Assembly (NCBI GenBank): GCA_021787595.1
Contig: JAJYLQ010000015.1
Coordinates: 1-64,000, forward strand
DNA: 64,000 nucleotides
From: Chloroflexota bacterium
GTDB lineage: Bacteria; Chloroflexota; Anaerolineae; Anaerolineales; Villigracilaceae
Reading direction: 5' to 3'
Part shown: positions 1 through 64,000 of the stretch, one piece after another
How the letters are laid out: the number at the start of each line of letters is the position of its first letter
How positions within the stretch are numbered: the first letter of the stretch is position 1
The notes under the pieces: model-generated
What the model was told of the DNA's origin: nothing
The model's database searches: none
Seen by the model: the letters and a program-made list of their open reading frames with translations, nothing else
Position numbers and translations under genes: made by a program

Positions 1-158
1 GCTATTTGCATTCAAGGTGCCGCCTCCGCCTTGGAAGCCGCCTGTTCGACGCGGCAGACCTTCGGCCGCTAGGCTTCACTCGATTCAACAATGGGCCACC
101 TAACCACGCTTAACTGCGGTGACACCACGTTGCTAAGATTCATTTCTTCTTTGCAATT

Positions 159-485
159 ATGGAGCTTGAGGCATGGCTCTTAGGTATGTTTGGAAATTTG
201 GAGAGAATAGATCCTTTGTTAAGTCCTGAAAATATTAGAAATGGGTTAGGCTTCGACCTCCAAGTTATTGATCCTGAGACAACATTTTTTCATCCTGCCG
301 TTCAGTTTGAACAGGTACTTAGATTAGCAAATAGAGCTTATGGTAAGCACGGTGATGAAATGGAAAGTATTGTAAGTGGGATTACATTGGATGACATGAG
401 GGACGTAGTTGCTGCCGGTCGATGCAGGAGCTTCACTTCGTTCTTGTCGGAAATCCAAAGAGAATTTGACGAGTCGCAAAATTAG
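159..485 (+). CDS. Hypothetical protein, 108 aa
   Basis: I do not recognise this family. The reading frame is intact from ATG to stop and gives a soluble-looking acidic protein with no signal peptide or membrane segment; the C-terminal half (VVAAGRCRSFTSFLSEIQRE) looks helical. The gene and its flanks are visibly more AT-rich than the znu-like operon beside it, which suggests separate ancestry. No good Shine-Dalgarno precedes the ATG. It could be a small accessory or immunity-type protein or a fortuitous frame; nothing around it indicates a role. Confidence 0.45.
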   Translation: MELEAWLLGMFGNLERIDPLLSPENIRNGLGFDLQVIDPETTFFHPAVQFEQVLRLANRAYGKHGDEMESIVSGITLDDMRDVVAAGRCRSFTSFLSEIQREFDESQN

Positions 486-545
486 CTGATTTTTTTCTAT
501 CATTCAGTCCATAAATCTCATTCATTGTGTTGATGTTCTATCTCA

Positions 546-574
546 TTGACATGACTGTTTCTCTATGATATAAA
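546..574 (+). promoter_or_regulatory. Sigma-70-type promoter of the metal ABC operon
   Basis: TTGACA at 546-551 and TATAAA at 569-574 are separated by exactly 17 bp. They lie about 40 bp upstream of the GTG start of the binding-protein gene, which puts the expected transcription start near 580. This is one of the clearest promoters in the window. Confidence 0.7.
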
Positions 575-575
575 T

Positions 576-594
576 ATTGATACTTAGTCTCAAT
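576..594. promoter_or_regulatory. 19-bp AT-rich dyad, candidate Fur/Zur-type operator
   Basis: ATTGATAC and GTCTCAAT flank a TTA centre and match as inverted repeats in 7 of 8 positions. The dyad directly follows the -10 box and overlaps the expected transcription start, where a Fur-family repressor would block initiation. A Fur-family gene closes the same gene set. That this is its operator is inference. Confidence 0.5.
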
Positions 595-611
595 AAAGAC
601 GGAGATAGATC

Positions 612-1535
612 GTGTTTCGAGATCGCAAATCTAATCAATGGCTGAAAGTGGCAATTGGCGTACTGATTCTTTCGCTGAGTCTCAGTGCATGTGCGCCGAC
701 TGCGAATGTTTCAGATCCAACGAATGTATCTGCTGGTGTCGTTTCAGTTGTGGCAGCGGAAAACTTTTATGGCAGCGTCGCGCGGCAAATTGGGGGAGTG
801 CATGTTTCTGTAACCAGCATTCTGTCTGATCCAAATGTTGATCCACATGAATACGAGTCGAACGTTCAAAATGCAATCGCGGTGAGCGGTGCTCAACTTG
901 TGATCGAAAATGGCGACGGATATGATTCGTGGATGGATAAACTCCTCTCGGCCTCGCCGAATCCGAATCGCGTCGTGTTGACCGCGGCGGATATTGTCCA
1001 GCACAAACTTCCCGATAATGTTCATTACTGGTACAGCCCGGACGATATGCAAAACGTCGCGCAGGCGATTGCGGATTCGTTGAAGAAACTTGATCCCAAA
1101 GACGCGGCAGAATTTGATTCCAACCTTGCGGCGTTCAAGCAATCGTTGGGCCAGCTCAATCAGAGCATCAACGCCATACATTCCAAATATGCCGGAACGC
1201 CGGTTGCCCTGACCGAAACGATTTTTCTTTATCAGACTGAATTGCTCGGTCTCGATGTCCTGACGCCGTTCGATTTCGAGAAGGCGGTTGCGGAAGGGAA
1301 TGATCCGCCCGCGGATACGGTGGCATTATTCAATAATCAAATTGCCGGGCGGCAGGTCAAGGCCTTGATCTATAACAGCCAGACCGTCACGCCGGTCACG
1401 ACCAATCTTCAAAATGAAGCCAGGCAAATGAACATTCCAATCGTTGCGGTTTCAGAGACCATGCCGTCCGGCAAAACCTATCAGCAGTGGATGCTCGATC
1501 AACTCAAAAAACTTCAAACGGCTTTAGGTGGTTAG
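612..1535 (+). CDS. Metal ABC transporter substrate-binding lipoprotein (ZnuA/TroA family)
   Basis: This is the extracellular metal-binding component of an ABC importer for zinc, manganese or a related divalent cation. The 307-aa protein starts with GTG behind GGAG (601-604). It has a hydrophobic signal segment (about residues 12-25) and a lipobox ending at Cys27 (SLSLSAC), so it should be a membrane-anchored lipoprotein. Family signs are the DPHEYE segment (a metal-ligand His in TroA-like proteins), a second His in VHYWYSP, the LTETIF...PFDFE region and a late VSET segment. It lacks the long His-rich loop of many zinc-specific ZnuA proteins, so the metal cannot be fixed from sequence. It is first in an operon with ATPase, two permeases and a Fur-family regulator. 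Confidence 0.88.
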   Translation: MFRDRKSNQWLKVAIGVLILSLSLSACAPTANVSDPTNVSAGVVSVVAAENFYGSVARQIGGVHVSVTSILSDPNVDPHEYESNVQNAIAVSGAQLVIENGDGYDSWMDKLLSASPNPNRVVLTAADIVQHKLPDNVHYWYSPDDMQNVAQAIADSLKKLDPKDAAEFDSNLAAFKQSLGQLNQSINAIHSKYAGTPVALTETIFLYQTELLGLDVLTPFDFEKAVAEGNDPPADTVALFNNQIAGRQVKALIYNSQTVTPVTTNLQNEARQMNIPIVAVSETMPSGKTYQQWMLDQLKKLQTALGG

Positions 1536-1539
1536 CGCC

Positions 1540-2304
1540 ATGCAGGATTCGATCATTCTCGAAAACGTCGGCGTTCGCTTCGGCGAGCTTTCCATCCTGA
1601 GCGATGTAAATCTGTCCATCCGTGCGGGCGAGTTTATTGTTGTGTTGGGTCCAAACGGCGCAGGCAAGACCACGCTGTTAAAACTTTTGCTGGGATTGAT
1701 TCGACCGAGCGCGGGAAAGATTCAAGTGTTGGGACGAACGCCTCGACGCGGAAACCAAGCGATTGGATATGTGCCGCAGCACCGCGTCATCGAACCGGAG
1801 ACGCCGCTTCGCGCGCGAGATTTGGTCGGCTTTGGCTTGGATGGTCATCGCTGGGGGATCGGTTTCCCCGGTCGCTCCCGCCGGGAGACGATTGACCGCG
1901 CTTTGGATGAAGTGGACACCTTGTCTCTCGCTGAATCTCCGGTCGGATTGTTATCCGGCGGCGAGCAACAGCGTTTGATGATCGCGCAAGCCTTGTTGAC
2001 GAATCCACAAATCCTGTTGTTGGATGAACCCTTGGCGAATCTCGATTTGGCTCACCAGCAGGAAGCAGTCAGTTTAATTTCAAGGATTTGCAAGACGCGC
2101 GGTGCGTCCACTTTGCTGGTGTCGCATGACATCAATCCTTTGTTGCAGGTAACGGATCGCGTGCTCTTTCTGGCCCGCAGCCATGCTGCCATCGGTGCGC
2201 CATCGGAAGTGATCAACAATGAAACATTGAGCCGCTTATATGGCTTGCCGGTCGAAGTCGCGCGCGTCGCGGATCGTTTCTTTGTCCTCGGCGCGGAATT
2301 ATGA
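1540..2304 (+). CDS. Metal ABC transporter ATP-binding protein (ZnuC-like)
   Basis: This is the cytoplasmic ATPase that powers the importer. Visible motifs are Walker A (GPNGAGKTT), a Q-loop region (IGYVPQ), the ABC signature (LSGGEQQR), Walker B (ILLLDEPLANLD) and the switch histidine (LLVSHD). Length is about 254 aa, normal for the family. I take ATG 1540 as the start; an in-frame GTG at 1528 would add four residues. The gene begins immediately after the binding-protein stop, so the two are probably translationally coupled. A 286-bp repeat-filled gap separates it from the permeases, which may weaken co-expression. Confidence 0.9.
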   Translation: MQDSIILENVGVRFGELSILSDVNLSIRAGEFIVVLGPNGAGKTTLLKLLLGLIRPSAGKIQVLGRTPRRGNQAIGYVPQHRVIEPETPLRARDLVGFGLDGHRWGIGFPGRSRRETIDRALDEVDTLSLAESPVGLLSGGEQQRLMIAQALLTNPQILLLDEPLANLDLAHQQEAVSLISRICKTRGASTLLVSHDINPLLQVTDRVLFLARSHAAIGAPSEVINNETLSRLYGLPVEVARVADRFFVLGAEL

Positions 2305-2318
2305 ACAATGAAATTTAC

Positions 2319-2367
2319 ATCGCGCTGAGCGGAGCGGTGCTATAAGCGCCGCGCAGTCGAAGCGTGG
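2319..2367. repeat. Dispersed intergenic repeat (GCTGAGCGGAG / AGTCGAAGCG)
   Basis: CGCGCTGAGCGGAG followed by GCGCAGTCGAAGCGTGG recurs almost identically at 4897-4937. The core is found again near 22457. This is a small noncoding palindromic repeat family confined to intergenes, here between the ATPase and permease genes. Confidence 0.7.
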
Positions 2368-2432
2368 GTGCCGCCGAGCACAAAATAATGGAGATGCCTA
2401 TCATCGAGGACATTACCAATGAGAACCATGTC

Positions 2433-2546
2433 ATTCTGAGTGGCGCTTTGGCGCCGCTCAGAATCTCGAAAACAATCAATTGAATGTTATTTTGAGACCC
2501 TTCGCTTCCCCTTCGACTTCGCTCAGAAGGCTCAGGGTGACACTCT
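2433..2546. repeat. Compound palindromic repeat
   Basis: 2433-2464 is a near-perfect hairpin (ATTCTGAG-GGCGC, short loop, GCGCC-CTCAGAAT). It is followed at about 2498-2546 by CCTTCGACTTCGCTCAG plus CTCAGGGTGACA, the other orientation of the same repeat family. Together with 2319-2367 these fill nearly all of the 286-bp gap between the ATPase and first permease. They could affect mRNA stability inside the operon. Confidence 0.65.
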
Positions 2547-2590
2547 TGTTTTCGATATTCGGTACTCCTAAATAATGGATTGACTCTTTC

Positions 2591-3424
2591 ATGTTCAATA
2601 TCTTTCAATATGGCTTTATCCAAAATGCTTTTGTCGCCGGCTCAATCGTCGCGGTTGTTACAGCTCTGCTCGGATATTTCCTGATCGTCCGCGGGCTGAC
2701 GTTTGCCGGACACGCTTTGTCCAACGTGGGCTTTGCAGGCGCGGCGGGAGCCGTCCTGGCGGGCATCCATCCTGTCTATGGACTGCTCCTCTTTACGGTT
2801 GGGGCAGGCGCGGTTATCTCCGTTTTGGGAAAACGAATCCGAGAGCGCGATGTGGCGGTCGGCGTGGTCATGACGTTCGCTCTTGGATTGGGCATTTTAT
2901 TTTTGTCCCTTTATCATGGTTTTGCCGAGAGCGCTTACAGCATCTTGTTCGGTTCGATCCTTGGAATTAGCCAGAGCGATGTGGTCGTGACGGCGGTCTT
3001 TAGTCTGGCGATCATTCTGAGCCTGGTCTTTTTGGCGCGGCCGTTGATGTTCAGTTCGTTCGACCCGGAGATTGCCGATGCGCGCGGCGTGCCTGTGCGC
3101 GCGTTGGATATTATTTTTCTGATCCTTGTGGCGCTGGCAATTTCGGTTGCGATGCAAATCGTCGGAGTTCTGATTGTCTTTGCGTTGTTGGTCGGGCCTG
3201 CTGCTACTGCCAATCGTTTGACTCCGCGTCCCGCGCGGGCGATGGGCTTGGCCATACTTTTGGGTTGGACTTATACATGGCTGGGAATCTTTCTGGCTGC
3301 CAACACAGTTTTCCCGGTCAGCTTCTTTGTTGCGTCACTTTCGTTCATCGTGTATTTGCCGGTACGTTTGCTTTCATCACGTTGGTGGAGGCGCGGCTTG
3401 CGAGGCGGAAATGTCCGTGCTTGA
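2591..3424 (+). CDS. Metal ABC transporter permease (ZnuB family), copy 1
   Basis: This is an integral membrane permease of the ABC-3 (ZnuB/TroC) family, 277 aa with about eight hydrophobic segments. Family hallmarks are the N-terminal region with the LIVRGLTFAGHALSNVGFAG motif, and the RGVPV cytoplasmic loop after a FDPE segment that contacts the ATPase. It forms the channel together with copy 2 or as a homodimer. Its last 14 bases overlap the start of copy 2. Confidence 0.9.
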   Translation: MFNIFQYGFIQNAFVAGSIVAVVTALLGYFLIVRGLTFAGHALSNVGFAGAAGAVLAGIHPVYGLLLFTVGAGAVISVLGKRIRERDVAVGVVMTFALGLGILFLSLYHGFAESAYSILFGSILGISQSDVVVTAVFSLAIILSLVFLARPLMFSSFDPEIADARGVPVRALDIIFLILVALAISVAMQIVGVLIVFALLVGPAATANRLTPRPARAMGLAILLGWTYTWLGIFLAANTVFPVSFFVASLSFIVYLPVRLLSSRWWRRGLRGGNVRA

Positions 3425-4259
3425 TTTGCTGCGTCAGGAATTTGTGCGGAACGCGTTCCTGGCCGGGACGATCATCGCGGTCGTCTCCGGCATTGTTGGA
3501 TATTTCGTCATTTTGCGCGGCCAGGCTTTTGCGGCTGAAACGTTGTCGCATGTTGGGTTTGCCGGCGCGGCGGGCGCGGCCCTGATCGGAATCAATTCCC
3601 TGGTTGGGATGTCGATTCTCACGGTTCTCACCGCGATCGGCATGGGTTCCCTCGGCCAACGCATGAAGGGGCGTGATGTCGAAGTGGGCATGGTGCTTTC
3701 ATTCATGCTGGGTCTTGGCGTCTTATTTCTGAGCCTTTATACGCAAAATGCGACCCGAGCCGTAAACCTTCTTTTTGGTTCAATCTTAAGCGTGACGCGC
3801 GAAGATGTGATATTGACTCTCGGCTCGAGCGCCGTTGTCCTGATCACGTTGATTGTTTCATTCCGCCCTTTGCTCTTTGCCTCCCTCGACCCGGTTGCGG
3901 CGGAGGCGCGCGGCGTGCCTGTTCAATTCCTTTCGGTTTTGTTCCTGCTTGTCCTGGCGTTGACGGTTTCGCAGGCGGTCGAAGTCGTCGGCGCGCTGCT
4001 GGTCTTTACGCTGCTGGTGGTCCCGGCGGCTTCGGCTGAACGTTTCGCCATAAGGCCATTTTCTGCTTTGATCCTGTCGGTCATTATCAGCTTGTTTTCC
4101 ACCTGGGCCGGATTGTTGCTTTCGCTTGTTGGACATCAACCCGCCAGTTTTTATATCGTGGCATTCACTTCGCTGTTTTATATCCTTTCGTGTCTTGCAC
4201 CGCGTTTTCATGTTTCGGGCAGGTATCGGGAATTACCGCATCCCAGCCGGGAAGTATAA
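3411..4259 (+). CDS. Metal ABC transporter permease (ZnuB family), copy 2
   Basis: This is a second ABC-3 permease, 282 aa from ATG 3411, which overlaps copy 1 by 14 bp. An upstream in-frame start at 3327 would lie wholly inside copy 1 and adds a Cys-rich non-family stretch, so I reject it. The protein repeats the same hallmarks as copy 1 (VILRGQAFAAETLSHVGFAG and the ARGVPVQ loop) but has diverged through most of its length. Two non-identical permeases with one ATPase suggest a heterodimeric channel, as in other two-permease manganese/zinc systems; this is inference. Confidence 0.88.
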   Translation: MSVLDLLRQEFVRNAFLAGTIIAVVSGIVGYFVILRGQAFAAETLSHVGFAGAAGAALIGINSLVGMSILTVLTAIGMGSLGQRMKGRDVEVGMVLSFMLGLGVLFLSLYTQNATRAVNLLFGSILSVTREDVILTLGSSAVVLITLIVSFRPLLFASLDPVAAEARGVPVQFLSVLFLLVLALTVSQAVEVVGALLVFTLLVVPAASAERFAIRPFSALILSVIISLFSTWAGLLLSLVGHQPASFYIVAFTSLFYILSCLAPRFHVSGRYRELPHPSREV

Positions 4260-4309
4260 TGTGACTGGGTTATGGCCAAAGGTCAATCACGAGTGATGAA
4301 GGTATCTTT

Positions 4310-4783
4310 ATGAAAGAGACGGACGCAAATTCCAAATCCAGCTTGATCGGAGAAAAGATTCGCGCCGCGTTTGAAGCGAACGGTCAGCGCCAGACGGCCG
4401 CGAAAAATCAAATTGCGGAACGGCTTGCAAAGATGGGCGCCAGTCATGCCGATTTTACGGTGGAAAAACTGTGGCGCGAACTCCGCCGCACCAATCCGCA
4501 CCTGGGACGCGCCACCGTTTTCCGCGCGGTCGAAATGCTGGTCGCTCAAAGGTTGCTGAACCGCATTGATTTCCCCGATGGGAGTCACAGCTACCGGGTC
4601 TGCGGCGATCATCACCATCATCACATCACCTGCGTGCAGTGTCATCGCGTGGTGGACATTGACATCTGCCCTCCGCTTGAATTTGATTCCATTGCGCAGC
4701 AGACAGATTTTGTCATCGAGGGGCATTCGCTGACTGTCTTTGGTGTGTGCGCGGACTGTCGGAAGCAGAAAGTATTCAAATAG
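4310..4783 (+). CDS. Fur-family metal-responsive transcriptional regulator
   Basis: This 157-aa DNA-binding repressor has the Fur fold. The N-terminal winged helix contains FTVEKLWRELRRTNPHLGRA and TVFRAVEML. The dimerisation half carries a His-rich metal site (DHHHHHITC) and two CxxC structural-zinc pairs (CVQC near residue 107 and CADC near the end). It lies 50 bp after the second permease and reads the same way, so it probably autoregulates the metal-uptake genes through the dyad at 576-594. Sequence alone does not separate Zur, Fur and Mur-type specificity. The link to a Znu-like transporter favours zinc or manganese. Confidence 0.85.
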   Translation: MKETDANSKSSLIGEKIRAAFEANGQRQTAAKNQIAERLAKMGASHADFTVEKLWRELRRTNPHLGRATVFRAVEMLVAQRLLNRIDFPDGSHSYRVCGDHHHHHITCVQCHRVVDIDICPPLEFDSIAQQTDFVIEGHSLTVFGVCADCRKQKVFK

Positions 4784-4806
4784 CCTGCTTTGTAAAAACA
4801 AAAACT

Positions 4807-4846
4807 ATAGCCGCGACATGATTTGATGTCGCGGCTATTTTGTTTT
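4807..4846 (+). terminator. Intrinsic terminator after the Fur-family gene
   Basis: A perfect 13-bp stem (4807-4819 with 4826-4838, ATAGCCGCGACAT) with a 6-nt loop is followed by TTTGTTTTT. It closes the metal-uptake operon. Confidence 0.85.
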
Positions 4847-4896
4847 TGCGTTTGAAATTATTTAACGTCAGTTCTGGACAGGAAAGAAATATTATG

Positions 4897-4996
4897 ATCG
4901 CGCTGAGCGGAGGCCGTGAGGCGCAGTCGAAGCGTGGAGTTGCGCTTCAAATCTACCCTTCGACTTCGTGGCGCGGGGCGCCACTCCGCTCAGGGC
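4897..4996. repeat. Dispersed intergenic repeat pair
   Basis: 4897-4937 repeats the element seen at 2319-2367. 4956-4996 (CCCTTCGACTTCG...CCACTCCGCTCAGGG) is its inverted partner. The unit sits between the convergent fur-like gene and the AIM24-like gene and could fold into a long hairpin. It encodes nothing credible. Confidence 0.65.
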
Positions 4997-5025
4997 GATA
5001 CCCACTTATCCCGAATTCAGGTTAA

Positions 5026-5964
5026 TTACCAATTCTGGCGAGTGGCAGGTGAGTGGCTGGTTATATTGCGGCCGTTATCTTCCACCGGCTCGAATGCGGA
5101 CTGAATGGCGACTCTTCCCGGACCTGTGACGCGCAGCCATAAATAGCGCAGGCTGAAGGCCATGAGTCCGCCCAACAGCAAACCTCCCAATGATGCGCCG
5201 CCCATTCCAACGCCGGGATGTTCGAAATGAAGCTGCATACTTACAGTCGGGTCCTTGAAGATCAGCGCAGTGGGCTTGATCAGGATGGATTGTCCGGGCG
5301 TGAGGGTTCGGATGAACACATTGCCCGAGGCGTGAAGCAATAAAAGTCCGGGCATTTTGCCGGCTGTGAAACGGTCCAGCATTTGACCAATGGGATAATG
5401 CGTTTCGGTCTCATCTCCATTTTTGGTTTGGAACCAGATGTTTGTATTGGTCCAACTGTAATCAACCTGGCCGGTAGCAACCAGCATAAAATGTTCGCGG
5501 ACATCCACGGCCTGCCCCGACTGCAAAGGAATCGGCAGCAACTCGCCGGGGTTATCGCGCGAGAACGCGATGTGGCCGGGGCCTTTGGCCTGCGTCATGA
5601 AGACCGGCATGCCTGCCAACGCGCGCTTCCACGCGCCCTTCATGGACATCATGCTGACATTGACCGCGTTTTCCTTCCACAGCAAAACATGATGGGCGAA
5701 GTAAACGCTGTCTTCGGGTGAAAGGTTGAAGTCCGCGACCGGAACGTACAAGCCTTCGATCTGGCAAGACGACTTGCCGACCTGCAGTTTGGTCATGTCT
5801 TTGCGGCCCGGGACTTCGACCCAGCCGGTGGGCGTGACAATATCCTTGATATTGATCATTGCGCCGCAGGCGGGACAGCTTAACGCGGTGCCGTCTGAAA
5901 CTGCGCCGCACCAATTGCAGGTGTAGCTTCGTCCCGCGACGGGAGCAGAAGGGATTGCGCTCAT
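5026..5964 (-). CDS. Zinc-ribbon / AIM24-like protein, copy 2
   Basis: The 312-aa protein has an N-terminal zinc ribbon (CNWCG and CPACG, about residues 16-35) joined to a beta-rich domain resembling the AIM24 family (TIGR00266-like). Supporting segments are GPGHIAFSRDNPGELLPIPL, the VDVREHFMLVA stretch, the GLLLLHASGNVFIRTL repeat and a final TGPGRVAIQS motif. A Gly-rich hydrophobic stretch (near residues 255-275) precedes that motif. AIM24-like proteins have no established bacterial function. The gene follows its paralogue by 6 bp, so they form a two-gene operon, and it differs mainly in a longer C-terminal tail. Confidence 0.7.
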   Translation of the reverse strand: MSAIPSAPVAGRSYTCNWCGAVSDGTALSCPACGAMINIKDIVTPTGWVEVPGRKDMTKLQVGKSSCQIEGLYVPVADFNLSPEDSVYFAHHVLLWKENAVNVSMMSMKGAWKRALAGMPVFMTQAKGPGHIAFSRDNPGELLPIPLQSGQAVDVREHFMLVATGQVDYSWTNTNIWFQTKNGDETETHYPIGQMLDRFTAGKMPGLLLLHASGNVFIRTLTPGQSILIKPTALIFKDPTVSMQLHFEHPGVGMGGASLGGLLLGGLMAFSLRYLWLRVTGPGRVAIQSAFEPVEDNGRNITSHSPATRQNW

Positions 5965-5970
5965 GGCCGT

Positions 5971-6804
5971 CTATTCCGTTGTGTGATGAACGTACATGGA
6001 TTGAATGCCGACGCGGCCCGGCCCGGTCATTTGCGCCAGGCTCATCGCCGTCGCGCCGAAGATGCCGGTTGTCAATTGCTGCATCTGGACGTTCATCTGA
6101 ACCGACGAGTCCTTATAAAGATAGGCGCCGGGTTCGATCAAAATTGATTCGCCGGGCTTCAATGTGCGCTCGAAAACGTTGCCGTATCCGTGTAACAAAA
6201 GCAGGCCGGATTGGTTGGTCGTGACAAAGCGATCCATGTACATGCCCTGCCCACCGAACAAAATATTCCGCAGTCCCTTGATGCGTTCGAAGCTGTAGGC
6301 GATGTTGTACGAAGCCAGGAGAAAAGCGTGTTCGCGCACATCCACTTCCATTCCGGGATGAAGCGGCAGGGCGACCAGCTCGCCGGTGGCGTCGCGCGAA
6401 AACGCGACTCGTCCCGGGCCCTGCGCGACGCTGATCAAGAACGGCATCCCGGCCAGCATCCGCTTCGTGCCGCCCGGCAATTGCATCGTGGACATTGGGA
6501 CGTGCGGATCCTTCCAAAGCATGACGTGATGCTCGAAATAGACCGCGTCGCCCTGCGCCAGGTTGATCTCCGCGACCGGCACGATCTCGCCCTCGACCTG
6601 GCATGTGCTGTTCGCAAAATGGAACTCGGTCATGTCTTTGAGGCGCGGGGCTTCGCGCCACCCTGATTCGCTGACCACATCCTTCAGGTCGAGCGGCGCC
6701 CCGCAAAATTGACAGGATAAAGCCGTCTTGAGATTGAGTCCCTGACACCAATTACACTTCAGGCGCTCGACTGCATCCGAAACATTTTGGGCTGGCTGTA
6801 CCAT
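5971..6804 (-). CDS. Zinc-ribbon / AIM24-like protein, copy 1
   Basis: This paralogue of the downstream gene has the same order: zinc ribbon (CNWCQ, CQFCG), AIM24-like beta domain with GPGRVAFSRDATGELVALPL, VDVREHAFLLAS, GLLLLHGYGNVFERTL and TGPGRVGIQS. I place the start at 6804, where AAGGAG sits 8-13 bases upstream; an in-frame ATG at 6849 would read through that ribosome-binding site. The product is about 277 aa. There is no signal peptide, so a cytoplasmic or membrane-surface role is likely. Function is unknown. Confidence 0.7.
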   Translation of the reverse strand: MVQPAQNVSDAVERLKCNWCQGLNLKTALSCQFCGAPLDLKDVVSESGWREAPRLKDMTEFHFANSTCQVEGEIVPVAEINLAQGDAVYFEHHVMLWKDPHVPMSTMQLPGGTKRMLAGMPFLISVAQGPGRVAFSRDATGELVALPLHPGMEVDVREHAFLLASYNIAYSFERIKGLRNILFGGQGMYMDRFVTTNQSGLLLLHGYGNVFERTLKPGESILIEPGAYLYKDSSVQMNVQMQQLTTGIFGATAMSLAQMTGPGRVGIQSMYVHHTTE

Positions 6805-7124
6805 AATTTCTAGCTCCTTCCTTTGGCTTTTGGAATTTGTGGAATCCAATGGCTTGCATTAAACCATAAAAACAGTTTGGCGGGGATGACCCGTTGGTGG
6901 GAACGAAGGATAGCGGGTCGAAAGCCCGCCCTATGAATGCTTTATGGTATTACTCCGCGAAAACCATAATCACCGCGAAGATTTTGTGGTGCGGTATTTA
7001 TATCGCTTTTGGCTGCGGAATGAATTCCGCGCTGTGCAGGAGGTCGAACATTTGCACACGCCTGGGATAATCGAGTATCATTGGCCGAAATTGGTACATC
7101 ATTATCCCTGTTGTGGAGACATCT
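6805..7124. other. 320-bp divergent intergenic region
   Basis: This stretch separates the AIM24-like pair from the MFS gene. The only recognisable element is a short hairpin repeat near 6911-6935 (AGCGGG-TCGAAAG-CCCGC). I saw no convincing promoter pair and no coding frame with family features. An 88-codon frame at 6944-7210 looks spurious. Confidence 0.5.
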
Positions 7125-8714
7125 ATGGCCACCGAGATTCCGCTTTCAGCCCCCGAAATTCATCCTGCAAATCAATACAACAAGCGCGTTTTATCCTGGG
7201 CCTGGTATGACTGGGCGGATCACGCTTACATTACGACGACCGCTTCGACTTTTTTCCCGCCCTATTTCATAGCCATCGCCGCGCCTTCTTTCATCGCGGC
7301 GGGAGCCGCGGCTACCGATCAGGCTGCTCAAGCTTTGGCGCGCGACACCGCCTCCAATATTTTTGCTTTGAGTGTTTCGTTGGCGTTGTTTGCTGCGGCA
7401 GTGCTTGCGCCGATCATCGGTGCGTTCGCAGATATAACTGGCAGGCGAAAACAATTGCTGGTCCTCACAACCGTCGGGGCAAGCGTCTTCTCATCGCTGA
7501 TGTTTATCCTGACCACAGGCATGTGGCAGATGGGATTGCTGCTTTATTTCCTGTCACAGGTGACGATGAATTTTTGTCTTGGGTTCAGCAGCAGCTTGCT
7601 GCCGCATGTTGCCCGCCAGGACGACATGAACAGAGTCTCCAGCCTGGCTTATGCGATGGGCTATGTGGGCGGGGGAGTGCTCCTCGCTCTAAACACGGCT
7701 CTGTATCTTTTTTCCGGCAAAATTGGAATTGACAGCGGCCTGGCTGTCCGTATTGCGTTTCTGTCCGTGGGGATTTGGTGGACGCTGTTTACCCTGCCCG
7801 TGATGTTGAACGTTCCAGAGCCGCCGCCCACGCCCCTGGCGCACAACAGTCGCGGCAGTGCCGTCCTTGATTCGTTCGTTCGATTGCGAAATACGATCAA
7901 GGCCGCGCGTCAATATCGGGAGCTCTTCAAAATGCTCGTGGCCTTTTGGCTTTACATGGAAGGCATCGGCGCGATCATTTTGCTTGCAACTTCTTATGGC
8001 GCGGCGCTGGGATTGAACACCGCGATTCTGATCGGCACGTTGTTGATGACGCAGTTCGTCGCGTTCCCGTATGCCTTGATCTATGGAAAGATTCCGGCGG
8101 CAGACAGCAAATGGCGCAGCGCATTCGTCTCCATGCTGATCTGGACGGGCGTGACATTCCCTCTGATGGGATTGTATGCGAATCTGTCCGGCAGCGTGAG
8201 CGTGCCGGATGCGTTTATTCTGATACTCGCCGATCAATTGCTAGGCGCTTTGTTTTCATTCCTCCTTGGCCGGCATCTCTTCGCGAAATTTACTTTGCAA
8301 TTGGATACAAAGAAAGCGGTCATTCTTGGACTTGTGATTTACACCCTGATCCCGGTATGGGGATTCTTCCTGAAGACGCAGGCCGAATTCTTCCTGATCG
8401 GATGGCTGGTCGGGACCGTCCAGGGCGGCACCCAGGCCCTCAGCCGCTCGATCTATGCCGCACTGACTCCCCGCGCGAAATCCGGTGAGTTCTTCGGCCT
8501 CTATGGTCTCAGCGAGAAATTTGCAGGCATTCTTGGCCCCCTCCTTTATGGAATTGTTGGAACCATCACACATGATCCGCGCGCCAGCATCCTTTCCATC
8601 TCGGTGTTTTTCGTTCTTGGAATCTACATGCTTTGGCGCGTGGATGAGCAGAAAGGCGCCCGGATGGCCGCGGCAGAAGAAGCTCAAATCGAAGTGCTTC
8701 ACGCTGCTGATTGA
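7125..8714 (+). CDS. MFS transporter, Atg22/UMF1-like
   Basis: This is a 529-aa membrane transporter with about 12 hydrophobic segments. The start region VLSWAWYDWADHAY, the loop DITGRRKQLL and a GTVQGGTQALSRS motif late in the protein are typical of UMF1/Atg22-like major facilitators, whose yeast relative exports amino acids from the vacuole. The bacterial substrate is unknown. I choose ATG 7125 because GGAG at 7115-7118 is well spaced; a GTG at 7113 lies on that site. The hyp genes follow after only 3 bp, so co-transcription is likely though a functional link is not obvious. Confidence 0.82.
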   Translation: MATEIPLSAPEIHPANQYNKRVLSWAWYDWADHAYITTTASTFFPPYFIAIAAPSFIAAGAAATDQAAQALARDTASNIFALSVSLALFAAAVLAPIIGAFADITGRRKQLLVLTTVGASVFSSLMFILTTGMWQMGLLLYFLSQVTMNFCLGFSSSLLPHVARQDDMNRVSSLAYAMGYVGGGVLLALNTALYLFSGKIGIDSGLAVRIAFLSVGIWWTLFTLPVMLNVPEPPPTPLAHNSRGSAVLDSFVRLRNTIKAARQYRELFKMLVAFWLYMEGIGAIILLATSYGAALGLNTAILIGTLLMTQFVAFPYALIYGKIPAADSKWRSAFVSMLIWTGVTFPLMGLYANLSGSVSVPDAFILILADQLLGALFSFLLGRHLFAKFTLQLDTKKAVILGLVIYTLIPVWGFFLKTQAEFFLIGWLVGTVQGGTQALSRSIYAALTPRAKSGEFFGLYGLSEKFAGILGPLLYGIVGTITHDPRASILSISVFFVLGIYMLWRVDEQKGARMAAAEEAQIEVLHAAD

Positions 8715-8717
8715 TCC

Positions 8718-9074
8718 ATGCACGAATTGCCGGCAACGCAATCGCTTCTTGATATTGTTCTGCGTCATGCGAGTGAAGCAAAGGCGCAATGTGTTACCGG
8801 CATCCATATCGTGATGGGCGAGCTGTCCACCAATGTGGATGATTCAGTTCGGTTCTATTGGGACATCCTTGCGAAGGGTACAATTGCAGAAGGCGCGAAG
8901 CTCCACTTCCGCCGCGTGCCAGCCGAGCTTCAATGTATGGCGTGCTTCGAGAAATATCATCCCAATGGCGGCGAACTCGTATGCCCAAAATGTGGAAGTG
9001 TAGGCGCGAAGATCATCGCGGGCGAAGAGTTCTCCCTGGAAGCCATTGATTTGAAAGATCAGGAAGGCTTATGA
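8718..9074 (+). CDS. hypA: Hydrogenase maturation nickel metallochaperone HypA
   Basis: HypA delivers nickel to the NiFe-hydrogenase large subunit together with HypB. The 118-aa protein begins with MHE, whose His2 is the conserved nickel ligand, and carries the zinc domain with CxxC pairs (QCMAC and VCPKC). Length matches the family. Its stop overlaps the next start by 4 bp (ATGA), the normal hypA-hypB coupling, but the hypB that follows is only a remnant. No hydrogenase structural genes occur in the window. Confidence 0.93.
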   Translation: MHELPATQSLLDIVLRHASEAKAQCVTGIHIVMGELSTNVDDSVRFYWDILAKGTIAEGAKLHFRRVPAELQCMACFEKYHPNGGELVCPKCGSVGAKIIAGEEFSLEAIDLKDQEGL

Positions 9075-9256
9075 CACAACGCATCCCGGTGATCGAAAAT
9101 ATTCTGGACGCTGATGATCGTTTGGCGGAAGAAAACCGCGCCTGCATCGAAGCCGCGGGCGTGTTCTCCATTGATTCGATGGCTTCGTCCGGCGCGGGCG
9201 GAGGATTCGATGAGCGGATGGACCGGCTTCCCCGAAGCGTGATCCATAAGCCATAA
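9071..9256 (+). pseudogene. hypB: hypB remnant: N-terminus fused to C-terminus, GTPase core deleted
   Basis: The 61-codon frame starts like HypB (RIPVIENILDADDRLAEENR, then GVFSIDSMASSGAG, where intact HypB continues into the SPGxGKT P-loop). It jumps directly to GGFDERMDRLPRS, which resembles the HypB C-terminal GxxxWxxWL ending with both Trp codons changed to CGG (Arg). Full HypB has about 210-280 residues, so roughly 150-200 codons including the whole GTPase domain are missing. The P-loop Pro and Lys are also gone. The frame remains open. I regard it as an internal-deletion pseudogene; an assembly collapse is the alternative. Confidence 0.72.
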
Positions 9257-9261
9257 TCGGC

Positions 9262-9289
9262 ATCACACATTACGTCTCACGGATTACGT
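9262..9289. repeat. Short CATCAC/ACGGATTACG repeat tract
   Basis: The whole hypB-remnant to hypF spacer is made of degenerate direct repeats of the type ATCACACATTACG...TCACGGATTACG. It carries no clear ribosome-binding site for hypF. Confidence 0.4.
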
Positions 9290-11641
9290 ATGTCCAAACA
9301 GCGCGCTCGCATTCATATCACCGGCATCGTTCAAGGCGTTGGCTTTCGGCCATTTGTCTACAACCTTGCCGCGCGTTTGAATCTCAAAGGCTGGGTGCGG
9401 AACACCTCCGCAGGCGTGGACATCGAGGCGGATGGCGAGCGCGACGTCCTGGATGCGTTTGTCAAAGCCTTGCGCGATGAAGCGCCGGCTCTTTCTCACA
9501 TTGACGAATTGACCGCCTCGTTCGGACCCGCCAACGGCTTCCGTTCATTCGAGATCGTCCATTCTGAATCCATTGACTCCGCCTTCCAGCCCATCTCGCC
9601 CGATGTTGCCATCTGCGATGATTGCTTGCGCGAACTCTTCGATCCATCCGATCGCCGCTACCGTTATCCGTTCATCAACTGCACCAATTGCGGGCCGCGC
9701 TTCACCATCATAAAAGACATTCCCTATGACCGCCCTAAAACGACAATGGCGCCGTTTGCGATGTGCCCCGATTGCGAACGCGAGTATCGCGATCCGGCGA
9801 ACCGGCGGTTTCACGCACAGCCGGTGGCATGTCCAAAATGCGGGCCGCATGTTTGGTTAGAACGTTTGAACGTTCAAACGTTTGAACGTTCAAACGTTGA
9901 TAATGATGCAGTTCAAGAAACGCGGCGATTATTGGCGGACGGCAAAATTGTTGCCATCAAGGGTTTGGGCGGATTCCATCTTGCTTGCGATGCGACGAAT
10001 GCTCAGTCCGTTATCGAACTCCGGCACCGCAAACTGCGCGTGGACAAACCGTTTGCGTTGATGATGCCTGATCTCGAAACGATTGAACAGCATTGCTTCG
10101 TCAATGAATCGGAACGCGGATTATTGGAATCCACAGCGAGACCGATTGTTTTACTGCGTCGCAAACCCGAATCGAATATTGCGAAAGAAGTCGCGCCGGG
10201 GCAAGATTTCATCGGCGTGATGCTGCCATACACTCCGTTGCATTATTTACTGTTAGACCGTAGACCGTTGACCATTGATGGTGACATTGTCCACCGCTCA
10301 CCGTCCACCGTCTTAGTGATGACCAGCGGCAATTTAAGCGAAGAGCCAATTGCTACCGACAACGATGAAGCGCGCCAAAGATTATCGTCGCTGGCGGATG
10401 CGTTTCTGATGCACAACCGCGATATTCATATTCGATGTGATGATTCCGTAGTTCGCACGTTCGAACGTTCAAACGTTGAAACGTTTCAACATGCCAACGT
10501 TTATCCGATCCGCCGTTCGCGCGGATACGCCCCGTTCCCGGTCAAACTGCCGTTTGAAGTTCCGCAAATTCTGGCAACTGGCTCCGAACTCAAGAATACG
10601 TTTTGCATTACAAATAAAAATTATGCTTTCCTAAGCCACCACATTGGTGATATGGAAAATTATGAAACGTTGAAGTCGTTCGAGCAGGGGATTGAACATT
10701 TTGAGAAATTATTTCGCGTTAAGCCTGAAGCCATCGCATCCGATATGCATCCGAATTATTTGGCAACGCGTTATGCGCTTGAACGCGCTCAACGTGAAAA
10801 CTTGCCAACCTTCAACATTCAACACCATCATGCACATATCGCGGCTTGCATGGCCGAACATGGTTTGGACGGTTCGCAGCCTGTCATCGGATTATCGTTC
10901 GATGGAACCGGTTACGGCGAAGACGGCGCGATCTGGGGCGGGGAATTCTTGATCGCGGATTACAAATCCTATCAGCGTCCATTCCATCTGGGATATTTCC
11001 CGCTTCCCGGCGGAGATGCGTCCATCAAGAAACCGGCGCGCACAGCGTTGGCTTTGCTATGGTCGCTGGGAATGGAATGGGATGAACACCTTGCATCCGT
11101 TGTTGAATTCAGTGCGGATGAACGGAATCTTTTGAAGGCGCAATTGGAAAAGAAAATCAATACGCCGATGACTTCGAGCATGGGTCGTCTGTTCGACGCG
11201 GCCGCGGCGCTGGCGGGTGTTCGCCAAACCGTCAACTACGAAGGGCAAGCCGCTATCGAGTTCGAAGCATTGGCGGATCCGGATGAGGTGGGAAGTTATT
11301 CGTTTGAGTTGGACAAGGATCAGGTCGAGGTAAGAAGCGGAATCGAAGCGTTGATCAAAGATGTGATGAACGGAATCCCCGTCTCAAAAATTTCGGCGCG
11401 CTTCCATAACGGTCTGGCTGAAATGATTCGGATGACGGTCAAGAAAATGAGTCAGGAAACCGGAATCCGCGAGGTTGCATTATCCGGCGGGGTTTGGCAG
11501 AATCTCACGTTAATTGGACGAACTTTGTCACTATTGCAGGCGGGCGGATTCACGGTATACCTGCATTGTCAGGTGCCGACGAATGACGGCGGCCTTTCAC
11601 TTGGGCAGGCGGTGATTGCCGCAAGCAGATTGCGAGGATAA
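9290..11641 (+). CDS. hypF: Carbamoyltransferase HypF
   Basis: HypF makes the cyanide ligand precursor of the NiFe site by transferring carbamoyl from carbamoyl phosphate to the HypE C-terminal cysteine. The 783-aa protein has the full order: acylphosphatase domain (GIVQGVGFRPFVYNLA, residues 10-95), two zinc-finger units (CDDC, CTNC, CPDC, CPKC, about 105-185), a YrdC-like domain (AIKGLGGFHLACDA onward) and a Kae1-like domain with HHAHIAACMAEHG and SFDGTGYGEDGAIWGGEF. Three linkers contain insertions encoded by palindromic or repeat DNA (9861-9898, 10254-10313, 10456-10490), all in frame. The catalytic motifs look intact, so it is probably functional despite them. Confidence 0.93.
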   Translation: MSKQRARIHITGIVQGVGFRPFVYNLAARLNLKGWVRNTSAGVDIEADGERDVLDAFVKALRDEAPALSHIDELTASFGPANGFRSFEIVHSESIDSAFQPISPDVAICDDCLRELFDPSDRRYRYPFINCTNCGPRFTIIKDIPYDRPKTTMAPFAMCPDCEREYRDPANRRFHAQPVACPKCGPHVWLERLNVQTFERSNVDNDAVQETRRLLADGKIVAIKGLGGFHLACDATNAQSVIELRHRKLRVDKPFALMMPDLETIEQHCFVNESERGLLESTARPIVLLRRKPESNIAKEVAPGQDFIGVMLPYTPLHYLLLDRRPLTIDGDIVHRSPSTVLVMTSGNLSEEPIATDNDEARQRLSSLADAFLMHNRDIHIRCDDSVVRTFERSNVETFQHANVYPIRRSRGYAPFPVKLPFEVPQILATGSELKNTFCITNKNYAFLSHHIGDMENYETLKSFEQGIEHFEKLFRVKPEAIASDMHPNYLATRYALERAQRENLPTFNIQHHHAHIAACMAEHGLDGSQPVIGLSFDGTGYGEDGAIWGGEFLIADYKSYQRPFHLGYFPLPGGDASIKKPARTALALLWSLGMEWDEHLASVVEFSADERNLLKAQLEKKINTPMTSSMGRLFDAAAALAGVRQTVNYEGQAAIEFEALADPDEVGSYSFELDKDQVEVRSGIEALIKDVMNGIPVSKISARFHNGLAEMIRMTVKKMSQETGIREVALSGGVWQNLTLIGRTLSLLQAGGFTVYLHCQVPTNDGGLSLGQAVIAASRLRG
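9861..9898. repeat. 38-bp perfect palindrome inside hypF
   Basis: The unit AACGTTTGAACGTTC and its complement alternate so that the 38 bases equal their own reverse complement. It is read in frame as ERLNVQTFERSNV, in the linker between the HypF zinc fingers and the YrdC-like domain. Confidence 0.85.
10254..10313. repeat. GACCGTTGACC / GTCCACCGTC repeat inside hypF
   Basis: Direct repeats GACCGTAGACCGTTGACC are followed by complementary GTCCACCG...CCGTCCACCGTC, giving a loose dyad of about 60 bases. It encodes DRRPLTIDGDIVHRSPSTV just before the conserved LVMTSGNLSEEP motif. Ordinary HypF proteins are shorter here. Confidence 0.7.
10456..10490. repeat. Second GAACGTTCAAACGTT palindrome inside hypF
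   Basis: This is related to the 9861-9898 element (GTTCGAACGTTCAAACGTTG followed by AAACGTTTCAAC). It is in the same reading frame relative to the repeat, since both encode the peptide TFERSNV. It lies between DDSVV and PIRRSRGYAP, a short loop in other HypF proteins. Confidence 0.75.
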
Positions 11642-11642
11642 G

Positions 11643-11891
11643 ATGTGTTTGGGTGTTCCGGGAAAGATCGTTGAAATTTATGAAAAGGGCGGACTCAAAA
11701 TGGCGAAGGTGGACTTCGGCGGCATCTTCCGCGAGGCGTGTTTGGATTATGTGCCCGAAGTGAAGATCAATGATTATTGCGTGATCCACGTGGGGTTCGC
11801 CATCAGCCTGTTGAGCGAGAAGGAAGCAAAAGAAACGCTTGACCTGCTTAATGAGATTTCCAATATCGAATCGGAAATGGGACCGGGATGA
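11643..11891 (+). CDS. hypC: Hydrogenase maturation chaperone HypC
   Basis: HypC works with HypD to build and hand over the Fe(CN)2CO unit. The 82-aa protein starts MCLGVPGKI, with the essential Cys2 right after Met. An in-frame ATG at 11616 lies within hypF and would bury that cysteine, so I use 11643. It begins 1 bp after the hypF stop. Confidence 0.93.
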   Translation: MCLGVPGKIVEIYEKGGLKMAKVDFGGIFREACLDYVPEVKINDYCVIHVGFAISLLSEKEAKETLDLLNEISNIESEMGPG

Positions 11892-11966
11892 TGTCATTGC
11901 AAGCGAAGCAATCTCCGATTGGGCGGGGAGATTGCTTCGTCGGTCTTCGCCCTCCTCGCAATGACA
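11892..11966. repeat. 75-bp inverted-repeat element between hypC and hypD
   Basis: The ends TGTCATTGC and GCAATGACA are perfect 9-bp inverted repeats. The interior carries GCGAAGCAATCTCC facing GGGAGATTGCTTCGTC. The whole unit folds into a long hairpin and starts one base after the hypC stop, so it looks like a small non-autonomous or REP-type element dropped into the hyp operon. Confidence 0.75.
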
Positions 11967-11979
11967 TGAAGGTAATTTT

Positions 11980-13089
11980 ATGAAATACATTACTGAATAT
12001 CGAGATGCGGCTTTGGTAAAAGGCGTGATCGAAGAGATTCGCCGCACAGTGACGCGCCCGTGGACGATGATGGAAATCTGCGGTGGGCAGACTCACGCCA
12101 TCGTCCGTCACGGACTCGATCAACTGCTCCCGCCCGAAATCGAACTGGTCCACGGACCCGGCTGTCCCGTGTGCGTGACGCCGCTCGAATTGATTGATAA
12201 AGCCCTCGCCATCGCCGCGCGCCCGGACGTGATCTTTTGTTCCTACGGCGACATGCTGCGCGTGCCCGGTTCAGGACGCGACTTGTTTTCGGTCAAGGCG
12301 CAGGGCGGCGATGTACGCGTGGTCTATTCGCCGCTGGACGCGGTGCAGATTGCTCAACAGAATCCCGATAAGCAAGTTGTCTTTTTTGCGATTGGCTTCG
12401 AGACGACCGCGCCGCCGAATGTCATGAGCGTTTTGCAAGCGCAACGACTCGGACTGACCAATTATTCGATTCTGGTTTCGCATGTGCGCGTGCCGCCCGC
12501 CATCCACGCGATCCTTTCTTCGCCCGATAGCCGCGTGCAGGGATTTTTGCTGGCGGGTCACGTCTGCGCGGTGATGGGGTATCACGAATATCCATCGCTG
12601 GCGGAAAAATTCAAAGTGCCGATGGTGGTCACGGGCTTCGAGCCGCTCGATATTGTTCAAGGCATTTTGCAAACGGTTCAATTGCTCGAAGCAAATAAAG
12701 TCGAAGCGGGCAACGCGTATGCTCGCGCAGTCACGTTCGACGGCAATCAACCCGCGCAGAAAACGATCCAAAAAGTTTTCATGGAATGCGACCGCAAATG
12801 GCGCGGCATCGGGATGATCCCGATGAGCGGCTGGTGTCTGCGGCCGGAGTTCGACGCGTTCAACGCCGAGAAGCGCTTCGATGTCGAAGCGATCACGGCG
12901 GATGAGTCGCCGTTGTGTATCGCGGGGCAGATTCTGCAGGGCTTGAAGAAGCCGCATCAATGTTCCGCATTTGGAACGGTGTGCAGCCCCGAACACCCGC
13001 TCGGCGCGACGATGGTTTCCTCCGAAGGCGCGTGCGCCGCGTATTACAAGTATGGTCGAATTGAGATGAAGGATTCGGTTGAGTCATGA
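11980..13089 (+). CDS. hypD: Hydrogenase maturation iron-sulfur protein HypD
   Basis: HypD carries a [4Fe-4S] cluster and, with HypC, assembles the Fe(CN)2CO group. The 369-aa protein has the conserved [48 protein letters not shown] and [15 protein letters not shown] motifs. Length is typical. The stop overlaps the hypE start by 4 bp. A weak AAGG precedes the ATG, separated from hypC by the repeat element. Confidence 0.94.
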
Positions 13090-14150
13090 GCGATGAAACG
13101 GTAAACATCGAAGGCGCGGTCTGCGCGCCGCCTCTGCCGCATAACGAACAAATCGTGATGGGACACGGCGCGGGCGGACGCATGACGCATCACTTGATTC
13201 AAAAATCGTTCCTACCCGCGTTCGATAACACAGCGCTGCGTGCCGGCGACGATGCGGCGGCATTGGAACCGAAAGCTGGCTTGCAACTTTCGATCAGCAC
13301 CGACGCGCATGTGGTCTCGCCATTGTTCTTCCCCGGCGGCGACATCGGACGATTGGCCGTGTGCGGCACGGTCAATGATGTGGCGATGCTTGGCGCAACG
13401 CCGCTTTATTTGACGGCGGGTTTTATTCTCGAAGAAGGGCTGTCCATCGAAACGCTTCAGCGCGTGCTTGACTCGATGAAAGCGTCGGCTCAGGAAGCGA
13501 ATGTTCAAGTCGTGGCGGGCGACACCAAGGTTGTGCAGAAAGGCAAAGCCGATGGGCTTTACATCACGACTGCCGGTGTGGGGCTGGTGCGGCCCAATTT
13601 AAAAATTGGCGGCGCGCAAGCCAAACCGGGCGATGTTGTGATTCTCTCTGGTTCGATTGGCGATCACGGCATTGCGGTGCTTGGCGCGCGCGGCGAATTG
13701 GGATTCCAATCCAGCATTCAAAGCGATGTGGCTCCGCTTAATCATCTGATTGATGCGATGCTGGACGCAAGCAACAACGTTCATGTTCTGCGCGATCCAA
13801 CGCGCGGCGGATTGGGAACGACGCTAAATGAAATTGCCTCGCAATCGAACGTTGGAATTGTCCTGAACGAAGAGACCATCCCCGTTCATCCCGAAGTCAA
13901 CGCGGCGTGCGAGATGCTGGGATTCGACCCGTTGTATATTGCCAACGAAGGCAAGCTGATCGCGATGGTCGCGCATGAAGATGCAGATGCTGTTCTGAAA
14001 GCCATGCGTGCGACGTGTTACGGCGAAGAGGCGGTTATCATCGGCGAAGTGACCGCCGAACCGCGCGGACGCGTCTTGATGAAGACCGCCATCGGCAGCC
14101 AGCGTGTGGTGGATATGTTAGCGGGGGAAATGCTGCCGAGAATTTGTTGA
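13086..14150 (+). CDS. hypE: Carbamoyl-dehydratase HypE
   Basis: HypE is the PurM/ThiL-like partner of HypF: it receives the carbamoyl group on its C-terminal cysteine and dehydrates it with ATP to thiocyanate. The 354-aa protein has [14 protein letters not shown] at the N-terminus, the GDDAA and [19 protein letters not shown] segments, [14 protein letters not shown], and ends in the diagnostic PRIC with terminal Cys. It overlaps hypD by 4 bp and closes the hyp set. Confidence 0.94.
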
Positions 14151-14160
14151 TCTTTGGTTA

Positions 14161-14190
14161 GACCTCCGAGGTCTTGAAGACCTCGGGGTC
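14161..14190. repeat. GACCTCCGAGGTCTT palindrome
   Basis: GACCTCCGAGGTCTT is followed by GAAGACCTCGGGGTC, an almost perfect inverted repeat about 10 bases after the hypE stop. It may help end hyp transcripts but lacks a T-run. Confidence 0.6.
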
Positions 14191-14220
14191 GGAAAGATTT
14201 AATGAATTTTGCTTTGGGGA

Positions 14221-14241
14221 TATAATCGTCAAAACAAGAGG
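14221..14241 (+). promoter_or_regulatory. -10 box and ribosome-binding site of the hicB-like gene
   Basis: TATAAT at 14221-14226 and AGAGGA at 14237-14242 precede ATG 14247. The -35 region (TTTAAT at 14198) is weak. HicB antitoxins usually bind their own promoter; no clear operator dyad is seen apart from the palindrome upstream. Confidence 0.4.
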
Positions 14242-14246
14242 ACAAT

Positions 14247-14480
14247 ATGAGCGAATATCAATTTACTGTTGTCATCGAACCGGATGAGAAAGGTTATCAT
14301 GCCTTCGTGCCAGCCCTTCTAGGTTGTCATTCGTTTGGCGATACCGTCGAGGAGGCAAAGTCGAACATTCTTGAAACGATCGAGATCCACGTTGAATCAA
14401 TGATCGAAGATGGCGAGGTAGTTCCAATTGAGCGCGACCCCGTTTTCATCACTCGCCTTTCCGTGCCAGTGGCGATATGA
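14247..14480 (+). CDS. hicB: HicB-family antitoxin-like protein
   Basis: The 77-aa protein matches the short HicB partial RNase-H-like fold: YQFTVVIEPDEKGYHAFVP, then LLGCHSFGDTVEEAKSNI and a final helix-strand region. There is no C-terminal DNA-binding extension. HicB normally neutralises the mRNA-cleaving toxin HicA, often encoded right beside it. Here the next gene starts with a 4-bp ATGA overlap and HicA-like first residues but breaks off, leaving HicB without a visible toxin. Confidence 0.8.
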   Translation: MSEYQFTVVIEPDEKGYHAFVPALLGCHSFGDTVEEAKSNILETIEIHVESMIEDGEVVPIERDPVFITRLSVPVAI

Positions 14481-14524
14481 GCGATAAATTTCCGCGCGCC
14501 ACCTGTGGGAATGTTTGCATTTGA
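14477..14524 (+). pseudogene. hicA: Truncated hicA-like toxin start (15 codons)
   Basis: The frame MSDKFPRAT matches how many HicA toxins begin (MSxKLPRVTGKEV). It then diverges and stops after 15 codons, so the double-stranded-RNA-binding fold and catalytic His are absent. The ATGA overlap with hicB is the usual arrangement. The break coincides with the entry into permease-derived sequence at about 14505-14511, indicating a deletion or insertion junction. Confidence 0.55.
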
Positions 14525-14636
14525 TGCGCGCAGTATCGCGGCCGGAGCGGTCATGATCGTGATCCCGATTCCGATCTTGTTCGTCGCGTTCCAGCGCCAA
14601 TTTGTGCGCGGCCCGGCCGGCGCAGTGAAAGGCTGA
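14511..14636 (+). pseudogene. C-terminal 41 codons of a MalG-type sugar ABC permease
   Basis: The frame ending IPILFVAFQRQFVRGPAGAVKG is the characteristic end of carbohydrate ABC permeases of the MalG family (last membrane segment, FQR-FVRG and GAVKG). Everything upstream is missing. It stops 3 bp before the GH3 gene, the spacing expected of an intact permease-hexosaminidase operon, so an N-acetylsugar uptake operon probably once extended upstream. Confidence 0.65.
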
Positions 14637-14639
14637 GCG

Positions 14640-16250
14640 GTGGAAAATTCAATCGAAGAAATGATCGGCCAGCGATTGATGCTGGCTTTTCGCGGCAAAG
14701 ATAATTTATCATCCGAAATTCGTGACGCAATCAAAAAAATCAAACCGGCGGGTATTACACTTTTTAGAAGTTTCAACATAGACAATCCGCAGCAGGTAAA
14801 ACATTTGACAACTCTACTGCAAGACGCAGCGCGTGAAGCCGGTCTGCCTTCGCTGCTGATCGCTGCCGATCAGGAAGGCGGTCAATTGATGGCGATTGGC
14901 AGCGGCACGACGCAATTGCCGGGCAGCATGGCGCTTGGCGCAGCAGGCTCAGCAGATTTATCGCGCCGCGCCGGCGAAGTGCTTGGACGCGAGCTTGCTG
15001 CGATGGGCATCAACGTCAATTACGCGCCGTGCTGCGATGTGAATTTGAATCCGCAAAATCCGGTCATTGGCATCCGCTCGTTCGGCGAAGACCCCGCGAG
15101 GGTTGCTGAAATGGCTGTTGCCATGATGGATGGGATTCAGTCTGCGGGCGTCGCGGCTTGCGCCAAACATTTTCCCGGCCACGGCGATACCTCAAGCGAT
15201 TCACATTTGGGTTTGCCGATCGTTCCTCATTCATTGGATCGTTTACGCAAGGTGGAATTCCCTCCGTTCGAATCTGCGATTCGGGCCGGAACGAAAATGG
15301 TGATGACCGCGCATTTGGCTTTGCCATCCATTGACGGTTCGGATGCGCCGCCCGCCACGCTTTCGCCTGCCATCTTGAAGAATCTTTTGCGCGATCAGCT
15401 CAAATTTCAAGGCGTTGTCATCACCGACGCGATGGACATGCATGCCATCGCGCAAGGCGAGGCGCTGGGGGCGAATGCTGTCCGCGCGGCAAAGGCGGGC
15501 GCGGATTTGTTGTTGATTACAACCGATCCAAAAGACCAACAACTCGTTCACGCGAGTTTGATGCAGGCCGCGAAGGATGGAACACTTTCCCGCGAAGATT
15601 TAGCGGCTTCTGCTGAAAGAATTTCGTCCCTAAAACAATGGCTGGCGAATCAAAAAGCTGAATTCGATTTGGATATTGTCGGCTGCGCGGAACATCGCAG
15701 AGTCGCGGACGAGATCGCGGCGCGGTCCATCACTCTCGTGCGCGATCAAGCCAAAATTTTGCCGCTCCGCCTCGGGTCCGGGCAGCGAATCGCAGTGATC
15801 GTCCCGAAACCGATGGATCTCACGCCCGCGGATACGTCGTCGTATGTTGTTCCAAATTTGGCATCCGCCCTTCGCACATTCCACCCTAATGTAGATGAGT
15901 TCATTGTTTCGCATTCGCCTTCGGAAAACGAAATTGCTTCGATTGTTGAAGGAATGCGATCTTATGATTTGATTGTGATTGGCACGTTGAACGCGTTCGA
16001 TAATTCTGATCAGAGCGTATTGGTTCGTAAAGTTTTGGGAAGCGGCAAGCCGGTTGTCGTCGCGGCGATGCGGCTGCCGTATGATTTGATGGCTTTTCCT
16101 GAAGCGCCAACTTATGTTTGTACGTATTCGATCCTTGAGCCTTCGATGAACGCGTTGGCCTCGGCGTTGTTTGGGCAGGGTAAATTTCAGGGCCGCCTGC
16201 CGGTTACGATTCCAGGTTTATATCCGGCGGGATATCATTTGGAGGTGTGA
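14640..16250 (+). CDS. Glycoside hydrolase family 3 beta-N-acetylhexosaminidase (NagZ-like)
   Basis: The enzyme should cleave beta-linked GlcNAc from muropeptides or chitin-type oligosaccharides. The 536-aa protein has the GH3 TIM barrel with AADQEGG, the NagZ signature KHFPGHGDTSSDSHLGLP (with the catalytic Asp/His dyad loop) and the nucleophile region VITDAMDMHAI. A C-terminal domain follows, making it longer than the roughly 340-aa NagZ of enterobacteria. No signal peptide is visible, so it acts in the cytosol. The start is GTG 14640, just after the permease remnant. It probably shares a transcript with the SIS gene. Confidence 0.86.
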   Translation: MENSIEEMIGQRLMLAFRGKDNLSSEIRDAIKKIKPAGITLFRSFNIDNPQQVKHLTTLLQDAAREAGLPSLLIAADQEGGQLMAIGSGTTQLPGSMALGAAGSADLSRRAGEVLGRELAAMGINVNYAPCCDVNLNPQNPVIGIRSFGEDPARVAEMAVAMMDGIQSAGVAACAKHFPGHGDTSSDSHLGLPIVPHSLDRLRKVEFPPFESAIRAGTKMVMTAHLALPSIDGSDAPPATLSPAILKNLLRDQLKFQGVVITDAMDMHAIAQGEALGANAVRAAKAGADLLLITTDPKDQQLVHASLMQAAKDGTLSREDLAASAERISSLKQWLANQKAEFDLDIVGCAEHRRVADEIAARSITLVRDQAKILPLRLGSGQRIAVIVPKPMDLTPADTSSYVVPNLASALRTFHPNVDEFIVSHSPSENEIASIVEGMRSYDLIVIGTLNAFDNSDQSVLVRKVLGSGKPVVVAAMRLPYDLMAFPEAPTYVCTYSILEPSMNALASALFGQGKFQGRLPVTIPGLYPAGYHLEV

Positions 16251-16256
16251 GGAAGC

Positions 16257-17294
16257 ATGTCTTTGCATTCTGAGATTTTGGAACAGCCTGAACGTCTTGC
16301 GAATCTTGTAACGTCTCAACGAAAATCGGTTGAACAGATCGCGCAAGCGATCCGGTCGCGCGGCGTCTCATACATTTTTCTCGCGGCGCGCGGCACATCG
16401 GATAATGCCGGTCGTTATGCCAACTATCTTTTGGGTGCGGTCAATCGTTTGCCGTTGGCGTTGGCGACTCCGTCGCTGTTCACATATTACCAGCAGCCGC
16501 CGAATCTCGCGGGCGCGCTGGTGGTTGGCATTTCGCAATCGGGACAATCACCGGACATCGTCAGCGTTTTGCAGGAAGGCAAACGTCAGGGATGTTTGAC
16601 GCTGGCGATCACGAACGAACCGGATTCGCCATTAGCTTCTCAATCGGATTTTGTTTTCGACGTTCAAGCCGGACCCGAACGCGCGGTGGCCGCCACGAAG
16701 ACCTACACTGCCGAACTGATGGCGATTGCCATGTTGTCCGCGGCGTTGAGCGGGGATGAATCGAATTGGGATGCGCTGGCAAAAATCCCGGAATGGATCA
16801 ACGAAGTTTTGAGACACGACGAGGCGATTCGTCAAACGGCCGAACGCTATCGCTATATGCAGCAATGCGTCGTGCTGGGGCGCGGCTTCAATTATTCGAC
16901 CGTTTACGAATGGGCGCTCAAATTGAAAGAACTGACGTATGTCGAGGCCGAGCCGTATTCGTCCGCGGATTTCCAACACGGGCCGATCGCGATGGTCGCA
17001 AGGGGTTTTCCGGTGATGGCGGTTGTGTCAAAGGGCAGAGTCGCTGATTCGCTGATGCGCCTGCTCGAACACCTGAAGAACGATTTGCTGGCGGAGCTTG
17101 TCGTCATCTCGAACACGGAGGCCGCGTTGAATATGGCGCAGGCGCGTGTCGCGATCCCGGCTGAAATTCCAGAAGCGCTGACGCCGTTGATAAATATCGT
17201 CCCGGCGCAGTTATTTTCCTACCATCTGACCCTTGCCAAAGGATACGATCCCGATCGGCCGCGCACGATCAGCAAAATAACGGAGACGCGGTAA
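16257..17294 (+). CDS. SIS-domain sugar-phosphate isomerase/deaminase (GlmS C-terminal-like)
   Basis: The 345-aa protein has two SIS domains: the first with RGTSDNAGRYANYLL and SQSGQSPDIV, the second with ALKLKELTYVEAEPYSSADFQHGP. It resembles the isomerase half of glucosamine-6-phosphate synthase without the glutaminase domain, as in NagB-II/AgaS-type deaminases. It would convert aminosugar phosphates released after GH3 action into fructose-6-phosphate. The 6-bp gap to the GH3 gene supports one pathway. Confidence 0.82.
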   Translation: MSLHSEILEQPERLANLVTSQRKSVEQIAQAIRSRGVSYIFLAARGTSDNAGRYANYLLGAVNRLPLALATPSLFTYYQQPPNLAGALVVGISQSGQSPDIVSVLQEGKRQGCLTLAITNEPDSPLASQSDFVFDVQAGPERAVAATKTYTAELMAIAMLSAALSGDESNWDALAKIPEWINEVLRHDEAIRQTAERYRYMQQCVVLGRGFNYSTVYEWALKLKELTYVEAEPYSSADFQHGPIAMVARGFPVMAVVSKGRVADSLMRLLEHLKNDLLAELVVISNTEAALNMAQARVAIPAEIPEALTPLINIVPAQLFSYHLTLAKGYDPDRPRTISKITETR

Positions 17295-17361
17295 GGCAAT
17301 CTGCAGGTTGTCCGCGATTCCCGCAACAACTTGGGGGTAAAATTCCATACGAAGAACTCTT

Positions 17362-18054
17362 ATGCTGTCGAATCGTCTGCGGATTTCGTTTGCAAGCATT
17401 TTGTTGTTGCTTTTGGGCGTCTCCTGCGTGTCATCAACTCTCGTGAGCGCTCCAACTGAAACGAGCGTTCCTCCGTCCGGAACGCCAACGCTTGTGCCGG
17501 TTCCGACGGATACTTTCACCGCCACGGCTGTGAAGCAGGCCCTGTTTTGCGTGTGGAACGAAACACCCACGCCCGGCTCAAATCAATGTGCGCTCCCGAC
17601 CGGCGACCAGCGCGATCAATTCTGCGTGAACAAAATCCCTTATACGTTGATCGCGATTCCGGCCGGCGATACCTATCAGGTAACAACTTCGGGATTCGCC
17701 TGTGACGATGCGGGTGTAAAGAATAACTTTCAATTGCTGACGTGCACGGGTCCGAGATCCTATACGTTCAATTTGCAGGTTTGCAACACAGCCTGCGCGG
17801 TTCCTTCTTCCGCAGTCACGGCGACTCCCTCCGGGCGATGCCCGTCAGGATATGATTATCTGGCAGACCGGCAGTGCTGTCAGGCGGCTGCGAACGATCA
17901 AAACGGTTGCGTGACTTTGAGCTTCGATACAAGTTCATGCGGTTATGTGGACTGCTCCCAATTCTCCGCATCGTCATCCTGCAATTCGCACAAAACCTGC
18001 AAATGGATTGTCCCCAAAAAGGCCAGCGTCCTGCCGTATTGCGCCTCACGATAG
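17362..18054 (+). CDS. Cysteine-rich secreted protein or lipoprotein
   Basis: This 230-aa protein has no family I can name. It has an N-terminal hydrophobic export segment (residues 8-20) ending near Cys22 (LLLLGVSC, a weak lipobox), a Thr/Pro/Ser-rich stalk (about 25-58), and a mature part with many cysteines spread over residues 60-230 (for example CDDAG, CTGP, CNTAC, CCQAA, CGYVDC). The pattern suggests an exported, disulfide-stabilised surface protein. It stands alone, followed by a hairpin at 18212-18232. Confidence 0.6.
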   Translation: MLSNRLRISFASILLLLLGVSCVSSTLVSAPTETSVPPSGTPTLVPVPTDTFTATAVKQALFCVWNETPTPGSNQCALPTGDQRDQFCVNKIPYTLIAIPAGDTYQVTTSGFACDDAGVKNNFQLLTCTGPRSYTFNLQVCNTACAVPSSAVTATPSGRCPSGYDYLADRQCCQAAANDQNGCVTLSFDTSSCGYVDCSQFSASSSCNSHKTCKWIVPKKASVLPYCASR

Positions 18055-18211
18055 GTAGTTGGCGGCGTCCGCCGGACAATGTGCGGCGAATGCAAGCACG
18101 CCGATTGGATTCGACCAGCGCGGCAATGGAAAACCCGAGAACGAAACCTTCAAAAGAAAGCCGATTTCCATCCGTTGTCTCCCGCCTGATTTTTCTCCAA
18201 ATAGAAATAAC

Positions 18212-18232
18212 GGCGCACCAAAAGGGTGCGCC
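18212..18232 (-). terminator. Hairpin downstream of secF
   Basis: GGCGCACC and GGTGCGCC form a perfect 8-bp stem with a short loop. Read on the minus strand it follows the secF stop by about 40 bases and is followed by GTTATTTCTATTT, so it may end secDF transcription. It also lies downstream of the convergent lipoprotein gene. Confidence 0.5.
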
Positions 18233-18273
18233 ATTGTTGACAGGGTTTATCAAAAGCGTCTTGTAATCGGGCT

Positions 18274-19218
18274 TTATGCTTCGGCCTTTCGCCGGAACCA
18301 GGTCTTCCATTCCTGTTTTTCCCAGACCACGAGAATAGGAGATGCGTTGAAAATGGACGAATAGGTTCCGCTGAAGATGCCGACCAGCAGAATGATCACA
18401 AAATGCCGGATGCTGTCGCCGCCGAAGAGGGCGAGCGCGAACAAAGTGAACATCACGGTCAATTGCGTGTTGATGGAACGATCCAGCGTTTGGACGACGG
18501 AGTGGTTCACCATGGTTTCGTAGTCCACGCGGCGGTAAATGTTGGCATTCTCGCGGATGCGGTCGAACACCACAATCGTGTCGTGGACCGAGAAACCGAT
18601 CACGGTGAGAACGGCCGTCAGGAACAGAGAGTCGGCTTCCCAGTGCAGGAAGTAGGCGAGCATGGCCTCGATGCCGAGCACAACGAACACATCGTGAAGC
18701 ATGGCGATAATGGCTGCCGTCCCGTATCGAACCGGATGATCCACGCTGCGGAAGGCGAACCAGATATAAAGCAGAATGGCAATTGCCGCCAGCAGGATCG
18801 CGATGCCGGCCGCGCGCGTGACCTCCGCGCCGATGGAGGCGGATACCGACGTGAAATTCAAGACGGTTACCGCGCCGTTGGTCCTGGTCTTCATGGCCGC
18901 GAGCAGGCTGCTTTCCGTCGCATCGTTCATCGGCGCAGACTGGATCGAGTAGGCGTTGTTTCCAAGCGGCTGAATGATGGGGTTGGCGATCGGTTCCTGC
19001 GGCGTAGAGAATTGCGTGTAAAGCGCGCTGATCGTACCGGTGGATGGAAGCGTACCCGCGAACTGAACCTCGAGGAGCGATCCGCCTTTGAAATCAATTC
19101 CCAGCGCCAGCGGGCCCTGGCCGGTGCTGGTCCAATGCAGGATCATGAAGATGATGCCCGGCACGATGACCAGCAGCGAGATCAGAAAGTAAAGATAGCG
19201 ATTCTTGATGATGTTCAT
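18274..19218 (-). CDS. secF: Protein translocase subunit SecF
   Basis: SecF partners SecD in the proton-driven complex that helps pull exported proteins out of SecYEG. The 314-aa protein has TM1 (about residues 8-28), the GIDFKGGSLLEV motif, a periplasmic P-domain, and five further TM segments including DTIVVFDRIRENANIYRR. Length is normal. It follows secD after 9 bp. Confidence 0.93.
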   Translation of the reverse strand: MNIIKNRYLYFLISLLVIVPGIIFMILHWTSTGQGPLALGIDFKGGSLLEVQFAGTLPSTGTISALYTQFSTPQEPIANPIIQPLGNNAYSIQSAPMNDATESSLLAAMKTRTNGAVTVLNFTSVSASIGAEVTRAAGIAILLAAIAILLYIWFAFRSVDHPVRYGTAAIIAMLHDVFVVLGIEAMLAYFLHWEADSLFLTAVLTVIGFSVHDTIVVFDRIRENANIYRRVDYETMVNHSVVQTLDRSINTQLTVMFTLFALALFGGDSIRHFVIILLVGIFSGTYSSIFNASPILVVWEKQEWKTWFRRKAEA

Positions 19219-19227
19219 ACCCTGCTC

Positions 19228-20694
19228 CTAAAGCCCGAACCAGCGCGGGTGCTCGCCCAGCTTCATATTGTCAAGCACAAGATGCAGATATGCGCGGGTC
19301 ACGATGACGGCGGTGAACAATGAGACAAGCACGCCCAGGCCAAGGTTGATGGAAAAGCCTTTTACGATGCTGGCGCCATAAGCGTTGCCGAAGACATACA
19401 AAATGACACAAGTGATGAGCGTGGATGTGTTCGAGTCCCGGATGGAAGGCCAGGCGCGGCTCCAGCCAAGGTCAATGGCCTGTTGAAGATTCCGGCCCGC
19501 GCGTAATTCCTCTTTCAGGCGTTCGAAGATGAGCACGTTCGCATCCACAGCCATGCCGATGCTCAGGATGAAACCGGCAGTGCCCGGCAGGGACAATGTG
19601 AAGCCGACCATCTTGAAGATCATCAGGGACAGAATGGCGTATGTTACGAGCGCAAGGTCGGCGATGATTCCCGGCAGGCGATAATACAACGCCATGAAGA
19701 GAACAACCACGGCGAGACCAATGGCCCCAGCGAGAACACTCTTGCGGACCGAGTCTGCTCCGAGCGTTGGGCCGACAGTTTGACTCTCGACGATCTTTAC
19801 CGGGACCGGAAGCGAACCATAGCGGAGTTGGACGGCCAGCGCATTCGCTGTATCCACAGTGAAATTGCCCTGGATCACGCCTTGTCCGCCGGTGATGGCG
19901 CTGTTGATGATGGGAGCAGAAATCACCTTCTTATCCAGCACGATGGCCAAATATTGACCCACGTGCGAAGATGTGTAATCGGCAAAAACTTTCGTGCCGC
20001 TTGATTTAAGCGTGAATGCGATTTCGTATTGTCCGCCCAATGTGCCGGCCTGCACGCTGACGGTACCGAGGTCCGCGCCGGTCATCACGGTGTGGTAGAC
20101 CTTTGCCGGCGCGGTCGCTGTCGGTGCTGCGCCGGGAGTTGCGTTCGCTTCCGGGGTTGCGGTTGCGGCTGGAGTCGCAGTTGCAGTGGGTGCGATGGTC
20201 GCGGTCGGTGCGGCGGAAGTCGCATTCGATTGCGTGCCGCTGGCTTTGGGTTCGTAATCGGTTACGACCGTTGAGCCGACGGGCAGCGGACTGCTTCCCA
20301 TATCCACGAATTCCAGGAGGGCCGTCTGTTGCAGCGAGTCATTCACTTGTTGAGAGTTGGTGATGCCGGGGAACTCTGCGATGATGCGGCAGTTCCCGGC
20401 GGTCTGCATGGTGATTTCGCTGATGCCGAGGGCATTCACGCGGTTTTGAAGAATCTGCCGCGTAACATCCAACGCGCTTGGGTCCACATTGGCGCAGTTG
20501 GCGACATCTGCTTGAAGCAGGGTTTGAAGTCCGCCCCGGATATCCAGCCCGAGTTGAAGCTGTGTATTTTTATTTACGAGCGGTTTGTCATTGAAAGGAT
20601 TCATGATCGTGATGTTGTTGCTGAGATCCACCCAAAGCGAGAAGACAATCAGCAGGGCGATCACGATCAGCCATGTGTTGCGGCTACGAGTCAT
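19228..20694 (-). CDS. secD: Protein translocase subunit SecD
   Basis: SecD is the larger membrane partner of SecF. The 488-aa protein has TM1 (about 8-26), LGLDIRGGLQTLLQ, the P1 domain, then the C-terminal membrane region with GMAVDANVLIFERLKEELR, a hallmark of SecD. An unusual low-complexity stretch of Ala, Thr and Pro (near residues 155-205) interrupts the periplasmic domain. The overall size is at the short end of the family. It is the first gene of the secDF operon behind the promoter at 20786-20814. Confidence 0.92.
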   Translation of the reverse strand: MTRSRNTWLIVIALLIVFSLWVDLSNNITIMNPFNDKPLVNKNTQLQLGLDIRGGLQTLLQADVANCANVDPSALDVTRQILQNRVNALGISEITMQTAGNCRIIAEFPGITNSQQVNDSLQQTALLEFVDMGSSPLPVGSTVVTDYEPKASGTQSNATSAAPTATIAPTATATPAATATPEANATPGAAPTATAPAKVYHTVMTGADLGTVSVQAGTLGGQYEIAFTLKSSGTKVFADYTSSHVGQYLAIVLDKKVISAPIINSAITGGQGVIQGNFTVDTANALAVQLRYGSLPVPVKIVESQTVGPTLGADSVRKSVLAGAIGLAVVVLFMALYYRLPGIIADLALVTYAILSLMIFKMVGFTLSLPGTAGFILSIGMAVDANVLIFERLKEELRAGRNLQQAIDLGWSRAWPSIRDSNTSTLITCVILYVFGNAYGASIVKGFSINLGLGVLVSLFTAVIVTRAYLHLVLDNMKLGEHPRWFGL

Positions 20695-20761
20695 GCGTCA
20701 CTCCATCAAGATGGTTTGCGTTTCGAACTCATTGGGTTCGGCGGGCCAAACCATAAAAATA

Positions 20762-20776
20762 CCAGCCTTTGGCTGG
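20762..20776 (-). other. Stem-loop in the secD leader
   Basis: CCAGCC-AAA-GGCTGG on the minus strand begins a few bases after the predicted transcription start and is followed by TATTTTTATGG. It could be a weak attenuator or a 5'-stabilising hairpin. Confidence 0.35.
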
Positions 20777-20785
20777 CGCGGCGTG

Positions 20786-20814
20786 ATTATACTCTGAAAG
20801 TGACTGCTTGTCAG
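20786..20814 (-). promoter_or_regulatory. Promoter of secDF
   Basis: On the minus strand CTGACA (20814-20809) and TATAAT (20791-20786) are spaced by 17 bp. The expected start is near 20779, giving a leader of about 85 nt before secD. Confidence 0.6.
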
Positions 20815-20984
20815 TGAAAAGCGGAGGATGAAACATGGCTTTCGCAAGGTCCGGATTTGCAGGCTTTGGTTTCGTGCAGAAAGCGAAAATTCGCTGTTCC
20901 CGCCCTTATTTGCTCCTGCTACGCCACAGACTTCAATTCCCGTCAAGCGACTTTGCGAAAACCATGGAGGATGAAAGCCTTGCC

Positions 20985-21368
20985 TTATGAGCCGGAAATC
21001 CTGGATTTGATGAAGATGACGGCGCGTTCGAACACTTCGCCTGGAGCCAGCGCATCGGTTTCGATGATCAAACTGGCGTGTCGGCGCGCATCGGCTAACC
21101 GCTGAAGCTGTTCATCGTAGTCCGCTTCCAGCCAGTTCAGCCTGCGGCGCCGGGTACACGCCTCAAACGAGGCATTCAAAAAGATCAGCAGGTCTGGATT
21201 CGTGATCTTCTTCCACATGTCTGGAACGTAGGAATGTTCCTGCGCGATGTGACGGCATTCGAATCCCTCCTTTTCCAGGCCGGCGATCAGTGTTGATTTT
21301 CCCGAGCCGCACGGCCCGACCACGCCGATCAGGAATCTTTTACTATCAGGCTCGTCCTTGTCGTTCAT
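20985..21368 (-). CDS. Small P-loop ATPase/kinase-like protein
   Basis: The 127-aa protein has a Walker A motif (GVVGPCGSGKST, residues 15-26) and resembles short nucleotide or adenylate-kinase-like folds: a DLLIFLNASFEACTRRR segment follows, then an acidic patch and a final strand. It lacks enough length for a complete standard kinase, so the substrate is unknown. Its start overlaps the phosphatase stop by 4 bp, suggesting the two work together, possibly as a phosphorylation/dephosphorylation pair. Confidence 0.6.
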   Translation of the reverse strand: MNDKDEPDSKRFLIGVVGPCGSGKSTLIAGLEKEGFECRHIAQEHSYVPDMWKKITNPDLLIFLNASFEACTRRRRLNWLEADYDEQLQRLADARRHASLIIETDALAPGEVFERAVIFIKSRISGS

Positions 21369-22072
21369 GAAGAAATAGGGAGACGCACCGTCATGCGGCG
21401 AACATCATCGCCGCGGCGCGGGACAACTTTCAGGACGAGGACACTGATGTCGTCGGCTGGCCGCCCTTCGTCCAGTTTGACCGCATACCCCAGCAGCGAA
21501 TCAGCCAGCTCCTGCGGAGTCGGTTCCTGGTCGTCCAGCAGGGATTGGATGACTTCACAAACGTCCATGGTTTGACCGCGCCGGATGCCCGCATGCATCA
21601 AGCCATCGGTATAGATTACAACGGTGGTGCCCGCTTCGATTTCAAGCTCTGTGATGACCGGACGCACATCCCGCGAGGTCCCAAGCGGAACGCTTTCGGC
21701 TTCGAGACAATCCGCTTTATCGCCGCGGCAAATGAAGATTGGCGCAGGGTTATTGCGCGTGAGGACAATGGTTCCGCTGTGCAAATCCACGGATGCAACG
21801 TTGAGCGTGCAGATCACCCTGCCTTTTTTCTCGGTGAACAGCGTGTCCGATGCAGCGCGCGCCGCGGCGCCGTCGCGCACGCCTTCGGCGAGCAGACTGA
21901 TGACTCTGCGGACGACCATCATCGAAACGGCTTTCGCACCGGGGCCGGACGTTTGGCCGTCGGCCAGCACAACGGATAATCCGCCGTTCGGCCGTTCGAC
22001 AGCTTCGAGCGTATCGCCGCTTTCGCTTGCGGCATATTTGCTGATCTTCGCAACTGCGATCTGCACTTCCAT
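21365..22072 (-). CDS. SpoIIE/PP2C-like serine phosphatase
   Basis: The protein (235 aa from the ATG at 22072; 247 aa from 22108) resembles the PP2C-type phosphatase domain of SpoIIE/RsbU proteins. Metal-site segments are LSVVLADGQTSGPGAKA (Asp-Gly), VVIYTDGLMHAG (TDG motif) and a final RPADDISVLVLKV (DD). It has no sensor or membrane region. Such phosphatases usually act on anti-sigma-antagonist or other phosphoproteins; the substrate is unknown. I prefer the shorter start because the longer one would run into the divergent rpmF promoter. Confidence 0.75.
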   Translation of the reverse strand: MEVQIAVAKISKYAASESGDTLEAVERPNGGLSVVLADGQTSGPGAKAVSMMVVRRVISLLAEGVRDGAAARAASDTLFTEKKGRVICTLNVASVDLHSGTIVLTRNNPAPIFICRGDKADCLEAESVPLGTSRDVRPVITELEIEAGTTVVIYTDGLMHAGIRRGQTMDVCEVIQSLLDDQEPTPQELADSLLGYAVKLDEGRPADDISVLVLKVVPRRGDDVRRMTVRLPISS

Positions 22073-22098
22073 GAAAACGATTCTACAACGTTTTAGGC

Positions 22099-22127
22099 TT
22101 GACGTCACTGCCTGATACCGCTATAAT
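22099..22127 (+). promoter_or_regulatory. Promoter of rpmF
   Basis: TTGACG (22099-22104) and TATAAT (22122-22127) are 17 bp apart. The expected start is near 22134, about 65 bp before rpmF, and the leader contains the palindrome at 22151-22177. Confidence 0.7.
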
Positions 22128-22150
22128 CTGCCCGCTTCATTGAAAACGCG

Positions 22151-22177
22151 TAGGGGCGGAGCGCCGCTCCGCCCCTA
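22151..22177. repeat. TAGGGGCGGAGCG palindrome in the rpmF leader
   Basis: Two 13-bp arms around one base form a perfect GC-rich hairpin. It lies between the rpmF promoter and start, so it should be part of the transcript leader. Confidence 0.7.
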
Positions 22178-22200
22178 TATAATGTGTAAAGGAGAACGTC

Positions 22201-22401
22201 ATGACGCCACATCCCAAGCGCAAACACTCGAAGGGCCGCCGCGACCGCCGCCGCGCCCACGATTCACTGCAAGCCCGTAACCTGGTCGCCTGCTCGAATT
22301 GCGGACAAATGCGACTGCCGCATACGGTCTGCCCGAATTGCGGGCATTACCAGGGCCGCGAAGTGTTCGAAGTCAAGAAAGAAAAACAGAATCCCGAGTA
22401 A
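22201..22401 (+). CDS. rpmF: 50S ribosomal protein L32
   Basis: The 66-aa basic protein starts MTPHPKRKHSKGRRDRRRAH, the classic L32 N-terminus, and has a four-cysteine zinc ribbon (CSNCG and CPNCG). It is a component of the large ribosomal subunit. The neighbour fabD fits the common rpmF-fatty-acid-synthesis arrangement. AAAGGAG lies upstream of the ATG. Confidence 0.96.
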   Translation: MTPHPKRKHSKGRRDRRRAHDSLQARNLVACSNCGQMRLPHTVCPNCGHYQGREVFEVKKEKQNPE

Positions 22402-22408
22402 TCCGCAG

Positions 22409-22439
22409 CGAGCCGTGACGAACACGGCTCGTTTGTGTT
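22409..22439 (+). terminator. Intrinsic terminator after rpmF
   Basis: CGAGCCGTG (22409-22417) pairs with CACGGCTCG (22423-22431) across a 5-nt loop and is followed by TTTGTGTTT. Confidence 0.8.
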
Positions 22440-22456
22440 TAAGACAATAACTTTCA

Positions 22457-22506
22457 CGCTGAGCGGAATGGCGCCGGAGGCGCTGATAACGCCACTCCGC
22501 TCAGGG
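22457..22506. repeat. Dispersed intergenic repeat (CGCTGAGCGGA ... TCCGCTCAGGG)
   Basis: The outer arms GCTGAGCGGA and TCCGCTCAG form an inverted repeat with an inner GGCGCC/GGCGC dyad. This is the same family as the elements at 2319 and 4897. It occupies the spacer just upstream of fabD. Confidence 0.65.
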
Positions 22507-22514
22507 AGATGTAA

Positions 22515-23456
22515 ATGAAATTTGATTCCAAAACTACCGCATTTGTTTTTCCGGGGCAGGGCTCTCAAGCTGTTGGGATGGGGCGCGAGTTAGCCGCGCA
22601 ATATTCGATAGCAAAACAAACTTTTGAAGAAGCTGATTCCATCCTCCATGTTCCATTTTCCAAAACCATGTGGGACGGGCCGGATACGGAATTGAACGAT
22701 ACGATCAACACACAGCCCGCGTTGTTTGTTCATTCGATGGCTGCGTTCAGAGTCTTTTCGCATCTTCACCCGGACTGGAAGCCGGCCGCGCTGGCCGGGC
22801 ATTCCCTTGGCGAGTTGTCGGCTCTGGCCGCGGCAGAGGCTTTATCTTTCGAATCCGGTCTGCGACTCGTCCGCAGGCGCGGCGAGCTGATGAAGAAAGC
22901 CGGTGAAATGAATCCCGGCGGCATGGCCGCGATTCTGAATCTCGATATTCCGGCGCTCGAAAAGGTCTGCGCGGAAGCAAGCCGCGAAGGTGAGCCGGTG
23001 CAGGTTGCAAATGATAATTCATCGGGGCAAGTCGTCATCTCCGGCGCGAAAGCCGCGGTCGAACGCGCCATGGCGGGCGCAAAAGCGGCAGGCGCGAAGC
23101 GGGCCATTCCGCTGGCAGTTTCGATTGCCGCACATTCGAAGTTGATGGCGTCCATTCAAGAGGAATGGGATGAAGCTGTCAACGCGGCGGGCGTGAAAGA
23201 CGCAAAGATCCAAATTATCGGAAATGTAAGCGTCAAAGCCATGCGGTCCGCGGCGGATCTGTGCGCCGACATCCAATCGCAGATGCAATCGCGCGTCCGC
23301 TGGGTCGAGACGATTCAACTTTTGTCCGGGCAGGGGATTGCAAATTTTGTCGAGGTTGGAACCGGTAATGTTTTGATTGGCTTGATTCGCCGCATCGCGC
23401 CATCCGCAGTTGGTTTTCCGCTCGGCAATCCGCCTGATCTTGCGGCGCTGGAATAA
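22515..23456 (+). CDS. fabD: Malonyl-CoA:ACP transacylase FabD
   Basis: FabD loads malonyl groups onto acyl carrier protein to start fatty-acid elongation. The 313-aa protein has FVFPGQGSQAVGMG at the N-terminus, the catalytic serine motif GHSLGE (about residue 96), the conserved Arg region further on and AAHSKLM with the active His. Length is typical. The gene starts ATG 22515 within GGGAGATGTAAATG, giving a GGGAG ribosome-binding site. Confidence 0.94.
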   Translation: MKFDSKTTAFVFPGQGSQAVGMGRELAAQYSIAKQTFEEADSILHVPFSKTMWDGPDTELNDTINTQPALFVHSMAAFRVFSHLHPDWKPAALAGHSLGELSALAAAEALSFESGLRLVRRRGELMKKAGEMNPGGMAAILNLDIPALEKVCAEASREGEPVQVANDNSSGQVVISGAKAAVERAMAGAKAAGAKRAIPLAVSIAAHSKLMASIQEEWDEAVNAAGVKDAKIQIIGNVSVKAMRSAADLCADIQSQMQSRVRWVETIQLLSGQGIANFVEVGTGNVLIGLIRRIAPSAVGFPLGNPPDLAALE

Positions 23457-23473
23457 TGGATTGTGCCTTATAG

Positions 23474-23567
23474 TATAATTGCCGCGTGAGCAATTGGTCC
23501 GGCATTACAGTCGTCAACATTGCCGCAAGTGTCGACGCGGTTCTGTTTTTGTAAGTGGTCGAACGCT
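23474..23567 (+). ncRNA. Possible short structured transcript or leader
   Basis: TATAAT at 23474-23479 lies about 90 bp upstream of a strong terminator (23568-23600). Between them is a stretch with no credible ORF and an imperfect hairpin (GTCG..ACATT / AAGTGTCGAC, about 23510-23538). No recognisable -35 is present. It could be a small RNA, a leader for the aminotransferase gene or unrelated sequence. Confidence 0.25.
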
Positions 23568-23602
23568 ATCTGGTCAGGGTTTCCCTGACCAGATTTTATT
23601 TT
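23568..23602 (+). terminator. Intrinsic terminator
   Basis: A 12-bp perfect stem ATCTGGTCAGGG / CCCTGACCAGAT with a TTT loop is followed by TTTTATTTTA. It lies 110 bp after fabD and 55 bp before the aminotransferase start. Confidence 0.85.
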
Positions 23603-23615
23603 ACCTCACCCCATT

Positions 23616-23637
23616 CCCTCTCCCAAAAGGAGAGGGG
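23616..23637. repeat. CCCTCTCC/GGAGAGGG palindrome
   Basis: A short hairpin with an AAAA loop (CCCTCTCC-C-AAAA-GGAGAGGG), preceded by CCTCACCCC. It lies immediately before the aminotransferase ribosome-binding site at 23644 and could sequester or expose it. Confidence 0.5.
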
Positions 23638-23656
23638 AGACATAAGGAGAATCGGA

Positions 23657-24874
23657 ATGAAGTTAAGTAAACTTGCCAGCGAAATTGCCGAATCACCGAC
23701 GCTGGCGCTGAACGAGGAAGCCCGTTTGCTGCGCGAGCGCGGGGAGGCGGTGATCCACCTGGGCATCGGCGAGCCGAAGAACAAAACACCGATCAACGCA
23801 ATTTTGTCATCTGCCGCGAAATTGATGAGCGGCGAAGTGAAATATACGCCGGCCGACGGCGTGCCTTCGTTGAAGAAAGCCATTGTCCGTTATACGGAAG
23901 AGAATTACAACCGCCTCGTCGCACCGGAAAATGTGCTTGTAACAAACGGAGCCAAGCAATCGCTGTTCAATATTTTTTATTCCATCCTGAACCCGCAGGA
24001 TGAGGTGATCGTGATCGCGCCATACTGGGTTTCATATCCGGAAATTGTCAAGATGTGCCTGGCGCGTCCGGTGATCGTCACGCCCGAAGATGGGACCTTC
24101 ACACCGCGTTTCGAAGATATCGAAAGGGCGGTCACGTCATACACGCGGGCCATCATTGTCAACAGCCCGAATAATCCATCCGGCGTGATTTATCCGCCTG
24201 AGTTGATTCAAAAGCTGGTTGACTTTTGCGAACGCAAGGGGATCTATCTTGTCTGCGACGACATCTATCACAAACTGACGTTTGATCGAAAGGAAGCCGC
24301 CCCGGCCACGCGCTTCACGCAAAAGGATATCGAAGACTTGCACATCATCATCGTCAACGGCGTGGCCAAACTTTATGGCATGACCGGCTTCCGCGTCGGA
24401 TGGGTGGTCGGGCCGCGCGAACTTGTCCGGGTGATGACCAACGTCACCGCGCAGACCACGTCGGGCGTCAGCCCCGTCAGCCAGGCGGCGGCTGAGGGCG
24501 CGCTGAACGGCTTGCAGTCCGTGGTGGAAGCGCTGCGTTTGCAGATCCAAAATAATCGCGATGTTTTGCTTCAAGAGATGAAGTCGTTCAACGGCGCGCG
24601 TCTGATCCCGCCGGATGGAACTTTTTACGCGCTGCCCGATCTGCGCGCGTTCAATACTAGTTCGGTCGAACTGTCGAAATTTTTGTTGAAGAAGGCGCTG
24701 GTCGTGACGGTTCCAGGAAAAGAATTTGGAATGGAAGGCCACATCCGCTTGTCGTTCAGCGGAACGGTCAAAGATGTGACCGAAGGCGTTGCGCGCATCA
24801 AATGGGCGCTCGACCCGACCAGCCCGAATGAAATTTATATTGGCGATAAAAAGATGGTGAGGGATTGGTTATAA
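23657..24874 (+). CDS. Class I/II pyridoxal-phosphate aminotransferase (aspartate aminotransferase-like)
   Basis: The 405-aa enzyme transfers amino groups between an amino acid and a 2-oxo acid. It has the fold-type I order: HLGIGEPKNKTP near the N-terminus, NGAKQSLFN, IVNSPNNPSG (substrate-binding Asn-Pro), CDDIYHKLTFD, and the PLP lysine in NGVAKLYGMTGFRVGW, ending with an Arg-containing IRLSFSG. I start at ATG 23657 behind AAGGAGA; an in-frame ATG at 23555 reads through the upstream terminator. Aspartate is the likely donor but not proven. Confidence 0.88.
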   Translation: MKLSKLASEIAESPTLALNEEARLLRERGEAVIHLGIGEPKNKTPINAILSSAAKLMSGEVKYTPADGVPSLKKAIVRYTEENYNRLVAPENVLVTNGAKQSLFNIFYSILNPQDEVIVIAPYWVSYPEIVKMCLARPVIVTPEDGTFTPRFEDIERAVTSYTRAIIVNSPNNPSGVIYPPELIQKLVDFCERKGIYLVCDDIYHKLTFDRKEAAPATRFTQKDIEDLHIIIVNGVAKLYGMTGFRVGWVVGPRELVRVMTNVTAQTTSGVSPVSQAAAEGALNGLQSVVEALRLQIQNNRDVLLQEMKSFNGARLIPPDGTFYALPDLRAFNTSSVELSKFLLKKALVVTVPGKEFGMEGHIRLSFSGTVKDVTEGVARIKWALDPTSPNEIYIGDKKMVRDWL

Positions 24875-24880
24875 ATTTTT

Positions 24881-25039
24881 GTAGGGGCACAGCAGGACGA
24901 TCTCTCGTTGTGGTTGTGGAAAGTTTCCGCTGCGCCCTACGGAATGGATATAAATCATGGTAAGGGCACAGCGGGACAATCTCTCGTTGTGGTTGTGGAA
25001 AGTTTCCGCTGTGCCCCTACGGAATGGATATAAATAATG
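24881..25039. repeat. Tandem duplication of about 79 bp upstream of pckA
   Basis: 24881-24959 and 24960-25039 are near-identical copies differing at only a handful of positions. Each contains GGGCACAGCGGGA ... TCCGCTGTGCCC arms that can pair, and each ends with GGAATGGATATAAAT-ATG. The second copy carries the pckA start codon and the first carries an equivalent ATG in the same context. Confidence 0.9.
24957..25037 (+). CDS. Possible 26-residue leader peptide coupled to pckA
   Basis: The ATG at the end of the first repeat unit opens a 26-codon frame (MVRAQRDNLSLW...NGYK) that reads through the second repeat unit. It stops at TAA 25035-25037, overlapping the pckA ATG as TAATG. This could couple or attenuate pckA translation. 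It has no strong ribosome-binding site and may be an accident of the duplication. Confidence 0.3.
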   Translation: MVRAQRDNLSLWLWKVSAVPLRNGYK

Positions 25040-26692
25040 AATAATCTTTTGAATATCAAAACTCCTGCTGAAGCAATTGCTCAAACCCGAAAGGCGGATT
25101 ACAACCTTTCGAATCACAGCATCAGTAATTTGCATCTGGCTTATTGGAATCTGCCGACCGAAGCCTTATATGAAGAAGCCGTCTTTCGCGGCGAAGGTGC
25201 GACGACGCTGGGCGGGCCGTTTGTGGCGAACACCGGCAAGCATACCGCACGCGCCGCCACCGACAAATTCATCGTGCGCGAAGTTTCGAGCGAAAGACAC
25301 GTTTGGTGGGGACAATATAATCGTCCGTTTGCGCCGGAAAAGTTCGAAGTCCTGTATGACCGCATGTTGGGATTCTTGCAGGGACGCGATGTTTTCGTCC
25401 AGGACCTTTACGCGGGGGCGGACGAAAATTACCGCCTGCCGGTCCGCATCGTGACAGAACTGGCGTGGCACAGCATGTTCGTCCGCAATATGTTCATTTC
25501 TCCGCAGTCGCTGGAGGAATACAAACGCTTCGTCCCTGAGTTTACGATCATCGCCATGCCGTCGTTCAAAGGAATTCCCGCCGTGGATAATACGGCGACC
25601 GATACGTTCATCTGTTTGTCGTTCGAGAAGAAACTTGCCATCATCGGCAACACGGCGTACGCGGGCGAGATCAAGAAATCGGTCTTTACGATTTTAAATT
25701 ATCTCCTTCCACTCGAAGGCGTGCTTTCGATGCACTGTTCGGCGAACGTCAGCCCAAAAGACGCGGACGATGTGGCGCTGTTCTTTGGACTCAGCGGAAC
25801 GGGCAAGACCACGCTGTCGGCGGATCCCACGCGCCGCCTCATCGGGGACGATGAGCATGGCTGGAGCGACGACGGCGTTTTCAACTTTGAAGGCGGTTGC
25901 TACGCAAAAGTCATCGGCCTTTCGGCGACTGCGGAACCAGAGATTTACGCGACAACGAAACGATTCGGGACGATTCTCGAGAATGTGGTTTTCGACCCGG
26001 TGACGCGTTACATTGATCTCGATGACGATACGCTGACCGAGAACACGCGCGCATCCTATCCATTGGAATTTATTGAGAATGCCGTGCCGGAAAAGCAGGC
26101 GGGACATCCGAAGAACGTTATCTTCCTGACGTGCGACGCGTCGGGCGTGATGCCGCCCATTGCGCGGCTGACGCCGAACCAGGCGTTGTATCAATTCATC
26201 TCCGGCTACACATCCAAGATCGGCGGCACGGAAATTGGTCTGCGCGACGAGCCGGAGATCACGTTCTCCGCCTGCTTCGGCGGACCGTTCATGGTGCATC
26301 ATCCGTATTATTATGCTGAGATACTGAAACGGAAAATCGAGCGATATAACGTCAAATGCTGGCTGGTCAATACAGGCTGGGTTGGCGGGGCGTATGGCGT
26401 GGGCAAACGCATCAGCATCAAATACACGCGGGCTTTGCTTTCCGCGGCATTGAATGGAAGGCTGGATCAGGTCAAATACAAGAAAGATCCCATCTTTGGT
26501 TTTGAGGTCCCGGCGCAATGTCCCGACGTTCCGGACGATGTTCTTGATCCCGCGGGTTCCTGGCCGGATAAGAAGGAATACAATAAACGATATCGTGACC
26601 TTGCTGCGCGATTTATAGAAAATTTCAAGAAGTTCGAAGATCATACGCCGCGGGAAGTGGTGGACGCAGGGCCGCGCATATCGCTGCAATAG
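25037..26692 (+). CDS. pckA: Phosphoenolpyruvate carboxykinase (ATP)
   Basis: PckA interconverts oxaloacetate and phosphoenolpyruvate with ATP at the start of gluconeogenesis. The 551-aa protein has the ATP-type signature: FFGLSGTGKTTLSADPTRRL (kinase-1a loop), IGDDEHGW and FNFEGGCYAK (metal and PEPCK-specific segments), SAYTSK-like SGYTSKIGGTE and WLVNTGWVGG. Length fits the family. It is followed by a terminator, so it is a single-gene unit preceded by the tandem repeat. Confidence 0.95.
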   Translation: MNNLLNIKTPAEAIAQTRKADYNLSNHSISNLHLAYWNLPTEALYEEAVFRGEGATTLGGPFVANTGKHTARAATDKFIVREVSSERHVWWGQYNRPFAPEKFEVLYDRMLGFLQGRDVFVQDLYAGADENYRLPVRIVTELAWHSMFVRNMFISPQSLEEYKRFVPEFTIIAMPSFKGIPAVDNTATDTFICLSFEKKLAIIGNTAYAGEIKKSVFTILNYLLPLEGVLSMHCSANVSPKDADDVALFFGLSGTGKTTLSADPTRRLIGDDEHGWSDDGVFNFEGGCYAKVIGLSATAEPEIYATTKRFGTILENVVFDPVTRYIDLDDDTLTENTRASYPLEFIENAVPEKQAGHPKNVIFLTCDASGVMPPIARLTPNQALYQFISGYTSKIGGTEIGLRDEPEITFSACFGGPFMVHHPYYYAEILKRKIERYNVKCWLVNTGWVGGAYGVGKRISIKYTRALLSAALNGRLDQVKYKKDPIFGFEVPAQCPDVPDDVLDPAGSWPDKKEYNKRYRDLAARFIENFKKFEDHTPREVVDAGPRISLQ

Positions 26693-26700
26693 TGAAAAGT

Positions 26701-26738
26701 ATACAATCGCCCTCGGATCCGAGGGCGATTGTATTTTC
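26701..26738 (+). terminator. Intrinsic terminator after pckA
   Basis: 26701-26734 is a 34-base perfect palindrome (ATACAATCGCCCTCG and its complement around GGATCC) followed by TTTTC. Confidence 0.85.
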
Positions 26739-26767
26739 ATCGCCCTGACTTCACTCGAATTTCGTTA

Positions 26768-26796
26768 TTGTATTCGGCTCGCCACTGAGCTAAAAT
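26768..26796 (+). promoter_or_regulatory. Promoter of the acyl-CoA synthetase gene
   Basis: TTGTAT (26768-26773) and TAAAAT (26791-26796) are 17 bp apart, about 30 bp before ATG 26825. A strong AAAGGAGG ribosome-binding site follows at 26811-26818. Confidence 0.55.
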
Positions 26797-26824
26797 CGAA
26801 TAAATTCGCAAAAGGAGGCTTCCC

Positions 26825-28453
26825 ATGCAAGGACAGATGATGGACTATCAGCTCACGTTGACTCCGTTGTTGGAACGGGCAAGGCGGCTCTTTCCCAAAA
26901 AGGAAATTGTCACCAAAGCCGGGCCAAGCCTGGAGCGTTTCACTTATGGTGAAATGACCGAACGCGTGGCGCGGCTTGCCAATGCACTGGAAAAGCTCGG
27001 CGTGCGGCGCGGCGACCGCGTGGCGACGTTTGCCTGGAACAATGCGCGCCATCTTGAACTTTACTTTGCCGTGCCGTGCATGGGGGCCGTGCTTCATCCG
27101 CTGAACCTCCGGCTGCCCGCCGACCAATTGACCTATATCGTTGCTCACGCAGATGATCAGGTTTTATTTGTTGACCCGACGCTTTTGCCAGCGGTCGAAA
27201 AACTTGCACCGCAGCTAAAGAGCATCGAGCATTATGTTGTCATGGGCGATAAAGTTCCCGAAGGCACGACACTCAGCCCGGTCCATTCTTATGAAGAGTT
27301 GTTGGCCAATGCCAGTCCTGAATATCCATGGCCGCATCTGAATGAAAATGATGCGGCGGCAATGTGCTACACGTCCGGCACCACGGGCAATCCGAAAGGC
27401 GTGGTGTACTCGCATCGTTCGATCTATCTTCACAGCCTCGGCTTGAGCATGATCGATTCGTTTGGTCTCACCGAGCGCGACGTGTTCATGCCTGTGGTTC
27501 CCATGTTCCACGTGTTGGCATGGGGAACACCATTTGCAACGGTCATGCTCGGAACGAAACTCGTATTTCCAGGTCCGCATTTGCAGCCGCGCGATCTTGC
27601 CGAGTTGATCCAGTCTGAGAAAGTGACGCTCACGGCGGGCGTCCCGACGCTTTGGCTTGGGCTGCTGGCTTTGCTGGATAAGGAGCGTTATGACCTGAGC
27701 AGTCTGCGCGGGATGATCGTCGGAGGCGCGGCCGCTCCACAGTCCATGATCGAGGCGTTCGAAAAGAAGCAGGGGATCCACGTTGTCCATGCCTGGGGCA
27801 TGACCGAAATGTCGCCGCTTGGCACAGTGAGTCACTTGAAGAGCTATCAGGAAGGTTTGCCGGAGGAAGAGCGCTTCGCGATCCGCGCCAAGCAGGGATT
27901 ATCCGTGCCGGGCGTTGACATTCGCGCGGTGGACGAATCCGGAAAAGAGATTCCGTGGGATGGAAAAGCTTTTGGTGAGTTGCAGGTGCGCGGGCCGTGG
28001 ATCATCAGCAGTTATTACAACGACGAGCGCAGCGCCGATTCATTCATGGACGGCTGGTTCCGCACCGGCGATGTGGTGACGATTGACCCCGAGGGCTTCG
28101 TCCAGATCGTGGACCGCACCAAGGATTTGGTCAAGAGCGGCGGCGAATGGATCTCGAGTCAGGATCTTGAAAACGTGATCATGGCGCATCCGAAGGTTCT
28201 CGAGGCGGCTGTGATCGCGGTGCCGCATCCGAAGTGGCAGGAGCGGCCTTTGGCGTGCGTTGTCCCGAAACCTGATTACAAGGATAATTTGACTAAAGCC
28301 GAAATCTATGACCATCTGCGGACGCGCTTCGATAAGATGTATCTGCCGGATGATATTGTATTTATTGACGCAGTTCCGAAGACGAGTGTAGGCAAATTTG
28401 ATAAAAAGGTGCTGAGACAGCAATACAAGGATTATCAATTGCCCGAAGCGTAG
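26825..28453 (+). CDS. AMP-dependent acyl-CoA synthetase (long/medium-chain fatty acid--CoA ligase)
   Basis: The 542-aa enzyme activates a carboxylic acid with ATP to an acyl-adenylate and then to acyl-CoA. Motifs: A3 [19 protein letters not shown]5 [11 protein letters not shown]7 [10 protein letters not shown]8 [15 protein letters not shown] and the C-terminal lysine in [11 protein letters not shown]. Closest by eye to fatty-acyl-CoA synthetases (FadD/DmdB type). The chain length cannot be told from sequence. It is a single-gene unit between its own promoter and a terminator. Confidence 0.9.
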
Positions 28454-28515
28454 TTCAATACTGAAACGTCTTGACTGCAAAAAGAATCAGCCACTAATTT
28501 CACGAATTAGCGTAA

Positions 28516-28549
28516 AAATTCCCGGCCCATCAGGTCGGGAATTTATTTT
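28516..28549 (+). terminator. Intrinsic terminator between the acyl-CoA synthetase and glycosyltransferase genes
   Basis: AAATTCCCG (28516-28524) pairs with CGGGAATTT (28536-28544), then ATTTTGG. The flanks (28492-28515 and 28560-28590) carry related ATTTCACGAATTAG/GTGAAATTCGCATAATTCG stretches that look like another small repeat. Confidence 0.7.
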
Positions 28550-28619
28550 GGTTTTATTTCGAAAATTTGTGAAATTCGCATAATTCGTAATCCAGTCTCA
28601 AGCTTGAGACAAGCCATAT

Positions 28620-30200
28620 TTACGGGTTGAAATTAATCCTGAAAATCTTCATGTCTGTGTTCGGTATGGAACCAACCAACATAAAACGCGGATCGGGCGT
28701 GATGTTGTTGTAGATCTTGTCCAGTTGTGGACGCAGAGCCGGAAGCAGGATGTAGCGCGCGTTGTAATGCCGGGCAACGAAGACAATGGTATTGACGTCG
28801 TTGTTTGGAACCATGACCGTCTTGAAGCCAGTGCCTTCGTAAACATCCCATGTATCACGCGCTAAAACGGCAATGTTATTGGAATCGATTCCCTGTTGAC
28901 TCGCGTCATTGAGAATTATGGATTTAACAACCTTATATTCCTGATAAATGCCATTGTAGTAAATCGTGGAGCTGTAATTTTTCTCGAATCCTTGATGTCC
29001 TGCATAGGCTGAAAGTAGTATGACCACTCCGGTCAACAATAATTTTGGGCGCAAATAATTGGCAAAGAAATCCACGATCAGTAAGCAGATAAACGGCATG
29101 AGTATGCCCAAACTTTTGATCAGCGAGCCGGGGCCCGAGAAAGCCGCAATGGTGGAATAAAATATGTATTCAAAAATGGCAAAGAGCGACGCGGGGATGA
29201 GAAGCAGAAGTTTGTTCTTGTCGCGGTGGATCAAAAGCGCGTCTGCGAGCGAAACGAAGAATAACACGACAAAAACGGGATCGAGAAAATAATTGACCTG
29301 ATTGAGGTTTTCCAGCGCAGTATGCCATCTGCGGCTGAGGATGCCAAGAATGCCGAACGTGGCGCGCAGGGTCTTCCAATCAATTTCTTTTCCGTAAGAA
29401 TGAAAATCTTCGTATGTTGTCAGGAACGCGGTCTTTGCCGGACCGGGCGGAAATAATGCGTGCAGTTCCGTGTAATTCATAACCATCAGCGGAGATAGAA
29501 TTAGCAAATGGATTCCAACCGCCGCGGCTGTAATGCCAAGCTTGTTTTTCCAGGTTGTCGAAGCGAGCAGGATGCAGATTTCAAGCGCTGCCAACAGGAG
29601 AATATCATCCTGCCGGATCAGGTTTGCAAGCCCGGTGAAGAGCGCGGCAAGAAGAAAATATTTCGGCTCTCTGAATGCCTTCATCATGAAGTAAATCGAA
29701 ATTGCACCGAATGCGCCCGCAAAAATGATGGCTTCTGTCGTTGTCGAAAACCAAACCTGAAAGGGCGAGAAGAACGTCAATATTCCGGTGAGCGCGCCGA
29801 TCTTGATGGAACCGGAAAAATATTTCCCCGCCGAATATCCGGCAGCGGCCGGGACGATGCCAAATGCAATCGGCGCGATCAGCGCGCTGGAAATCGTCCT
29901 GCCGAACAAAATCATCGGGATGGCGATCAGAAATGATGCGGTCGGATTCCAAAAATCTCCGGCGTAATGGGGAAGCGGCAAAAGTCCGCTGAAAAAATAG
30001 ACGATGTAATCAATGACCGGTCCGCGGCCGCTTGCGATGTTTTTTGCGACCGTGTAATAAAACGCTGAATCGCCGTGCCCGGGCATTTGCGCGAAACTGG
30101 CGAGACGGAAACGTAAAATAAGGCCGGCGATCAATCCGGCCACGAATAACCAAAACCAAAATCGTTTTTCTTTTGCGTTCGTTTCTAAATAGTTGCTCAT
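28620..30200 (-). CDS. Membrane glycosyltransferase, GT39/GT83 (PMT/ArnT-like)
   Basis: The 526-aa protein has about 10-11 membrane segments and the GT-C fold pattern: a first extracytoplasmic loop with GHGDSAFYYTVAKNIASGRG (the acidic residue in the first loop is the usual catalytic position), and a C-terminal soluble part of about 130 residues. Such enzymes transfer a sugar from a lipid-phosphate carrier to protein or lipid outside the membrane. Acceptor and sugar are unknown. It stands apart from the trmFO-hflX run by about 116 bp. Confidence 0.72.
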   Translation of the reverse strand: MSNYLETNAKEKRFWFWLFVAGLIAGLILRFRLASFAQMPGHGDSAFYYTVAKNIASGRGPVIDYIVYFFSGLLPLPHYAGDFWNPTASFLIAIPMILFGRTISSALIAPIAFGIVPAAAGYSAGKYFSGSIKIGALTGILTFFSPFQVWFSTTTEAIIFAGAFGAISIYFMMKAFREPKYFLLAALFTGLANLIRQDDILLLAALEICILLASTTWKNKLGITAAAVGIHLLILSPLMVMNYTELHALFPPGPAKTAFLTTYEDFHSYGKEIDWKTLRATFGILGILSRRWHTALENLNQVNYFLDPVFVVLFFVSLADALLIHRDKNKLLLLIPASLFAIFEYIFYSTIAAFSGPGSLIKSLGILMPFICLLIVDFFANYLRPKLLLTGVVILLSAYAGHQGFEKNYSSTIYYNGIYQEYKVVKSIILNDASQQGIDSNNIAVLARDTWDVYEGTGFKTVMVPNNDVNTIVFVARHYNARYILLPALRPQLDKIYNNITPDPRFMLVGSIPNTDMKIFRINFNP

Positions 30201-30316
30201 TTATCTTAAAAAATAAATTCTGCTCCAGCCGCCGCTTGCACTTTGTTCTTTGAGTGTCCTTGGAGGCGTCCTCGCCGCCGGGAGCCGAGTTTTGTAATAT
30301 TATTTGTGAACGATAC

Positions 30317-30517
30317 TTACAACGCCCATGCCAGCATCAATCCAATGATTGCAACGACCAGTCCGAGGTGGAGCAGGAGGTTGGAAGTTGTCAGCCAAAA
30401 CGGGGCAACCGCGAACTGCAAAATCAAATTGATCAAAATCAATAGAATTCCAATCAACGGCAGCAGCCCTTTGCGATGCGCAAGATATTCTGAAAGCACA
30501 TCTAATAATTTCGACAT
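30317..30517 (-). CDS. Small two-TM membrane protein, 66 aa
   Basis: From ATG 30517 the protein starts MSKLLDVLSEYLAHRKG and then forms two hydrophobic helices (about 17-35 and 42-64). It overlaps the hflX stop as TAATG, so it is almost surely translated by coupling. The longer frame starting at 30565 lies within hflX and lacks family logic. Function is unknown. Confidence 0.65.
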   Translation of the reverse strand: MSKLLDVLSEYLAHRKGLLPLIGILLILINLILQFAVAPFWLTTSNLLLHLGLVVAIIGLMLAWAL

Positions 30518-31869
30518 TACACTTCCTCTTCTTCTAATTCGGTTTGATGATTGTTTGCCTGCCACGCGGCAAATTGAGCGGCTAATCGTCCGGGAATTCG
30601 TCCCTGCATCAAAACGCCGCCGCGTTCGTGCTCGATGCGTTCCACCTGGCCTGCTTCATGGAACAGCGAGATCAATGCCCCTTGTTGATACGGCAATCGA
30701 ACAAGGATCGGCGTGTAGGTTTCGTACAATTCTTTTTTGATCAAATCCAAAAGATCGGGCAGACCGATTCCTTTGCGGGCCGAGATGGCAACCGACTTTG
30801 GATATTGACGCGCCGTCTCACGCGCGACCTCGGGCTGGCTGAGGCGATCTATTTTATTCAGCGCCGTGACGGCTGGGACGTGTCCCGCGCCGATTTCCTC
30901 CAGCGTCTCCTGCACGGATTGATATTGATTCAACGCGTTGGCGTGTGAAATATCCACCACGTGCAAAAGCAAATCCGCTTCGGCGATTTCCTCCAGCGTG
31001 GCGCGGAACGCCGCGACCAGCGCCGTCGGCAATTTTTGAATGAAGCCCACAGTGTCAGTCAACAAAGCCTGATAACCGCCCGGCAATTCGATCCGGCGCG
31101 TAGTCGGATCGAGCGTGGCGAAGAGTTGATTTGCCACATAGGCGTCCGCTTTTGCCACACGGTTAAGTAGTGTGGATTTGCCCGCATTGGTATATCCGAC
31201 CAATGCCACAGTCGGGATGCGCGAACGTTTGCGCTGGGCCCGGTATCTCATGCGGTGCGCGCGGACTTTTTCGAGCTCGCGCTTGAGATGCGCGATCCGC
31301 GTCCGGATGGAACGCCGGTCCACTTCCAGCTGCGTTTCGCCGGGGCCGCGCAAGCCCACGCCGCCGACTGAGCCGGTCCGTCCGCCGCCGCCGCCGGCTT
31401 GCCGGGCGAGATGCGTCCATTGTCCGGTAAGGCGCGGCAGCAGATATTCGTATTGAGCGAGTTCGACCTGCACCATTCCTTCGGCGGTGTGCGCGTGCTG
31501 TGCGAAGATGTCGAGAATCAAGGCCGTCCGGTCGAGCACGCGGATGTTTAATCCCAGCGCCTCTTCCAGTTCCCGTTGGTGACGCGGCGAAAGTTCGTCG
31601 TCGAAGATGACCACCTGCGCAAGCGTTTCTTCGGCCAGGGCTTTTAGCTCCTCCACTTTGCCGGGACCGATGTAGGTTTCAACGTGCGGGTGATCCAGCT
31701 TTTGCGTTAACTCACCAACGACTTCAAGCCCGGCTGTATCGGCAAGCAGGGCAAGTTCAGTCAGTGAATCTTCGAGCGATAGATTGTTTTTTTGCTGGTG
31801 GATTTCAACGCCGACGAGAAACGCGCGCTCGCGGGGCGGGCGTGTCGGTTGGGGGATTCTCTTTGCCAT
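30517..31869 (-). CDS. hflX: Ribosome-associated GTPase HflX
   Basis: HflX binds ribosomes, splits stalled ones under stress and belongs to the Obg-HflX GTPases. The 450-aa protein has the N-terminal HflX domain (VETYIGPGKVEEL, VIFDDELSPRHQRELE), the glycine-rich linker GGGGRTGSVGGVGLRGPGETQLE, and the G domain with G1 GYTNAGKST, G3 DTVGFIQKLP and G4 NKID. The start at 31869 lies inside the end of the upstream kinase gene, giving a 65-bp overlap. Confidence 0.93.
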   Translation of the reverse strand: MAKRIPQPTRPPRERAFLVGVEIHQQKNNLSLEDSLTELALLADTAGLEVVGELTQKLDHPHVETYIGPGKVEELKALAEETLAQVVIFDDELSPRHQRELEEALGLNIRVLDRTALILDIFAQHAHTAEGMVQVELAQYEYLLPRLTGQWTHLARQAGGGGGRTGSVGGVGLRGPGETQLEVDRRSIRTRIAHLKRELEKVRAHRMRYRAQRKRSRIPTVALVGYTNAGKSTLLNRVAKADAYVANQLFATLDPTTRRIELPGGYQALLTDTVGFIQKLPTALVAAFRATLEEIAEADLLLHVVDISHANALNQYQSVQETLEEIGAGHVPAVTALNKIDRLSQPEVARETARQYPKSVAISARKGIGLPDLLDLIKKELYETYTPILVRLPYQQGALISLFHEAGQVERIEHERGGVLMQGRIPGRLAAQFAAWQANNHQTELEEEEV

Positions 31870-33196
31870 TGGGTTCGGGTTGCGCTTTCTCCAGTTTTCC
31901 GAAAAGCTTTGCGATCTTCGGATCGGTCGCTTCGGTGCGGGCGGGGATCAGGATGTGGAACTTCGAGCCGGGACATTTCTCTTCATCATAACCATCCGAC
32001 TCGGCCCAGATCGTCCCGCCGTGCGCTTCGATGATACCACGCGTGATGGGCAATCCCAAACCCGGCCCTCCGCCTTTGAATTTGGTCTTGCCGCTGGAAT
32101 GCAGATTGGCGCGTCCAACCTGTCCGAATTTTTCGAAAATGACGGCCTGGTTTTCCGGCGAGATTCCGATGCCCGTATCGGCCACGGTGATTTCGATGAA
32201 GCCGGGGAGCGTCCGCCCGTCAATCGTGATCCTGCCGTGATCGGGCGTGTATTTGACGGCGTTGGTCAGCACGTTATAAAAAGCCTGGTACAGGCGTTCG
32301 GAGTCGGCATAAATCCATAGTTCGCTGCCATCGAAAGGCTTGAATTCCAGATCCAGATGCCGTTCGCGGGTCACACCTTCGAGATCGCGTTGAAGTATTT
32401 CGAAAAGATGGCTGAGCCAGAGCGGCTGCATGTTGAGCGAGAGCAGATTGTTGTCAATCACCGAGACGTCAATCATATCGTCAATGATTGCGCGCAGGCG
32501 CTGGATGCCAGTGTTGACGCCCGTCAGGAGCGTATCAATCTGCTGGTTGCCGTCCTTGGAAACGCTGTCGCGCATCATGGCGGCATAGCCTTCGATGAGC
32601 GTCAACGGCGTCTTCAATTCGTGCGCCGCGACCGAAATGAAGTTCGACTTTGTCTTGTCGAGTCGTTCCAGCTTCTGCTGCATCTCGATCAGCTCATTCG
32701 AAATGTAATTCACGCGCGCTTCCATTTCGAGCCGCGCGGTCTTTTCGAGGGCGTATGTGTAAAACGGCGTGATGGTCGTCAACAGGTCGAGCGCGTCCTG
32801 CTCCACCAGGTTTTCGATGGCAACGTCGTTCGTGATCGAAATGATCCTGGTCAGCAATTCGGAGACATTGTTTTTGGATTGCTGCAAGTCGGTCAATGTG
32901 GGCGAGCCGGTCCATTCGAGCAGGATCGAATCCATCCACGCCGGGTTCCCGCTCATCACCGCCTGCTGGAGACAATCATAAAAGCGATCAAGCTGCCGGC
33001 CGAAAGCCTGGCGCGCACCCGCTCCGCGCGCCAGGCTGGTGGAAACGCGCTGCAACCATGTTATACGGATTTGAGTCAAAAGCTCGGCGGCTTTCATCGA
33101 ATGGACGGTTTCCTCGACTTCATCAAGTTTACGCTGAACCGCGTCTTTCGCGGATTTTAATTTGATTGCTGATTCTGCCGGCTGATCCACGTCCAC
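31805..33196 (-). CDS. Soluble sensor histidine kinase
   Basis: The 463-aa protein (from GTG 33196; ATG 33097 is an alternative) has a helical N-terminal half of about 150 residues with no recognised sensor domain, a coiled coil, a HisKA domain with phospho-acceptor His192 (AAHELKTPLT), and HATPase with N box (NVLTNAVKYT), G1 (DTGIGIS) and G2 (GPGLGL). A Pro/Arg-rich tail follows. No membrane segments occur. No response regulator is adjacent. It lies between the M28 gene and hflX, overlapping both, so it belongs to that transcript. Confidence 0.82.
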   Translation of the reverse strand: MDVDQPAESAIKLKSAKDAVQRKLDEVEETVHSMKAAELLTQIRITWLQRVSTSLARGAGARQAFGRQLDRFYDCLQQAVMSGNPAWMDSILLEWTGSPTLTDLQQSKNNVSELLTRIISITNDVAIENLVEQDALDLLTTITPFYTYALEKTARLEMEARVNYISNELIEMQQKLERLDKTKSNFISVAAHELKTPLTLIEGYAAMMRDSVSKDGNQQIDTLLTGVNTGIQRLRAIIDDMIDVSVIDNNLLSLNMQPLWLSHLFEILQRDLEGVTRERHLDLEFKPFDGSELWIYADSERLYQAFYNVLTNAVKYTPDHGRITIDGRTLPGFIEITVADTGIGISPENQAVIFEKFGQVGRANLHSSGKTKFKGGGPGLGLPITRGIIEAHGGTIWAESDGYDEEKCPGSKFHILIPARTEATDPKIAKLFGKLEKAQPEPNGKENPPTDTPAPRARVSRRR

Positions 33197-34068
33197 AGCA
33201 CATCACCGACGATTTGCAGGCTTTGCGCCGAAACGTGGTCCGGCGTATCGGATGTGGTGTGCCAGTACGGATAGTCAATATCAATGATATCCACTGCCGG
33301 GATACCCGCCTGGATAAATGGCCAATGATCGTCCTCGATGTTGTACTTTACCTGCGGAATGAATATTTTTCCGTATCCCAATTTTGCCGCGGTGTCCCAG
33401 ATCGAGGCACGGAGCGCAACGTTGGAACTTGCTTCCATTGGCAGGCTCAGGTTTCCGCCGCCGACCATGTCCACCAGGATCATTTCCTTCGGCTTGACGG
33501 TCATGGATTGAACGAAAGCCTTTGAGCCAAGCAGCCAGTCCCAGCCGGGGATTTCGCCATTGTCTTCTGCATCGAAGAAAACCATTTCGACCGGAATCGA
33601 ATTTTCCGGCAGTGTTCTCGCCAGCTCCAAAAGGACTGCGACGCCGGACGCGCCGTCATCTGCGCCGGGCACAGGCTGCTGGCGTTTGGCGGGATCAGGA
33701 TCGCGGTTGGCCCACAAACGCGAATCGTAATGCGCGCCGAGGATCAATTGCGGCGGCTGCGCGCCGCGGGTCGCAACCAGATTTTGGATGGGATGCCCCA
33801 TCGCTTCGGATTGCTGGATTTCGGCCTGCCAGCCCGCCGACTCGAGTTCCGTTCGCAGCCAATCCAGGAATTTGGCATGCGCGCCCGACCCGGGGATGCG
33901 CGGCCCGAACGCGACCTGCGTCTGCACGTCGGCATAAGCGCGCTGCCCGTTGAATTTATCGGATGCCCGCTCCCGGTCCAGGATGAACGCACGCGCATAC
34001 CAGCCCGCCAGCGCGATCAGCAGGAGTCCAATAACGGACAGATAAATGGTTTTGTTTCGTTTGTTCAT
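33157..34068 (-). CDS. M28-family peptidase / glutaminyl-peptide cyclotransferase-like
   Basis: The 303-aa protein has a membrane anchor or signal (residues 8-28) and an extracytoplasmic M28-like domain. Zinc-ligand segments are GAHYDSR (His-x-Asp), [18 protein letters not shown] (Asp) and FFDAEDNGE (Glu-Asp). The GAHYDSR...PGADDGASG spacing and short length are those of glutaminyl cyclases, which form N-terminal pyroglutamate, more than of aminopeptidases. Its start overlaps the trmFO stop by 4 bp. Confidence 0.78.
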
Positions 34069-35405
34069 TGGATTGTCAAAGGCGTCAATGTGTCATCAAG
34101 GTCGGCCAATGCGCGATCCGCATAGGCCCTGGCGCGTTCGCGTTTGCCCAGATGATCTGGATCCGTCAAAGGCGGCAGAATTCCGAAGTTAGCTTTCATC
34201 GGCTGGAAGTCTTTCAGGTCCGCATGAGTCACATAATGACATAACGCGCCCAGCATGGTCGTCGGCGGAAGTGTGATCGGCCATTGTCCCTTGCAGAACC
34301 GCGCCGCGTTGACTCCCGCCAGCAGGCCCGTTGCGATGTTGCCCATGTAACCTTCGACGCCAGTGATTTGACCCGCGAAAAACAGGTCATCGCGATCGGC
34401 GAATTGAAGCGTGGGCCGCAGAAGCCTGGGCGAGGCGATGAACGTGTTGCGGTGCATTTGACCGTAACGCACGAACTCCGCATTTTCCAAACCGGGGATG
34501 AGTCGAAAGACGCGCTGCTGTTCCGGGTATTTCAAGTTGGTCTGGAAGCCGACGAGGTTATAGAGACTTCCCGCAAGGTTGTCCTGCCGAAGCTGGACAA
34601 CCGCGTAGGGCCGCCTGCCTGTGCGCGGGTCCTTGAGCCCAACCGGACGCATGGGACCGAACGCCAGTGAATCTTTTCCGCGCTCCGCGATGATTTCAAC
34701 CGGCAGGCATCCTTCAAAAAAATGACCGGCGGTCACGCCGGAGCGGATCGCGTCTTCAAAGGAACGCAATTCGATTCGTTCGGCATGAATCAACGCGTCA
34801 ACGAAATTGTAGTATTCATCTTTTGTAAACGGGCAATTGATGTAATCGCCGTCTTCATCTTGTTCATAACGCGAGCCGCGGAATGCGATGTCCATGTTGA
34901 TGCTTTCGCGCGCAACGATTGGAGCGATGGCATCGAAAAAGAAGAGATGCCCGCTTCCGCTGAGATGCTCGATTTCTTTGGAAAGCTTGTCCGATGTCAA
35001 CGGCCCGGATGCGAGGATCGTCAACCCGCGCGGAATCCCGGTGACTTCCTCGCGGATGATGTTTATGCGCGGATGATTTTGGATTCGTTCGGTCACTCGA
35101 CGGGCAAAGATTTCGCGGTCAACGGCCAGCGCCGCGCCTGCCGGCAAAGCCGCGGCTTCGGCACATTCCAATAACATGGATTTCAACCGGCGAAGCTCAT
35201 TCTTGAGAACACCCGATGCGCGGTCGGGCAGGTTCGAGCCGAGCGAATTCGAGCAGACCAGTTCGGCGAGATATTCCGTTTCGTGCGCGCCCGTGGAAAC
35301 AGAGGGCCGCATTTCGTAAAGATCAACTTCGAGTCCGCTTTCGGCGGCCTGCCAGGCAGCTTCACTCCCAGCCAGTCCGCCGCCGACGATGACCAAGTCA
35401 GTCAT
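34065..35405 (-). CDS. trmFO: Methylenetetrahydrofolate-tRNA (uracil-5-)-methyltransferase TrmFO
   Basis: TrmFO makes ribothymidine at position 54 of tRNA using methylenetetrahydrofolate and FADH2. The 446-aa protein opens with the FAD-binding [12 protein letters not shown] and has the GidA-like [12 protein letters not shown] segment, [41 protein letters not shown] and the late [16 protein letters not shown] motif. Length matches the family. It leads a four-gene run with the M28 gene, the kinase and hflX. Confidence 0.94.
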
Positions 35406-35416
35406 AATGCGGACTA

Positions 35417-35443
35417 TTGTACCATCCGGTCGTGCTGTATAAT
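35417..35443 (+). promoter_or_regulatory. Candidate promoter for the multi-GAF kinase operon
   Basis: TATAAT at 35438-35443 is the only strong -10 in the 58-bp divergent spacer with trmFO. The nearest -35 (TTGTAC, 35417-35422) is 15 bp away, which is short. Confidence 0.35.
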
Positions 35444-35463
35444 TTCATGAGAAAATCGCTCAG

Positions 35464-38052
35464 ATGAGCCACAACCCGGAAATTCAACTCAAGGAAGCCT
35501 GCCAGATAACCGGCGCGGACTGGGCCGTACTTGCCGAGCGCGAGGGCGGACAATGGTTTGTGCGCGCGGCCTATCATCTGCCAAAAACAAAACAAGCGGG
35601 GCTGACGAAATTCCTCGCGCAGGAATCGGTTGATTCCTGGCTGGCCATCGCCTTGAAAGGCGATTCGACGCGCTCGGCTTCGCTGCCGCCGGAAGGGAAA
35701 ATGGATGCTGGACGTTTGTTCGTTTACCCGCTGTCGGATGATTCTCAAGCTGTTCTTGTCGGCGCGGATCAACAAAATGCCTCGGCTCAACGTATTTGGC
35801 GGCTTGTCGCCGGATTAATTCAGCTGCCTGTTTCCGATGCCGGCGCGCAAAATTATTTGCCAAGCTTGCAGAGCGAACCTCCGTTTGACATGCCGCGCGC
35901 CCTCGATAACGTGCTGGCAAATTTCACCCGAACTTCCGGCGTGCAGGGCGCGTGGCTTGCCATCCGGCGGGGCGACACGTTCGATATCCTGGCGCAGTCC
36001 AACGATCCGCATGCGGCGGGTCTCTCGCTGCCCATCGAATCGAACAGCCTCCTGCGGCGCATGAATCGCACGCTCACGGAAATCGCCGCGGTGAAGGGGC
36101 AGCCGGAATGGGAACACCTGCCTCACCCGACGCGCAAGCCGAGCGTCAAATGCTGGGTTTGTCTTCCGCTGGTGATTGGTCATCGTTTGATCGGCGCGGT
36201 GGCTTTGTGGAGTGCGCGCGAGTTCGACCAGGAGGAATGGAAACAATTAAGAGAACTGGCCAAACGGGTTTCGCCATCGGTGGAGGTCATTGTGACCTTC
36301 AACGAAATGACCGGGCACCTGCGCCGTCTTGCGCTTCTCAACGATTTTGCTCTCACCGTCTCATCGGCTCAAAATCTCGACCAGATCGCGCGGCGCGTGT
36401 TCGGGCTTCTCTCCCGCTCGTTCAACACAGAACTGATCGCGCTGTATCTTCCTTCGATGGACGGCAGACTCGTCCGTGAGTACGGCAGCCGCGATGGAAA
36501 ATTCAGCGCACAAAGCTCGGCGCTCGCGGGACATTTCATTGTGCCATTCCTCAATGGCCGCATCCTGCGCCTGAGCGAATCCACGCCCGGCTTCAAACCT
36601 GTCTATCCCAACGCAAGATCGAGCCTTCTTGTCCCGCTCAAATATCGCGGGCAGACCATCGGCCTGCTTTCGCTGGAGAGCCCGCGGCTGGGCGCCTTCA
36701 GTCAGTACGACGAACATTTGATGGTGGTGCTTGCCAGCCATCTTGCGGCGCTGGTGGAATATGGCCGCCTGCGCGAGGAAGCTGAAGCGCGCGCCCGCAA
36801 TCTGGGCTTGATCCACGAAATGGTGCAGCAGGTGATCGGGTTGAACGAAAAGAAGGAAATGGCGCAGGTCACTGCTGGTTTGATGGCCGAATATTTTGCT
36901 TATGAAATGGCGGGCGTTTTATTGTTGGGCGACGACCGCGAAAATCCGGTTCTTGGTTTTGGCGGATCGCGCGCAAGCCTGGTTCAGCGAATGCTGGAGG
37001 GCGAGAACTTTATCGTGAATGATGGCATCACCGGGCATGTCTTCCTCACCGGTGAAAGCGTGCTGGTCAACGACACCAGCCAGGATAAACTTTACAAACC
37101 GCTGCGCGGCTGGGATGCGGGTTCGGAAATGTGCGTCGCCCTGAAGGAAGGCGACCGCATCCTCGGGATCATTGATGTGGAGAGCAGCCAGAGGAATGCG
37201 TTTACGAACAATGACCTGCTGGCGATGGAATCGCTGGCTGGCGTGCTGGCGACCGTCGTTTCGAGTTCGGAACAATATCAGCGCTTGCAGGATACCGTTC
37301 AGCGATTGCGTTCGATGGAAATCGAATTGCGGGCGCGCATGGCCGCGCAGCAGGAAACCGAGAGCCGGCTCGTCCAGGCCGCGAAGCTGGCCGCGGTCGG
37401 TGAGATGGCCGCAGGCATCGCACATGAACTGAACAACCCGCTTACAACTGTCACCGGATTCAGCGAATTGATTTTGGATGAAATGCCAAAGGATGCTGAA
37501 CATCGTACGGACATGGAAATGATCCTGCGCGAGTCTCTGCGGGCGCGCGGCGTTGTCAGACGGCTGCTGGACTTTGCCCGCCAGGGCGAGCGCACCCGCT
37601 CGCGGTCTGATATGAACGAGATCGCCGATGATGTCCTCGCGCTGACGCGGCACCTGATCCACACCAGCGGCGTGCAGTTGGATGTCGATCTCGCAAAGGA
37701 TTTGCCCTGGGTGTCTGTGGACAGCAATCAAATGAAACAAGTGCTGTTGAATTTGATCCATAACGCGCTCCAGGCCATGCCCAATGGCGGGAAACTCCAG
37801 CTTCGCACAGGCGCCCGGGAGAGGGATCGTCGGAAATGGGTGGTTGTGACCATCAAAGACAGCGGCGTCGGCATCGAACCGCAGAACAAGGATCGGATTT
37901 TCGAGCCGTTCTTTACAACGAAGGGAAACATGGGCGGAACGGGACTCGGACTTTCCGTAACCTATGGCATCGTGACCGATCACGGCGGTACAATTGAAGT
38001 GGAAAGCCAGCCGGGGAACGGCTCCGCCTTTACGGTCTGGCTGCCAATCTGA
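35464..38052 (+). CDS. Soluble multi-GAF sensor histidine kinase
   Basis: The 862-aa kinase has no membrane segment. By eye it contains a degenerate GAF-like N-terminus (1-115), then GAF-like domains at about 135-275, 295-435 and 445-600, a short coiled coil, a HisKA domain with His654 (GIAHELNNPLTT) and an HATPase with NLIHNALQAM, DSGVGI and GGTGLGL. The HELNNPL H-box is NtrB-like. It should sense a cytoplasmic small molecule and phosphorylate the REC domains encoded next. The following gene starts 2 bp after its stop. Confidence 0.85.
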   Translation: MSHNPEIQLKEACQITGADWAVLAEREGGQWFVRAAYHLPKTKQAGLTKFLAQESVDSWLAIALKGDSTRSASLPPEGKMDAGRLFVYPLSDDSQAVLVGADQQNASAQRIWRLVAGLIQLPVSDAGAQNYLPSLQSEPPFDMPRALDNVLANFTRTSGVQGAWLAIRRGDTFDILAQSNDPHAAGLSLPIESNSLLRRMNRTLTEIAAVKGQPEWEHLPHPTRKPSVKCWVCLPLVIGHRLIGAVALWSAREFDQEEWKQLRELAKRVSPSVEVIVTFNEMTGHLRRLALLNDFALTVSSAQNLDQIARRVFGLLSRSFNTELIALYLPSMDGRLVREYGSRDGKFSAQSSALAGHFIVPFLNGRILRLSESTPGFKPVYPNARSSLLVPLKYRGQTIGLLSLESPRLGAFSQYDEHLMVVLASHLAALVEYGRLREEAEARARNLGLIHEMVQQVIGLNEKKEMAQVTAGLMAEYFAYEMAGVLLLGDDRENPVLGFGGSRASLVQRMLEGENFIVNDGITGHVFLTGESVLVNDTSQDKLYKPLRGWDAGSEMCVALKEGDRILGIIDVESSQRNAFTNNDLLAMESLAGVLATVVSSSEQYQRLQDTVQRLRSMEIELRARMAAQQETESRLVQAAKLAAVGEMAAGIAHELNNPLTTVTGFSELILDEMPKDAEHRTDMEMILRESLRARGVVRRLLDFARQGERTRSRSDMNEIADDVLALTRHLIHTSGVQLDVDLAKDLPWVSVDSNQMKQVLLNLIHNALQAMPNGGKLQLRTGARERDRRKWVVVTIKDSGVGIEPQNKDRIFEPFFTTKGNMGGTGLGLSVTYGIVTDHGGTIEVESQPGNGSAFTVWLPI

Positions 38053-38054
38053 CG

Positions 38055-39623
38055 ATGGATCCGACTTCCGTTTTGGTTGTGGATGATGAACCGGGCATCG
38101 CTTTATTGTGCAAGCGGATGCTGACGCGCGTCGGATATTTCGTCACAGCGATGACCGATCCGCGCGAAGCCGTGGACTGGCTCAAACAAAACAGGGCCGA
38201 TCTTTTGCTGGTTGATATTCGCATGCCTGAAGTGGACGGCTTCGAAGTCATCACGCACACGCGCAAACTTCAGCCTGAAATTGCCGTTCTCGTCATGACC
38301 GGTTTTGGCACGGTGGAAACAGCCATCCGCGCATTGCGGCAGGGCGTGGACGGATTGCTGCTCAAACCTTTTGAAAAGAGCAGCGAACTTGTGGATGCAG
38401 TGCAGCAGGCATTGGCAGACAGCCAGCAGAAACATGATGCCTCGCGGCTTCACACGCTGCGGCCCTTGTTCGAAGTTACCGAATCGTTGCTTTCTGAAAC
38501 CCGCATTGAAACATTGCTCGAGTTGATTGTCAGCGCCATCCTCGGCCAGTTGAGATGTCAACATGCGGCCTATTTTCAATATTCGCCGGAGGAGGAACGA
38601 TTCATTCATCTGGCAGGCCAGGGCAAAACGTTGACGGACTTTATCATTCAGGTGGATGCAAGCGGAACACCGCTATTGGTCAATTCGAGCGGCCCCGGTG
38701 AAGCGAATATGCAGGCCCGGCTTCGAAAGTCCGAGATCGGCGCGGCGATGTTGGTGCCCATTCTCCGCCAGGGTTTTCGAGGCGTTTTCTTCGCGGGACG
38801 GAATTCGGATGCCCAGACTTTTAGCGAGGCAGACCTGGAGATGTTCCAGATCCTGGCCAGGCAGGCCGCGGCTGCAATCGAGAATGCCCGGTTGTACGAC
38901 GAACAACGCGCATACATTCGCAAGATCGAGGAATCACAAGCGGCGCTTTTGCAGGCGGAAAAGATGGCTGCGGCAGGGCGCTTGAGCGCGTCCATTGCCC
39001 ATGAAGTGAACAACCCATTGCAGTCTGTTCAGAATTGTCTGCATCTGGCTGGACGCGAGGATTTGCCTCCCGAAAAGCGGAAGGAATATTTCGATATGGC
39101 CCGCGCCGAGCTCGAACGATTATCGGTCACCGTGAAGCACATGCTCGATTTCTATCGCCCCGGGGCGGCCAGGCCGGAAAAGGTTGATTTGCGAAACCTC
39201 ATTAACTATGTGATCAATTTGACGAAAAAACAACTGACCGAGCGCGGAATCCAAACCATGGTCGAGATGTCCGATTCGATTCCAGGTGTGATGGCGGTCA
39301 GCAGTCAGATCCAGCAAGTCTTCATCAACCTGATTTTGAATTCGCTCGATGCCATGCCCGATGGCGGTAATTTGAAAATTTCGGGCCGGGCCGTAAAAGG
39401 CGGCGCGGAGATCCTTTTCCAGGACAGCGGACCTGGCATTGCCCGTGAACGACAGTCGAGCATTTTCGAACCTTTTTTCAGCACGAAGGATGGCGGGACC
39501 GGGCTTGGCTTGACGGTGAGTTACAATATCATCGCGGCTCATGGCGGGACGCTCGAACTGCTTCCGGACCATGGAAAAGGCGCCTGCTTTCGAGTCTATC
39601 TTCCTGCAGGAGGAGAACAATGA
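38055..39623 (+). CDS. REC-GAF-histidine kinase hybrid
   Basis: The 522-aa protein has an N-terminal receiver with phospho-acceptor Asp54 (LLVDIRMPEVDG), a GAF domain (about 145-285), HisKA with His316 (SIAHEVNNPLQS) and an HATPase with NLILNSLDAM, DSGPGI and GGTGLGL. A receiver in front of a kinase is typical of an intermediate in a phosphorelay: it can be phosphorylated by the upstream kinase and change its own output. It overlaps the next gene by 4 bp. Confidence 0.85.
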   Translation: MDPTSVLVVDDEPGIALLCKRMLTRVGYFVTAMTDPREAVDWLKQNRADLLLVDIRMPEVDGFEVITHTRKLQPEIAVLVMTGFGTVETAIRALRQGVDGLLLKPFEKSSELVDAVQQALADSQQKHDASRLHTLRPLFEVTESLLSETRIETLLELIVSAILGQLRCQHAAYFQYSPEEERFIHLAGQGKTLTDFIIQVDASGTPLLVNSSGPGEANMQARLRKSEIGAAMLVPILRQGFRGVFFAGRNSDAQTFSEADLEMFQILARQAAAAIENARLYDEQRAYIRKIEESQAALLQAEKMAAAGRLSASIAHEVNNPLQSVQNCLHLAGREDLPPEKRKEYFDMARAELERLSVTVKHMLDFYRPGAARPEKVDLRNLINYVINLTKKQLTERGIQTMVEMSDSIPGVMAVSSQIQQVFINLILNSLDAMPDGGNLKISGRAVKGGAEILFQDSGPGIARERQSSIFEPFFSTKDGGTGLGLTVSYNIIAAHGGTLELLPDHGKGACFRVYLPAGGEQ

Positions 39624-40357
39624 AATCAAATATTCTTGTTGTAGATGATGAAAATGTTGCCCGCCAGTCGCTGGCGGACATTTTGAAGCTCGAAGGCTAC
39701 AACGTGACTCCGGCCGCGAACGGGCAGGCGGCCATCGAATGGGTTCGCACACACCCGATTGACTTGATGATCGTTGATCTGCGAATGCCCGGCATGGATG
39801 GGCTGGAAGTGATTCAAGTCGTCAATCAGGTTTCACCGGACACAGAGATCGTTTTGTTGACCGCACATGGTTCGACCGATTCTGCAATCCAGGCCCTGCG
39901 TTTGCGGATTCATGACTATTTGACCAAGCCCGCCTCGCCCGCGCAAGTTCTTGCCAGTGTGAAGAAAGGTTTGGCGCGCCGTTCCACGAAAATGCAGGCG
40001 AAGAGCGGAGTACGGGATGTGTCCGAGATGGATGAGACCATCAAGGAATTCCGGTTGAAGGACGGCACGCTAGTTGATCTTTCGCGCCGGCAGATTCGTT
40101 CCGGCAAAAAGCTCGAACATTTGACGCCCGCCGAAGGCCGTCTCTTGCGGATTCTGATGGAAAATGAAGGCAAGGTCTTTTCGCATCGCGAGTTGGTTTT
40201 GCTGGTTCAGGGATATGACACGTCGCAGCGTGAAGCGCCGGAGATTCTGCGCCCGCTGGTGAGCCGTCTGCGCCACAAGCTGGAAAGTTTCCCGGCATTA
40301 TCCGAACGCGTGGCAAGCGTGCGCGGCACAGGTTATGTGTATGAAGGGGAAAAGTAG
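39620..40357 (+). CDS. Response regulator with OmpR-like DNA-binding domain
   Basis: The 245-aa protein has a receiver domain with Asp53 (MIVDLRMPGMDG) and conserved Lys in LTKPASPA. A linker of about 45 residues leads to a winged-helix domain (LTPAEGRLLRILMENEGKV ... RLRHKLE ... VRGTGYVY) of the OmpR/PhoB type. It is the likely transcriptional output of the two kinases before it. Targets are unknown. Confidence 0.87.
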   Translation: MKSNILVVDDENVARQSLADILKLEGYNVTPAANGQAAIEWVRTHPIDLMIVDLRMPGMDGLEVIQVVNQVSPDTEIVLLTAHGSTDSAIQALRLRIHDYLTKPASPAQVLASVKKGLARRSTKMQAKSGVRDVSEMDETIKEFRLKDGTLVDLSRRQIRSGKKLEHLTPAEGRLLRILMENEGKVFSHRELVLLVQGYDTSQREAPEILRPLVSRLRHKLESFPALSERVASVRGTGYVYEGEK

Positions 40358-40426
40358 TTGAATCGGCTCCTCGCGAACGAAAAAGATGGGCGGATTCCCT
40401 TCGGTTTTGTGTGAGCTCCATGCAGC

Positions 40427-40460
40427 AAAGGGCAGTCATTCGAAGGCGACCGCCCTTTTT
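40427..40460. terminator. Bidirectional terminator between two convergent operons
   Basis: AAAGGGC and GCCCTTT (40427-40433 and 40452-40458) with an inner AGTC/GAC pairing form a hairpin. It has TTTTT on the plus side and AAAG, read as a T-run, on the minus side. It can end both the regulator operon and the long minus-strand operon. Confidence 0.7.
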
Positions 40461-41403
40461 ATTCATGCGGTCCCCATGGAATATCGCGTGGAATGTCCGG
40501 CGGGCGGATCCAGCTTAACCAGCCGCTGCCCAACGATTGATTCTGCGGCTTTTCAAATTTCACCATCAGCAAACTCAGTGCGAGTCCGATGGCTCCCAGC
40601 CATTGTGACCATAAAAGCTGTTCGTGCAGCCAAATATTGCTGAAGAGAAGTGTGATCAACAATTCGCCAAGACCCAGCAGGGCAGTTTGCATTCCGCCGA
40701 TGCGCTTGACGCCAAAGAAAAGCGCGAGGCGCGAAGCAGACGTTACCAATGTCAGTCCAAAGACCGGCCACCACGGAAGCGAGAGCGAAGGCCATTGCCT
40801 GTCGAATAAAAGATAAACGGGCACAACCACTGCGCTCATTGCCATCAAAGTATAAAGCGTTACGGTCGGGGCCGGGACTTCATAGAGGACGCGCTGGTTG
40901 ATCGGAAGATGCAATGCGTAAAGGGCTGCGGCTCCAAGCATCATCAGCACGCCGAGCGGATCCGCTTGGTGGGCGGGGAGGCTGGTTAGCAGCAGCACGG
41001 CCAAAGTCGCAAGGATGATGCGATATACAGTCAATCGGCTGGGCGGCTGCCGGTCGAGAATCATCCATGTGGCTACGAAGAACGGGTAGAGCGAATACAA
41101 CATCTGGCCGAGACTGGCGCTCAGTCGAGTCAGTGCCATGTAATACAAGATGGAGCCGAGGCCGTTGATGACCCCCGCCAACATGCAGCCAATCAGGCCG
41201 ACAGGAAAAATGTAGAGATAGGAACGATAGAAAATCAGGACGAAGACGAAAACCAATCCAGCCGCCATGCTGGTCCTCAAGGCGACGACAGCCAGCGGAG
41301 AGAATCCAAAGTTGATGGCAAGTTTTCCGAAAACCGGGGAAAGCCCAAGAAAAACGGCTGAACCGAGTGCAGCGATGATCCCTGCTTCATGTCCCTTTTG
41401 CAT
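40459..41403 (-). CDS. EamA/DMT-family membrane transporter
   Basis: The 314-aa protein has ten hydrophobic segments arranged as two EamA repeats (AALGSAVFLGLSPVFGKLAI for the first, the MMLGAAALYALHLPINQRVL region for the second). DMT transporters of this type commonly export amino acids or related metabolites, but the substrate is unknown. It lies 32 bp after the threonine-synthase/REC gene on the same strand, as the last gene of the long operon, so amino-acid export is an attractive but unproven role. Confidence 0.82.
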   Translation of the reverse strand: MQKGHEAGIIAALGSAVFLGLSPVFGKLAINFGFSPLAVVALRTSMAAGLVFVFVLIFYRSYLYIFPVGLIGCMLAGVINGLGSILYYMALTRLSASLGQMLYSLYPFFVATWMILDRQPPSRLTVYRIILATLAVLLLTSLPAHQADPLGVLMMLGAAALYALHLPINQRVLYEVPAPTVTLYTLMAMSAVVVPVYLLFDRQWPSLSLPWWPVFGLTLVTSASRLALFFGVKRIGGMQTALLGLGELLITLLFSNIWLHEQLLWSQWLGAIGLALSLLMVKFEKPQNQSLGSGWLSWIRPPDIPRDIPWGPHE

Positions 41404-41435
41404 GACGAGCCAGTGGAGTTGTCCCTCGCGTCGCG

Positions 41436-43106
41436 CTATTTTATCAACGCCTTGACTTCTTCGAGGAATTCATCGTTGAGGAAGTCGCCTTTTTGCATAA
41501 GCGTCTGGATCTGTGTTCCAAGCCGGCTTTTCTCGTCGGATGTCAACTCCTTGGCGGTTGCAACAATGACCGGGATATTGGCTGTATCGGGATTCGCCCG
41601 CAGCGCATCGAGCACGGCAAAGCCATCCACCTCAGGCATCATCAAATCGAGAATGATCAGGTCGGGCAGTTCCCGTTCGATGAGTTCCAGGCCTTCCCTG
41701 CCGTTGACCGCTTCATAGATGGTGAAATCGCCCTGCGATTGCAGGATGCGGCGGATCAACCGGCGCGCCTCTGCCGTGTCATCCACAATTGCCACGCGAT
41801 GGAAGCGTTCGGGCGCGACCTGATTGAGTGCGGACAACAAACCTTCTTCGGGCGTCTCCATCTTTTTGGTCGGGAACTGCACATCGCGCGTCCAGTTCGA
41901 GCCGAGGATGAATTCCTCGGCGGGCATGGTGTGTCCGGTGCAGTTGACCACAATCGTGTCGGAGGGCTTGATAACGCCAGCGCGAATCAATTTGAACAAA
42001 CCAGCGAAGGCGGTGGCCGCGGCGGGTTCGGCGGACAATCCCTCCATTTTTGCCAGCACGTGCATTGCGCGGAAGGCCTCCTCGTCGCTGACGCTTTCGA
42101 ACGTGCCGTTTGTTTCCAAGACGTGTTCGCGTAAAAGGGTATAAGAACGTCCCGGATCGCCGGTTGCCAGCGTTTCGATGTGGGTTTTTGGCGATATCAC
42201 CGGAATCGCGGTTTCGAGTCCCTGCCTGAAACTTTCGACCATCGGGGCGCACCCATCCGCCTGGATGACTGCGATGGACGGAATGCGGTTGATCAATCCC
42301 ATCTGCTGCAATTCACGGAAGCCTTTGTAAATGCCCAACGGTCCCATGCCGCCGCTGATGGCCTGCACGTACCAATCGGGCGTGCGCCAGACGGCAGCCC
42401 GGCCGTTTGCGGGTTTTGCCGGGCCTTGCAATGCAGTCAATTGTTCTGCGATTTCGAATGCGATGGTCTTCATCGCTTCGATCGAAGTGATCGTGCGCGC
42501 GCCCATATCCTGATAAAGACTACGCTGGCGCGCAAATTCCGCCGCGACTTGTTTGGCCTGATCGTACGATCCTGTGACTTTTACAACCTGACTTCCATAC
42601 AAAGCGATCTCACGCATCTTTACTGCGGGAACCAGGCTGGTCACGAACGCCCAAAGCTTGATCCCGGCCCGCGAGGCGTACGCCGAATACGAGATGGCGA
42701 CGTTGCCGGTGGAGGCGGCGACCATTTCCGTGATGCCGGCTTCTTTCAACGCGGCAATCGTGACCGCAGCCTGGCGATCTTTGAATGATCCGGTTGGCCC
42801 TTGACGCTCATCCTTGATGAACAGGTTCGGCGTCCCCAGCATCATGCCGAGATTCACCGCCTGAATCAACGGCGTGCCGCCCTCGCCGAGTGTCAGGGAA
42901 GGATTGGGGTTTCGGACCGGCAGAAGTTCGCGATACCGCCACAAGTCGAAGGGGCGATTCGAAAGCTGGAGCGGCAGGGTTTTGGCCAGGGTGTCGTAAT
43001 CGTACTCCGCCTCGCGCCATTGGCTGCCGCAGCGCGGGCAATTCGTTGATGTGGGAAAATAGGGCGCGCTGTGTCCACAGTCCAGACATTTGATAATGAA
43101 CGACAT
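41436..43106 (-). CDS. Threonine synthase-like PLP enzyme fused to a receiver domain
   Basis: The 556-aa protein has three parts. Residues 5-28 form a zinc ribbon (CLDC, CPRC). Residues 50-405 match fold-type II PLP enzymes of the threonine-synthase branch: GEGGTPL, PLP lysine Lys109 in GPTGSFKDRQ, ASTGNVAIS, SGGMGPLGIYKGF and CTGHTMPAEEF. Residues 436-554 are a complete REC domain: acidic pair Asp442/Asp443 (AIVDD), phospho-acceptor Asp487 (LIILDLMMPEVDG), and Lys539 (MQKG). Threonine synthase converts O-phosphohomoserine to threonine, but related enzymes use other substrates. The fusion implies phosphorylation control of the enzyme. The kinase gene ends 8 bp before it. Confidence 0.87.
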   Translation of the reverse strand: MSFIIKCLDCGHSAPYFPTSTNCPRCGSQWREAEYDYDTLAKTLPLQLSNRPFDLWRYRELLPVRNPNPSLTLGEGGTPLIQAVNLGMMLGTPNLFIKDERQGPTGSFKDRQAAVTIAALKEAGITEMVAASTGNVAISYSAYASRAGIKLWAFVTSLVPAVKMREIALYGSQVVKVTGSYDQAKQVAAEFARQRSLYQDMGARTITSIEAMKTIAFEIAEQLTALQGPAKPANGRAAVWRTPDWYVQAISGGMGPLGIYKGFRELQQMGLINRIPSIAVIQADGCAPMVESFRQGLETAIPVISPKTHIETLATGDPGRSYTLLREHVLETNGTFESVSDEEAFRAMHVLAKMEGLSAEPAAATAFAGLFKLIRAGVIKPSDTIVVNCTGHTMPAEEFILGSNWTRDVQFPTKKMETPEEGLLSALNQVAPERFHRVAIVDDTAEARRLIRRILQSQGDFTIYEAVNGREGLELIERELPDLIILDLMMPEVDGFAVLDALRANPDTANIPVIVATAKELTSDEKSRLGTQIQTLMQKGDFLNDEFLEEVKALIK

Positions 43107-43114
43107 CTAAATCC

Positions 43115-46100
43115 TTATTTTTTGATTTCCACGCGCTTCAATGCGCGTTCGAGTGTGCCAAGCAAATCTGCTTCGTTCAGGGCGCCTTTCCTGATGAGTC
43201 GCTGGCCGAATTCAGTCAACTGCCTTTGCTGTTCCGGCGTAAGTTCGCCGCCGCTGACTACAACCACAGGCGTATCGCGCAATTTAACGTTTTCGCGCAT
43301 CTTCTCGAGAATGGTGAAGCCGTCCATTTCGGGCATGTACAGATCCAGGATCACGGCCTGGGGCGGATGGGAGACCAGAGTCTCCCAACCCTTCGGGCCG
43401 CTGTCCATCATGGTCAATTTATAGCGCTGGTGACTCTCGAATATCTTGCCGATCAACCGCAGGGCATTCGGATCATCATCAATGACCAAAACTTCGCGGA
43501 TGCTGCCATCGGCGTTCAGGCGGTCCAACGCGCCGAGCAAATCTTCTTCGAGGATTGGCTTGAGCAGGTAATCTGCGGCGCCAAGGCTGAAACCGCGCTC
43601 CTGTTCTTCGATGATCGAACAGATCACGACTGGAATGTCGCGCGTCTCGCTGCTGGATTTGAGATCTGCCAGCACAGACCAGCCATCGTAGCCGGGCATC
43701 ATGATATCGAGGGTGATGGCGAACGGCTTGAGCTGCCGCGCCCGCTCTTTTGCGCGCGTCGGGTCGGTCAGCGCGACTACTTGATAACCCTGCGGCTGGA
43801 GATATCGCTCGTATAGCGAGATGACCTGCGGGTCATCATCAATGGCCAGCACAACCTTTTGGTCGGATGGTTCCGCTTCTTCTTCCTCCTTGCCGCGATA
43901 GACGGGCAGGGTGAAATAGAATGTGCTGCCCTTGCCAATTGTGCTGTGGACTCCGATGCGCCCGCCGTGCATCTGGATCAACTGGTGGCTGATGGAAAGC
44001 CCCAGGCCCGTTCCGCCGGTTTTGCGTGTCGGAGAATCATCCACTTGTGAGAATGGCTGGAAGAGCTTGGCTTGATCTTCCTGCGCGATGCCGGGGCCGG
44101 TATCCGTAACGCTGACAAGGATTTCGGGGCGGCCAGACGGTCCGGTTTCAACGGACGCATCAACGGTGATCTCGCCTTCATCTGTAAATTTGGCGGCGTT
44201 CGACATCAAATTAAGCAGCACTTGTCGGATGCGGATCGCGTCCGCGCGAACTGGGGGCAGTTCGCCGTGAATATTCTTCACCAGCTTGACATTTTTGTCC
44301 TTCACCAATCCGCTGGCGGTGGACATGACGCTTGAGATCAAATCGGACATATTGACCTGGTCGAAGGCTAATTCCATCTTTCCAGCTTCGATCTTTGCAA
44401 GATCGAGCACATCGTTGATCAGGCCAAGCAGGTGCTGGCCGGAGTTGTAAATCGCAGTCAAATCCTGCTGCTGCAGGTCGGAGACCGGCCCATCGATTCC
44501 CTTGAGAATGACGCGCGAGAATCCGATGATCGAATTGAGCGGGGTGCGTAATTCGTGGCTCATGTTGGCGAGGAACTGACTCTTCACCCGATCCACTTCA
44601 CGCATTTCCTTCACGGCCTGCTGGGATAACTCGTACGAGCGGGCGTTGTCAATGGCGATTGCAACCTGATCTGCAAGAATTTGAAGCACAGCCAGGTCAT
44701 CGGATGTAAACGCGCCAACGGCCGTGGATTGAATGTCCAGGGCGCCGATGATGCGGCTTCCGACTCGAAGCGGGATGGCAGCCTCTGCGCGTGTTTCGGG
44801 CAGCAGCGGGTTGGGTTTGTGCGTCGCGTCGAGCGCGGTGTTGTTAACAATGACCGGTTCGCCGGTATAAGTCACTTTGCCCACAACGGAATGTTCGTTG
44901 ATGGGCAGGCTGTGTTCCTTGAGCTTCATTTCAGCGCCAGCCGGGCCGGTGGCCTCGCGCAGGACGGCGTTGAATCCGGTCTCTTCCACGACAAAAATGG
45001 CGGAATGATAGTAGCCAAATCGTTCCCTGACCAGGTTGACGGTCCGGCTGAAGATGGTGTTCAAGTCGAGGGTCGAAGTGACGAGTCGCCCAATTTCAGC
45101 GGAGGCGGCGAGATATTCGTTCCGGCGCCTGAGCGCATCTTCAGCGCGCTTGACCTCGGTCATATCATGGTGAACGGCCAGGAAACCAATGATGTTGCCG
45201 CTCTCGTCCAGAATGGGGCTGTTCGTACCGGCGATGGGTATCAGTCGTCCATCTTTGGCTTTGTTCGTAATTTCCACCGGCAGCACTGTCTTCGACAATA
45301 ACGTATTCCAAAATTGCTGGTAATATTCCTTTGTCATCAGGCCGGATTGGAGAATGCGGGGATTTTTTCCGACGACCTCCCCGGATGGATATCCGTACAC
45401 CTTTTCGAATCCGGGGTTTGCATACACAATGATTCCATTGGCATCTGTCATGAAAATGGCGTCACCGGAATGGTCAATGCCCAGCTTGAACTTGGCCAGT
45501 TCTTCCTGTGATCGTTTGCGCTCGATTGCGACCGAGGCCTGGTTGGCAATCAGGCTCAGTGTTTCAAGGTCTGTTTCGGAGAAGCGAATGTCCGCATCGT
45601 ATGTTTGAACCGCCATCACGCCCAGGCGTTGAGCGCCGCTCCTTAATGGCGCGCCCATCCAATCGGTCCCGCGCGTGCCGCCGGCCTTAACTTCCCCGGT
45701 GCGTTCCAGTTCATCCAAAACTTCCGGGGTGACCAGCAGGGGCTTGCCGGTCCGCAAGATGTAACTTGTCAGCCCGCTGCCAGGCTTTTGGGGCGGCCAT
45801 GCCGAATCGTGTTCGTCGGCATAATAGGGAAATGTCATCGTGTCGGTATGTTCATCGTAAAGGCATACATAGAAGTTGCGGGCCGGCATCAGGGTTGCAA
45901 TGCTTTCGTGGATGGATTTCATCAGATTCGACATATCCGGGGCGGTCAAAGCCGCTTCGGATATCTGCGTGACGGCAGACTGGATCAATTCGTTATGTCT
46001 GCGCTCGGTGATATCGCGTGCCACAAGGAAGACTTGTTCCGCGTTCAGCCTGGAAAATGTGGCATCGAACCAGTAGTCCTTTTGGTCAATGGTCAGTTTG

Positions 46101-48304
46101 TATTCGAGCTTGACTTGTTCGCCGGTTTTCAATGAACGTTCGATGGCCGCCATGATCGGTTCAGCAGTTTCCGGCGGCAGGACTTCGTGTGTAGTCTTGC
46201 CAAGCATGTCCTCCGGCGGACGATATAAACGCGATGGGTTGGTCGGCGCGATGCGAACGTATCGGCCATTCTTATCCAGGATGATGATGACGTCGGTCAT
46301 GGACGAGAACAGCGCGCGCAACTCCGCTTCAGAACGTTCGACCGCCTGCTGGCTCTCGCGCGTTTCCTCAAACAGATGGGCGTTTTCGACGGCTATGGAG
46401 GCTTGACGCGCGATGCCGGTCAGGAATTCCAATTCCGAGGGTTGGAAGCCAAGTCCTGCGCCGGTTCGCCAGACGACCATGATGCCCGTCAAACGCTCGC
46501 CGGATAGCAGCGGCGCGGCCATCAAATGTTCGTGTGACAGCCGGGCTGTGCCGGCAATCGTAAGCGCGCGCGGATCGCTCATTGCCTCGTTAAAAACGGC
46601 GCCTGATTTGTTCAGGGCCACCGAACCCAGAATCCCTTCGCCGAGTCTGACCGGATCGTTTTTGATCTCTTCCGCTTCGTCGCCGATTGCAACGAACGCA
46701 TGGAGAACCTGGTTGTTTGGTTCGGGGATGTATACTGCGCTGCTGAACGAGGCCAATGATTCTTTCGCGTGCGCGGCGATCTTTTCCAACACAGTTTGAA
46801 GGTCGAGCGAGGCGGAAATATCCTGGCCCACTTCTGCAAGCACCGACATCTGACGTGCATTGCTCTGTGTTGCTTCGAAGAGCCGGGAGTTTTGTAGGAA
46901 CGTGCTGATTTGCAGCAAGATGGTGTTGATCAGGTTCTCTTCGTTTTCTGAAAGTTTTCGATCCGACTCCGCAAAGTCAATGCCGAGCGAACCGATGGCC
47001 TCCTGGCCGGCAAAAATGGGCCAGATGAAAAGGCTTTGGGTGCCGCGTATCTTCAGCACATCCCGGATGGCGGCCGTGAGAGGATGATTCAGCGCGTCGT
47101 TGATGAACAGCGGCTTCCCGGATTTGATCACCGGTTCGGCGGTCGGGTTGCCCTCAACGGGGATTACCAGGCCGATGTCGCTTTTGCCGTCGGGGCTTAC
47201 CGGCGCATCCACCCGCAGGATCAGGGCGGTTCGATCTTCGTTGGCGAGTGCAATGCCCACATGCAGAGCCGATACCAGCCTGGCGACTTCGTCCGCGACC
47301 TCCTGCAGACTCTCTGTCACGTTCAGGGAGCGGGAGGCGTTGGTCACAATGCGGTTGAGGAGAAGCGCTTCCTCTTCGCGCTTTTGGGTTTCCTGGAACA
47401 GGCGAATCTTTTCGATGGCGATGGAGGCCTGCCCGATCAGGGCTGTCAAATGTTGGAGTTCATCGTCTGTGAACAGCGTGGTTTCGGTATAGTACGCCGC
47501 AAGATAGCCGATCCAATCCCTGCTCACGGTCAGCGGAGCAAAGAGCGCGGACCTGGCGTGAAATTGTTCGTTTAGAAGGGCGCGTGTGTTGCTGTCCAGC
47601 CGTTCGTCTGTTGCAGTGTCTGCGACTACGGTGGGCTGGCCCGGATTTAGAAATTTGACAGCCGGATAATCCCGTACGAGTAAACGTGCGGCGCGATGGC
47701 TTGGGTTGGATGGTTCAGGCGGCCAGTCGGCGATGAGGTGCATGAATTCCGGGGTTTGCTGGCTGTTCCATGCCTGGTCGAATTGCATCACCCTGCCGAT
47801 CATGGCGCGGTTCAAAACAGTATGCTTCCGAAGGACAGAAAATATTTCATCGAAGGATTGCGCGGCATTGAGCTCGGCGTTTGCCTCGTAAAGCGATTTC
47901 GTCTCTGCCAGCGCCTTTTGTGTCTCCTGGAAGAGCCGCGCGTTTTCCAGCGCGAGCGACAGCTGGTCGGCGACTTGTTTGACCAGCATCTGTTCTTCCA
48001 TGGCCCAGCTGCGCGGGGCGGCTTCATCCAATACGCGTAAAGTTGCCCAGCTTTTCTCGTCCTGTCGAAAAGCGAGCGACATCGCGCTGGAACTGCTGGA
48101 GACGGCGGATGTGATGAGGGGCGCCTCTTCGAGTGCCGGAGAAGCTGATTTGGGCTGGCCCGCCCTGGGCCGGGGAGGAGGCGGGATAAGCTGCGGCCTG
48201 GCAGGTTCAGCCGCTTTCCCGGCGCGCTGGGACGGCCTGGTTTCTTCCTTAGCTACATTGTCGAAGAGATGTTCAAGCCGTTTGTTGGTCTTTTTCTTTG
48301 ACAT
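43115..48304 (-). CDS. Giant soluble GAF/PAS hybrid histidine kinase, two C-terminal receivers
   Basis: From ATG 48304 (AGGAG 10 bases upstream) the product has 1,729 residues and no membrane segment. Order: Pro-rich linker (20-70), half-GAF (75-125), GAFs at about 145-310, 325-480 and 490-650, PAS (655-770), GAF (780-935), PAS (940-1055), GAF (1065-1230), HisKA with His1250 (MSHELRTPLN), HATPase (1345-1470, NLMSNAAKFT, DTGPGI, GGTGLGL), REC1 with Asp1533 (ITLDIMMPGYDG) and REC2 with Asp1654 (VILDLYMPEMDG). The last GAF belongs to the same subtype as the receptor GAFs upstream (FGYYH-AIF, NPLLPETRAE). It overlaps the ParA gene by 32 bp. It is the only kinase in the operon seen here. Confidence 0.9.
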   Translation of the reverse strand: MSKKKTNKRLEHLFDNVAKEETRPSQRAGKAAEPARPQLIPPPPRPRAGQPKSASPALEEAPLITSAVSSSSSAMSLAFRQDEKSWATLRVLDEAAPRSWAMEEQMLVKQVADQLSLALENARLFQETQKALAETKSLYEANAELNAAQSFDEIFSVLRKHTVLNRAMIGRVMQFDQAWNSQQTPEFMHLIADWPPEPSNPSHRAARLLVRDYPAVKFLNPGQPTVVADTATDERLDSNTRALLNEQFHARSALFAPLTVSRDWIGYLAAYYTETTLFTDDELQHLTALIGQASIAIEKIRLFQETQKREEEALLLNRIVTNASRSLNVTESLQEVADEVARLVSALHVGIALANEDRTALILRVDAPVSPDGKSDIGLVIPVEGNPTAEPVIKSGKPLFINDALNHPLTAAIRDVLKIRGTQSLFIWPIFAGQEAIGSLGIDFAESDRKLSENEENLINTILLQISTFLQNSRLFEATQSNARQMSVLAEVGQDISASLDLQTVLEKIAAHAKESLASFSSAVYIPEPNNQVLHAFVAIGDEAEEIKNDPVRLGEGILGSVALNKSGAVFNEAMSDPRALTIAGTARLSHEHLMAAPLLSGERLTGIMVVWRTGAGLGFQPSELEFLTGIARQASIAVENAHLFEETRESQQAVERSEAELRALFSSMTDVIIILDKNGRYVRIAPTNPSRLYRPPEDMLGKTTHEVLPPETAEPIMAAIERSLKTGEQVKLEYKLTIDQKDYWFDATFSRLNAEQVFLVARDITERRHNELIQSAVTQISEAALTAPDMSNLMKSIHESIATLMPARNFYVCLYDEHTDTMTFPYYADEHDSAWPPQKPGSGLTSYILRTGKPLLVTPEVLDELERTGEVKAGGTRGTDWMGAPLRSGAQRLGVMAVQTYDADIRFSETDLETLSLIANQASVAIERKRSQEELAKFKLGIDHSGDAIFMTDANGIIVYANPGFEKVYGYPSGEVVGKNPRILQSGLMTKEYYQQFWNTLLSKTVLPVEITNKAKDGRLIPIAGTNSPILDESGNIIGFLAVHHDMTEVKRAEDALRRRNEYLAASAEIGRLVTSTLDLNTIFSRTVNLVRERFGYYHSAIFVVEETGFNAVLREATGPAGAEMKLKEHSLPINEHSVVGKVTYTGEPVIVNNTALDATHKPNPLLPETRAEAAIPLRVGSRIIGALDIQSTAVGAFTSDDLAVLQILADQVAIAIDNARSYELSQQAVKEMREVDRVKSQFLANMSHELRTPLNSIIGFSRVILKGIDGPVSDLQQQDLTAIYNSGQHLLGLINDVLDLAKIEAGKMELAFDQVNMSDLISSVMSTASGLVKDKNVKLVKNIHGELPPVRADAIRIRQVLLNLMSNAAKFTDEGEITVDASVETGPSGRPEILVSVTDTGPGIAQEDQAKLFQPFSQVDDSPTRKTGGTGLGLSISHQLIQMHGGRIGVHSTIGKGSTFYFTLPVYRGKEEEEAEPSDQKVVLAIDDDPQVISLYERYLQPQGYQVVALTDPTRAKERARQLKPFAITLDIMMPGYDGWSVLADLKSSSETRDIPVVICSIIEEQERGFSLGAADYLLKPILEEDLLGALDRLNADGSIREVLVIDDDPNALRLIGKIFESHQRYKLTMMDSGPKGWETLVSHPPQAVILDLYMPEMDGFTILEKMRENVKLRDTPVVVVSGGELTPEQQRQLTEFGQRLIRKGALNEADLLGTLERALKRVEIKK

Positions 48305-49058
48305 ATTCCATAAGCTCCTGCGCCAGTTCACGATACTGAAGCGATCCGCGAGCGCTGGGTTTATAACGCGTAATGGGTAATCCGGCGATTGGACTTTCGC
48401 GGAGCTTTGTGTCAACCTCGATCACCGTTTTGAAAAGTCCTTCGCCGAATCTGTTTTGCAGTTGCTCCTGAATGTTGCGATGGGTGCGGTTGCGGCGATC
48501 AAGCAATGTGATCAGAACGCGATAGCCAAGGTTTGGGTTGCTTTCCTGCCGCACGCGCCGGATGACGCCCATCATGTTGCGCAGCGCATAAGCGGAAAAA
48601 TATTCAGCCTGTGTTGGGATGATCAGCAGGTCGGAAGCGCTCAAGGCATTGGTAGTGATCGCGCCCAGGAAAGGCGGACAATCGAACAGGATATAGTCAT
48701 AAGGCAGCGGGGAGGCATTCTCGATCGCCCGCTTCAAACCGGACGTGTAGTGGGTACGCACCGGAAGGAATTGTTCTGCGCTTTCGATGCTGGCATGCGA
48801 AGGAATGAGATCAAGATGCTCGATCTCGGTGGACATCCGGGCGCTCATCAAGGGGGCGGATTCGATCAGGATGTGGCTCGAGGTCACCGCGGCTGAACCC
48901 GGTTCGATCCCCAGGGCCAGCGTCAGGTTGGCCTGCGGGTCCAGGTCCACCACCAGGACTCTCTGCCCGGCTTCTGTCAATGCGGCGCCCAGAGAGAGGG
49001 TCGTTGTGGTTTTGGCAACGCCGCCTTTTTCGTTCGAGATCGCGACAACGTAGCTCAT
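48273..49058 (-). CDS. ParA/MinD-family ATPase, no ParB nearby
   Basis: The 261-aa protein has the deviant Walker A ISNEKGGVAKTTTTLS (signature Lys at NEKGGVAKT), VLVVDLDPQANLT (Walker A'), and YILFDCPPFLGAITTNAL (Walker B). ParA-type ATPases form gradients that segregate DNA or position protein complexes such as chemoreceptor arrays, carboxysomes and flagella. No ParB and no obvious parS array is present. The gene overlaps the receptor gene upstream by 4 bp and the giant kinase by 32 bp, so it is embedded in the signalling operon. A positioning role for the receptors is inference. Confidence 0.88.
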   Translation of the reverse strand: MSYVVAISNEKGGVAKTTTTLSLGAALTEAGQRVLVVDLDPQANLTLALGIEPGSAAVTSSHILIESAPLMSARMSTEIEHLDLIPSHASIESAEQFLPVRTHYTSGLKRAIENASPLPYDYILFDCPPFLGAITTNALSASDLLIIPTQAEYFSAYALRNMMGVIRRVRQESNPNLGYRVLITLLDRRNRTHRNIQEQLQNRFGEGLFKTVIEVDTKLRESPIAGLPITRYKPSARGSLQYRELAQELMEYVKEKDQQTA

Positions 49059-51598
49059 GTCTTTGCTCCATTTCCGCCTGGAGTTGTTTCGTTCGATTTG
49101 TCAGAGGCCGAAGTAAATATTTTTCTTTCCAGATCCTGCGGGGCCGAAATTGCCTGCGGGATCAATTGAACCTGTGTTGCGCCGAGTGCGTTCCGCAATT
49201 CGTTCAGCGCGATCTTGATCATGGATTCCGGATCGTTCGTGCTTCGAATCTTCGACGTGATCTCGGTCACCATTCGCTCGCGTTCCGCGCGCCGGCTGGT
49301 CTCATCAAACAGACGGGCATTTTCGGCAGAGAGGGCAATGCGTTCCGCCACGGCCCGAATCAAATCCATTTGGTCGCGGCTCAGGCGCGAATTTTGCGGG
49401 ATCTGGATCCTGAGATTGCCAATCGTTTCGCCGCGTAATTTGATGGGAACGATTACGTGATTGCCCGGATTGCCATCAGAGTTTTGCGCCTGTCCCAGAT
49501 CAACCGGCGTTTCCATCGGCGAAGCGCCGCGGGACGTATAGCGGAACCCTGCCAGTTGCTGCTCACGCGGCAGACGACTCCAGGCCTGGCGGAGGTACTG
49601 GCGATAAAGCGTTTCCGCTTCCTCGAGGGATCGGCGGGTAGTTTCGTACATGCGCGTATTGTCAATTGCCAGGCTTACCTGATCTGCGAGAATCATCAGC
49701 ACGCGAATATCCTCCTCTGAGAACGCATCCGGTTCGCGGCTTTGAACATCCAGCACTCCAACAATACTTTCGCCGGATCGCAGCGGCAGGGCCATCTCTG
49801 ATTTTGTCTCAGGCAGGTCGGGGTTATCGAAAAAGGCCGCATCTTCGCCCACGCTGCGCGCCACGCGTGGTTTCCCCGTCGAAGCCACGTTGCCCACGAT
49901 GCCCTGTTCGCCAACCTTCAGGTTGTGGCCGCGTGCCAGCATTTTTTGTCCGCCTTCGCTGTTTGCGGCGGTAAGATAAGTATATTGATTGGTTTCGTTG
50001 TTCAGGAAGATGCCAGTGTGATAATAACCAAATTGTTCGCTGATGACGGCCGTGATGCGCGGCAGCAACTCTTCCATGCGGCGGATCGAGTTGATCGCCT
50101 GAGTTACCAGCGCCAAGGCCTCGAACTGAGCCGCGCGCCGCTCGTTCTTTTTGTTGGCAGACTGTAATTCCACTGTGCGGTCGTTTACCCGCTGCTCCAA
50201 ACCCTGCAACGTGTCGCGCAATCGTCCCGTCATGCTGTTGAACGTGGAGGCCAGTGTTCCAATTTCGTCCCGGCTTTGTATGCGCACCTCTGCGTTGAGG
50301 TTGCCGTTTGCAATTTCCTCGACAGTTTGTGTCAAGATTCCCAGCGGCTGCATCAAGCGGCTGCCAATTCCAAGCGCGGCCAACAAGGAGATGACCAGGA
50401 CGGCGATCACGATGAACAAACTCACAATGATGGTGTTTCTCGCGGACTGGGCGATTTGTGCCTGGGCAGCCGCGGCCCCCGCGAGCAATTCCTGGGACGG
50501 AACGATGACCGCAAGGCTGTATCCTATGCTGGACACGGGACGATAGGCGACAAAATGTTCCACCCCGTTTAATTGGATGGTTTCGAAGCCGCTTTGGCCG
50601 GAGCTCATTCTATCCAGGATCTGCCAAAATTCAGGCGGCAGGGGCGCCACGACCTTGGTCGGGTCCAGCAATTGTCCCAAGGGAACTGCGCTGGGGGAGA
50701 TTTCGAATTCCTTGTACCCCGAAGCAGGCATGGCAATCAACCTGTGGTTCCTGTCGATCAGGAAGGAATATCCTGTATTTCCAATATGGATGTTCGACAC
50801 CACGCTGGTAATTTCATTAAGCTGGAAATCCATCGCGACGACGCCGCGAAAAGTCCCGTTCGAATCGTAGACAGGAGCGCTGCTTGTCACGATCAAACCG
50901 TGACGTGCGGCGTCCAGGTAGGGATCGGACCATACGACCTGGCGGGATGGATCTTGTGCAGGTGATGCATCCAAGAACCATGGTCTTTGTGTCACGTCGA
51001 AATCCGGCGGCACGAGAGATGCGAGATCAATATTGGGGTAGTACACGGTCTCCCCGGATGCGCCTCCAAAATAAACGGCTGTCACCCCCGGGTTCGACTT
51101 GAGCATCGTGGGAACGGTAAAATCCAACTGTCTGATGGTGTTCAATTCGGATATCAGATCAGGTGTAAGATCGTATTTTGCGGGAATGAAGACGGAGGCC
51201 GTATCTGTTTTTGAAGTATCCCAGCTGCCGTTCGTCAGGCGGCTCAATGAATTGGCCGCATTCCAATAGATCCCATTATTCAGGCTGGCCTCTTGCGAGA
51301 CTAAATTGCCGGCTGTTGTGCCAACCATGGTGATGTTCATGGCTGCTGTGGCAAAGAAGTTATTGAGAGCCGCAGCTTGTTCCGTGCCGGTTGCGTTCAT
51401 TTGGGTCTCGGCCTGTTGACGGACGCTGGCTGCCAGCTGAGTTGCCAGATAGGAGTTCGCCTCCTGCGCGCGATAATAAACGTAATATCCCAATCCTGCA
51501 ACCGCGAGGAAAGTGATGATCATATTGCTTAGGATCAACCGGGTGCGGAGACTGAGCGACCTGGCGGCAGAAGTGTTCTTTGGTGAAAAGTTTTCCAT
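49055..51598 (-). CDS. dCache-HAMP-GAF-GAF receptor, no kinase
   Basis: The 847-aa protein has TM1 (21-42), a large extracytoplasmic double-Cache domain (50-375), TM2 (388-411), HAMP (412-465), a coiled coil, a full GAF (505-650, FGYYHTGIF and NPDLPETKSEM), a linker (YRQYLRQAW, 665-700), a short degenerate GAF (715-765), and a shared tail (775-815). No kinase, cyclase, GGDEF or methyl-accepting domain follows. The Cache contains R-x-W-F (205-208), Y227 and D257 in the spacing of the amino-acid-binding dCache motif, with F instead of Y at two positions. The next gene (ParA) overlaps by 4 bp. Confidence 0.86.
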   Translation of the reverse strand: MENFSPKNTSAARSLSLRTRLILSNMIITFLAVAGLGYYVYYRAQEANSYLATQLAASVRQQAETQMNATGTEQAAALNNFFATAAMNITMVGTTAGNLVSQEASLNNGIYWNAANSLSRLTNGSWDTSKTDTASVFIPAKYDLTPDLISELNTIRQLDFTVPTMLKSNPGVTAVYFGGASGETVYYPNIDLASLVPPDFDVTQRPWFLDASPAQDPSRQVVWSDPYLDAARHGLIVTSSAPVYDSNGTFRGVVAMDFQLNEITSVVSNIHIGNTGYSFLIDRNHRLIAMPASGYKEFEISPSAVPLGQLLDPTKVVAPLPPEFWQILDRMSSGQSGFETIQLNGVEHFVAYRPVSSIGYSLAVIVPSQELLAGAAAAQAQIAQSARNTIIVSLFIVIAVLVISLLAALGIGSRLMQPLGILTQTVEEIANGNLNAEVRIQSRDEIGTLASTFNSMTGRLRDTLQGLEQRVNDRTVELQSANKKNERRAAQFEALALVTQAINSIRRMEELLPRITAVISEQFGYYHTGIFLNNETNQYTYLTAANSEGGQKMLARGHNLKVGEQGIVGNVASTGKPRVARSVGEDAAFFDNPDLPETKSEMALPLRSGESIVGVLDVQSREPDAFSEEDIRVLMILADQVSLAIDNTRMYETTRRSLEEAETLYRQYLRQAWSRLPREQQLAGFRYTSRGASPMETPVDLGQAQNSDGNPGNHVIVPIKLRGETIGNLRIQIPQNSRLSRDQMDLIRAVAERIALSAENARLFDETSRRAERERMVTEITSKIRSTNDPESMIKIALNELRNALGATQVQLIPQAISAPQDLERKIFTSASDKSNETTPGGNGAKT

Positions 51599-51603
51599 AA
51601 GAA

Positions 51604-53967
51604 TTACTTTTCTTTGCTCTCAATTGGGTTGCCGGCCTGGAACTGAACGATCACATCCGAACCGGGAATGGCGCGGCCAAGCTCTTCCGCAGCGGTCTGA
51701 AGCACATTTCGCATGTTGATGGATGCGCTGATCTTGGACGTAACTTCGCTGATGAGCTGTTCCTTCGAGGCGCGCCTTTGTGAATCTTCGATCAGGGTCG
51801 CGTTTTCAGCCGCCAGCGCCACACGCGCCGCCACGGCTTCGATAATGTCAACCTCGTCTTCGTTCCAGTCCGGGTCCTGGGCTTTACGAACATCGAGCAG
51901 GCCTATGACTTCGTCTCGCAATTTGATCGGGACCGTCAGTGTTGCCTGCTGGTTTTGCGCATCTCCGTTCCTCATCAGCTTGCCGCCATTGGCGAGCGCG
52001 GTGTCAATTTCAGGATTTTCGAGGGATGAATCCAGACGGGAGAGGCTGGCTCCCGCCAGCCGGTATCCGATTCGTTTTTCCCCGGTTATCTCGCTCAAGG
52101 CGGACAGGAGATATTGCCTGTACGTGGCGCGTGCTTCACGCAGCGCGCGATCAGTTGCTTCGAACAGGCGCGCATTTTGGATTGCGATGCTCACCTGATT
52201 CGCCAGCGTCGAAAGGACATCGATATCTTCATGCGTGAATGCGGAGGGTTCCTCGCTTTGAACATCAAGGACGCCGATCACGCGCTGGTCCGCGGCCAGC
52301 GGCAGGGCCATTTCGGAGCGGGTAGCCGGGAGGTCGGGATTGTCGAAGAAAACGGCGTCCGCTCCGGTGTCGAGGGCAATGCGAGGGATTCCTTTTCCAG
52401 CGGCATATCCCACAATGCCCTGTTCCCCAACTTTGAGTCGGTGGCCCTGCTGCGCCATTCTTTGCCCGCCTTCGCTGTTTGCGGCATGGAGTACGGCGAA
52501 TTCACCCGCCTCATCCAGCAGGAAGATGCCCACGTGATAAAAGCCGAATTGCGTGCTGATGGTCTGCGTAATTTGGGGAAGAAGCTTTTCAAGGTCATGA
52601 ATGGACGTTATGGACTCGGATACCCTGGAGATGGCCTCCAATTGCGAGGCGCGTCGTTCCGCTTGTTGACTGGCCAGTGCCAGCTCTGCGGTGCGCTCGT
52701 TTACGCGCTGCTCCAGCGTACCAATCAAGCTTCGCAATTGCGAAGTCATGTTCTTGAACGAAGAAGTCAACGCTCCAATTTCGTCTTCGAACGGCCGGTC
52801 GGGGATGGGGGTATCGAGTTGTCCGCTTCCAACTTCCACCGCTGCGTCTCTCAACAGGATGATCGGATCGGCAATCTGGCTGGCGATGAATTGAATGGCC
52901 GCAAACAGCACGATGAGCAAAGCCGCGCCGAATGTTATCAGCGTCTGCGTGGTCCCGTTTGTCGATTCTTGCAGTTGCTGCAAAAGGCTGGTGTAGTCCA
53001 CGATTGCCGCGCCGGAGATTTTCCCGGAAGCATTGTAGACCGGCGCCACGATGATGTTCGCGCTTTGAGCGGAAGCCTTGCTGTATTCGACAAACGTGCG
53101 GATCTTTCCATCTTCGAGCGTGGCCGCGACTTCTCCGTTTGGATCCGACTTATAAATGGTAAACATGTTGGCGTTGTTTGGATCTGCCAGGATGCGTTTC
53201 TGGAGATCCACGATTTCGGTGTACCGATGCTGGCTTTTATTTAGTTGGGCCACGTAATCCTGTGCGCTGGCTGGATAACGTCCCACCGACACAGCAATCG
53301 ATTCGACGACGTTGGAGGCCTCGGCGATTGCCGCAGTCTGGGTTTCGAGATATTGCTGCCGGACTGCAAGACTTCCAAAGATACCAGCGACAAGGAAAAT
53401 GACCGTAAAGCCGACGAGGAGTCTTGCGCGCAGCGAATGCCTGAATTGCTGGATCAGGAAATAACCAAAGATCAACGCGATTGCGGTTATCAGGGCGGGT
53501 ACAAAGATTTCCACAAATGCGGGGGCCGGCAGGCGGTAGGATGGAGCCAGAGCATCCAGGAGAATACTGATCAGGCCGCTGAACGCGGCCGTGATTGCCG
53601 TAATAATGGTTGCGCGGGAGGGCAAAGTTACAGCCGCAGTCATGGCAGTGAGAAGTGCTATGCCCAGCGCAAATGTCAGCCCAACGCCGGTTATCAGCGC
53701 CGTCCCGGCCGCGAATACGATTTGCGCAGCGCCGATCAACACGAGCATGCCGCGGGTCGTATTGCCGCGCCGTACCATGAACAGGCTGACGATTGCAGCA
53801 ACCAGCAATATCAAGGTGTCAACGAAAAGCGCAATTAGCTGCCAGGCTGGCTGCTTAATGGCCAGGTACAGATAAAGCGCATCGGCAAGGGTTGAGCCTG
53901 CAATGCCAATCAAAGCAATTTGATGAGCGGCTTTGGCTTGCGGATTCATACGGGCCTGTACAGTCAT
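51604..53967 (-). CDS. Multi-TM/HAMP/GAF-GAF receptor, no kinase
   Basis: The 787-aa protein has five or six N-terminal membrane helices (15-175), a further TM (about 180-205), an extracytoplasmic stretch of about 135 residues resembling a single Cache, another TM (345-365), HAMP (366-420, DEIGALTSSFKNM), a GAF (455-600, FGFYHVGIFLLDE, NPDLPATRSEM), the linker (YRQYLLSAL), a short GAF (660-720) and the shared tail (725-770). ATG 53967 has GGAG nine bases upstream; the in-frame ATG six codons later is possible. No catalytic output domain is visible. Confidence 0.83.
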   Translation of the reverse strand: MTVQARMNPQAKAAHQIALIGIAGSTLADALYLYLAIKQPAWQLIALFVDTLILLVAAIVSLFMVRRGNTTRGMLVLIGAAQIVFAAGTALITGVGLTFALGIALLTAMTAAVTLPSRATIITAITAAFSGLISILLDALAPSYRLPAPAFVEIFVPALITAIALIFGYFLIQQFRHSLRARLLVGFTVIFLVAGIFGSLAVRQQYLETQTAAIAEASNVVESIAVSVGRYPASAQDYVAQLNKSQHRYTEIVDLQKRILADPNNANMFTIYKSDPNGEVAATLEDGKIRTFVEYSKASAQSANIIVAPVYNASGKISGAAIVDYTSLLQQLQESTNGTTQTLITFGAALLIVLFAAIQFIASQIADPIILLRDAAVEVGSGQLDTPIPDRPFEDEIGALTSSFKNMTSQLRSLIGTLEQRVNERTAELALASQQAERRASQLEAISRVSESITSIHDLEKLLPQITQTISTQFGFYHVGIFLLDEAGEFAVLHAANSEGGQRMAQQGHRLKVGEQGIVGYAAGKGIPRIALDTGADAVFFDNPDLPATRSEMALPLAADQRVIGVLDVQSEEPSAFTHEDIDVLSTLANQVSIAIQNARLFEATDRALREARATYRQYLLSALSEITGEKRIGYRLAGASLSRLDSSLENPEIDTALANGGKLMRNGDAQNQQATLTVPIKLRDEVIGLLDVRKAQDPDWNEDEVDIIEAVAARVALAAENATLIEDSQRRASKEQLISEVTSKISASINMRNVLQTAAEELGRAIPGSDVIVQFQAGNPIESKEK

Positions 53968-53982
53968 CGCGAAAGCTCCACT

Positions 53983-55707
53983 TTAATATCGTGAATCCCT
54001 GGTTTGCTTATCGGCTGCAATCCTGGATGGTTCCAATTGGATGGTGATTTCAGAGCCGGTCATGATTTTTCCGAGTTCCTGCGCGGCCAGTTGCATGATC
54101 GAATCGATGTTGGTGGATGACCCAATTCGCGCTGAGATTTCCTCGATAGTATGCTCTTTCGCGGCACGCGTTTGTGCGTCCCCGTAGAGTCGGGCGCTTT
54201 CCAGCGCGCCGCTTAATTGATCCGAGAGCACCTGGACCAGCTGGATTTCGTTTTCGGTCCAGTGCTCTTCGTCGGTTTTGACCAGCCGCAGCACTCCAAC
54301 AACTTGGCCGCGGATGACTATGGGCGCGAACAACCTGACCTGATCTGTGCTTGTAACGGGACGATTCTGAGAAATTGCCTCCAGGGATTTTGGATCCGCC
54401 TCTTCCTTTGCCGGCGCGAACCGATGGATTTCACGCCCATTACTTATAAATCCAAGTTCTTTTCTCGTTTCGAGCTGCCGCTTCCAGGCATCTATGGAAG
54501 CTTCGCCATACGCACGGCGGGCCGCCTCCGCGGCCGACCGGCTTTCAGCGAGCAGGCGCGAGTTTTCGATGGCAATGGCCAGTTGATCGGCGACCACCTG
54601 CAAGACTTCCACATCTTCATTGGTAAACGCATTTGATTGCGTGGATTGAATGTCCAGCACACCAAGGACGCGTCCGCCAACTTTTATGGGAAGCGCCATC
54701 TCGGAATGGGTCTCCGGCAGGTCGGGATTATTGAAAAACACCGCGTCCTGTCCAACATCCAGTGCGATGCGGCCCCGGTTGGCTTTTGCCGCATAGCCCA
54801 CGATACCTGTGCCTGCTTCCAGCCTGTGACCGCGCTGTAACATCCTTTGTCCGCCTTCGCTGTTCGACGCGCGCAGGATTGCAAACTTACCAAGCTCATC
54901 CAGAAGGAAAATGCCAGCATGATAGAAACCAAACCGAGTGCTCAACAGGCGGACAGCCTGGTTGAGCAGCGCATCCAGATCGCGGGCAGAGGCCGCCGCA
55001 TTTCCAATTTCCGCTGCGGCACGCAGTTGGACGGCACGGCGTTCCAGGTCCCGGGTGCGCTCGCTCACGCGCCGTTCGAGGTTCGAGCGCTCATCTTCCA
55101 GGGCATGGTTGGCCTGGATTTGTTTTTGTTCATTCGTATGCGCGCGCCGGATACTTTCATTGAGTCTTTGTATCAGGACACGCTGTATATACGCGACTGC
55201 CAGCACCACGACGGAGAGATTCAGCGGAGAAAACAGATTGGTCAACGAACTGGTCGGCGATTTGAGCAGACCCTGCATCTCGCCTATTCCAATTCCAAAT
55301 ATACTCAGTACAATTAGCGCGCCAAACACCAGCGTAGCGTCCTGTCCCAATGTCAGCCCGGCAATCGCAATCACGCCTGCGTACGCCAGCAAGTCAATAT
55401 CATGCAAGCCATATCCGGTCGCAACGATGAAGGTTACGACTACATAAAGCGTGGTTGGGAGCAGGACCTGGGCAGGCAGCAGACTGCCGCGTCTGAGCAG
55501 TAATAGGCAGACTATCGCAGAAGCAACCAGGGCTATCAGGGGCAGCGCAAGAATCAGCCCATAATTGCCAGCCAGCGTCAGGATCAACGCGGCCAGGCCA
55601 GCAGCCAATGAAACAAACAAGAGCGTTCGCAGCGTCTGGATCATTGAACGCGTTTCGGTCTCATCCGAGTATTTGGGAAGCAGCGCCGTCTTCAACTCGT
55701 CTGACAT
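53983..55707 (-). CDS. Multi-TM/GAF-GAF receptor, no kinase
   Basis: The 574-aa protein starts with about six membrane helices (25-175) that could form a small-molecule or membrane-state sensor. A coiled coil (180-230) joins them to a GAF (240-390, FGFYHAGIFLLDE, NPDLPETHSEM), the linker (AYGEASIDAW), a short GAF (455-505) and the shared tail (515-555). No HAMP and no catalytic domain are present. It follows the Cache-type receptor gene by 9 bp. Confidence 0.82.
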   Translation of the reverse strand: MSDELKTALLPKYSDETETRSMIQTLRTLLFVSLAAGLAALILTLAGNYGLILALPLIALVASAIVCLLLLRRGSLLPAQVLLPTTLYVVVTFIVATGYGLHDIDLLAYAGVIAIAGLTLGQDATLVFGALIVLSIFGIGIGEMQGLLKSPTSSLTNLFSPLNLSVVVLAVAYIQRVLIQRLNESIRRAHTNEQKQIQANHALEDERSNLERRVSERTRDLERRAVQLRAAAEIGNAAASARDLDALLNQAVRLLSTRFGFYHAGIFLLDELGKFAILRASNSEGGQRMLQRGHRLEAGTGIVGYAAKANRGRIALDVGQDAVFFNNPDLPETHSEMALPIKVGGRVLGVLDIQSTQSNAFTNEDVEVLQVVADQLAIAIENSRLLAESRSAAEAARRAYGEASIDAWKRQLETRKELGFISNGREIHRFAPAKEEADPKSLEAISQNRPVTSTDQVRLFAPIVIRGQVVGVLRLVKTDEEHWTENEIQLVQVLSDQLSGALESARLYGDAQTRAAKEHTIEEISARIGSSTNIDSIMQLAAQELGKIMTGSEITIQLEPSRIAADKQTRDSRY

Positions 55708-55716
55708 TCCTGCACC

Positions 55717-57858
55717 TCACTCATGCCGCCTGCCATTCCTTCGGATCTTTTCCGGCCGCGGCTTTTCCGGTTCGATGATTGGCTGCACACTCAGCCGGAT
55801 TTCTGCCTCCTGCAGGCGGAAGGCCTTTTGTATTTCCTGCGCCGCAGTTTGCAAAACCAATTCCAGGTCGAGCGTCGAACGGAAATGCCCGGTCAGCTCG
55901 TTTACGAGCGCATCGCGCTCCGCCCGCTGGCGGGTCTCTTCGAGCAGGCGGGCGTTTTCCAGCGCCGTGGCAAGCCGTTCCGAAATTTGTTCGATCAATG
56001 CGATGGTTTGATGCTGGGATTGCATTTGCTGGAAGCGGACGTTGATCACACCGATGGTCTGTCCGCGCAGTTGGATCGGGACAGCCGCAAATTGCCCGTT
56101 CGCCGCAGGCGGCTGGTTAATCGGTTCCAGCCGAACATTATCGAATTTATAGCCGCTGACCTGCTGGCCGCCTGGCGAAAGTCCCTTCCAGGATTCCCGC
56201 GTGAAGCGTCCGTACGTTTCCTCGATTTCCTTCAATTGGGATTGGGCCTGTTGGAACAGGCGGATTCTTTCGATGGCTGTTGCAAGCTGATCTGCCATGA
56301 CCTGCATCACGGCAATATCATCCTGCCCGAACGCGGAAACCTGATCGCTTTGGACATCCAGAATTCCTAAAATGCCTTCCGCAGTCTTGAGGGGCAGGGC
56401 CATCTCGGAATGTGTGTTCGGGAGCAGGGGATTGCTGAAGTAAACGGCGTCCACTCCGACGTCCAGCGCGATGCGGGGTTCGCCCGCCGCAGCCGCTTGT
56501 CCCACGATGCCTTGTTCGCCCACGCGCAAACGGTGATTGTTTTCCAGCATCTTTGCCCCCGCTTCTGTGGGCGAGGCGGATAGAACCGCGTATTCCTTTT
56601 TATCGTCCAACAGGAAAATGCCGGTATGATAAAAGTTAAAGCGATCGCGGATCAAACGGCTCGAACGATCCAGCAATTCCTGCAGGCTGGGGGCGGACGC
56701 CGCGTCGCGGGCAACTTCGGCTGACGTACGCATACGCAGGGCCTGACGCTCAAGCTCCTGTGTTCGTTCGGCCACGTGCTGTTCCAGTGAACCCACCAGA
56801 TCGCGCAGCTGGTATGTCATGTCGTTGAAGGCACTTGCCAATGTTCCGATTTCATCCCGGCTTCGGATGGATGTGGTCTGTGAAAGATCGCCTGCGGCAA
56901 TTTGTCCGGCCGTTACCGCCAGTTTTTCTATGGGTTGAATGATTTGACGAACGGCTGCAGAACCCGCGGCCGCGGAGACAAGCAGGGCAATCAATATGGC
57001 GACGATCAGGGTATTGATCACATTGTTTACCAATGACATGGCGATGTCGGTTGGCTGTTCAGCCACCACATTGAAAACCTGATTGCCGATTTGAATTTTA
57101 TTTATGGCGAGAACCACACTCGTGTGATTCAGTCCCGTTTGTATGCCCGCCTCCGCCGGCAGGCTGATGCTTGCATTCTGAAGCTTGAACGCGGGGTCCT
57201 GATGGGCAAAGACGTTTCCGTTCGAGTCCGTTACGTAAAGTGTCTGACCCTGGCCGGCCTGTGCTTCCGCCAGCAGGCTATCCACCGGGGCAAGTTTTAC
57301 CCTGCCGATCAATACGCCGCTTAATTGCGATGTGCGTCCGCTGCTGGACTGGTAAAGCGGAACGGATAGAGTGAAATAAGGCTCGCCGGTGCCGGGGTCT
57401 ATACTTGCGGGACCATAATATGCCTGGCGGGTTCTGAGCGGCTGGAGGTATTCGTCCAGTTTGGAATGGTCCAAATTCGGTGTATTGGCGACGGGCCCCT
57501 GATGGTTGGCGCGAAAGATTTCCTGTCCTTGTGGATTCAGCAGCGTTAATTCATCGAAATTGTTTCCGGATGCCGCAAAATTCAATTCGTTGAGCATGAG
57601 GCTCGAGTAGATGGCGGGATCCGGTGTGCTTAGACTTTGAATTTGTTCCCCCACATCAAACATGCTTTGATTCATCTCTTGAAAATAATCAGTGACTTTG
57701 ACTGATGCGTTTTGCGCCACCTGGCTTTGCAGGGCAATCGCTTCAGCCTTGTTGGCGGAATAAATGGTCACGGCAAGGACTGCGCCCAGGGCGATCAATG
57801 GAATGATGGCCAGGCCGATAAAGATCAGGGTTAGACGTACTCGAAGGCTGTTCCACAT
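55717..57858 (-). CDS. Cache-HAMP-GAF-GAF receptor, no kinase
   Basis: The 713-aa protein has TM1 (9-33), a Cache-like extracytoplasmic domain (40-265), TM2 (275-300), HAMP (300-355, RDEIGTLASAFNDM), a GAF (390-535, FNFYHTGIFLLDD, NPLLPNTHSEM), the linker (YGRFTRESW), a short GAF (592-640) and the shared tail (645-690), then a basic Arg/Pro-rich end. It differs from the 847-aa receptor mainly in the Cache domain, so it probably sees a different ligand. Catalytic output is absent. Confidence 0.85.
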   Translation of the reverse strand: MWNSLRVRLTLIFIGLAIIPLIALGAVLAVTIYSANKAEAIALQSQVAQNASVKVTDYFQEMNQSMFDVGEQIQSLSTPDPAIYSSLMLNELNFAASGNNFDELTLLNPQGQEIFRANHQGPVANTPNLDHSKLDEYLQPLRTRQAYYGPASIDPGTGEPYFTLSVPLYQSSSGRTSQLSGVLIGRVKLAPVDSLLAEAQAGQGQTLYVTDSNGNVFAHQDPAFKLQNASISLPAEAGIQTGLNHTSVVLAINKIQIGNQVFNVVAEQPTDIAMSLVNNVINTLIVAILIALLVSAAAGSAAVRQIIQPIEKLAVTAGQIAAGDLSQTTSIRSRDEIGTLASAFNDMTYQLRDLVGSLEQHVAERTQELERQALRMRTSAEVARDAASAPSLQELLDRSSRLIRDRFNFYHTGIFLLDDKKEYAVLSASPTEAGAKMLENNHRLRVGEQGIVGQAAAAGEPRIALDVGVDAVYFSNPLLPNTHSEMALPLKTAEGILGILDVQSDQVSAFGQDDIAVMQVMADQLATAIERIRLFQQAQSQLKEIEETYGRFTRESWKGLSPGGQQVSGYKFDNVRLEPINQPPAANGQFAAVPIQLRGQTIGVINVRFQQMQSQHQTIALIEQISERLATALENARLLEETRQRAERDALVNELTGHFRSTLDLELVLQTAAQEIQKAFRLQEAEIRLSVQPIIEPEKPRPEKIRRNGRRHE

Positions 57859-57893
57859 ATTGAGGCGCTTCCGTTTTCCTCTTTGAAGTTTCG

Positions 57894-59255
57894 CTAATTG
57901 CCCTTGCCTGGTTCCGCGCCGGCCTGCTTCTCTTCGGTCCCGCCGACGAACACGGATACTTCTGCCACATCGGGCAGCGCGCCGAGTTCGCGCACGGCTG
58001 TTCGAAGAAGCGCGTCGATATCCAGGGAACGGCTCAAGCGTGTGGAGATTTCGTTCACCGTTTGCTCCTGCACGGCGCGCTGGCGCGTCTCGCTCAGCAA
58101 CCGGCTGTTATCGAGTGCCAGCGACACCTGCGTCGCGATCTTTTCAGCCAGGTCACGTTCGGAGCTGGACCAATTTGCAATGTCGTGCCTGCGCAAAACA
58201 ATCGAGCCAATTGCCTGGCCGCGCAGGATCAAAGGAATTTTCATGCCATTGCCGTCTTCCAGTCTCGCGTTCGCCGCGACGGATTTGACTCCCGCCGGCG
58301 AAAATTGGTATGCGATGTTTCGGCCCTGCAGATATGTGCGCCAGGCCACGCGGGTTTGCTGGGAAGTGATCATTTCTAGCTCGCTGACAATGGCCCGCGA
58401 CTCGTTCAGAAGGCGGATATTATCCATGGCGGCCGCGATCTGGTCTGCGAGCAGCTGAAGAATTTCGGCCTCACCCTGACTGAAAGCGGCCGCCTGTGCC
58501 GACCAAATATCGAGGACGCCGCTCACTTTTCCGCGCGTAACCATGGGGATGGCGATCTCTGCCCGGGGTTGGGGCGATTCGGGATCTTCACTGGGCAATC
58601 CGCTGCCCGCTTCGGAGAATCGAAGCGTCTTATTTTGTTCTGCGGCGCGTCCCACGAGGCTCGTTCCGCCCACTGCGACAAAGTAACCCTGTTCCAGCAA
58701 TTTCCTGCCGGCCCCGGATGACGAAGCCTGCAGAAACGCCTTTTCATGTTGTTCATCCAGGAGAAAGATATTAACCTGGGAATAATCAAATCGTTCGCCA
58801 ATTAATTCAGCGGCTTTCGACAACAACATTGACGGGTCCTGGATGCCCGCCATCTCGCGCGAGAAGCGGACCGCCATGGTCATTTGGGAGTTTCTATTTT
58901 CCAACTCGCGGGTGCGCTCTCTGACCCGCTGTTCCAGGTCCAGCCGAATGGGCACAATTTCCCTTTCGCGTTCGATCAACCTCTCATTTGTTTGAAGGAG
59001 AACATCCTGACGCCTTCCGGCCAGCCCCGCGATCGTTCCGAGAAAGAACGGAGCTGTGTCTATGATCCACAACAGGATTTCGTTCTGCTGGACTGCGATC
59101 AGGTTTGGCAGCGTCAACGTCAATCGTTCTTCTGCTACTTTGAGCAGTGTGGCAATCAGCGGAAACAGCAACCCCAGGATAATGCCTGTGATCGCATATT
59201 GCCGGGTCCGCAAACTAGATGGTCTTGGGCTTTGAGGTACCCTGGAATCAGCCAT
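57894..59255 (-). CDS. Two-TM/GAF-GAF receptor, no kinase
   Basis: The 453-aa protein is the smallest of the set: TM1 (22-42) and TM2 (62-80) with hardly any external loop, a coiled coil (85-125), a GAF (130-290, with IFLLDE but a divergent second half), the linker (RVAWRTYL), a short GAF (335-390) and the shared tail (395-435). Its start overlaps the previous stop by 8 bp. With so little outside the membrane it may sense membrane state or a partner rather than an external ligand. Confidence 0.82.
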   Translation of the reverse strand: MADSRVPQSPRPSSLRTRQYAITGIILGLLFPLIATLLKVAEERLTLTLPNLIAVQQNEILLWIIDTAPFFLGTIAGLAGRRQDVLLQTNERLIEREREIVPIRLDLEQRVRERTRELENRNSQMTMAVRFSREMAGIQDPSMLLSKAAELIGERFDYSQVNIFLLDEQHEKAFLQASSSGAGRKLLEQGYFVAVGGTSLVGRAAEQNKTLRFSEAGSGLPSEDPESPQPRAEIAIPMVTRGKVSGVLDIWSAQAAAFSQGEAEILQLLADQIAAAMDNIRLLNESRAIVSELEMITSQQTRVAWRTYLQGRNIAYQFSPAGVKSVAANARLEDGNGMKIPLILRGQAIGSIVLRRHDIANWSSSERDLAEKIATQVSLALDNSRLLSETRQRAVQEQTVNEISTRLSRSLDIDALLRTAVRELGALPDVAEVSVFVGGTEEKQAGAEPGKGN

Positions 59256-60825
59256 TGTCTTCCACCTTTAATTCGATCGTTGCTTCGGCGGCATCCAAGG
59301 CAAGCCCCAGTTCGCGAACAGCGGATTGTAAAATGCCGTCCATCGTTGAGGATGACCAGATCTTTCCGGTAATATCTGCCAGCAGGCGGTCACGCGCCGC
59401 GGATGACTGGCTTTCTTCCACAAGGCGGGCATTTTCAAGCGCCAGCGCGGCCTGCGTTGCCACAACTTCGACCAGGTTCCGCTGTTCCGGTGTCCACTCA
59501 CCGTCCGCGGCCAGGTTGATATGACCGATGATCTCTTCGCGCAAAGTCAGCGGTACCTCGAGTTTGGGAGCCTCCGAAGATATGTCCTCGTCGCCTACGT
59601 TGTATTCAAGCTTCTCTTCTGTGAGCGGCCGCCACGATTCGAGCACATATTGCTGCTGAATGGCCCGCATTTCTTCAACGGCTTTCCTGGAATCCTGGAA
59701 GAGGCGGGCGTTCTCCAACGCGATTGCCATCTGGTTTGCCATGCTTTGAAGTGTGTCGACTTCCTGCGGGCCAAATGCGGATTCTTGTGTGGACTGCACA
59801 TCCAGCGCGCCCAACACATGATCGCCTGCAATCAATGGAAGCGCGACCTCGGAACGTGTGTAGGGCAGGAGGGGGTTTTCGAATCGGACGGGTTCCGCTC
59901 CCACATCCAAGGCGATGCGGGCGTTTCCGGTGCTGATCGCGGTGCCGACCATGCTCTTGCCGCCGACGCGAAGTCTGTGTTTGTTTTCCTTGAGCACGCG
60001 GCCAGCCTCCCCTGTGGCCGCCTGGAGTTCGGCCCATTCGCCCATGGCGTCCAGCAGGAAGATGGCGGCGTAATAAAACCCAAATCGACTCGAGATCAGG
60101 TTGACGGTCCTCGCCGAAAGTTCTTCCGGTTCGAGAATGGAACTGGCGACTTGTCCCACTTCGTTGACAGCCCGAAGCTGGACGGTCCGCTCTTCGATGC
60201 GCTCTTCCAGCGAGCCGCGCTCGATTTCAAGATCATGCAGCGCATTGGCCGATTTTTCCTCGGCGTTTATGAATTCGATTTGAAGCTGCCGCAGTCCAAG
60301 AATAATTGTGGCGCTGAACAATAAGGTGGTGGCCGCAGCGCTCAACCAATCGGCAATTCTTGCGGACATGGCGTTGGGCTGGATCAATACCACACGGCCG
60401 CTCAACGTCAGCCAGCCCATCAGAATATAGGTGAGCATGGTGATCGTGGTTGCGGCCATGCCGGTGCGCGGGGAAAACATCATGGTCGAAAAAACAATGA
60501 AACCCAGGAAGAAAAACAGCGCGTCGCCTAGAATGCCGGTCGAGAATAACTCGCTTACTCCCAGTCCGTAGACGATGAACAGGAAGGCGCCCATCTTCAA
60601 CCAGTATGGAAGCTCTACAAACGTAACAAAGGCAACGCCCAGATACGCGATGACGAAGATCGTATTCAGAATGTAATTTTGCGCGCTGAGAAGTGCCGGG
60701 ATCAGCGCCAGCAGGCCAAAGACAAGTGCCCCAATGAGCATCGGGCGCACAAAATGCCCGCGCCAGCTCCGGTAAATATTTTGGGCCGGCTGATCCATTG
60801 CCGTTGATATCGGTTTCCTGTTCAT
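59248..60825 (-). CDS. Multi-TM/GAF-GAF receptor, no kinase
   Basis: The 525-aa protein has about six membrane helices (25-185), a coiled coil (185-220), a GAF (225-375, FGFYYAAIFLLDA, NPLLPYTRSEV), the linker (QQQYVLESW), a short GAF (425-475) and the shared tail (480-520), where it ends. No catalytic domain. ATG 60825 overlaps the stop of the preceding receptor gene by 4 bp (ATGA); an in-frame ATG nine codons later is an alternative. Confidence 0.82.
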   Translation of the reverse strand: MNRKPISTAMDQPAQNIYRSWRGHFVRPMLIGALVFGLLALIPALLSAQNYILNTIFVIAYLGVAFVTFVELPYWLKMGAFLFIVYGLGVSELFSTGILGDALFFFLGFIVFSTMMFSPRTGMAATTITMLTYILMGWLTLSGRVVLIQPNAMSARIADWLSAAATTLLFSATIILGLRQLQIEFINAEEKSANALHDLEIERGSLEERIEERTVQLRAVNEVGQVASSILEPEELSARTVNLISSRFGFYYAAIFLLDAMGEWAELQAATGEAGRVLKENKHRLRVGGKSMVGTAISTGNARIALDVGAEPVRFENPLLPYTRSEVALPLIAGDHVLGALDVQSTQESAFGPQEVDTLQSMANQMAIALENARLFQDSRKAVEEMRAIQQQYVLESWRPLTEEKLEYNVGDEDISSEAPKLEVPLTLREEIIGHINLAADGEWTPEQRNLVEVVATQAALALENARLVEESQSSAARDRLLADITGKIWSSSTMDGILQSAVRELGLALDAAEATIELKVEDNG

Positions 60826-63800
60826 CTCTCGCCTTCCTTAAGCGAGCCGTCACCGTTCTTTTCTTCGGTTGTTATTTTGATTTGCGTACGTCGCGCGCCA
60901 ACGGCTTTGGTCAGCTCGCTGGCGGTGATTGCAAGGATGCTCTGAATATCGGTGGAACGGCGGATTTTGTTCGTAATCTCGAACATGGTCCGTTCCCGTT
61001 CAGCCTGTGCGCGGATCTGTTCGAGCAGGCGGGCATTGGCGATGATGGCTGCCAAGCTGCCTCCGAGTGTTCCAAGCATTTCCTCGTCGTTTTCTGTATA
61101 TGCGCTGACCTGTTCGCTTTCCGCGTTGAGGATGCCGAGCAACTCGTTGCGATAGACCAGCGGAATCGCCAGCTCAGAGCGTGTGTTGGGGCTGGCCTGG
61201 ATGTAACGGGGATCGTTGGTGATATCGTCCACGCGCAATGGGCGGCGATGCGCGGCGGCCCAGCCAGTGATGCCCTCTCCAATCGGGACGCGGATTTTGC
61301 GGATGTCTTCAGAATAGCCGACCGCCGCTTTCACTTCCAGTGATTTCCGGTCACGGTCTGCCAACAGGATGGTCACGCGGTCGCCGCCTAACGTGACTTG
61401 CAGCCCGGTTACCGCGCTTTCCAATGCCTCTTCCAGTGTGGTACCGGAGGCCGCCGAGGTGGTGATGTGATGTAACAGCCGGTGCTGCGAAAGATGTTCC
61501 TGTGTCTCGGCAAACAATTCCGAATTAACCACGGCCACGGCCATCTGATCGGCCAGGATTTGCAGGGTACGCATGTTGTCCCCATTGAACGCGTACGGAT
61601 GCCTGCCTTGTACGTCAATCACACCGACGATTTTGTCGCCGACTTTTAGTGGTATGGCCGCCTCGGCACGCGTGTCCGGCAGGAGGGGGTTGGCGTAATA
61701 CGTTGCGTCCTTGGCCGTATCGTTGACGATCAGGGCTTCGCCGCGTCCAGCCACGTATCCCACGATGGATTTCGAGCCGACCGCGAGTTTATGACCGGTG
61801 CGTTTCATCTGCGCGCCAGCCTCGCCGGTCGCTTCACGGATCACGACATACTCGTTGGATGGATCAGTAAGGAAGATCGAGACCTGATAAAAATCGAAAC
61901 GCTCGCGGATGTAGTTGACAGCCCTGGCCAGCAATTCATCCAGATTGAGCGACCCGCTGATGTCGCGGGCGATTTCGGCGGCGGTCTCCAATTGCACAGT
62001 GCGCTGGCGGCTTTCCTCCAGCAGACGCGCGTTATAAATAACGGTTGCCACTTGATTTGCCAGCGCGGAGAAGAAATTCAGGTTTTCTTCGTTGAACGCG
62101 CGCTCGCGCTCCAGGTCTTGAATGATCAACGCTCCAATCGGCTCATTCTGGATGAGCATCGGCGCGCCCATCCAGGACCGCGCGGGCTTCCCGATCACTT
62201 TGGCGCCCAATGCCTGTGCGCGCCTTTCCGAGTCTTCTGCAATAAGAAGGGGCCGGCTCGTCTTTATCAAAATGGACGACAGGCCTTCGCCTAACGGGAA
62301 AGCTTCGATCCTATCCACGCGTCCCTCTTCGTATGTATATGGGATATGGACCGTTTGCGTTGCCTTGTCGTACAAAACGACTGTGAATGCGTAATCGCCG
62401 ATGCTCCGCCGCACTTGTTCGTGAAGTTCGGCAAAGAACTGATTTTGTTCTGCGGACGATTCGGCCACCGCGCGGCTGATGGATGCCAGCGCCTCGCGTT
62501 CCGCCAGTTGCTTTTGTTTCTGTTCTGTTTCTGCGATCTTGTCCAGTGCCGTGCTGGTCAGGTCCGCCATGTTCGCATACGGTTGGACGGCTGCGCTGGT
62601 TAGCGTTTGTTTTTGCCCGCCGATGACGATGAGACCCGCCAATTGGCCGCTGCCCATGATCGGAAGGAACGCGGCCGATTGATAATTCATTTGCCTCACA
62701 AAGCGCGTGAGCGGCACAGGCAGTGTGGCAGACTTCGATTCCGTGATTACGGCACTGCCTGACAAATATTTTTGGACCAGATCGAGATCGGCAGATAGAT
62801 CGCGGGCAGCCACGCGCATGGCTGCCGCGTCGCCCGGGTCGTTCGCCGCCTCGACTTCCAGCGGTCCGCCGTTGACGGAGAGGATCGCGGCCGGGTATGG
62901 CGAATCTTTTAATGCGCGGGCCGCAGCCTGCAAAGCCTCGGATTTGGTTGCCGCCGACGCAATCTGACGACTGGCGCGATATAAACGTTCCAATTCCTGG
63001 AAGTTGACTTCGGAGGACTCGACCAATCCCATGTTTTGGATGGCCACCGCAATCTGGCTGGCCAGCGTTTGCAATGTCACGATGGTTTCGGGGCCGAACG
63101 CATTGGCCTGTGTGCTCTGCACATCGAGTGCGCCCAGCACGAGGCCGCCGACGGAAATCGGAATGCCTGCCTCGGAACGCGTCTCCGGCAGCAATTCATT
63201 TCGCAGGTGAATGGGATCCTCTGCCACGTCCGACGCGATGCGCGGCTGGTTCTTCGATGTGACCCAGCCCATAATGGAGGCTGAGCCGACTTCGAGGCGA
63301 TAACCGCGTTCCATCAATTCTTTTGCGGCCGGGCCAAATGCCGCGCGCAACAGGGCGAACTTCCCGCCGCGGTCGAGCAGAAAAATACTGGCATGATAAA
63401 AACCGAATTGCCCGGCGATCAATTCAACGGTGCGGTCGAGCAGTTCGTCCAGATTGGTGGTCGAGGTGATGCGCTGGGCAACTTCAGCGGCAGTGCGGAT
63501 CTGGCGCGTACGTTCCTCCACTTTTTGTTCCAGCGAACGGTACATTCCGCTCAGCTCTTCCGCCATTTGGTTGAAGGAACTGGAAAGCAGACCGATCTCA
63601 TCCCTGCTCGTGACTTGAGCGCGCTGGCTGAAATCGCCTGCAGCAAACCGCTGTGTGATTTCGGTAAGCGCATTCAGCGGGCGGAACACACGCAGGGTAC
63701 CCAACGAGATCACTGCGCCCATCGCAAGCAGCGCGATCAAAGCGATGGCTATTGTGAATGGGATCAGGCTGTTCAATTGGCCGTAAACCTGGCTTTGTGG

Positions 63801-64000
63801 AATCTCGATCCCAACGCCGGCCCCCATGCTCGATACCCATGTGGCTTGAGCGATGACCGGATTCCCGTTGGCGGCATCGAACTCCAAAGAGCGCGGCGCA
63901 GCCACCCCTTGATTCATCATGGCGTTCAACGCGGGGATCAGCGCACTGCTTTGTGAGCTGGAGGGCTTGAATACAGCCAGTTGGTTGGTGTATGGATCAA
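60822..64000 (-). CDS. Partial Cache-HAMP-multi-GAF receptor, continues beyond the window
   Basis: The frame is open to the window edge, so the N-terminus is missing; the TTG/ATG codons near 63929 are internal, because upstream codons (TNQLAVFKPS) read on without a stop. The visible part has the end of a Cache domain (ATWVSSMGAGVGIEI), a TM, HAMP (RDEIGLLSSSFNQM), then about five GAF domains: FGFYHASIF, a divergent second, DYAFTVVLYDK, FDFYQVSIFL and a final one (GEGITGWAAAHRRPL), and the shared tail (60854-60974). It is the largest receptor of the set and also lacks a catalytic domain. Confidence 0.83.
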   Translation of the reverse strand, partial: DPYTNQLAVFKPSSSQSSALIPALNAMMNQGVAAPRSLEFDAANGNPVIAQATWVSSMGAGVGIEIPQSQVYGQLNSLIPFTIAIALIALLAMGAVISLGTLRVFRPLNALTEITQRFAAGDFSQRAQVTSRDEIGLLSSSFNQMAEELSGMYRSLEQKVEERTRQIRTAAEVAQRITSTTNLDELLDRTVELIAGQFGFYHASIFLLDRGGKFALLRAAFGPAAKELMERGYRLEVGSASIMGWVTSKNQPRIASDVAEDPIHLRNELLPETRSEAGIPISVGGLVLGALDVQSTQANAFGPETIVTLQTLASQIAVAIQNMGLVESSEVNFQELERLYRASRQIASAATKSEALQAAARALKDSPYPAAILSVNGGPLEVEAANDPGDAAAMRVAARDLSADLDLVQKYLSGSAVITESKSATLPVPLTRFVRQMNYQSAAFLPIMGSGQLAGLIVIGGQKQTLTSAAVQPYANMADLTSTALDKIAETEQKQKQLAEREALASISRAVAESSAEQNQFFAELHEQVRRSIGDYAFTVVLYDKATQTVHIPYTYEEGRVDRIEAFPLGEGLSSILIKTSRPLLIAEDSERRAQALGAKVIGKPARSWMGAPMLIQNEPIGALIIQDLERERAFNEENLNFFSALANQVATVIYNARLLEESRQRTVQLETAAEIARDISGSLNLDELLARAVNYIRERFDFYQVSIFLTDPSNEYVVIREATGEAGAQMKRTGHKLAVGSKSIVGYVAGRGEALIVNDTAKDATYYANPLLPDTRAEAAIPLKVGDKIVGVIDVQGRHPYAFNGDNMRTLQILADQMAVAVVNSELFAETQEHLSQHRLLHHITTSAASGTTLEEALESAVTGLQVTLGGDRVTILLADRDRKSLEVKAAVGYSEDIRKIRVPIGEGITGWAAAHRRPLRVDDITNDPRYIQASPNTRSELAIPLVYRNELLGILNAESEQVSAYTENDEEMLGTLGGSLAAIIANARLLEQIRAQAERERTMFEITNKIRRSTDIQSILAITASELTKAVGARRTQIKITTEEKNGDGSLKEGER

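Follow-up and report, generated by a model that had tools for sequence, protein, structure and literature searches.

The window, by which we mean the whole stretch of 64,000 nucleotides that was analysed, contains on its minus strand a single open reading frame (41436-43106) encoding a protein of 556 amino acids, in which a zinc-ribbon-like N terminus is followed by a fold-type II PLP domain and, at the C-terminal end, by a receiver (REC) domain (Table 1). In Pfam, the PALP match of this fusion protein reached 217.6 bits against a cut-off of 35, and its Response_reg match (PF00072), for which the cut-off is 30.2 bits, reached 67.2. At E-values up to 0.001, PALP and then REC were found, and no other domain. 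An earlier note on this DNA had described a PLP enzyme joined in one frame to a complete REC domain, with Lys109, Asp442/443, Asp487 and Lys539 as the key residues, and all of these were found where it had placed them, Lys109 lying within TGSFKDRQA. It gave no strand for the frame. The span that it gave for a check of the fusion (about 41780-41850) overlaps the linker (about 41799-41906).

An AlphaFold2 model (55 family members) had a mean pLDDT of 81.6 and was mostly confident in the PLP part. The pLDDT values were below 50 at residues 393-421, and the block means were 73-90 for residues 431-510 and 47-62 for residues 511-556. Because the model is weak in this second half of the receiver, no interface between receiver and enzyme can be read from it. 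The order of the domains in the fusion protein is therefore sure, whereas the model leaves it uncertain how the receiver sits against the enzyme. Most rows of the structure comparison span residues 30-409, that is the PLP part, and the assignment of the receiver therefore rests on Pfam.

The gene directly upstream of the fusion gene encodes a histidine kinase. This gene ends at 43115, leaving the gap of 8 bp that the earlier note had stated, and it includes two receiver stretches. The called frame of the kinase reaches 48415 from a TTG codon, and an MSKKK start that fits the relatives lies at 48304.

Table 1. Features of the fusion gene and its surroundings in the window.
Feature	Position	Strand	Basis
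Fold-type II PLP enzyme with a receiver at its C terminus (556 aa)	41436..43106	-	Open frame, Pfam, residue check
Zinc-ribbon-like N terminus with Cys7, Cys10, Cys23 and Cys26	43029..43088	-	Cysteines conserved; metal binding predicted
PALP (PLP-dependent, threonine-synthase-like) domain, residues 72-391	41934..42893	-	Pfam PF00291, E 3.1e-64
Lys109, predicted Schiff-base lysine	42780..42782	-	Conservation
Residues 202-214, signature G.......E.MKT in place of threonine-synthase NSxNxxRxEGQKT	42465..42503	-	Conservation
Linker, residues 401-436	41799..41906 (about)	-	Between Pfam domains; residues 393-421 with pLDDT < 50
Receiver domain, residues 437-556	41439..41798	-	Pfam PF00072, residues 438-539, E 1.8e-18
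Asp487, predicted phospho-acceptor	41646..41648	-	Conservation
Lys539, conserved receiver lysine, followed by Gly	41490..41492	-	Conservation
EamA/DMT-type transporter, directly downstream	40459..41403	-	Pfam EamA, two stretches
Histidine kinase: basic N-terminal peptide, GAF and PAS, HisKA, HATPase, two receivers	43115..48304	-	Pfam
First receiver of the kinase	43526..43852	-	Residues 1522-1630, Pfam; acceptor Asp in 86/86 two-receiver kinases
Last receiver of the kinase with some preceding linker	43166..43549	-	tblastn match in own genome, tree
ParA/MinD-type ATPase	48273..49058	-	Pfam AAA_31, E 5.3e-48
Run of seven Cache/HAMP/GAF/MASE11 proteins, upstream, possible inputs	49055..64000	-	Last frame passes the window end

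Conservation and spread of the fusion

We read 110 proteins of the close group and removed 12 identical ones, which left 98 distinct proteins including the window copy. The 97 others are 60-93% identical to that copy. For these and all counts below it should be noted that the loci counted are relatives and not independent events. Lys109, Asn135, Asp443 and Asp487 were each present in all 98 proteins. Residue 442 was acidic throughout (Asp in 63, Glu in 35), Lys539 was found in all 97 proteins with a residue at this position (one gap), and residue 517 was Thr or Ser in 97 of the 98, again with one gap. In the divergent members, Lys109, Asn135, Asp443, Asp487 and Lys539 were each present in 19 of 19 sequences, with Asp or Glu at position 442 and Ser or Thr at position 517. 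The four N-terminal cysteines were likewise complete, both in the close group (98/98) and in the divergent members (19/19). Three divergent members (L134, L135 and L140) carry two receivers in tandem behind the PLP domain.

Within the close group the PLP domain was the most conserved part, with a mean conservation of 0.83 as compared to 0.79 for the REC domain. Pairwise dN/dS values for seven pairs, in some of which dS was saturated, were 0-0.055 for REC and 0.013-0.065 for the PLP domain. The conserved residues and the low dN/dS values indicate that the fusion is old and that both of its halves are under purifying selection. A sequencing error that fuses two genes, which the earlier note had named as a threat to its claim, is ruled out by the identical architecture in 97 distinct relatives from other assemblies and by the similar dN/dS of the two parts. 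The same holds for a degenerate receiver, or a loss of key REC residues in relatives, since the phosphorylation residues are kept in close and divergent members and the dN/dS of the REC domain is low.

The fusion was found in 131 of 150 genomes sampled from the window's family, including 81 of the 88 good-quality ones (E-values up to 1e-60). At E-values up to 1e-70 it was found in 127 of 251 genomes sampled from the order, 145 of 396 from the class and 41 of 400 from the phylum, these three samples being overlapping. Good-quality genomes without a match numbered 7 of 88 in the family and 57 of 139 in the order sample. Seven of the 41 phylum-sample genomes with the fusion lie outside the class, and six of these seven belong to one genus with genomes of 6.0-6.8 Mb. 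All matches of the phylum sample, and all those listed for family, order and class, extend to residue 490 or beyond and hence into the receiver.

When the PALP part alone was used as the query against the 400 phylum genomes, 55 matches of at least 51% identity were obtained, all of them in frames of at least 549 amino acids; at each of these 55 sites the match of the full-length query includes the receiver. Below these 55, the identity drops to 13 matches at 36-39%, and the three of these 13 that were examined have the canonical threonine-synthase motif and no REC domain. A receiver-less PALP relative of more than 39% identity, which could have served as a guide to the substrate, was not found in the 400 phylum genomes. 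In a tree of PALP domains, 27 REC-bearing proteins were split from 10 canonical ones with a support of 100/100; some of the canonical rows are long-branched, and where such branches join calls for caution.

Most of the best 80 matches of a wider contig search have Anaerolineae, Anaerolineales, Chloroflexi or a genus within these groups in their titles. Plasmid records, searched as a control, gave 485 matches, none of which covered more than 80% of the query. The ten listed had about 70% coverage and 32-34% identity, and five of them are annotated as threonine synthase. In one record titled Blastopirellula marina (L050), a copy with 79% identity follows a kinase like those of the other loci, and this record is probably a misnamed Anaerolineae bin.

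The kinase, the paralogue loci and the wider gene run

A histidine-kinase core is encoded directly upstream of the fusion gene in 93 of the 98 close loci. Three of the other five loci are cut by contig ends, one seemingly has a split frame, and L104 is truly without a kinase. Of the 93 kinases, 86 end in two receivers, five in one and two in none, and the H-box pattern was found in 89. The acceptor Asp is present in both receivers of all 86 two-receiver kinases, and the receiver Lys is present in the last receiver of all 86 and in the first receiver of 69. The kinase's own two receivers, found in 86 of the 93, may be its main phosphorylation targets. Among 18 divergent loci, 14 have a kinase core upstream, and 8 of these 14 kinases are without a C-terminal receiver.

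The earlier note had called the two kinase receivers similar in style to that of the enzyme. In a quick REC tree with many weak forks, the enzyme receivers group with the last and apart from the first receivers of the two-receiver kinases (SH-aLRT 98), so that this description applies to the last receiver and not to the first. Seven of the nine last receivers are set apart in a cluster with long branches, and in five other kinases the only receiver belongs with the first type. This tree does not support the idea that the enzyme gained its receiver by a recent duplication of the last one in the kinase.

We also compared 20 loci of a paralogue at about 50%. The family search listed 24 second copies, of which 19 were used here, together with one from the order sample; of the remaining listed second copies, three are L128-L130 and two were left out. 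A kinase core lies upstream in 18 of these 20 loci, and none of these 18 kinases showed a receiver. The paralogous fusion gene is followed by a receiver-only (CheY) frame in 20 of 20 loci; in L159 this frame has two receivers, and in L169 the receiver is part of a longer overlapping frame. Since no receiver was detected in the 18 kinases, the fusion protein and CheY are obvious targets for them. These receiver-less kinases with an enzyme and a CheY as neighbours are the best circumstantial evidence that phosphate may be transferred directly to the enzyme. A canonical zinc-ribbon threonine synthase is encoded directly behind CheY in 8 of the 20 paralogue loci. Such an enzyme behind a paralogous fusion gene and CheY was observed in L128, L130, L150, L151, L155, L158, L159, L160, L168 and L169.

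Further genes accompany the fusion gene and the kinase. An EamA frame is present in 92 of the 94 loci with 500 nt of room, and a ParA-like frame lies upstream of the kinase in 63 of the 66 loci with room. The kinase starts with a short basic peptide (MSKKKTNKRLEHLF), which is encoded in the overlap with the end of the ParA gene (48273-48304), and a start of the form M..K...(R/K/N)(L/I)..(L/I/F)F was found in 60 of the 69 kinases not cut by a locus edge. The partners of ParA proteins stimulate ParA through basic peptides. The kinase peptide resembles these, so ParA may position the kinase. No kinase domain was found by Pfam in the seven Cache/HAMP/GAF/MASE11 proteins (49055-64000), and no HPt domain among the 19 window proteins scanned. 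Judged by their spacing, the genes of this run may be co-transcribed.

Several other signalling genes were seen nearby. Two CheY-like frames lie just beyond the window (C30 64725-65610). Converging on the run from the plus strand (35464-40357) are genes for a GAF kinase, a receiver-kinase and an OmpR-type regulator, and many of the listed close loci have a relative of this regulator on the far side of the transporter. In L144, two long frames that lie outside the window and further upstream on the same strand (7445-10381 and 14786-17758 of L144) begin, by eye, like eukaryotic-type Ser/Thr kinases (IGKTL...GGM).

Relation of the PLP domain to threonine synthase

The PLP domain is most similar to threonine synthases. 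In the structure comparison these came first, with a Z-score of 35.4 and an rmsd of 2.0-2.7 over 327-328 residues, and the threonine synthases among the best structural matches of the PALP domain had Z-scores of 31-35. Cysteate synthase (9k3c) ranked fifth (Z 34.1), with 375 residues aligned and the N terminus also covered. In the profile search, five threonine synthase sequences ranked first and 9k3c sixth. The likeness to threonine synthase (ThrC; TIGR00260, PRK08197/NF006050) includes the fold, the TGSFKDR lysine region and a zinc-ribbon N terminus of the PRK08197 type. What sets the fusion protein apart is the C-terminal receiver, the kinase neighbour, the replacement of NSxNxxRxEG and scores below the cut-offs.

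The fusion protein scored 157.3 bits on TIGR00260, where the cut-off is 167.1, and 258.9 bits on NF006050, where it is 303. These two belong to six threonine synthase models, among the best 25 of 122 families, whose cut-offs were not reached, the other four being further off. On the cysteate synthase model TIGR03844 it scored 108.1 bits, far from the cut-off of 324.9, and the genome's other zinc-ribbon threonine synthase scored 79.4 bits on this model.

The motif NSxNxxRxEGQKT is kept in five aligned threonine synthases from the PDB (2zsj, 6cgq, 2d1f, 1uim and 1e5x). In its place, the fusion family has Gly202, Glu210, Lys213 and Thr214 in 98 of 98 close and 19 of 19 divergent members, and Met212 in 98 of 98 and 18 of 19. 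In threonine synthases, the Arg of the NSxNxxR stretch probably holds the phosphate of O-phosphohomoserine. At the column of this Arg, all 98 close members have S, A, C, T or N and all 19 divergent members A, G or S, whereas R is found in 8 of the 10 canonical proteins.

The genome itself holds a separate threonine synthase (C43:84179-85207) with 304 bits on TIGR00260, where 167.1 are needed, and a thrB match lies beside it on the same strand (C43:85288-86199). A second canonical enzyme in the genome, the zinc-ribbon threonine synthase L002, scored 579.8 bits on NF006050 (cut-off 303). L002, a close relative of the zinc-ribbon enzymes behind CheY in the paralogue loci, lies on a different contig and has no fusion gene near it. 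Across the family, 145 of 150 genomes have a TIGR00260 match over the cut-off, and that this is a gene distinct from the fusion was established in the window's genome. The view that the fusion protein is the housekeeping threonine synthase is therefore rejected for this genome, where a separate thrC match over the cut-off stands beside thrB. For the same reason, and because of the scores below the cut-offs and the replaced NSxNxxRxEG, the earlier note's description of an amino-acid biosynthetic enzyme is not supported, in so far as this means an enzyme for threonine. The fusion proteins are probably not the threonine synthase of their cells.

Candidate roles of the fusion protein

We consider that the fusion protein is a response regulator with a PLP enzyme as its output, belonging to the threonine-synthase/cysteate-synthase branch of fold-type II, and assign a probability of roughly 0.6 to this sequence-based reading. 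The fusion to an intact receiver and the kinase neighbour further suggest that in many Anaerolineae signalling acts directly on an amino-acid enzyme. Points against this reading are the genomes that lack the fusion, the loci without a recognisable kinase core upstream, and the two receivers that most close-group kinases have themselves and that may be the main targets. Response regulators with enzymatic outputs are a known kind, represented by CheB, the PleD-type cyclases, and HD-GYP and EAL proteins. Like these, the fusion protein unites an intact receiver and a catalytic domain in one chain, and a histidine kinase gene is adjacent. Unlike them, it has its receiver at the C terminus, and its output is a PLP enzyme of amino-acid metabolism rather than a signalling enzyme. 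The CheB and PleD models match only the receiver part of the fusion protein.

The steps by which such a regulator would work can be sketched as follows. The GAF/Cache array would perhaps feed the upstream kinase, and the kinase would phosphorylate Asp487 directly, which is consistent with the lack of HPt domains among the window proteins scanned. By analogy with other C-terminal regulatory domains of fold-type II enzymes, the phosphorylated C-terminal receiver may then change the access to the PLP active site, or its closure. The enzyme would carry out a replacement or an elimination on an amino acid, probably not O-phosphohomoserine, the type of reaction being a guess. A further guess is that the EamA transporter would export or import the product or the substrate. 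It is possible, though doubtful, that all of these parts together make up a lineage-wide two-component system, in which a ParA-positioned kinase fed by GAF/Cache proteins acts on the PLP enzyme and thereby on a small molecule, a signal or a specialised amino acid, that is exported by the transporter encoded in the same run. The output of such a system would be amino-acid chemistry and not transcription.

The main alternative is that the PLP domain acts as an amino-acid sensor that gates its own receiver, the protein then being a ligand-gated phosphate sink or an adaptor for the kinase. In the GabR/MocR regulators, the fold of a PLP enzyme is used to sense. This alternative would fit the location among signalling genes (GAF/Cache proteins and a kinase, and CheY in the paralogue loci), the loss of the substrate motif of threonine synthase and the existence of members with two receivers. 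The amino acid that is sensed could come from the canonical threonine synthase that stands behind CheY in 8 of the 20 paralogue loci. Against it speak the invariance of Lys109 and Asn135 (98/98 and 19/19) and the conservation of the PLP domain, which exceeds that of the other parts. The conserved Lys109 is not decisive in this respect, because a sensor using PLP as bait would keep the lysine too. Altogether, we regard a sensory role of the PLP domain as rather unlikely.

The fusion protein might also be a second threonine synthase in which the receiver has a purely structural part, comparable to the wing that AAT-fold lysine/ornithine/arginine decarboxylases derive from a receiver. Its closest structures and profiles are indeed threonine synthases, and the score of 157.3 bits lies just under the TIGR00260 cut-off of 167.1. 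However, the phosphorylation residues of the receiver are kept, a kinase is the usual neighbour, the scores stay below the cut-offs, the motif is replaced, and in 145 of the 150 family genomes TIGR00260 has a match above its cut-off, which in the window's genome is another gene. A second threonine synthase is accordingly very unlikely. As for the decarboxylases, the available text of PMC8503589 describes extended ('winged') AAT-fold ornithine, lysine and arginine decarboxylases with an N-terminal CheY-like receiver domain on a fold-type I enzyme. They share with the fusion protein that a PLP enzyme serving amino-acid metabolism carries a CheY-like receiver domain in the same chain. They differ in that the fusion protein, as far as that text allows the comparison, has a C-terminal receiver, belongs to fold-type II, conserves the phosphorylation residues and is linked to a kinase. 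The fusion protein has no fold-type I decarboxylase core behind an N-terminal wing, the Pfam order being PALP and then REC.

A special case of the response-regulator reading would be a regulated enzyme that resembles cysteate synthase or otherwise uses O-phosphoserine; this is highly improbable. In its favour, 9k3c is among the top structural matches and also covers the N terminus of the fusion protein (Z 34.1 over 375 residues), and the cysteate synthase model gives 108.1 bits here vs 79.4 for the other zinc-ribbon threonine synthase of the genome. Against it, the score falls far short of the TIGR03844 cut-off of 324.9, and five threonine synthase sequences stand above 9k3c in the profile search. 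Cysteate synthase (9k3c; TIGR03844) thus resembles the fusion protein in fold and N-terminal coverage and differs in score. According to the available part of PMC11211663, cysteate synthase starts a pathway of sulfonolipid synthesis.

The reading of the fusion protein as a response regulator with a PLP enzyme as output can be set beside what is published on related proteins. In the portion of a review available to us (PMC9081730), C-terminal regulatory domains are described as central to the allostery of fold-type II enzymes. Cystathionine beta-synthase and threonine deaminase, as presented there, resemble the fusion protein in having a regulatory domain behind the PLP core, but they bind small effectors, where the fusion protein has a receiver. 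The word 'receiver' is absent from the text of this review as far as it was available. For a cyanobacterial ThrC, both threonine synthase and deaminase activity are reported, and the accessible part of that article (PMC12172450) does not mention a receiver. A census of signal transduction states, in its accessible part, that other enzymatic output domains were left out of consideration (PMC1183210). No report of a threonine-synthase-like output of a response regulator was found in the openly licensed literature, which is weak evidence of novelty.

Two-component systems are thought to act through genes, second messengers or motors. If the fusion protein is indeed a response regulator with a PLP enzyme as output, phosphorylation would directly control small-molecule chemistry, through an intact receiver on a PLP enzyme that is found in well over 100 genomes and mostly has a kinase as its neighbour. 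Sequence comparison would tend to label such fusion proteins as 'threonine synthase'. The kinase and the fusion protein are a concrete, purifiable pair with which direct control of this kind could be tested.
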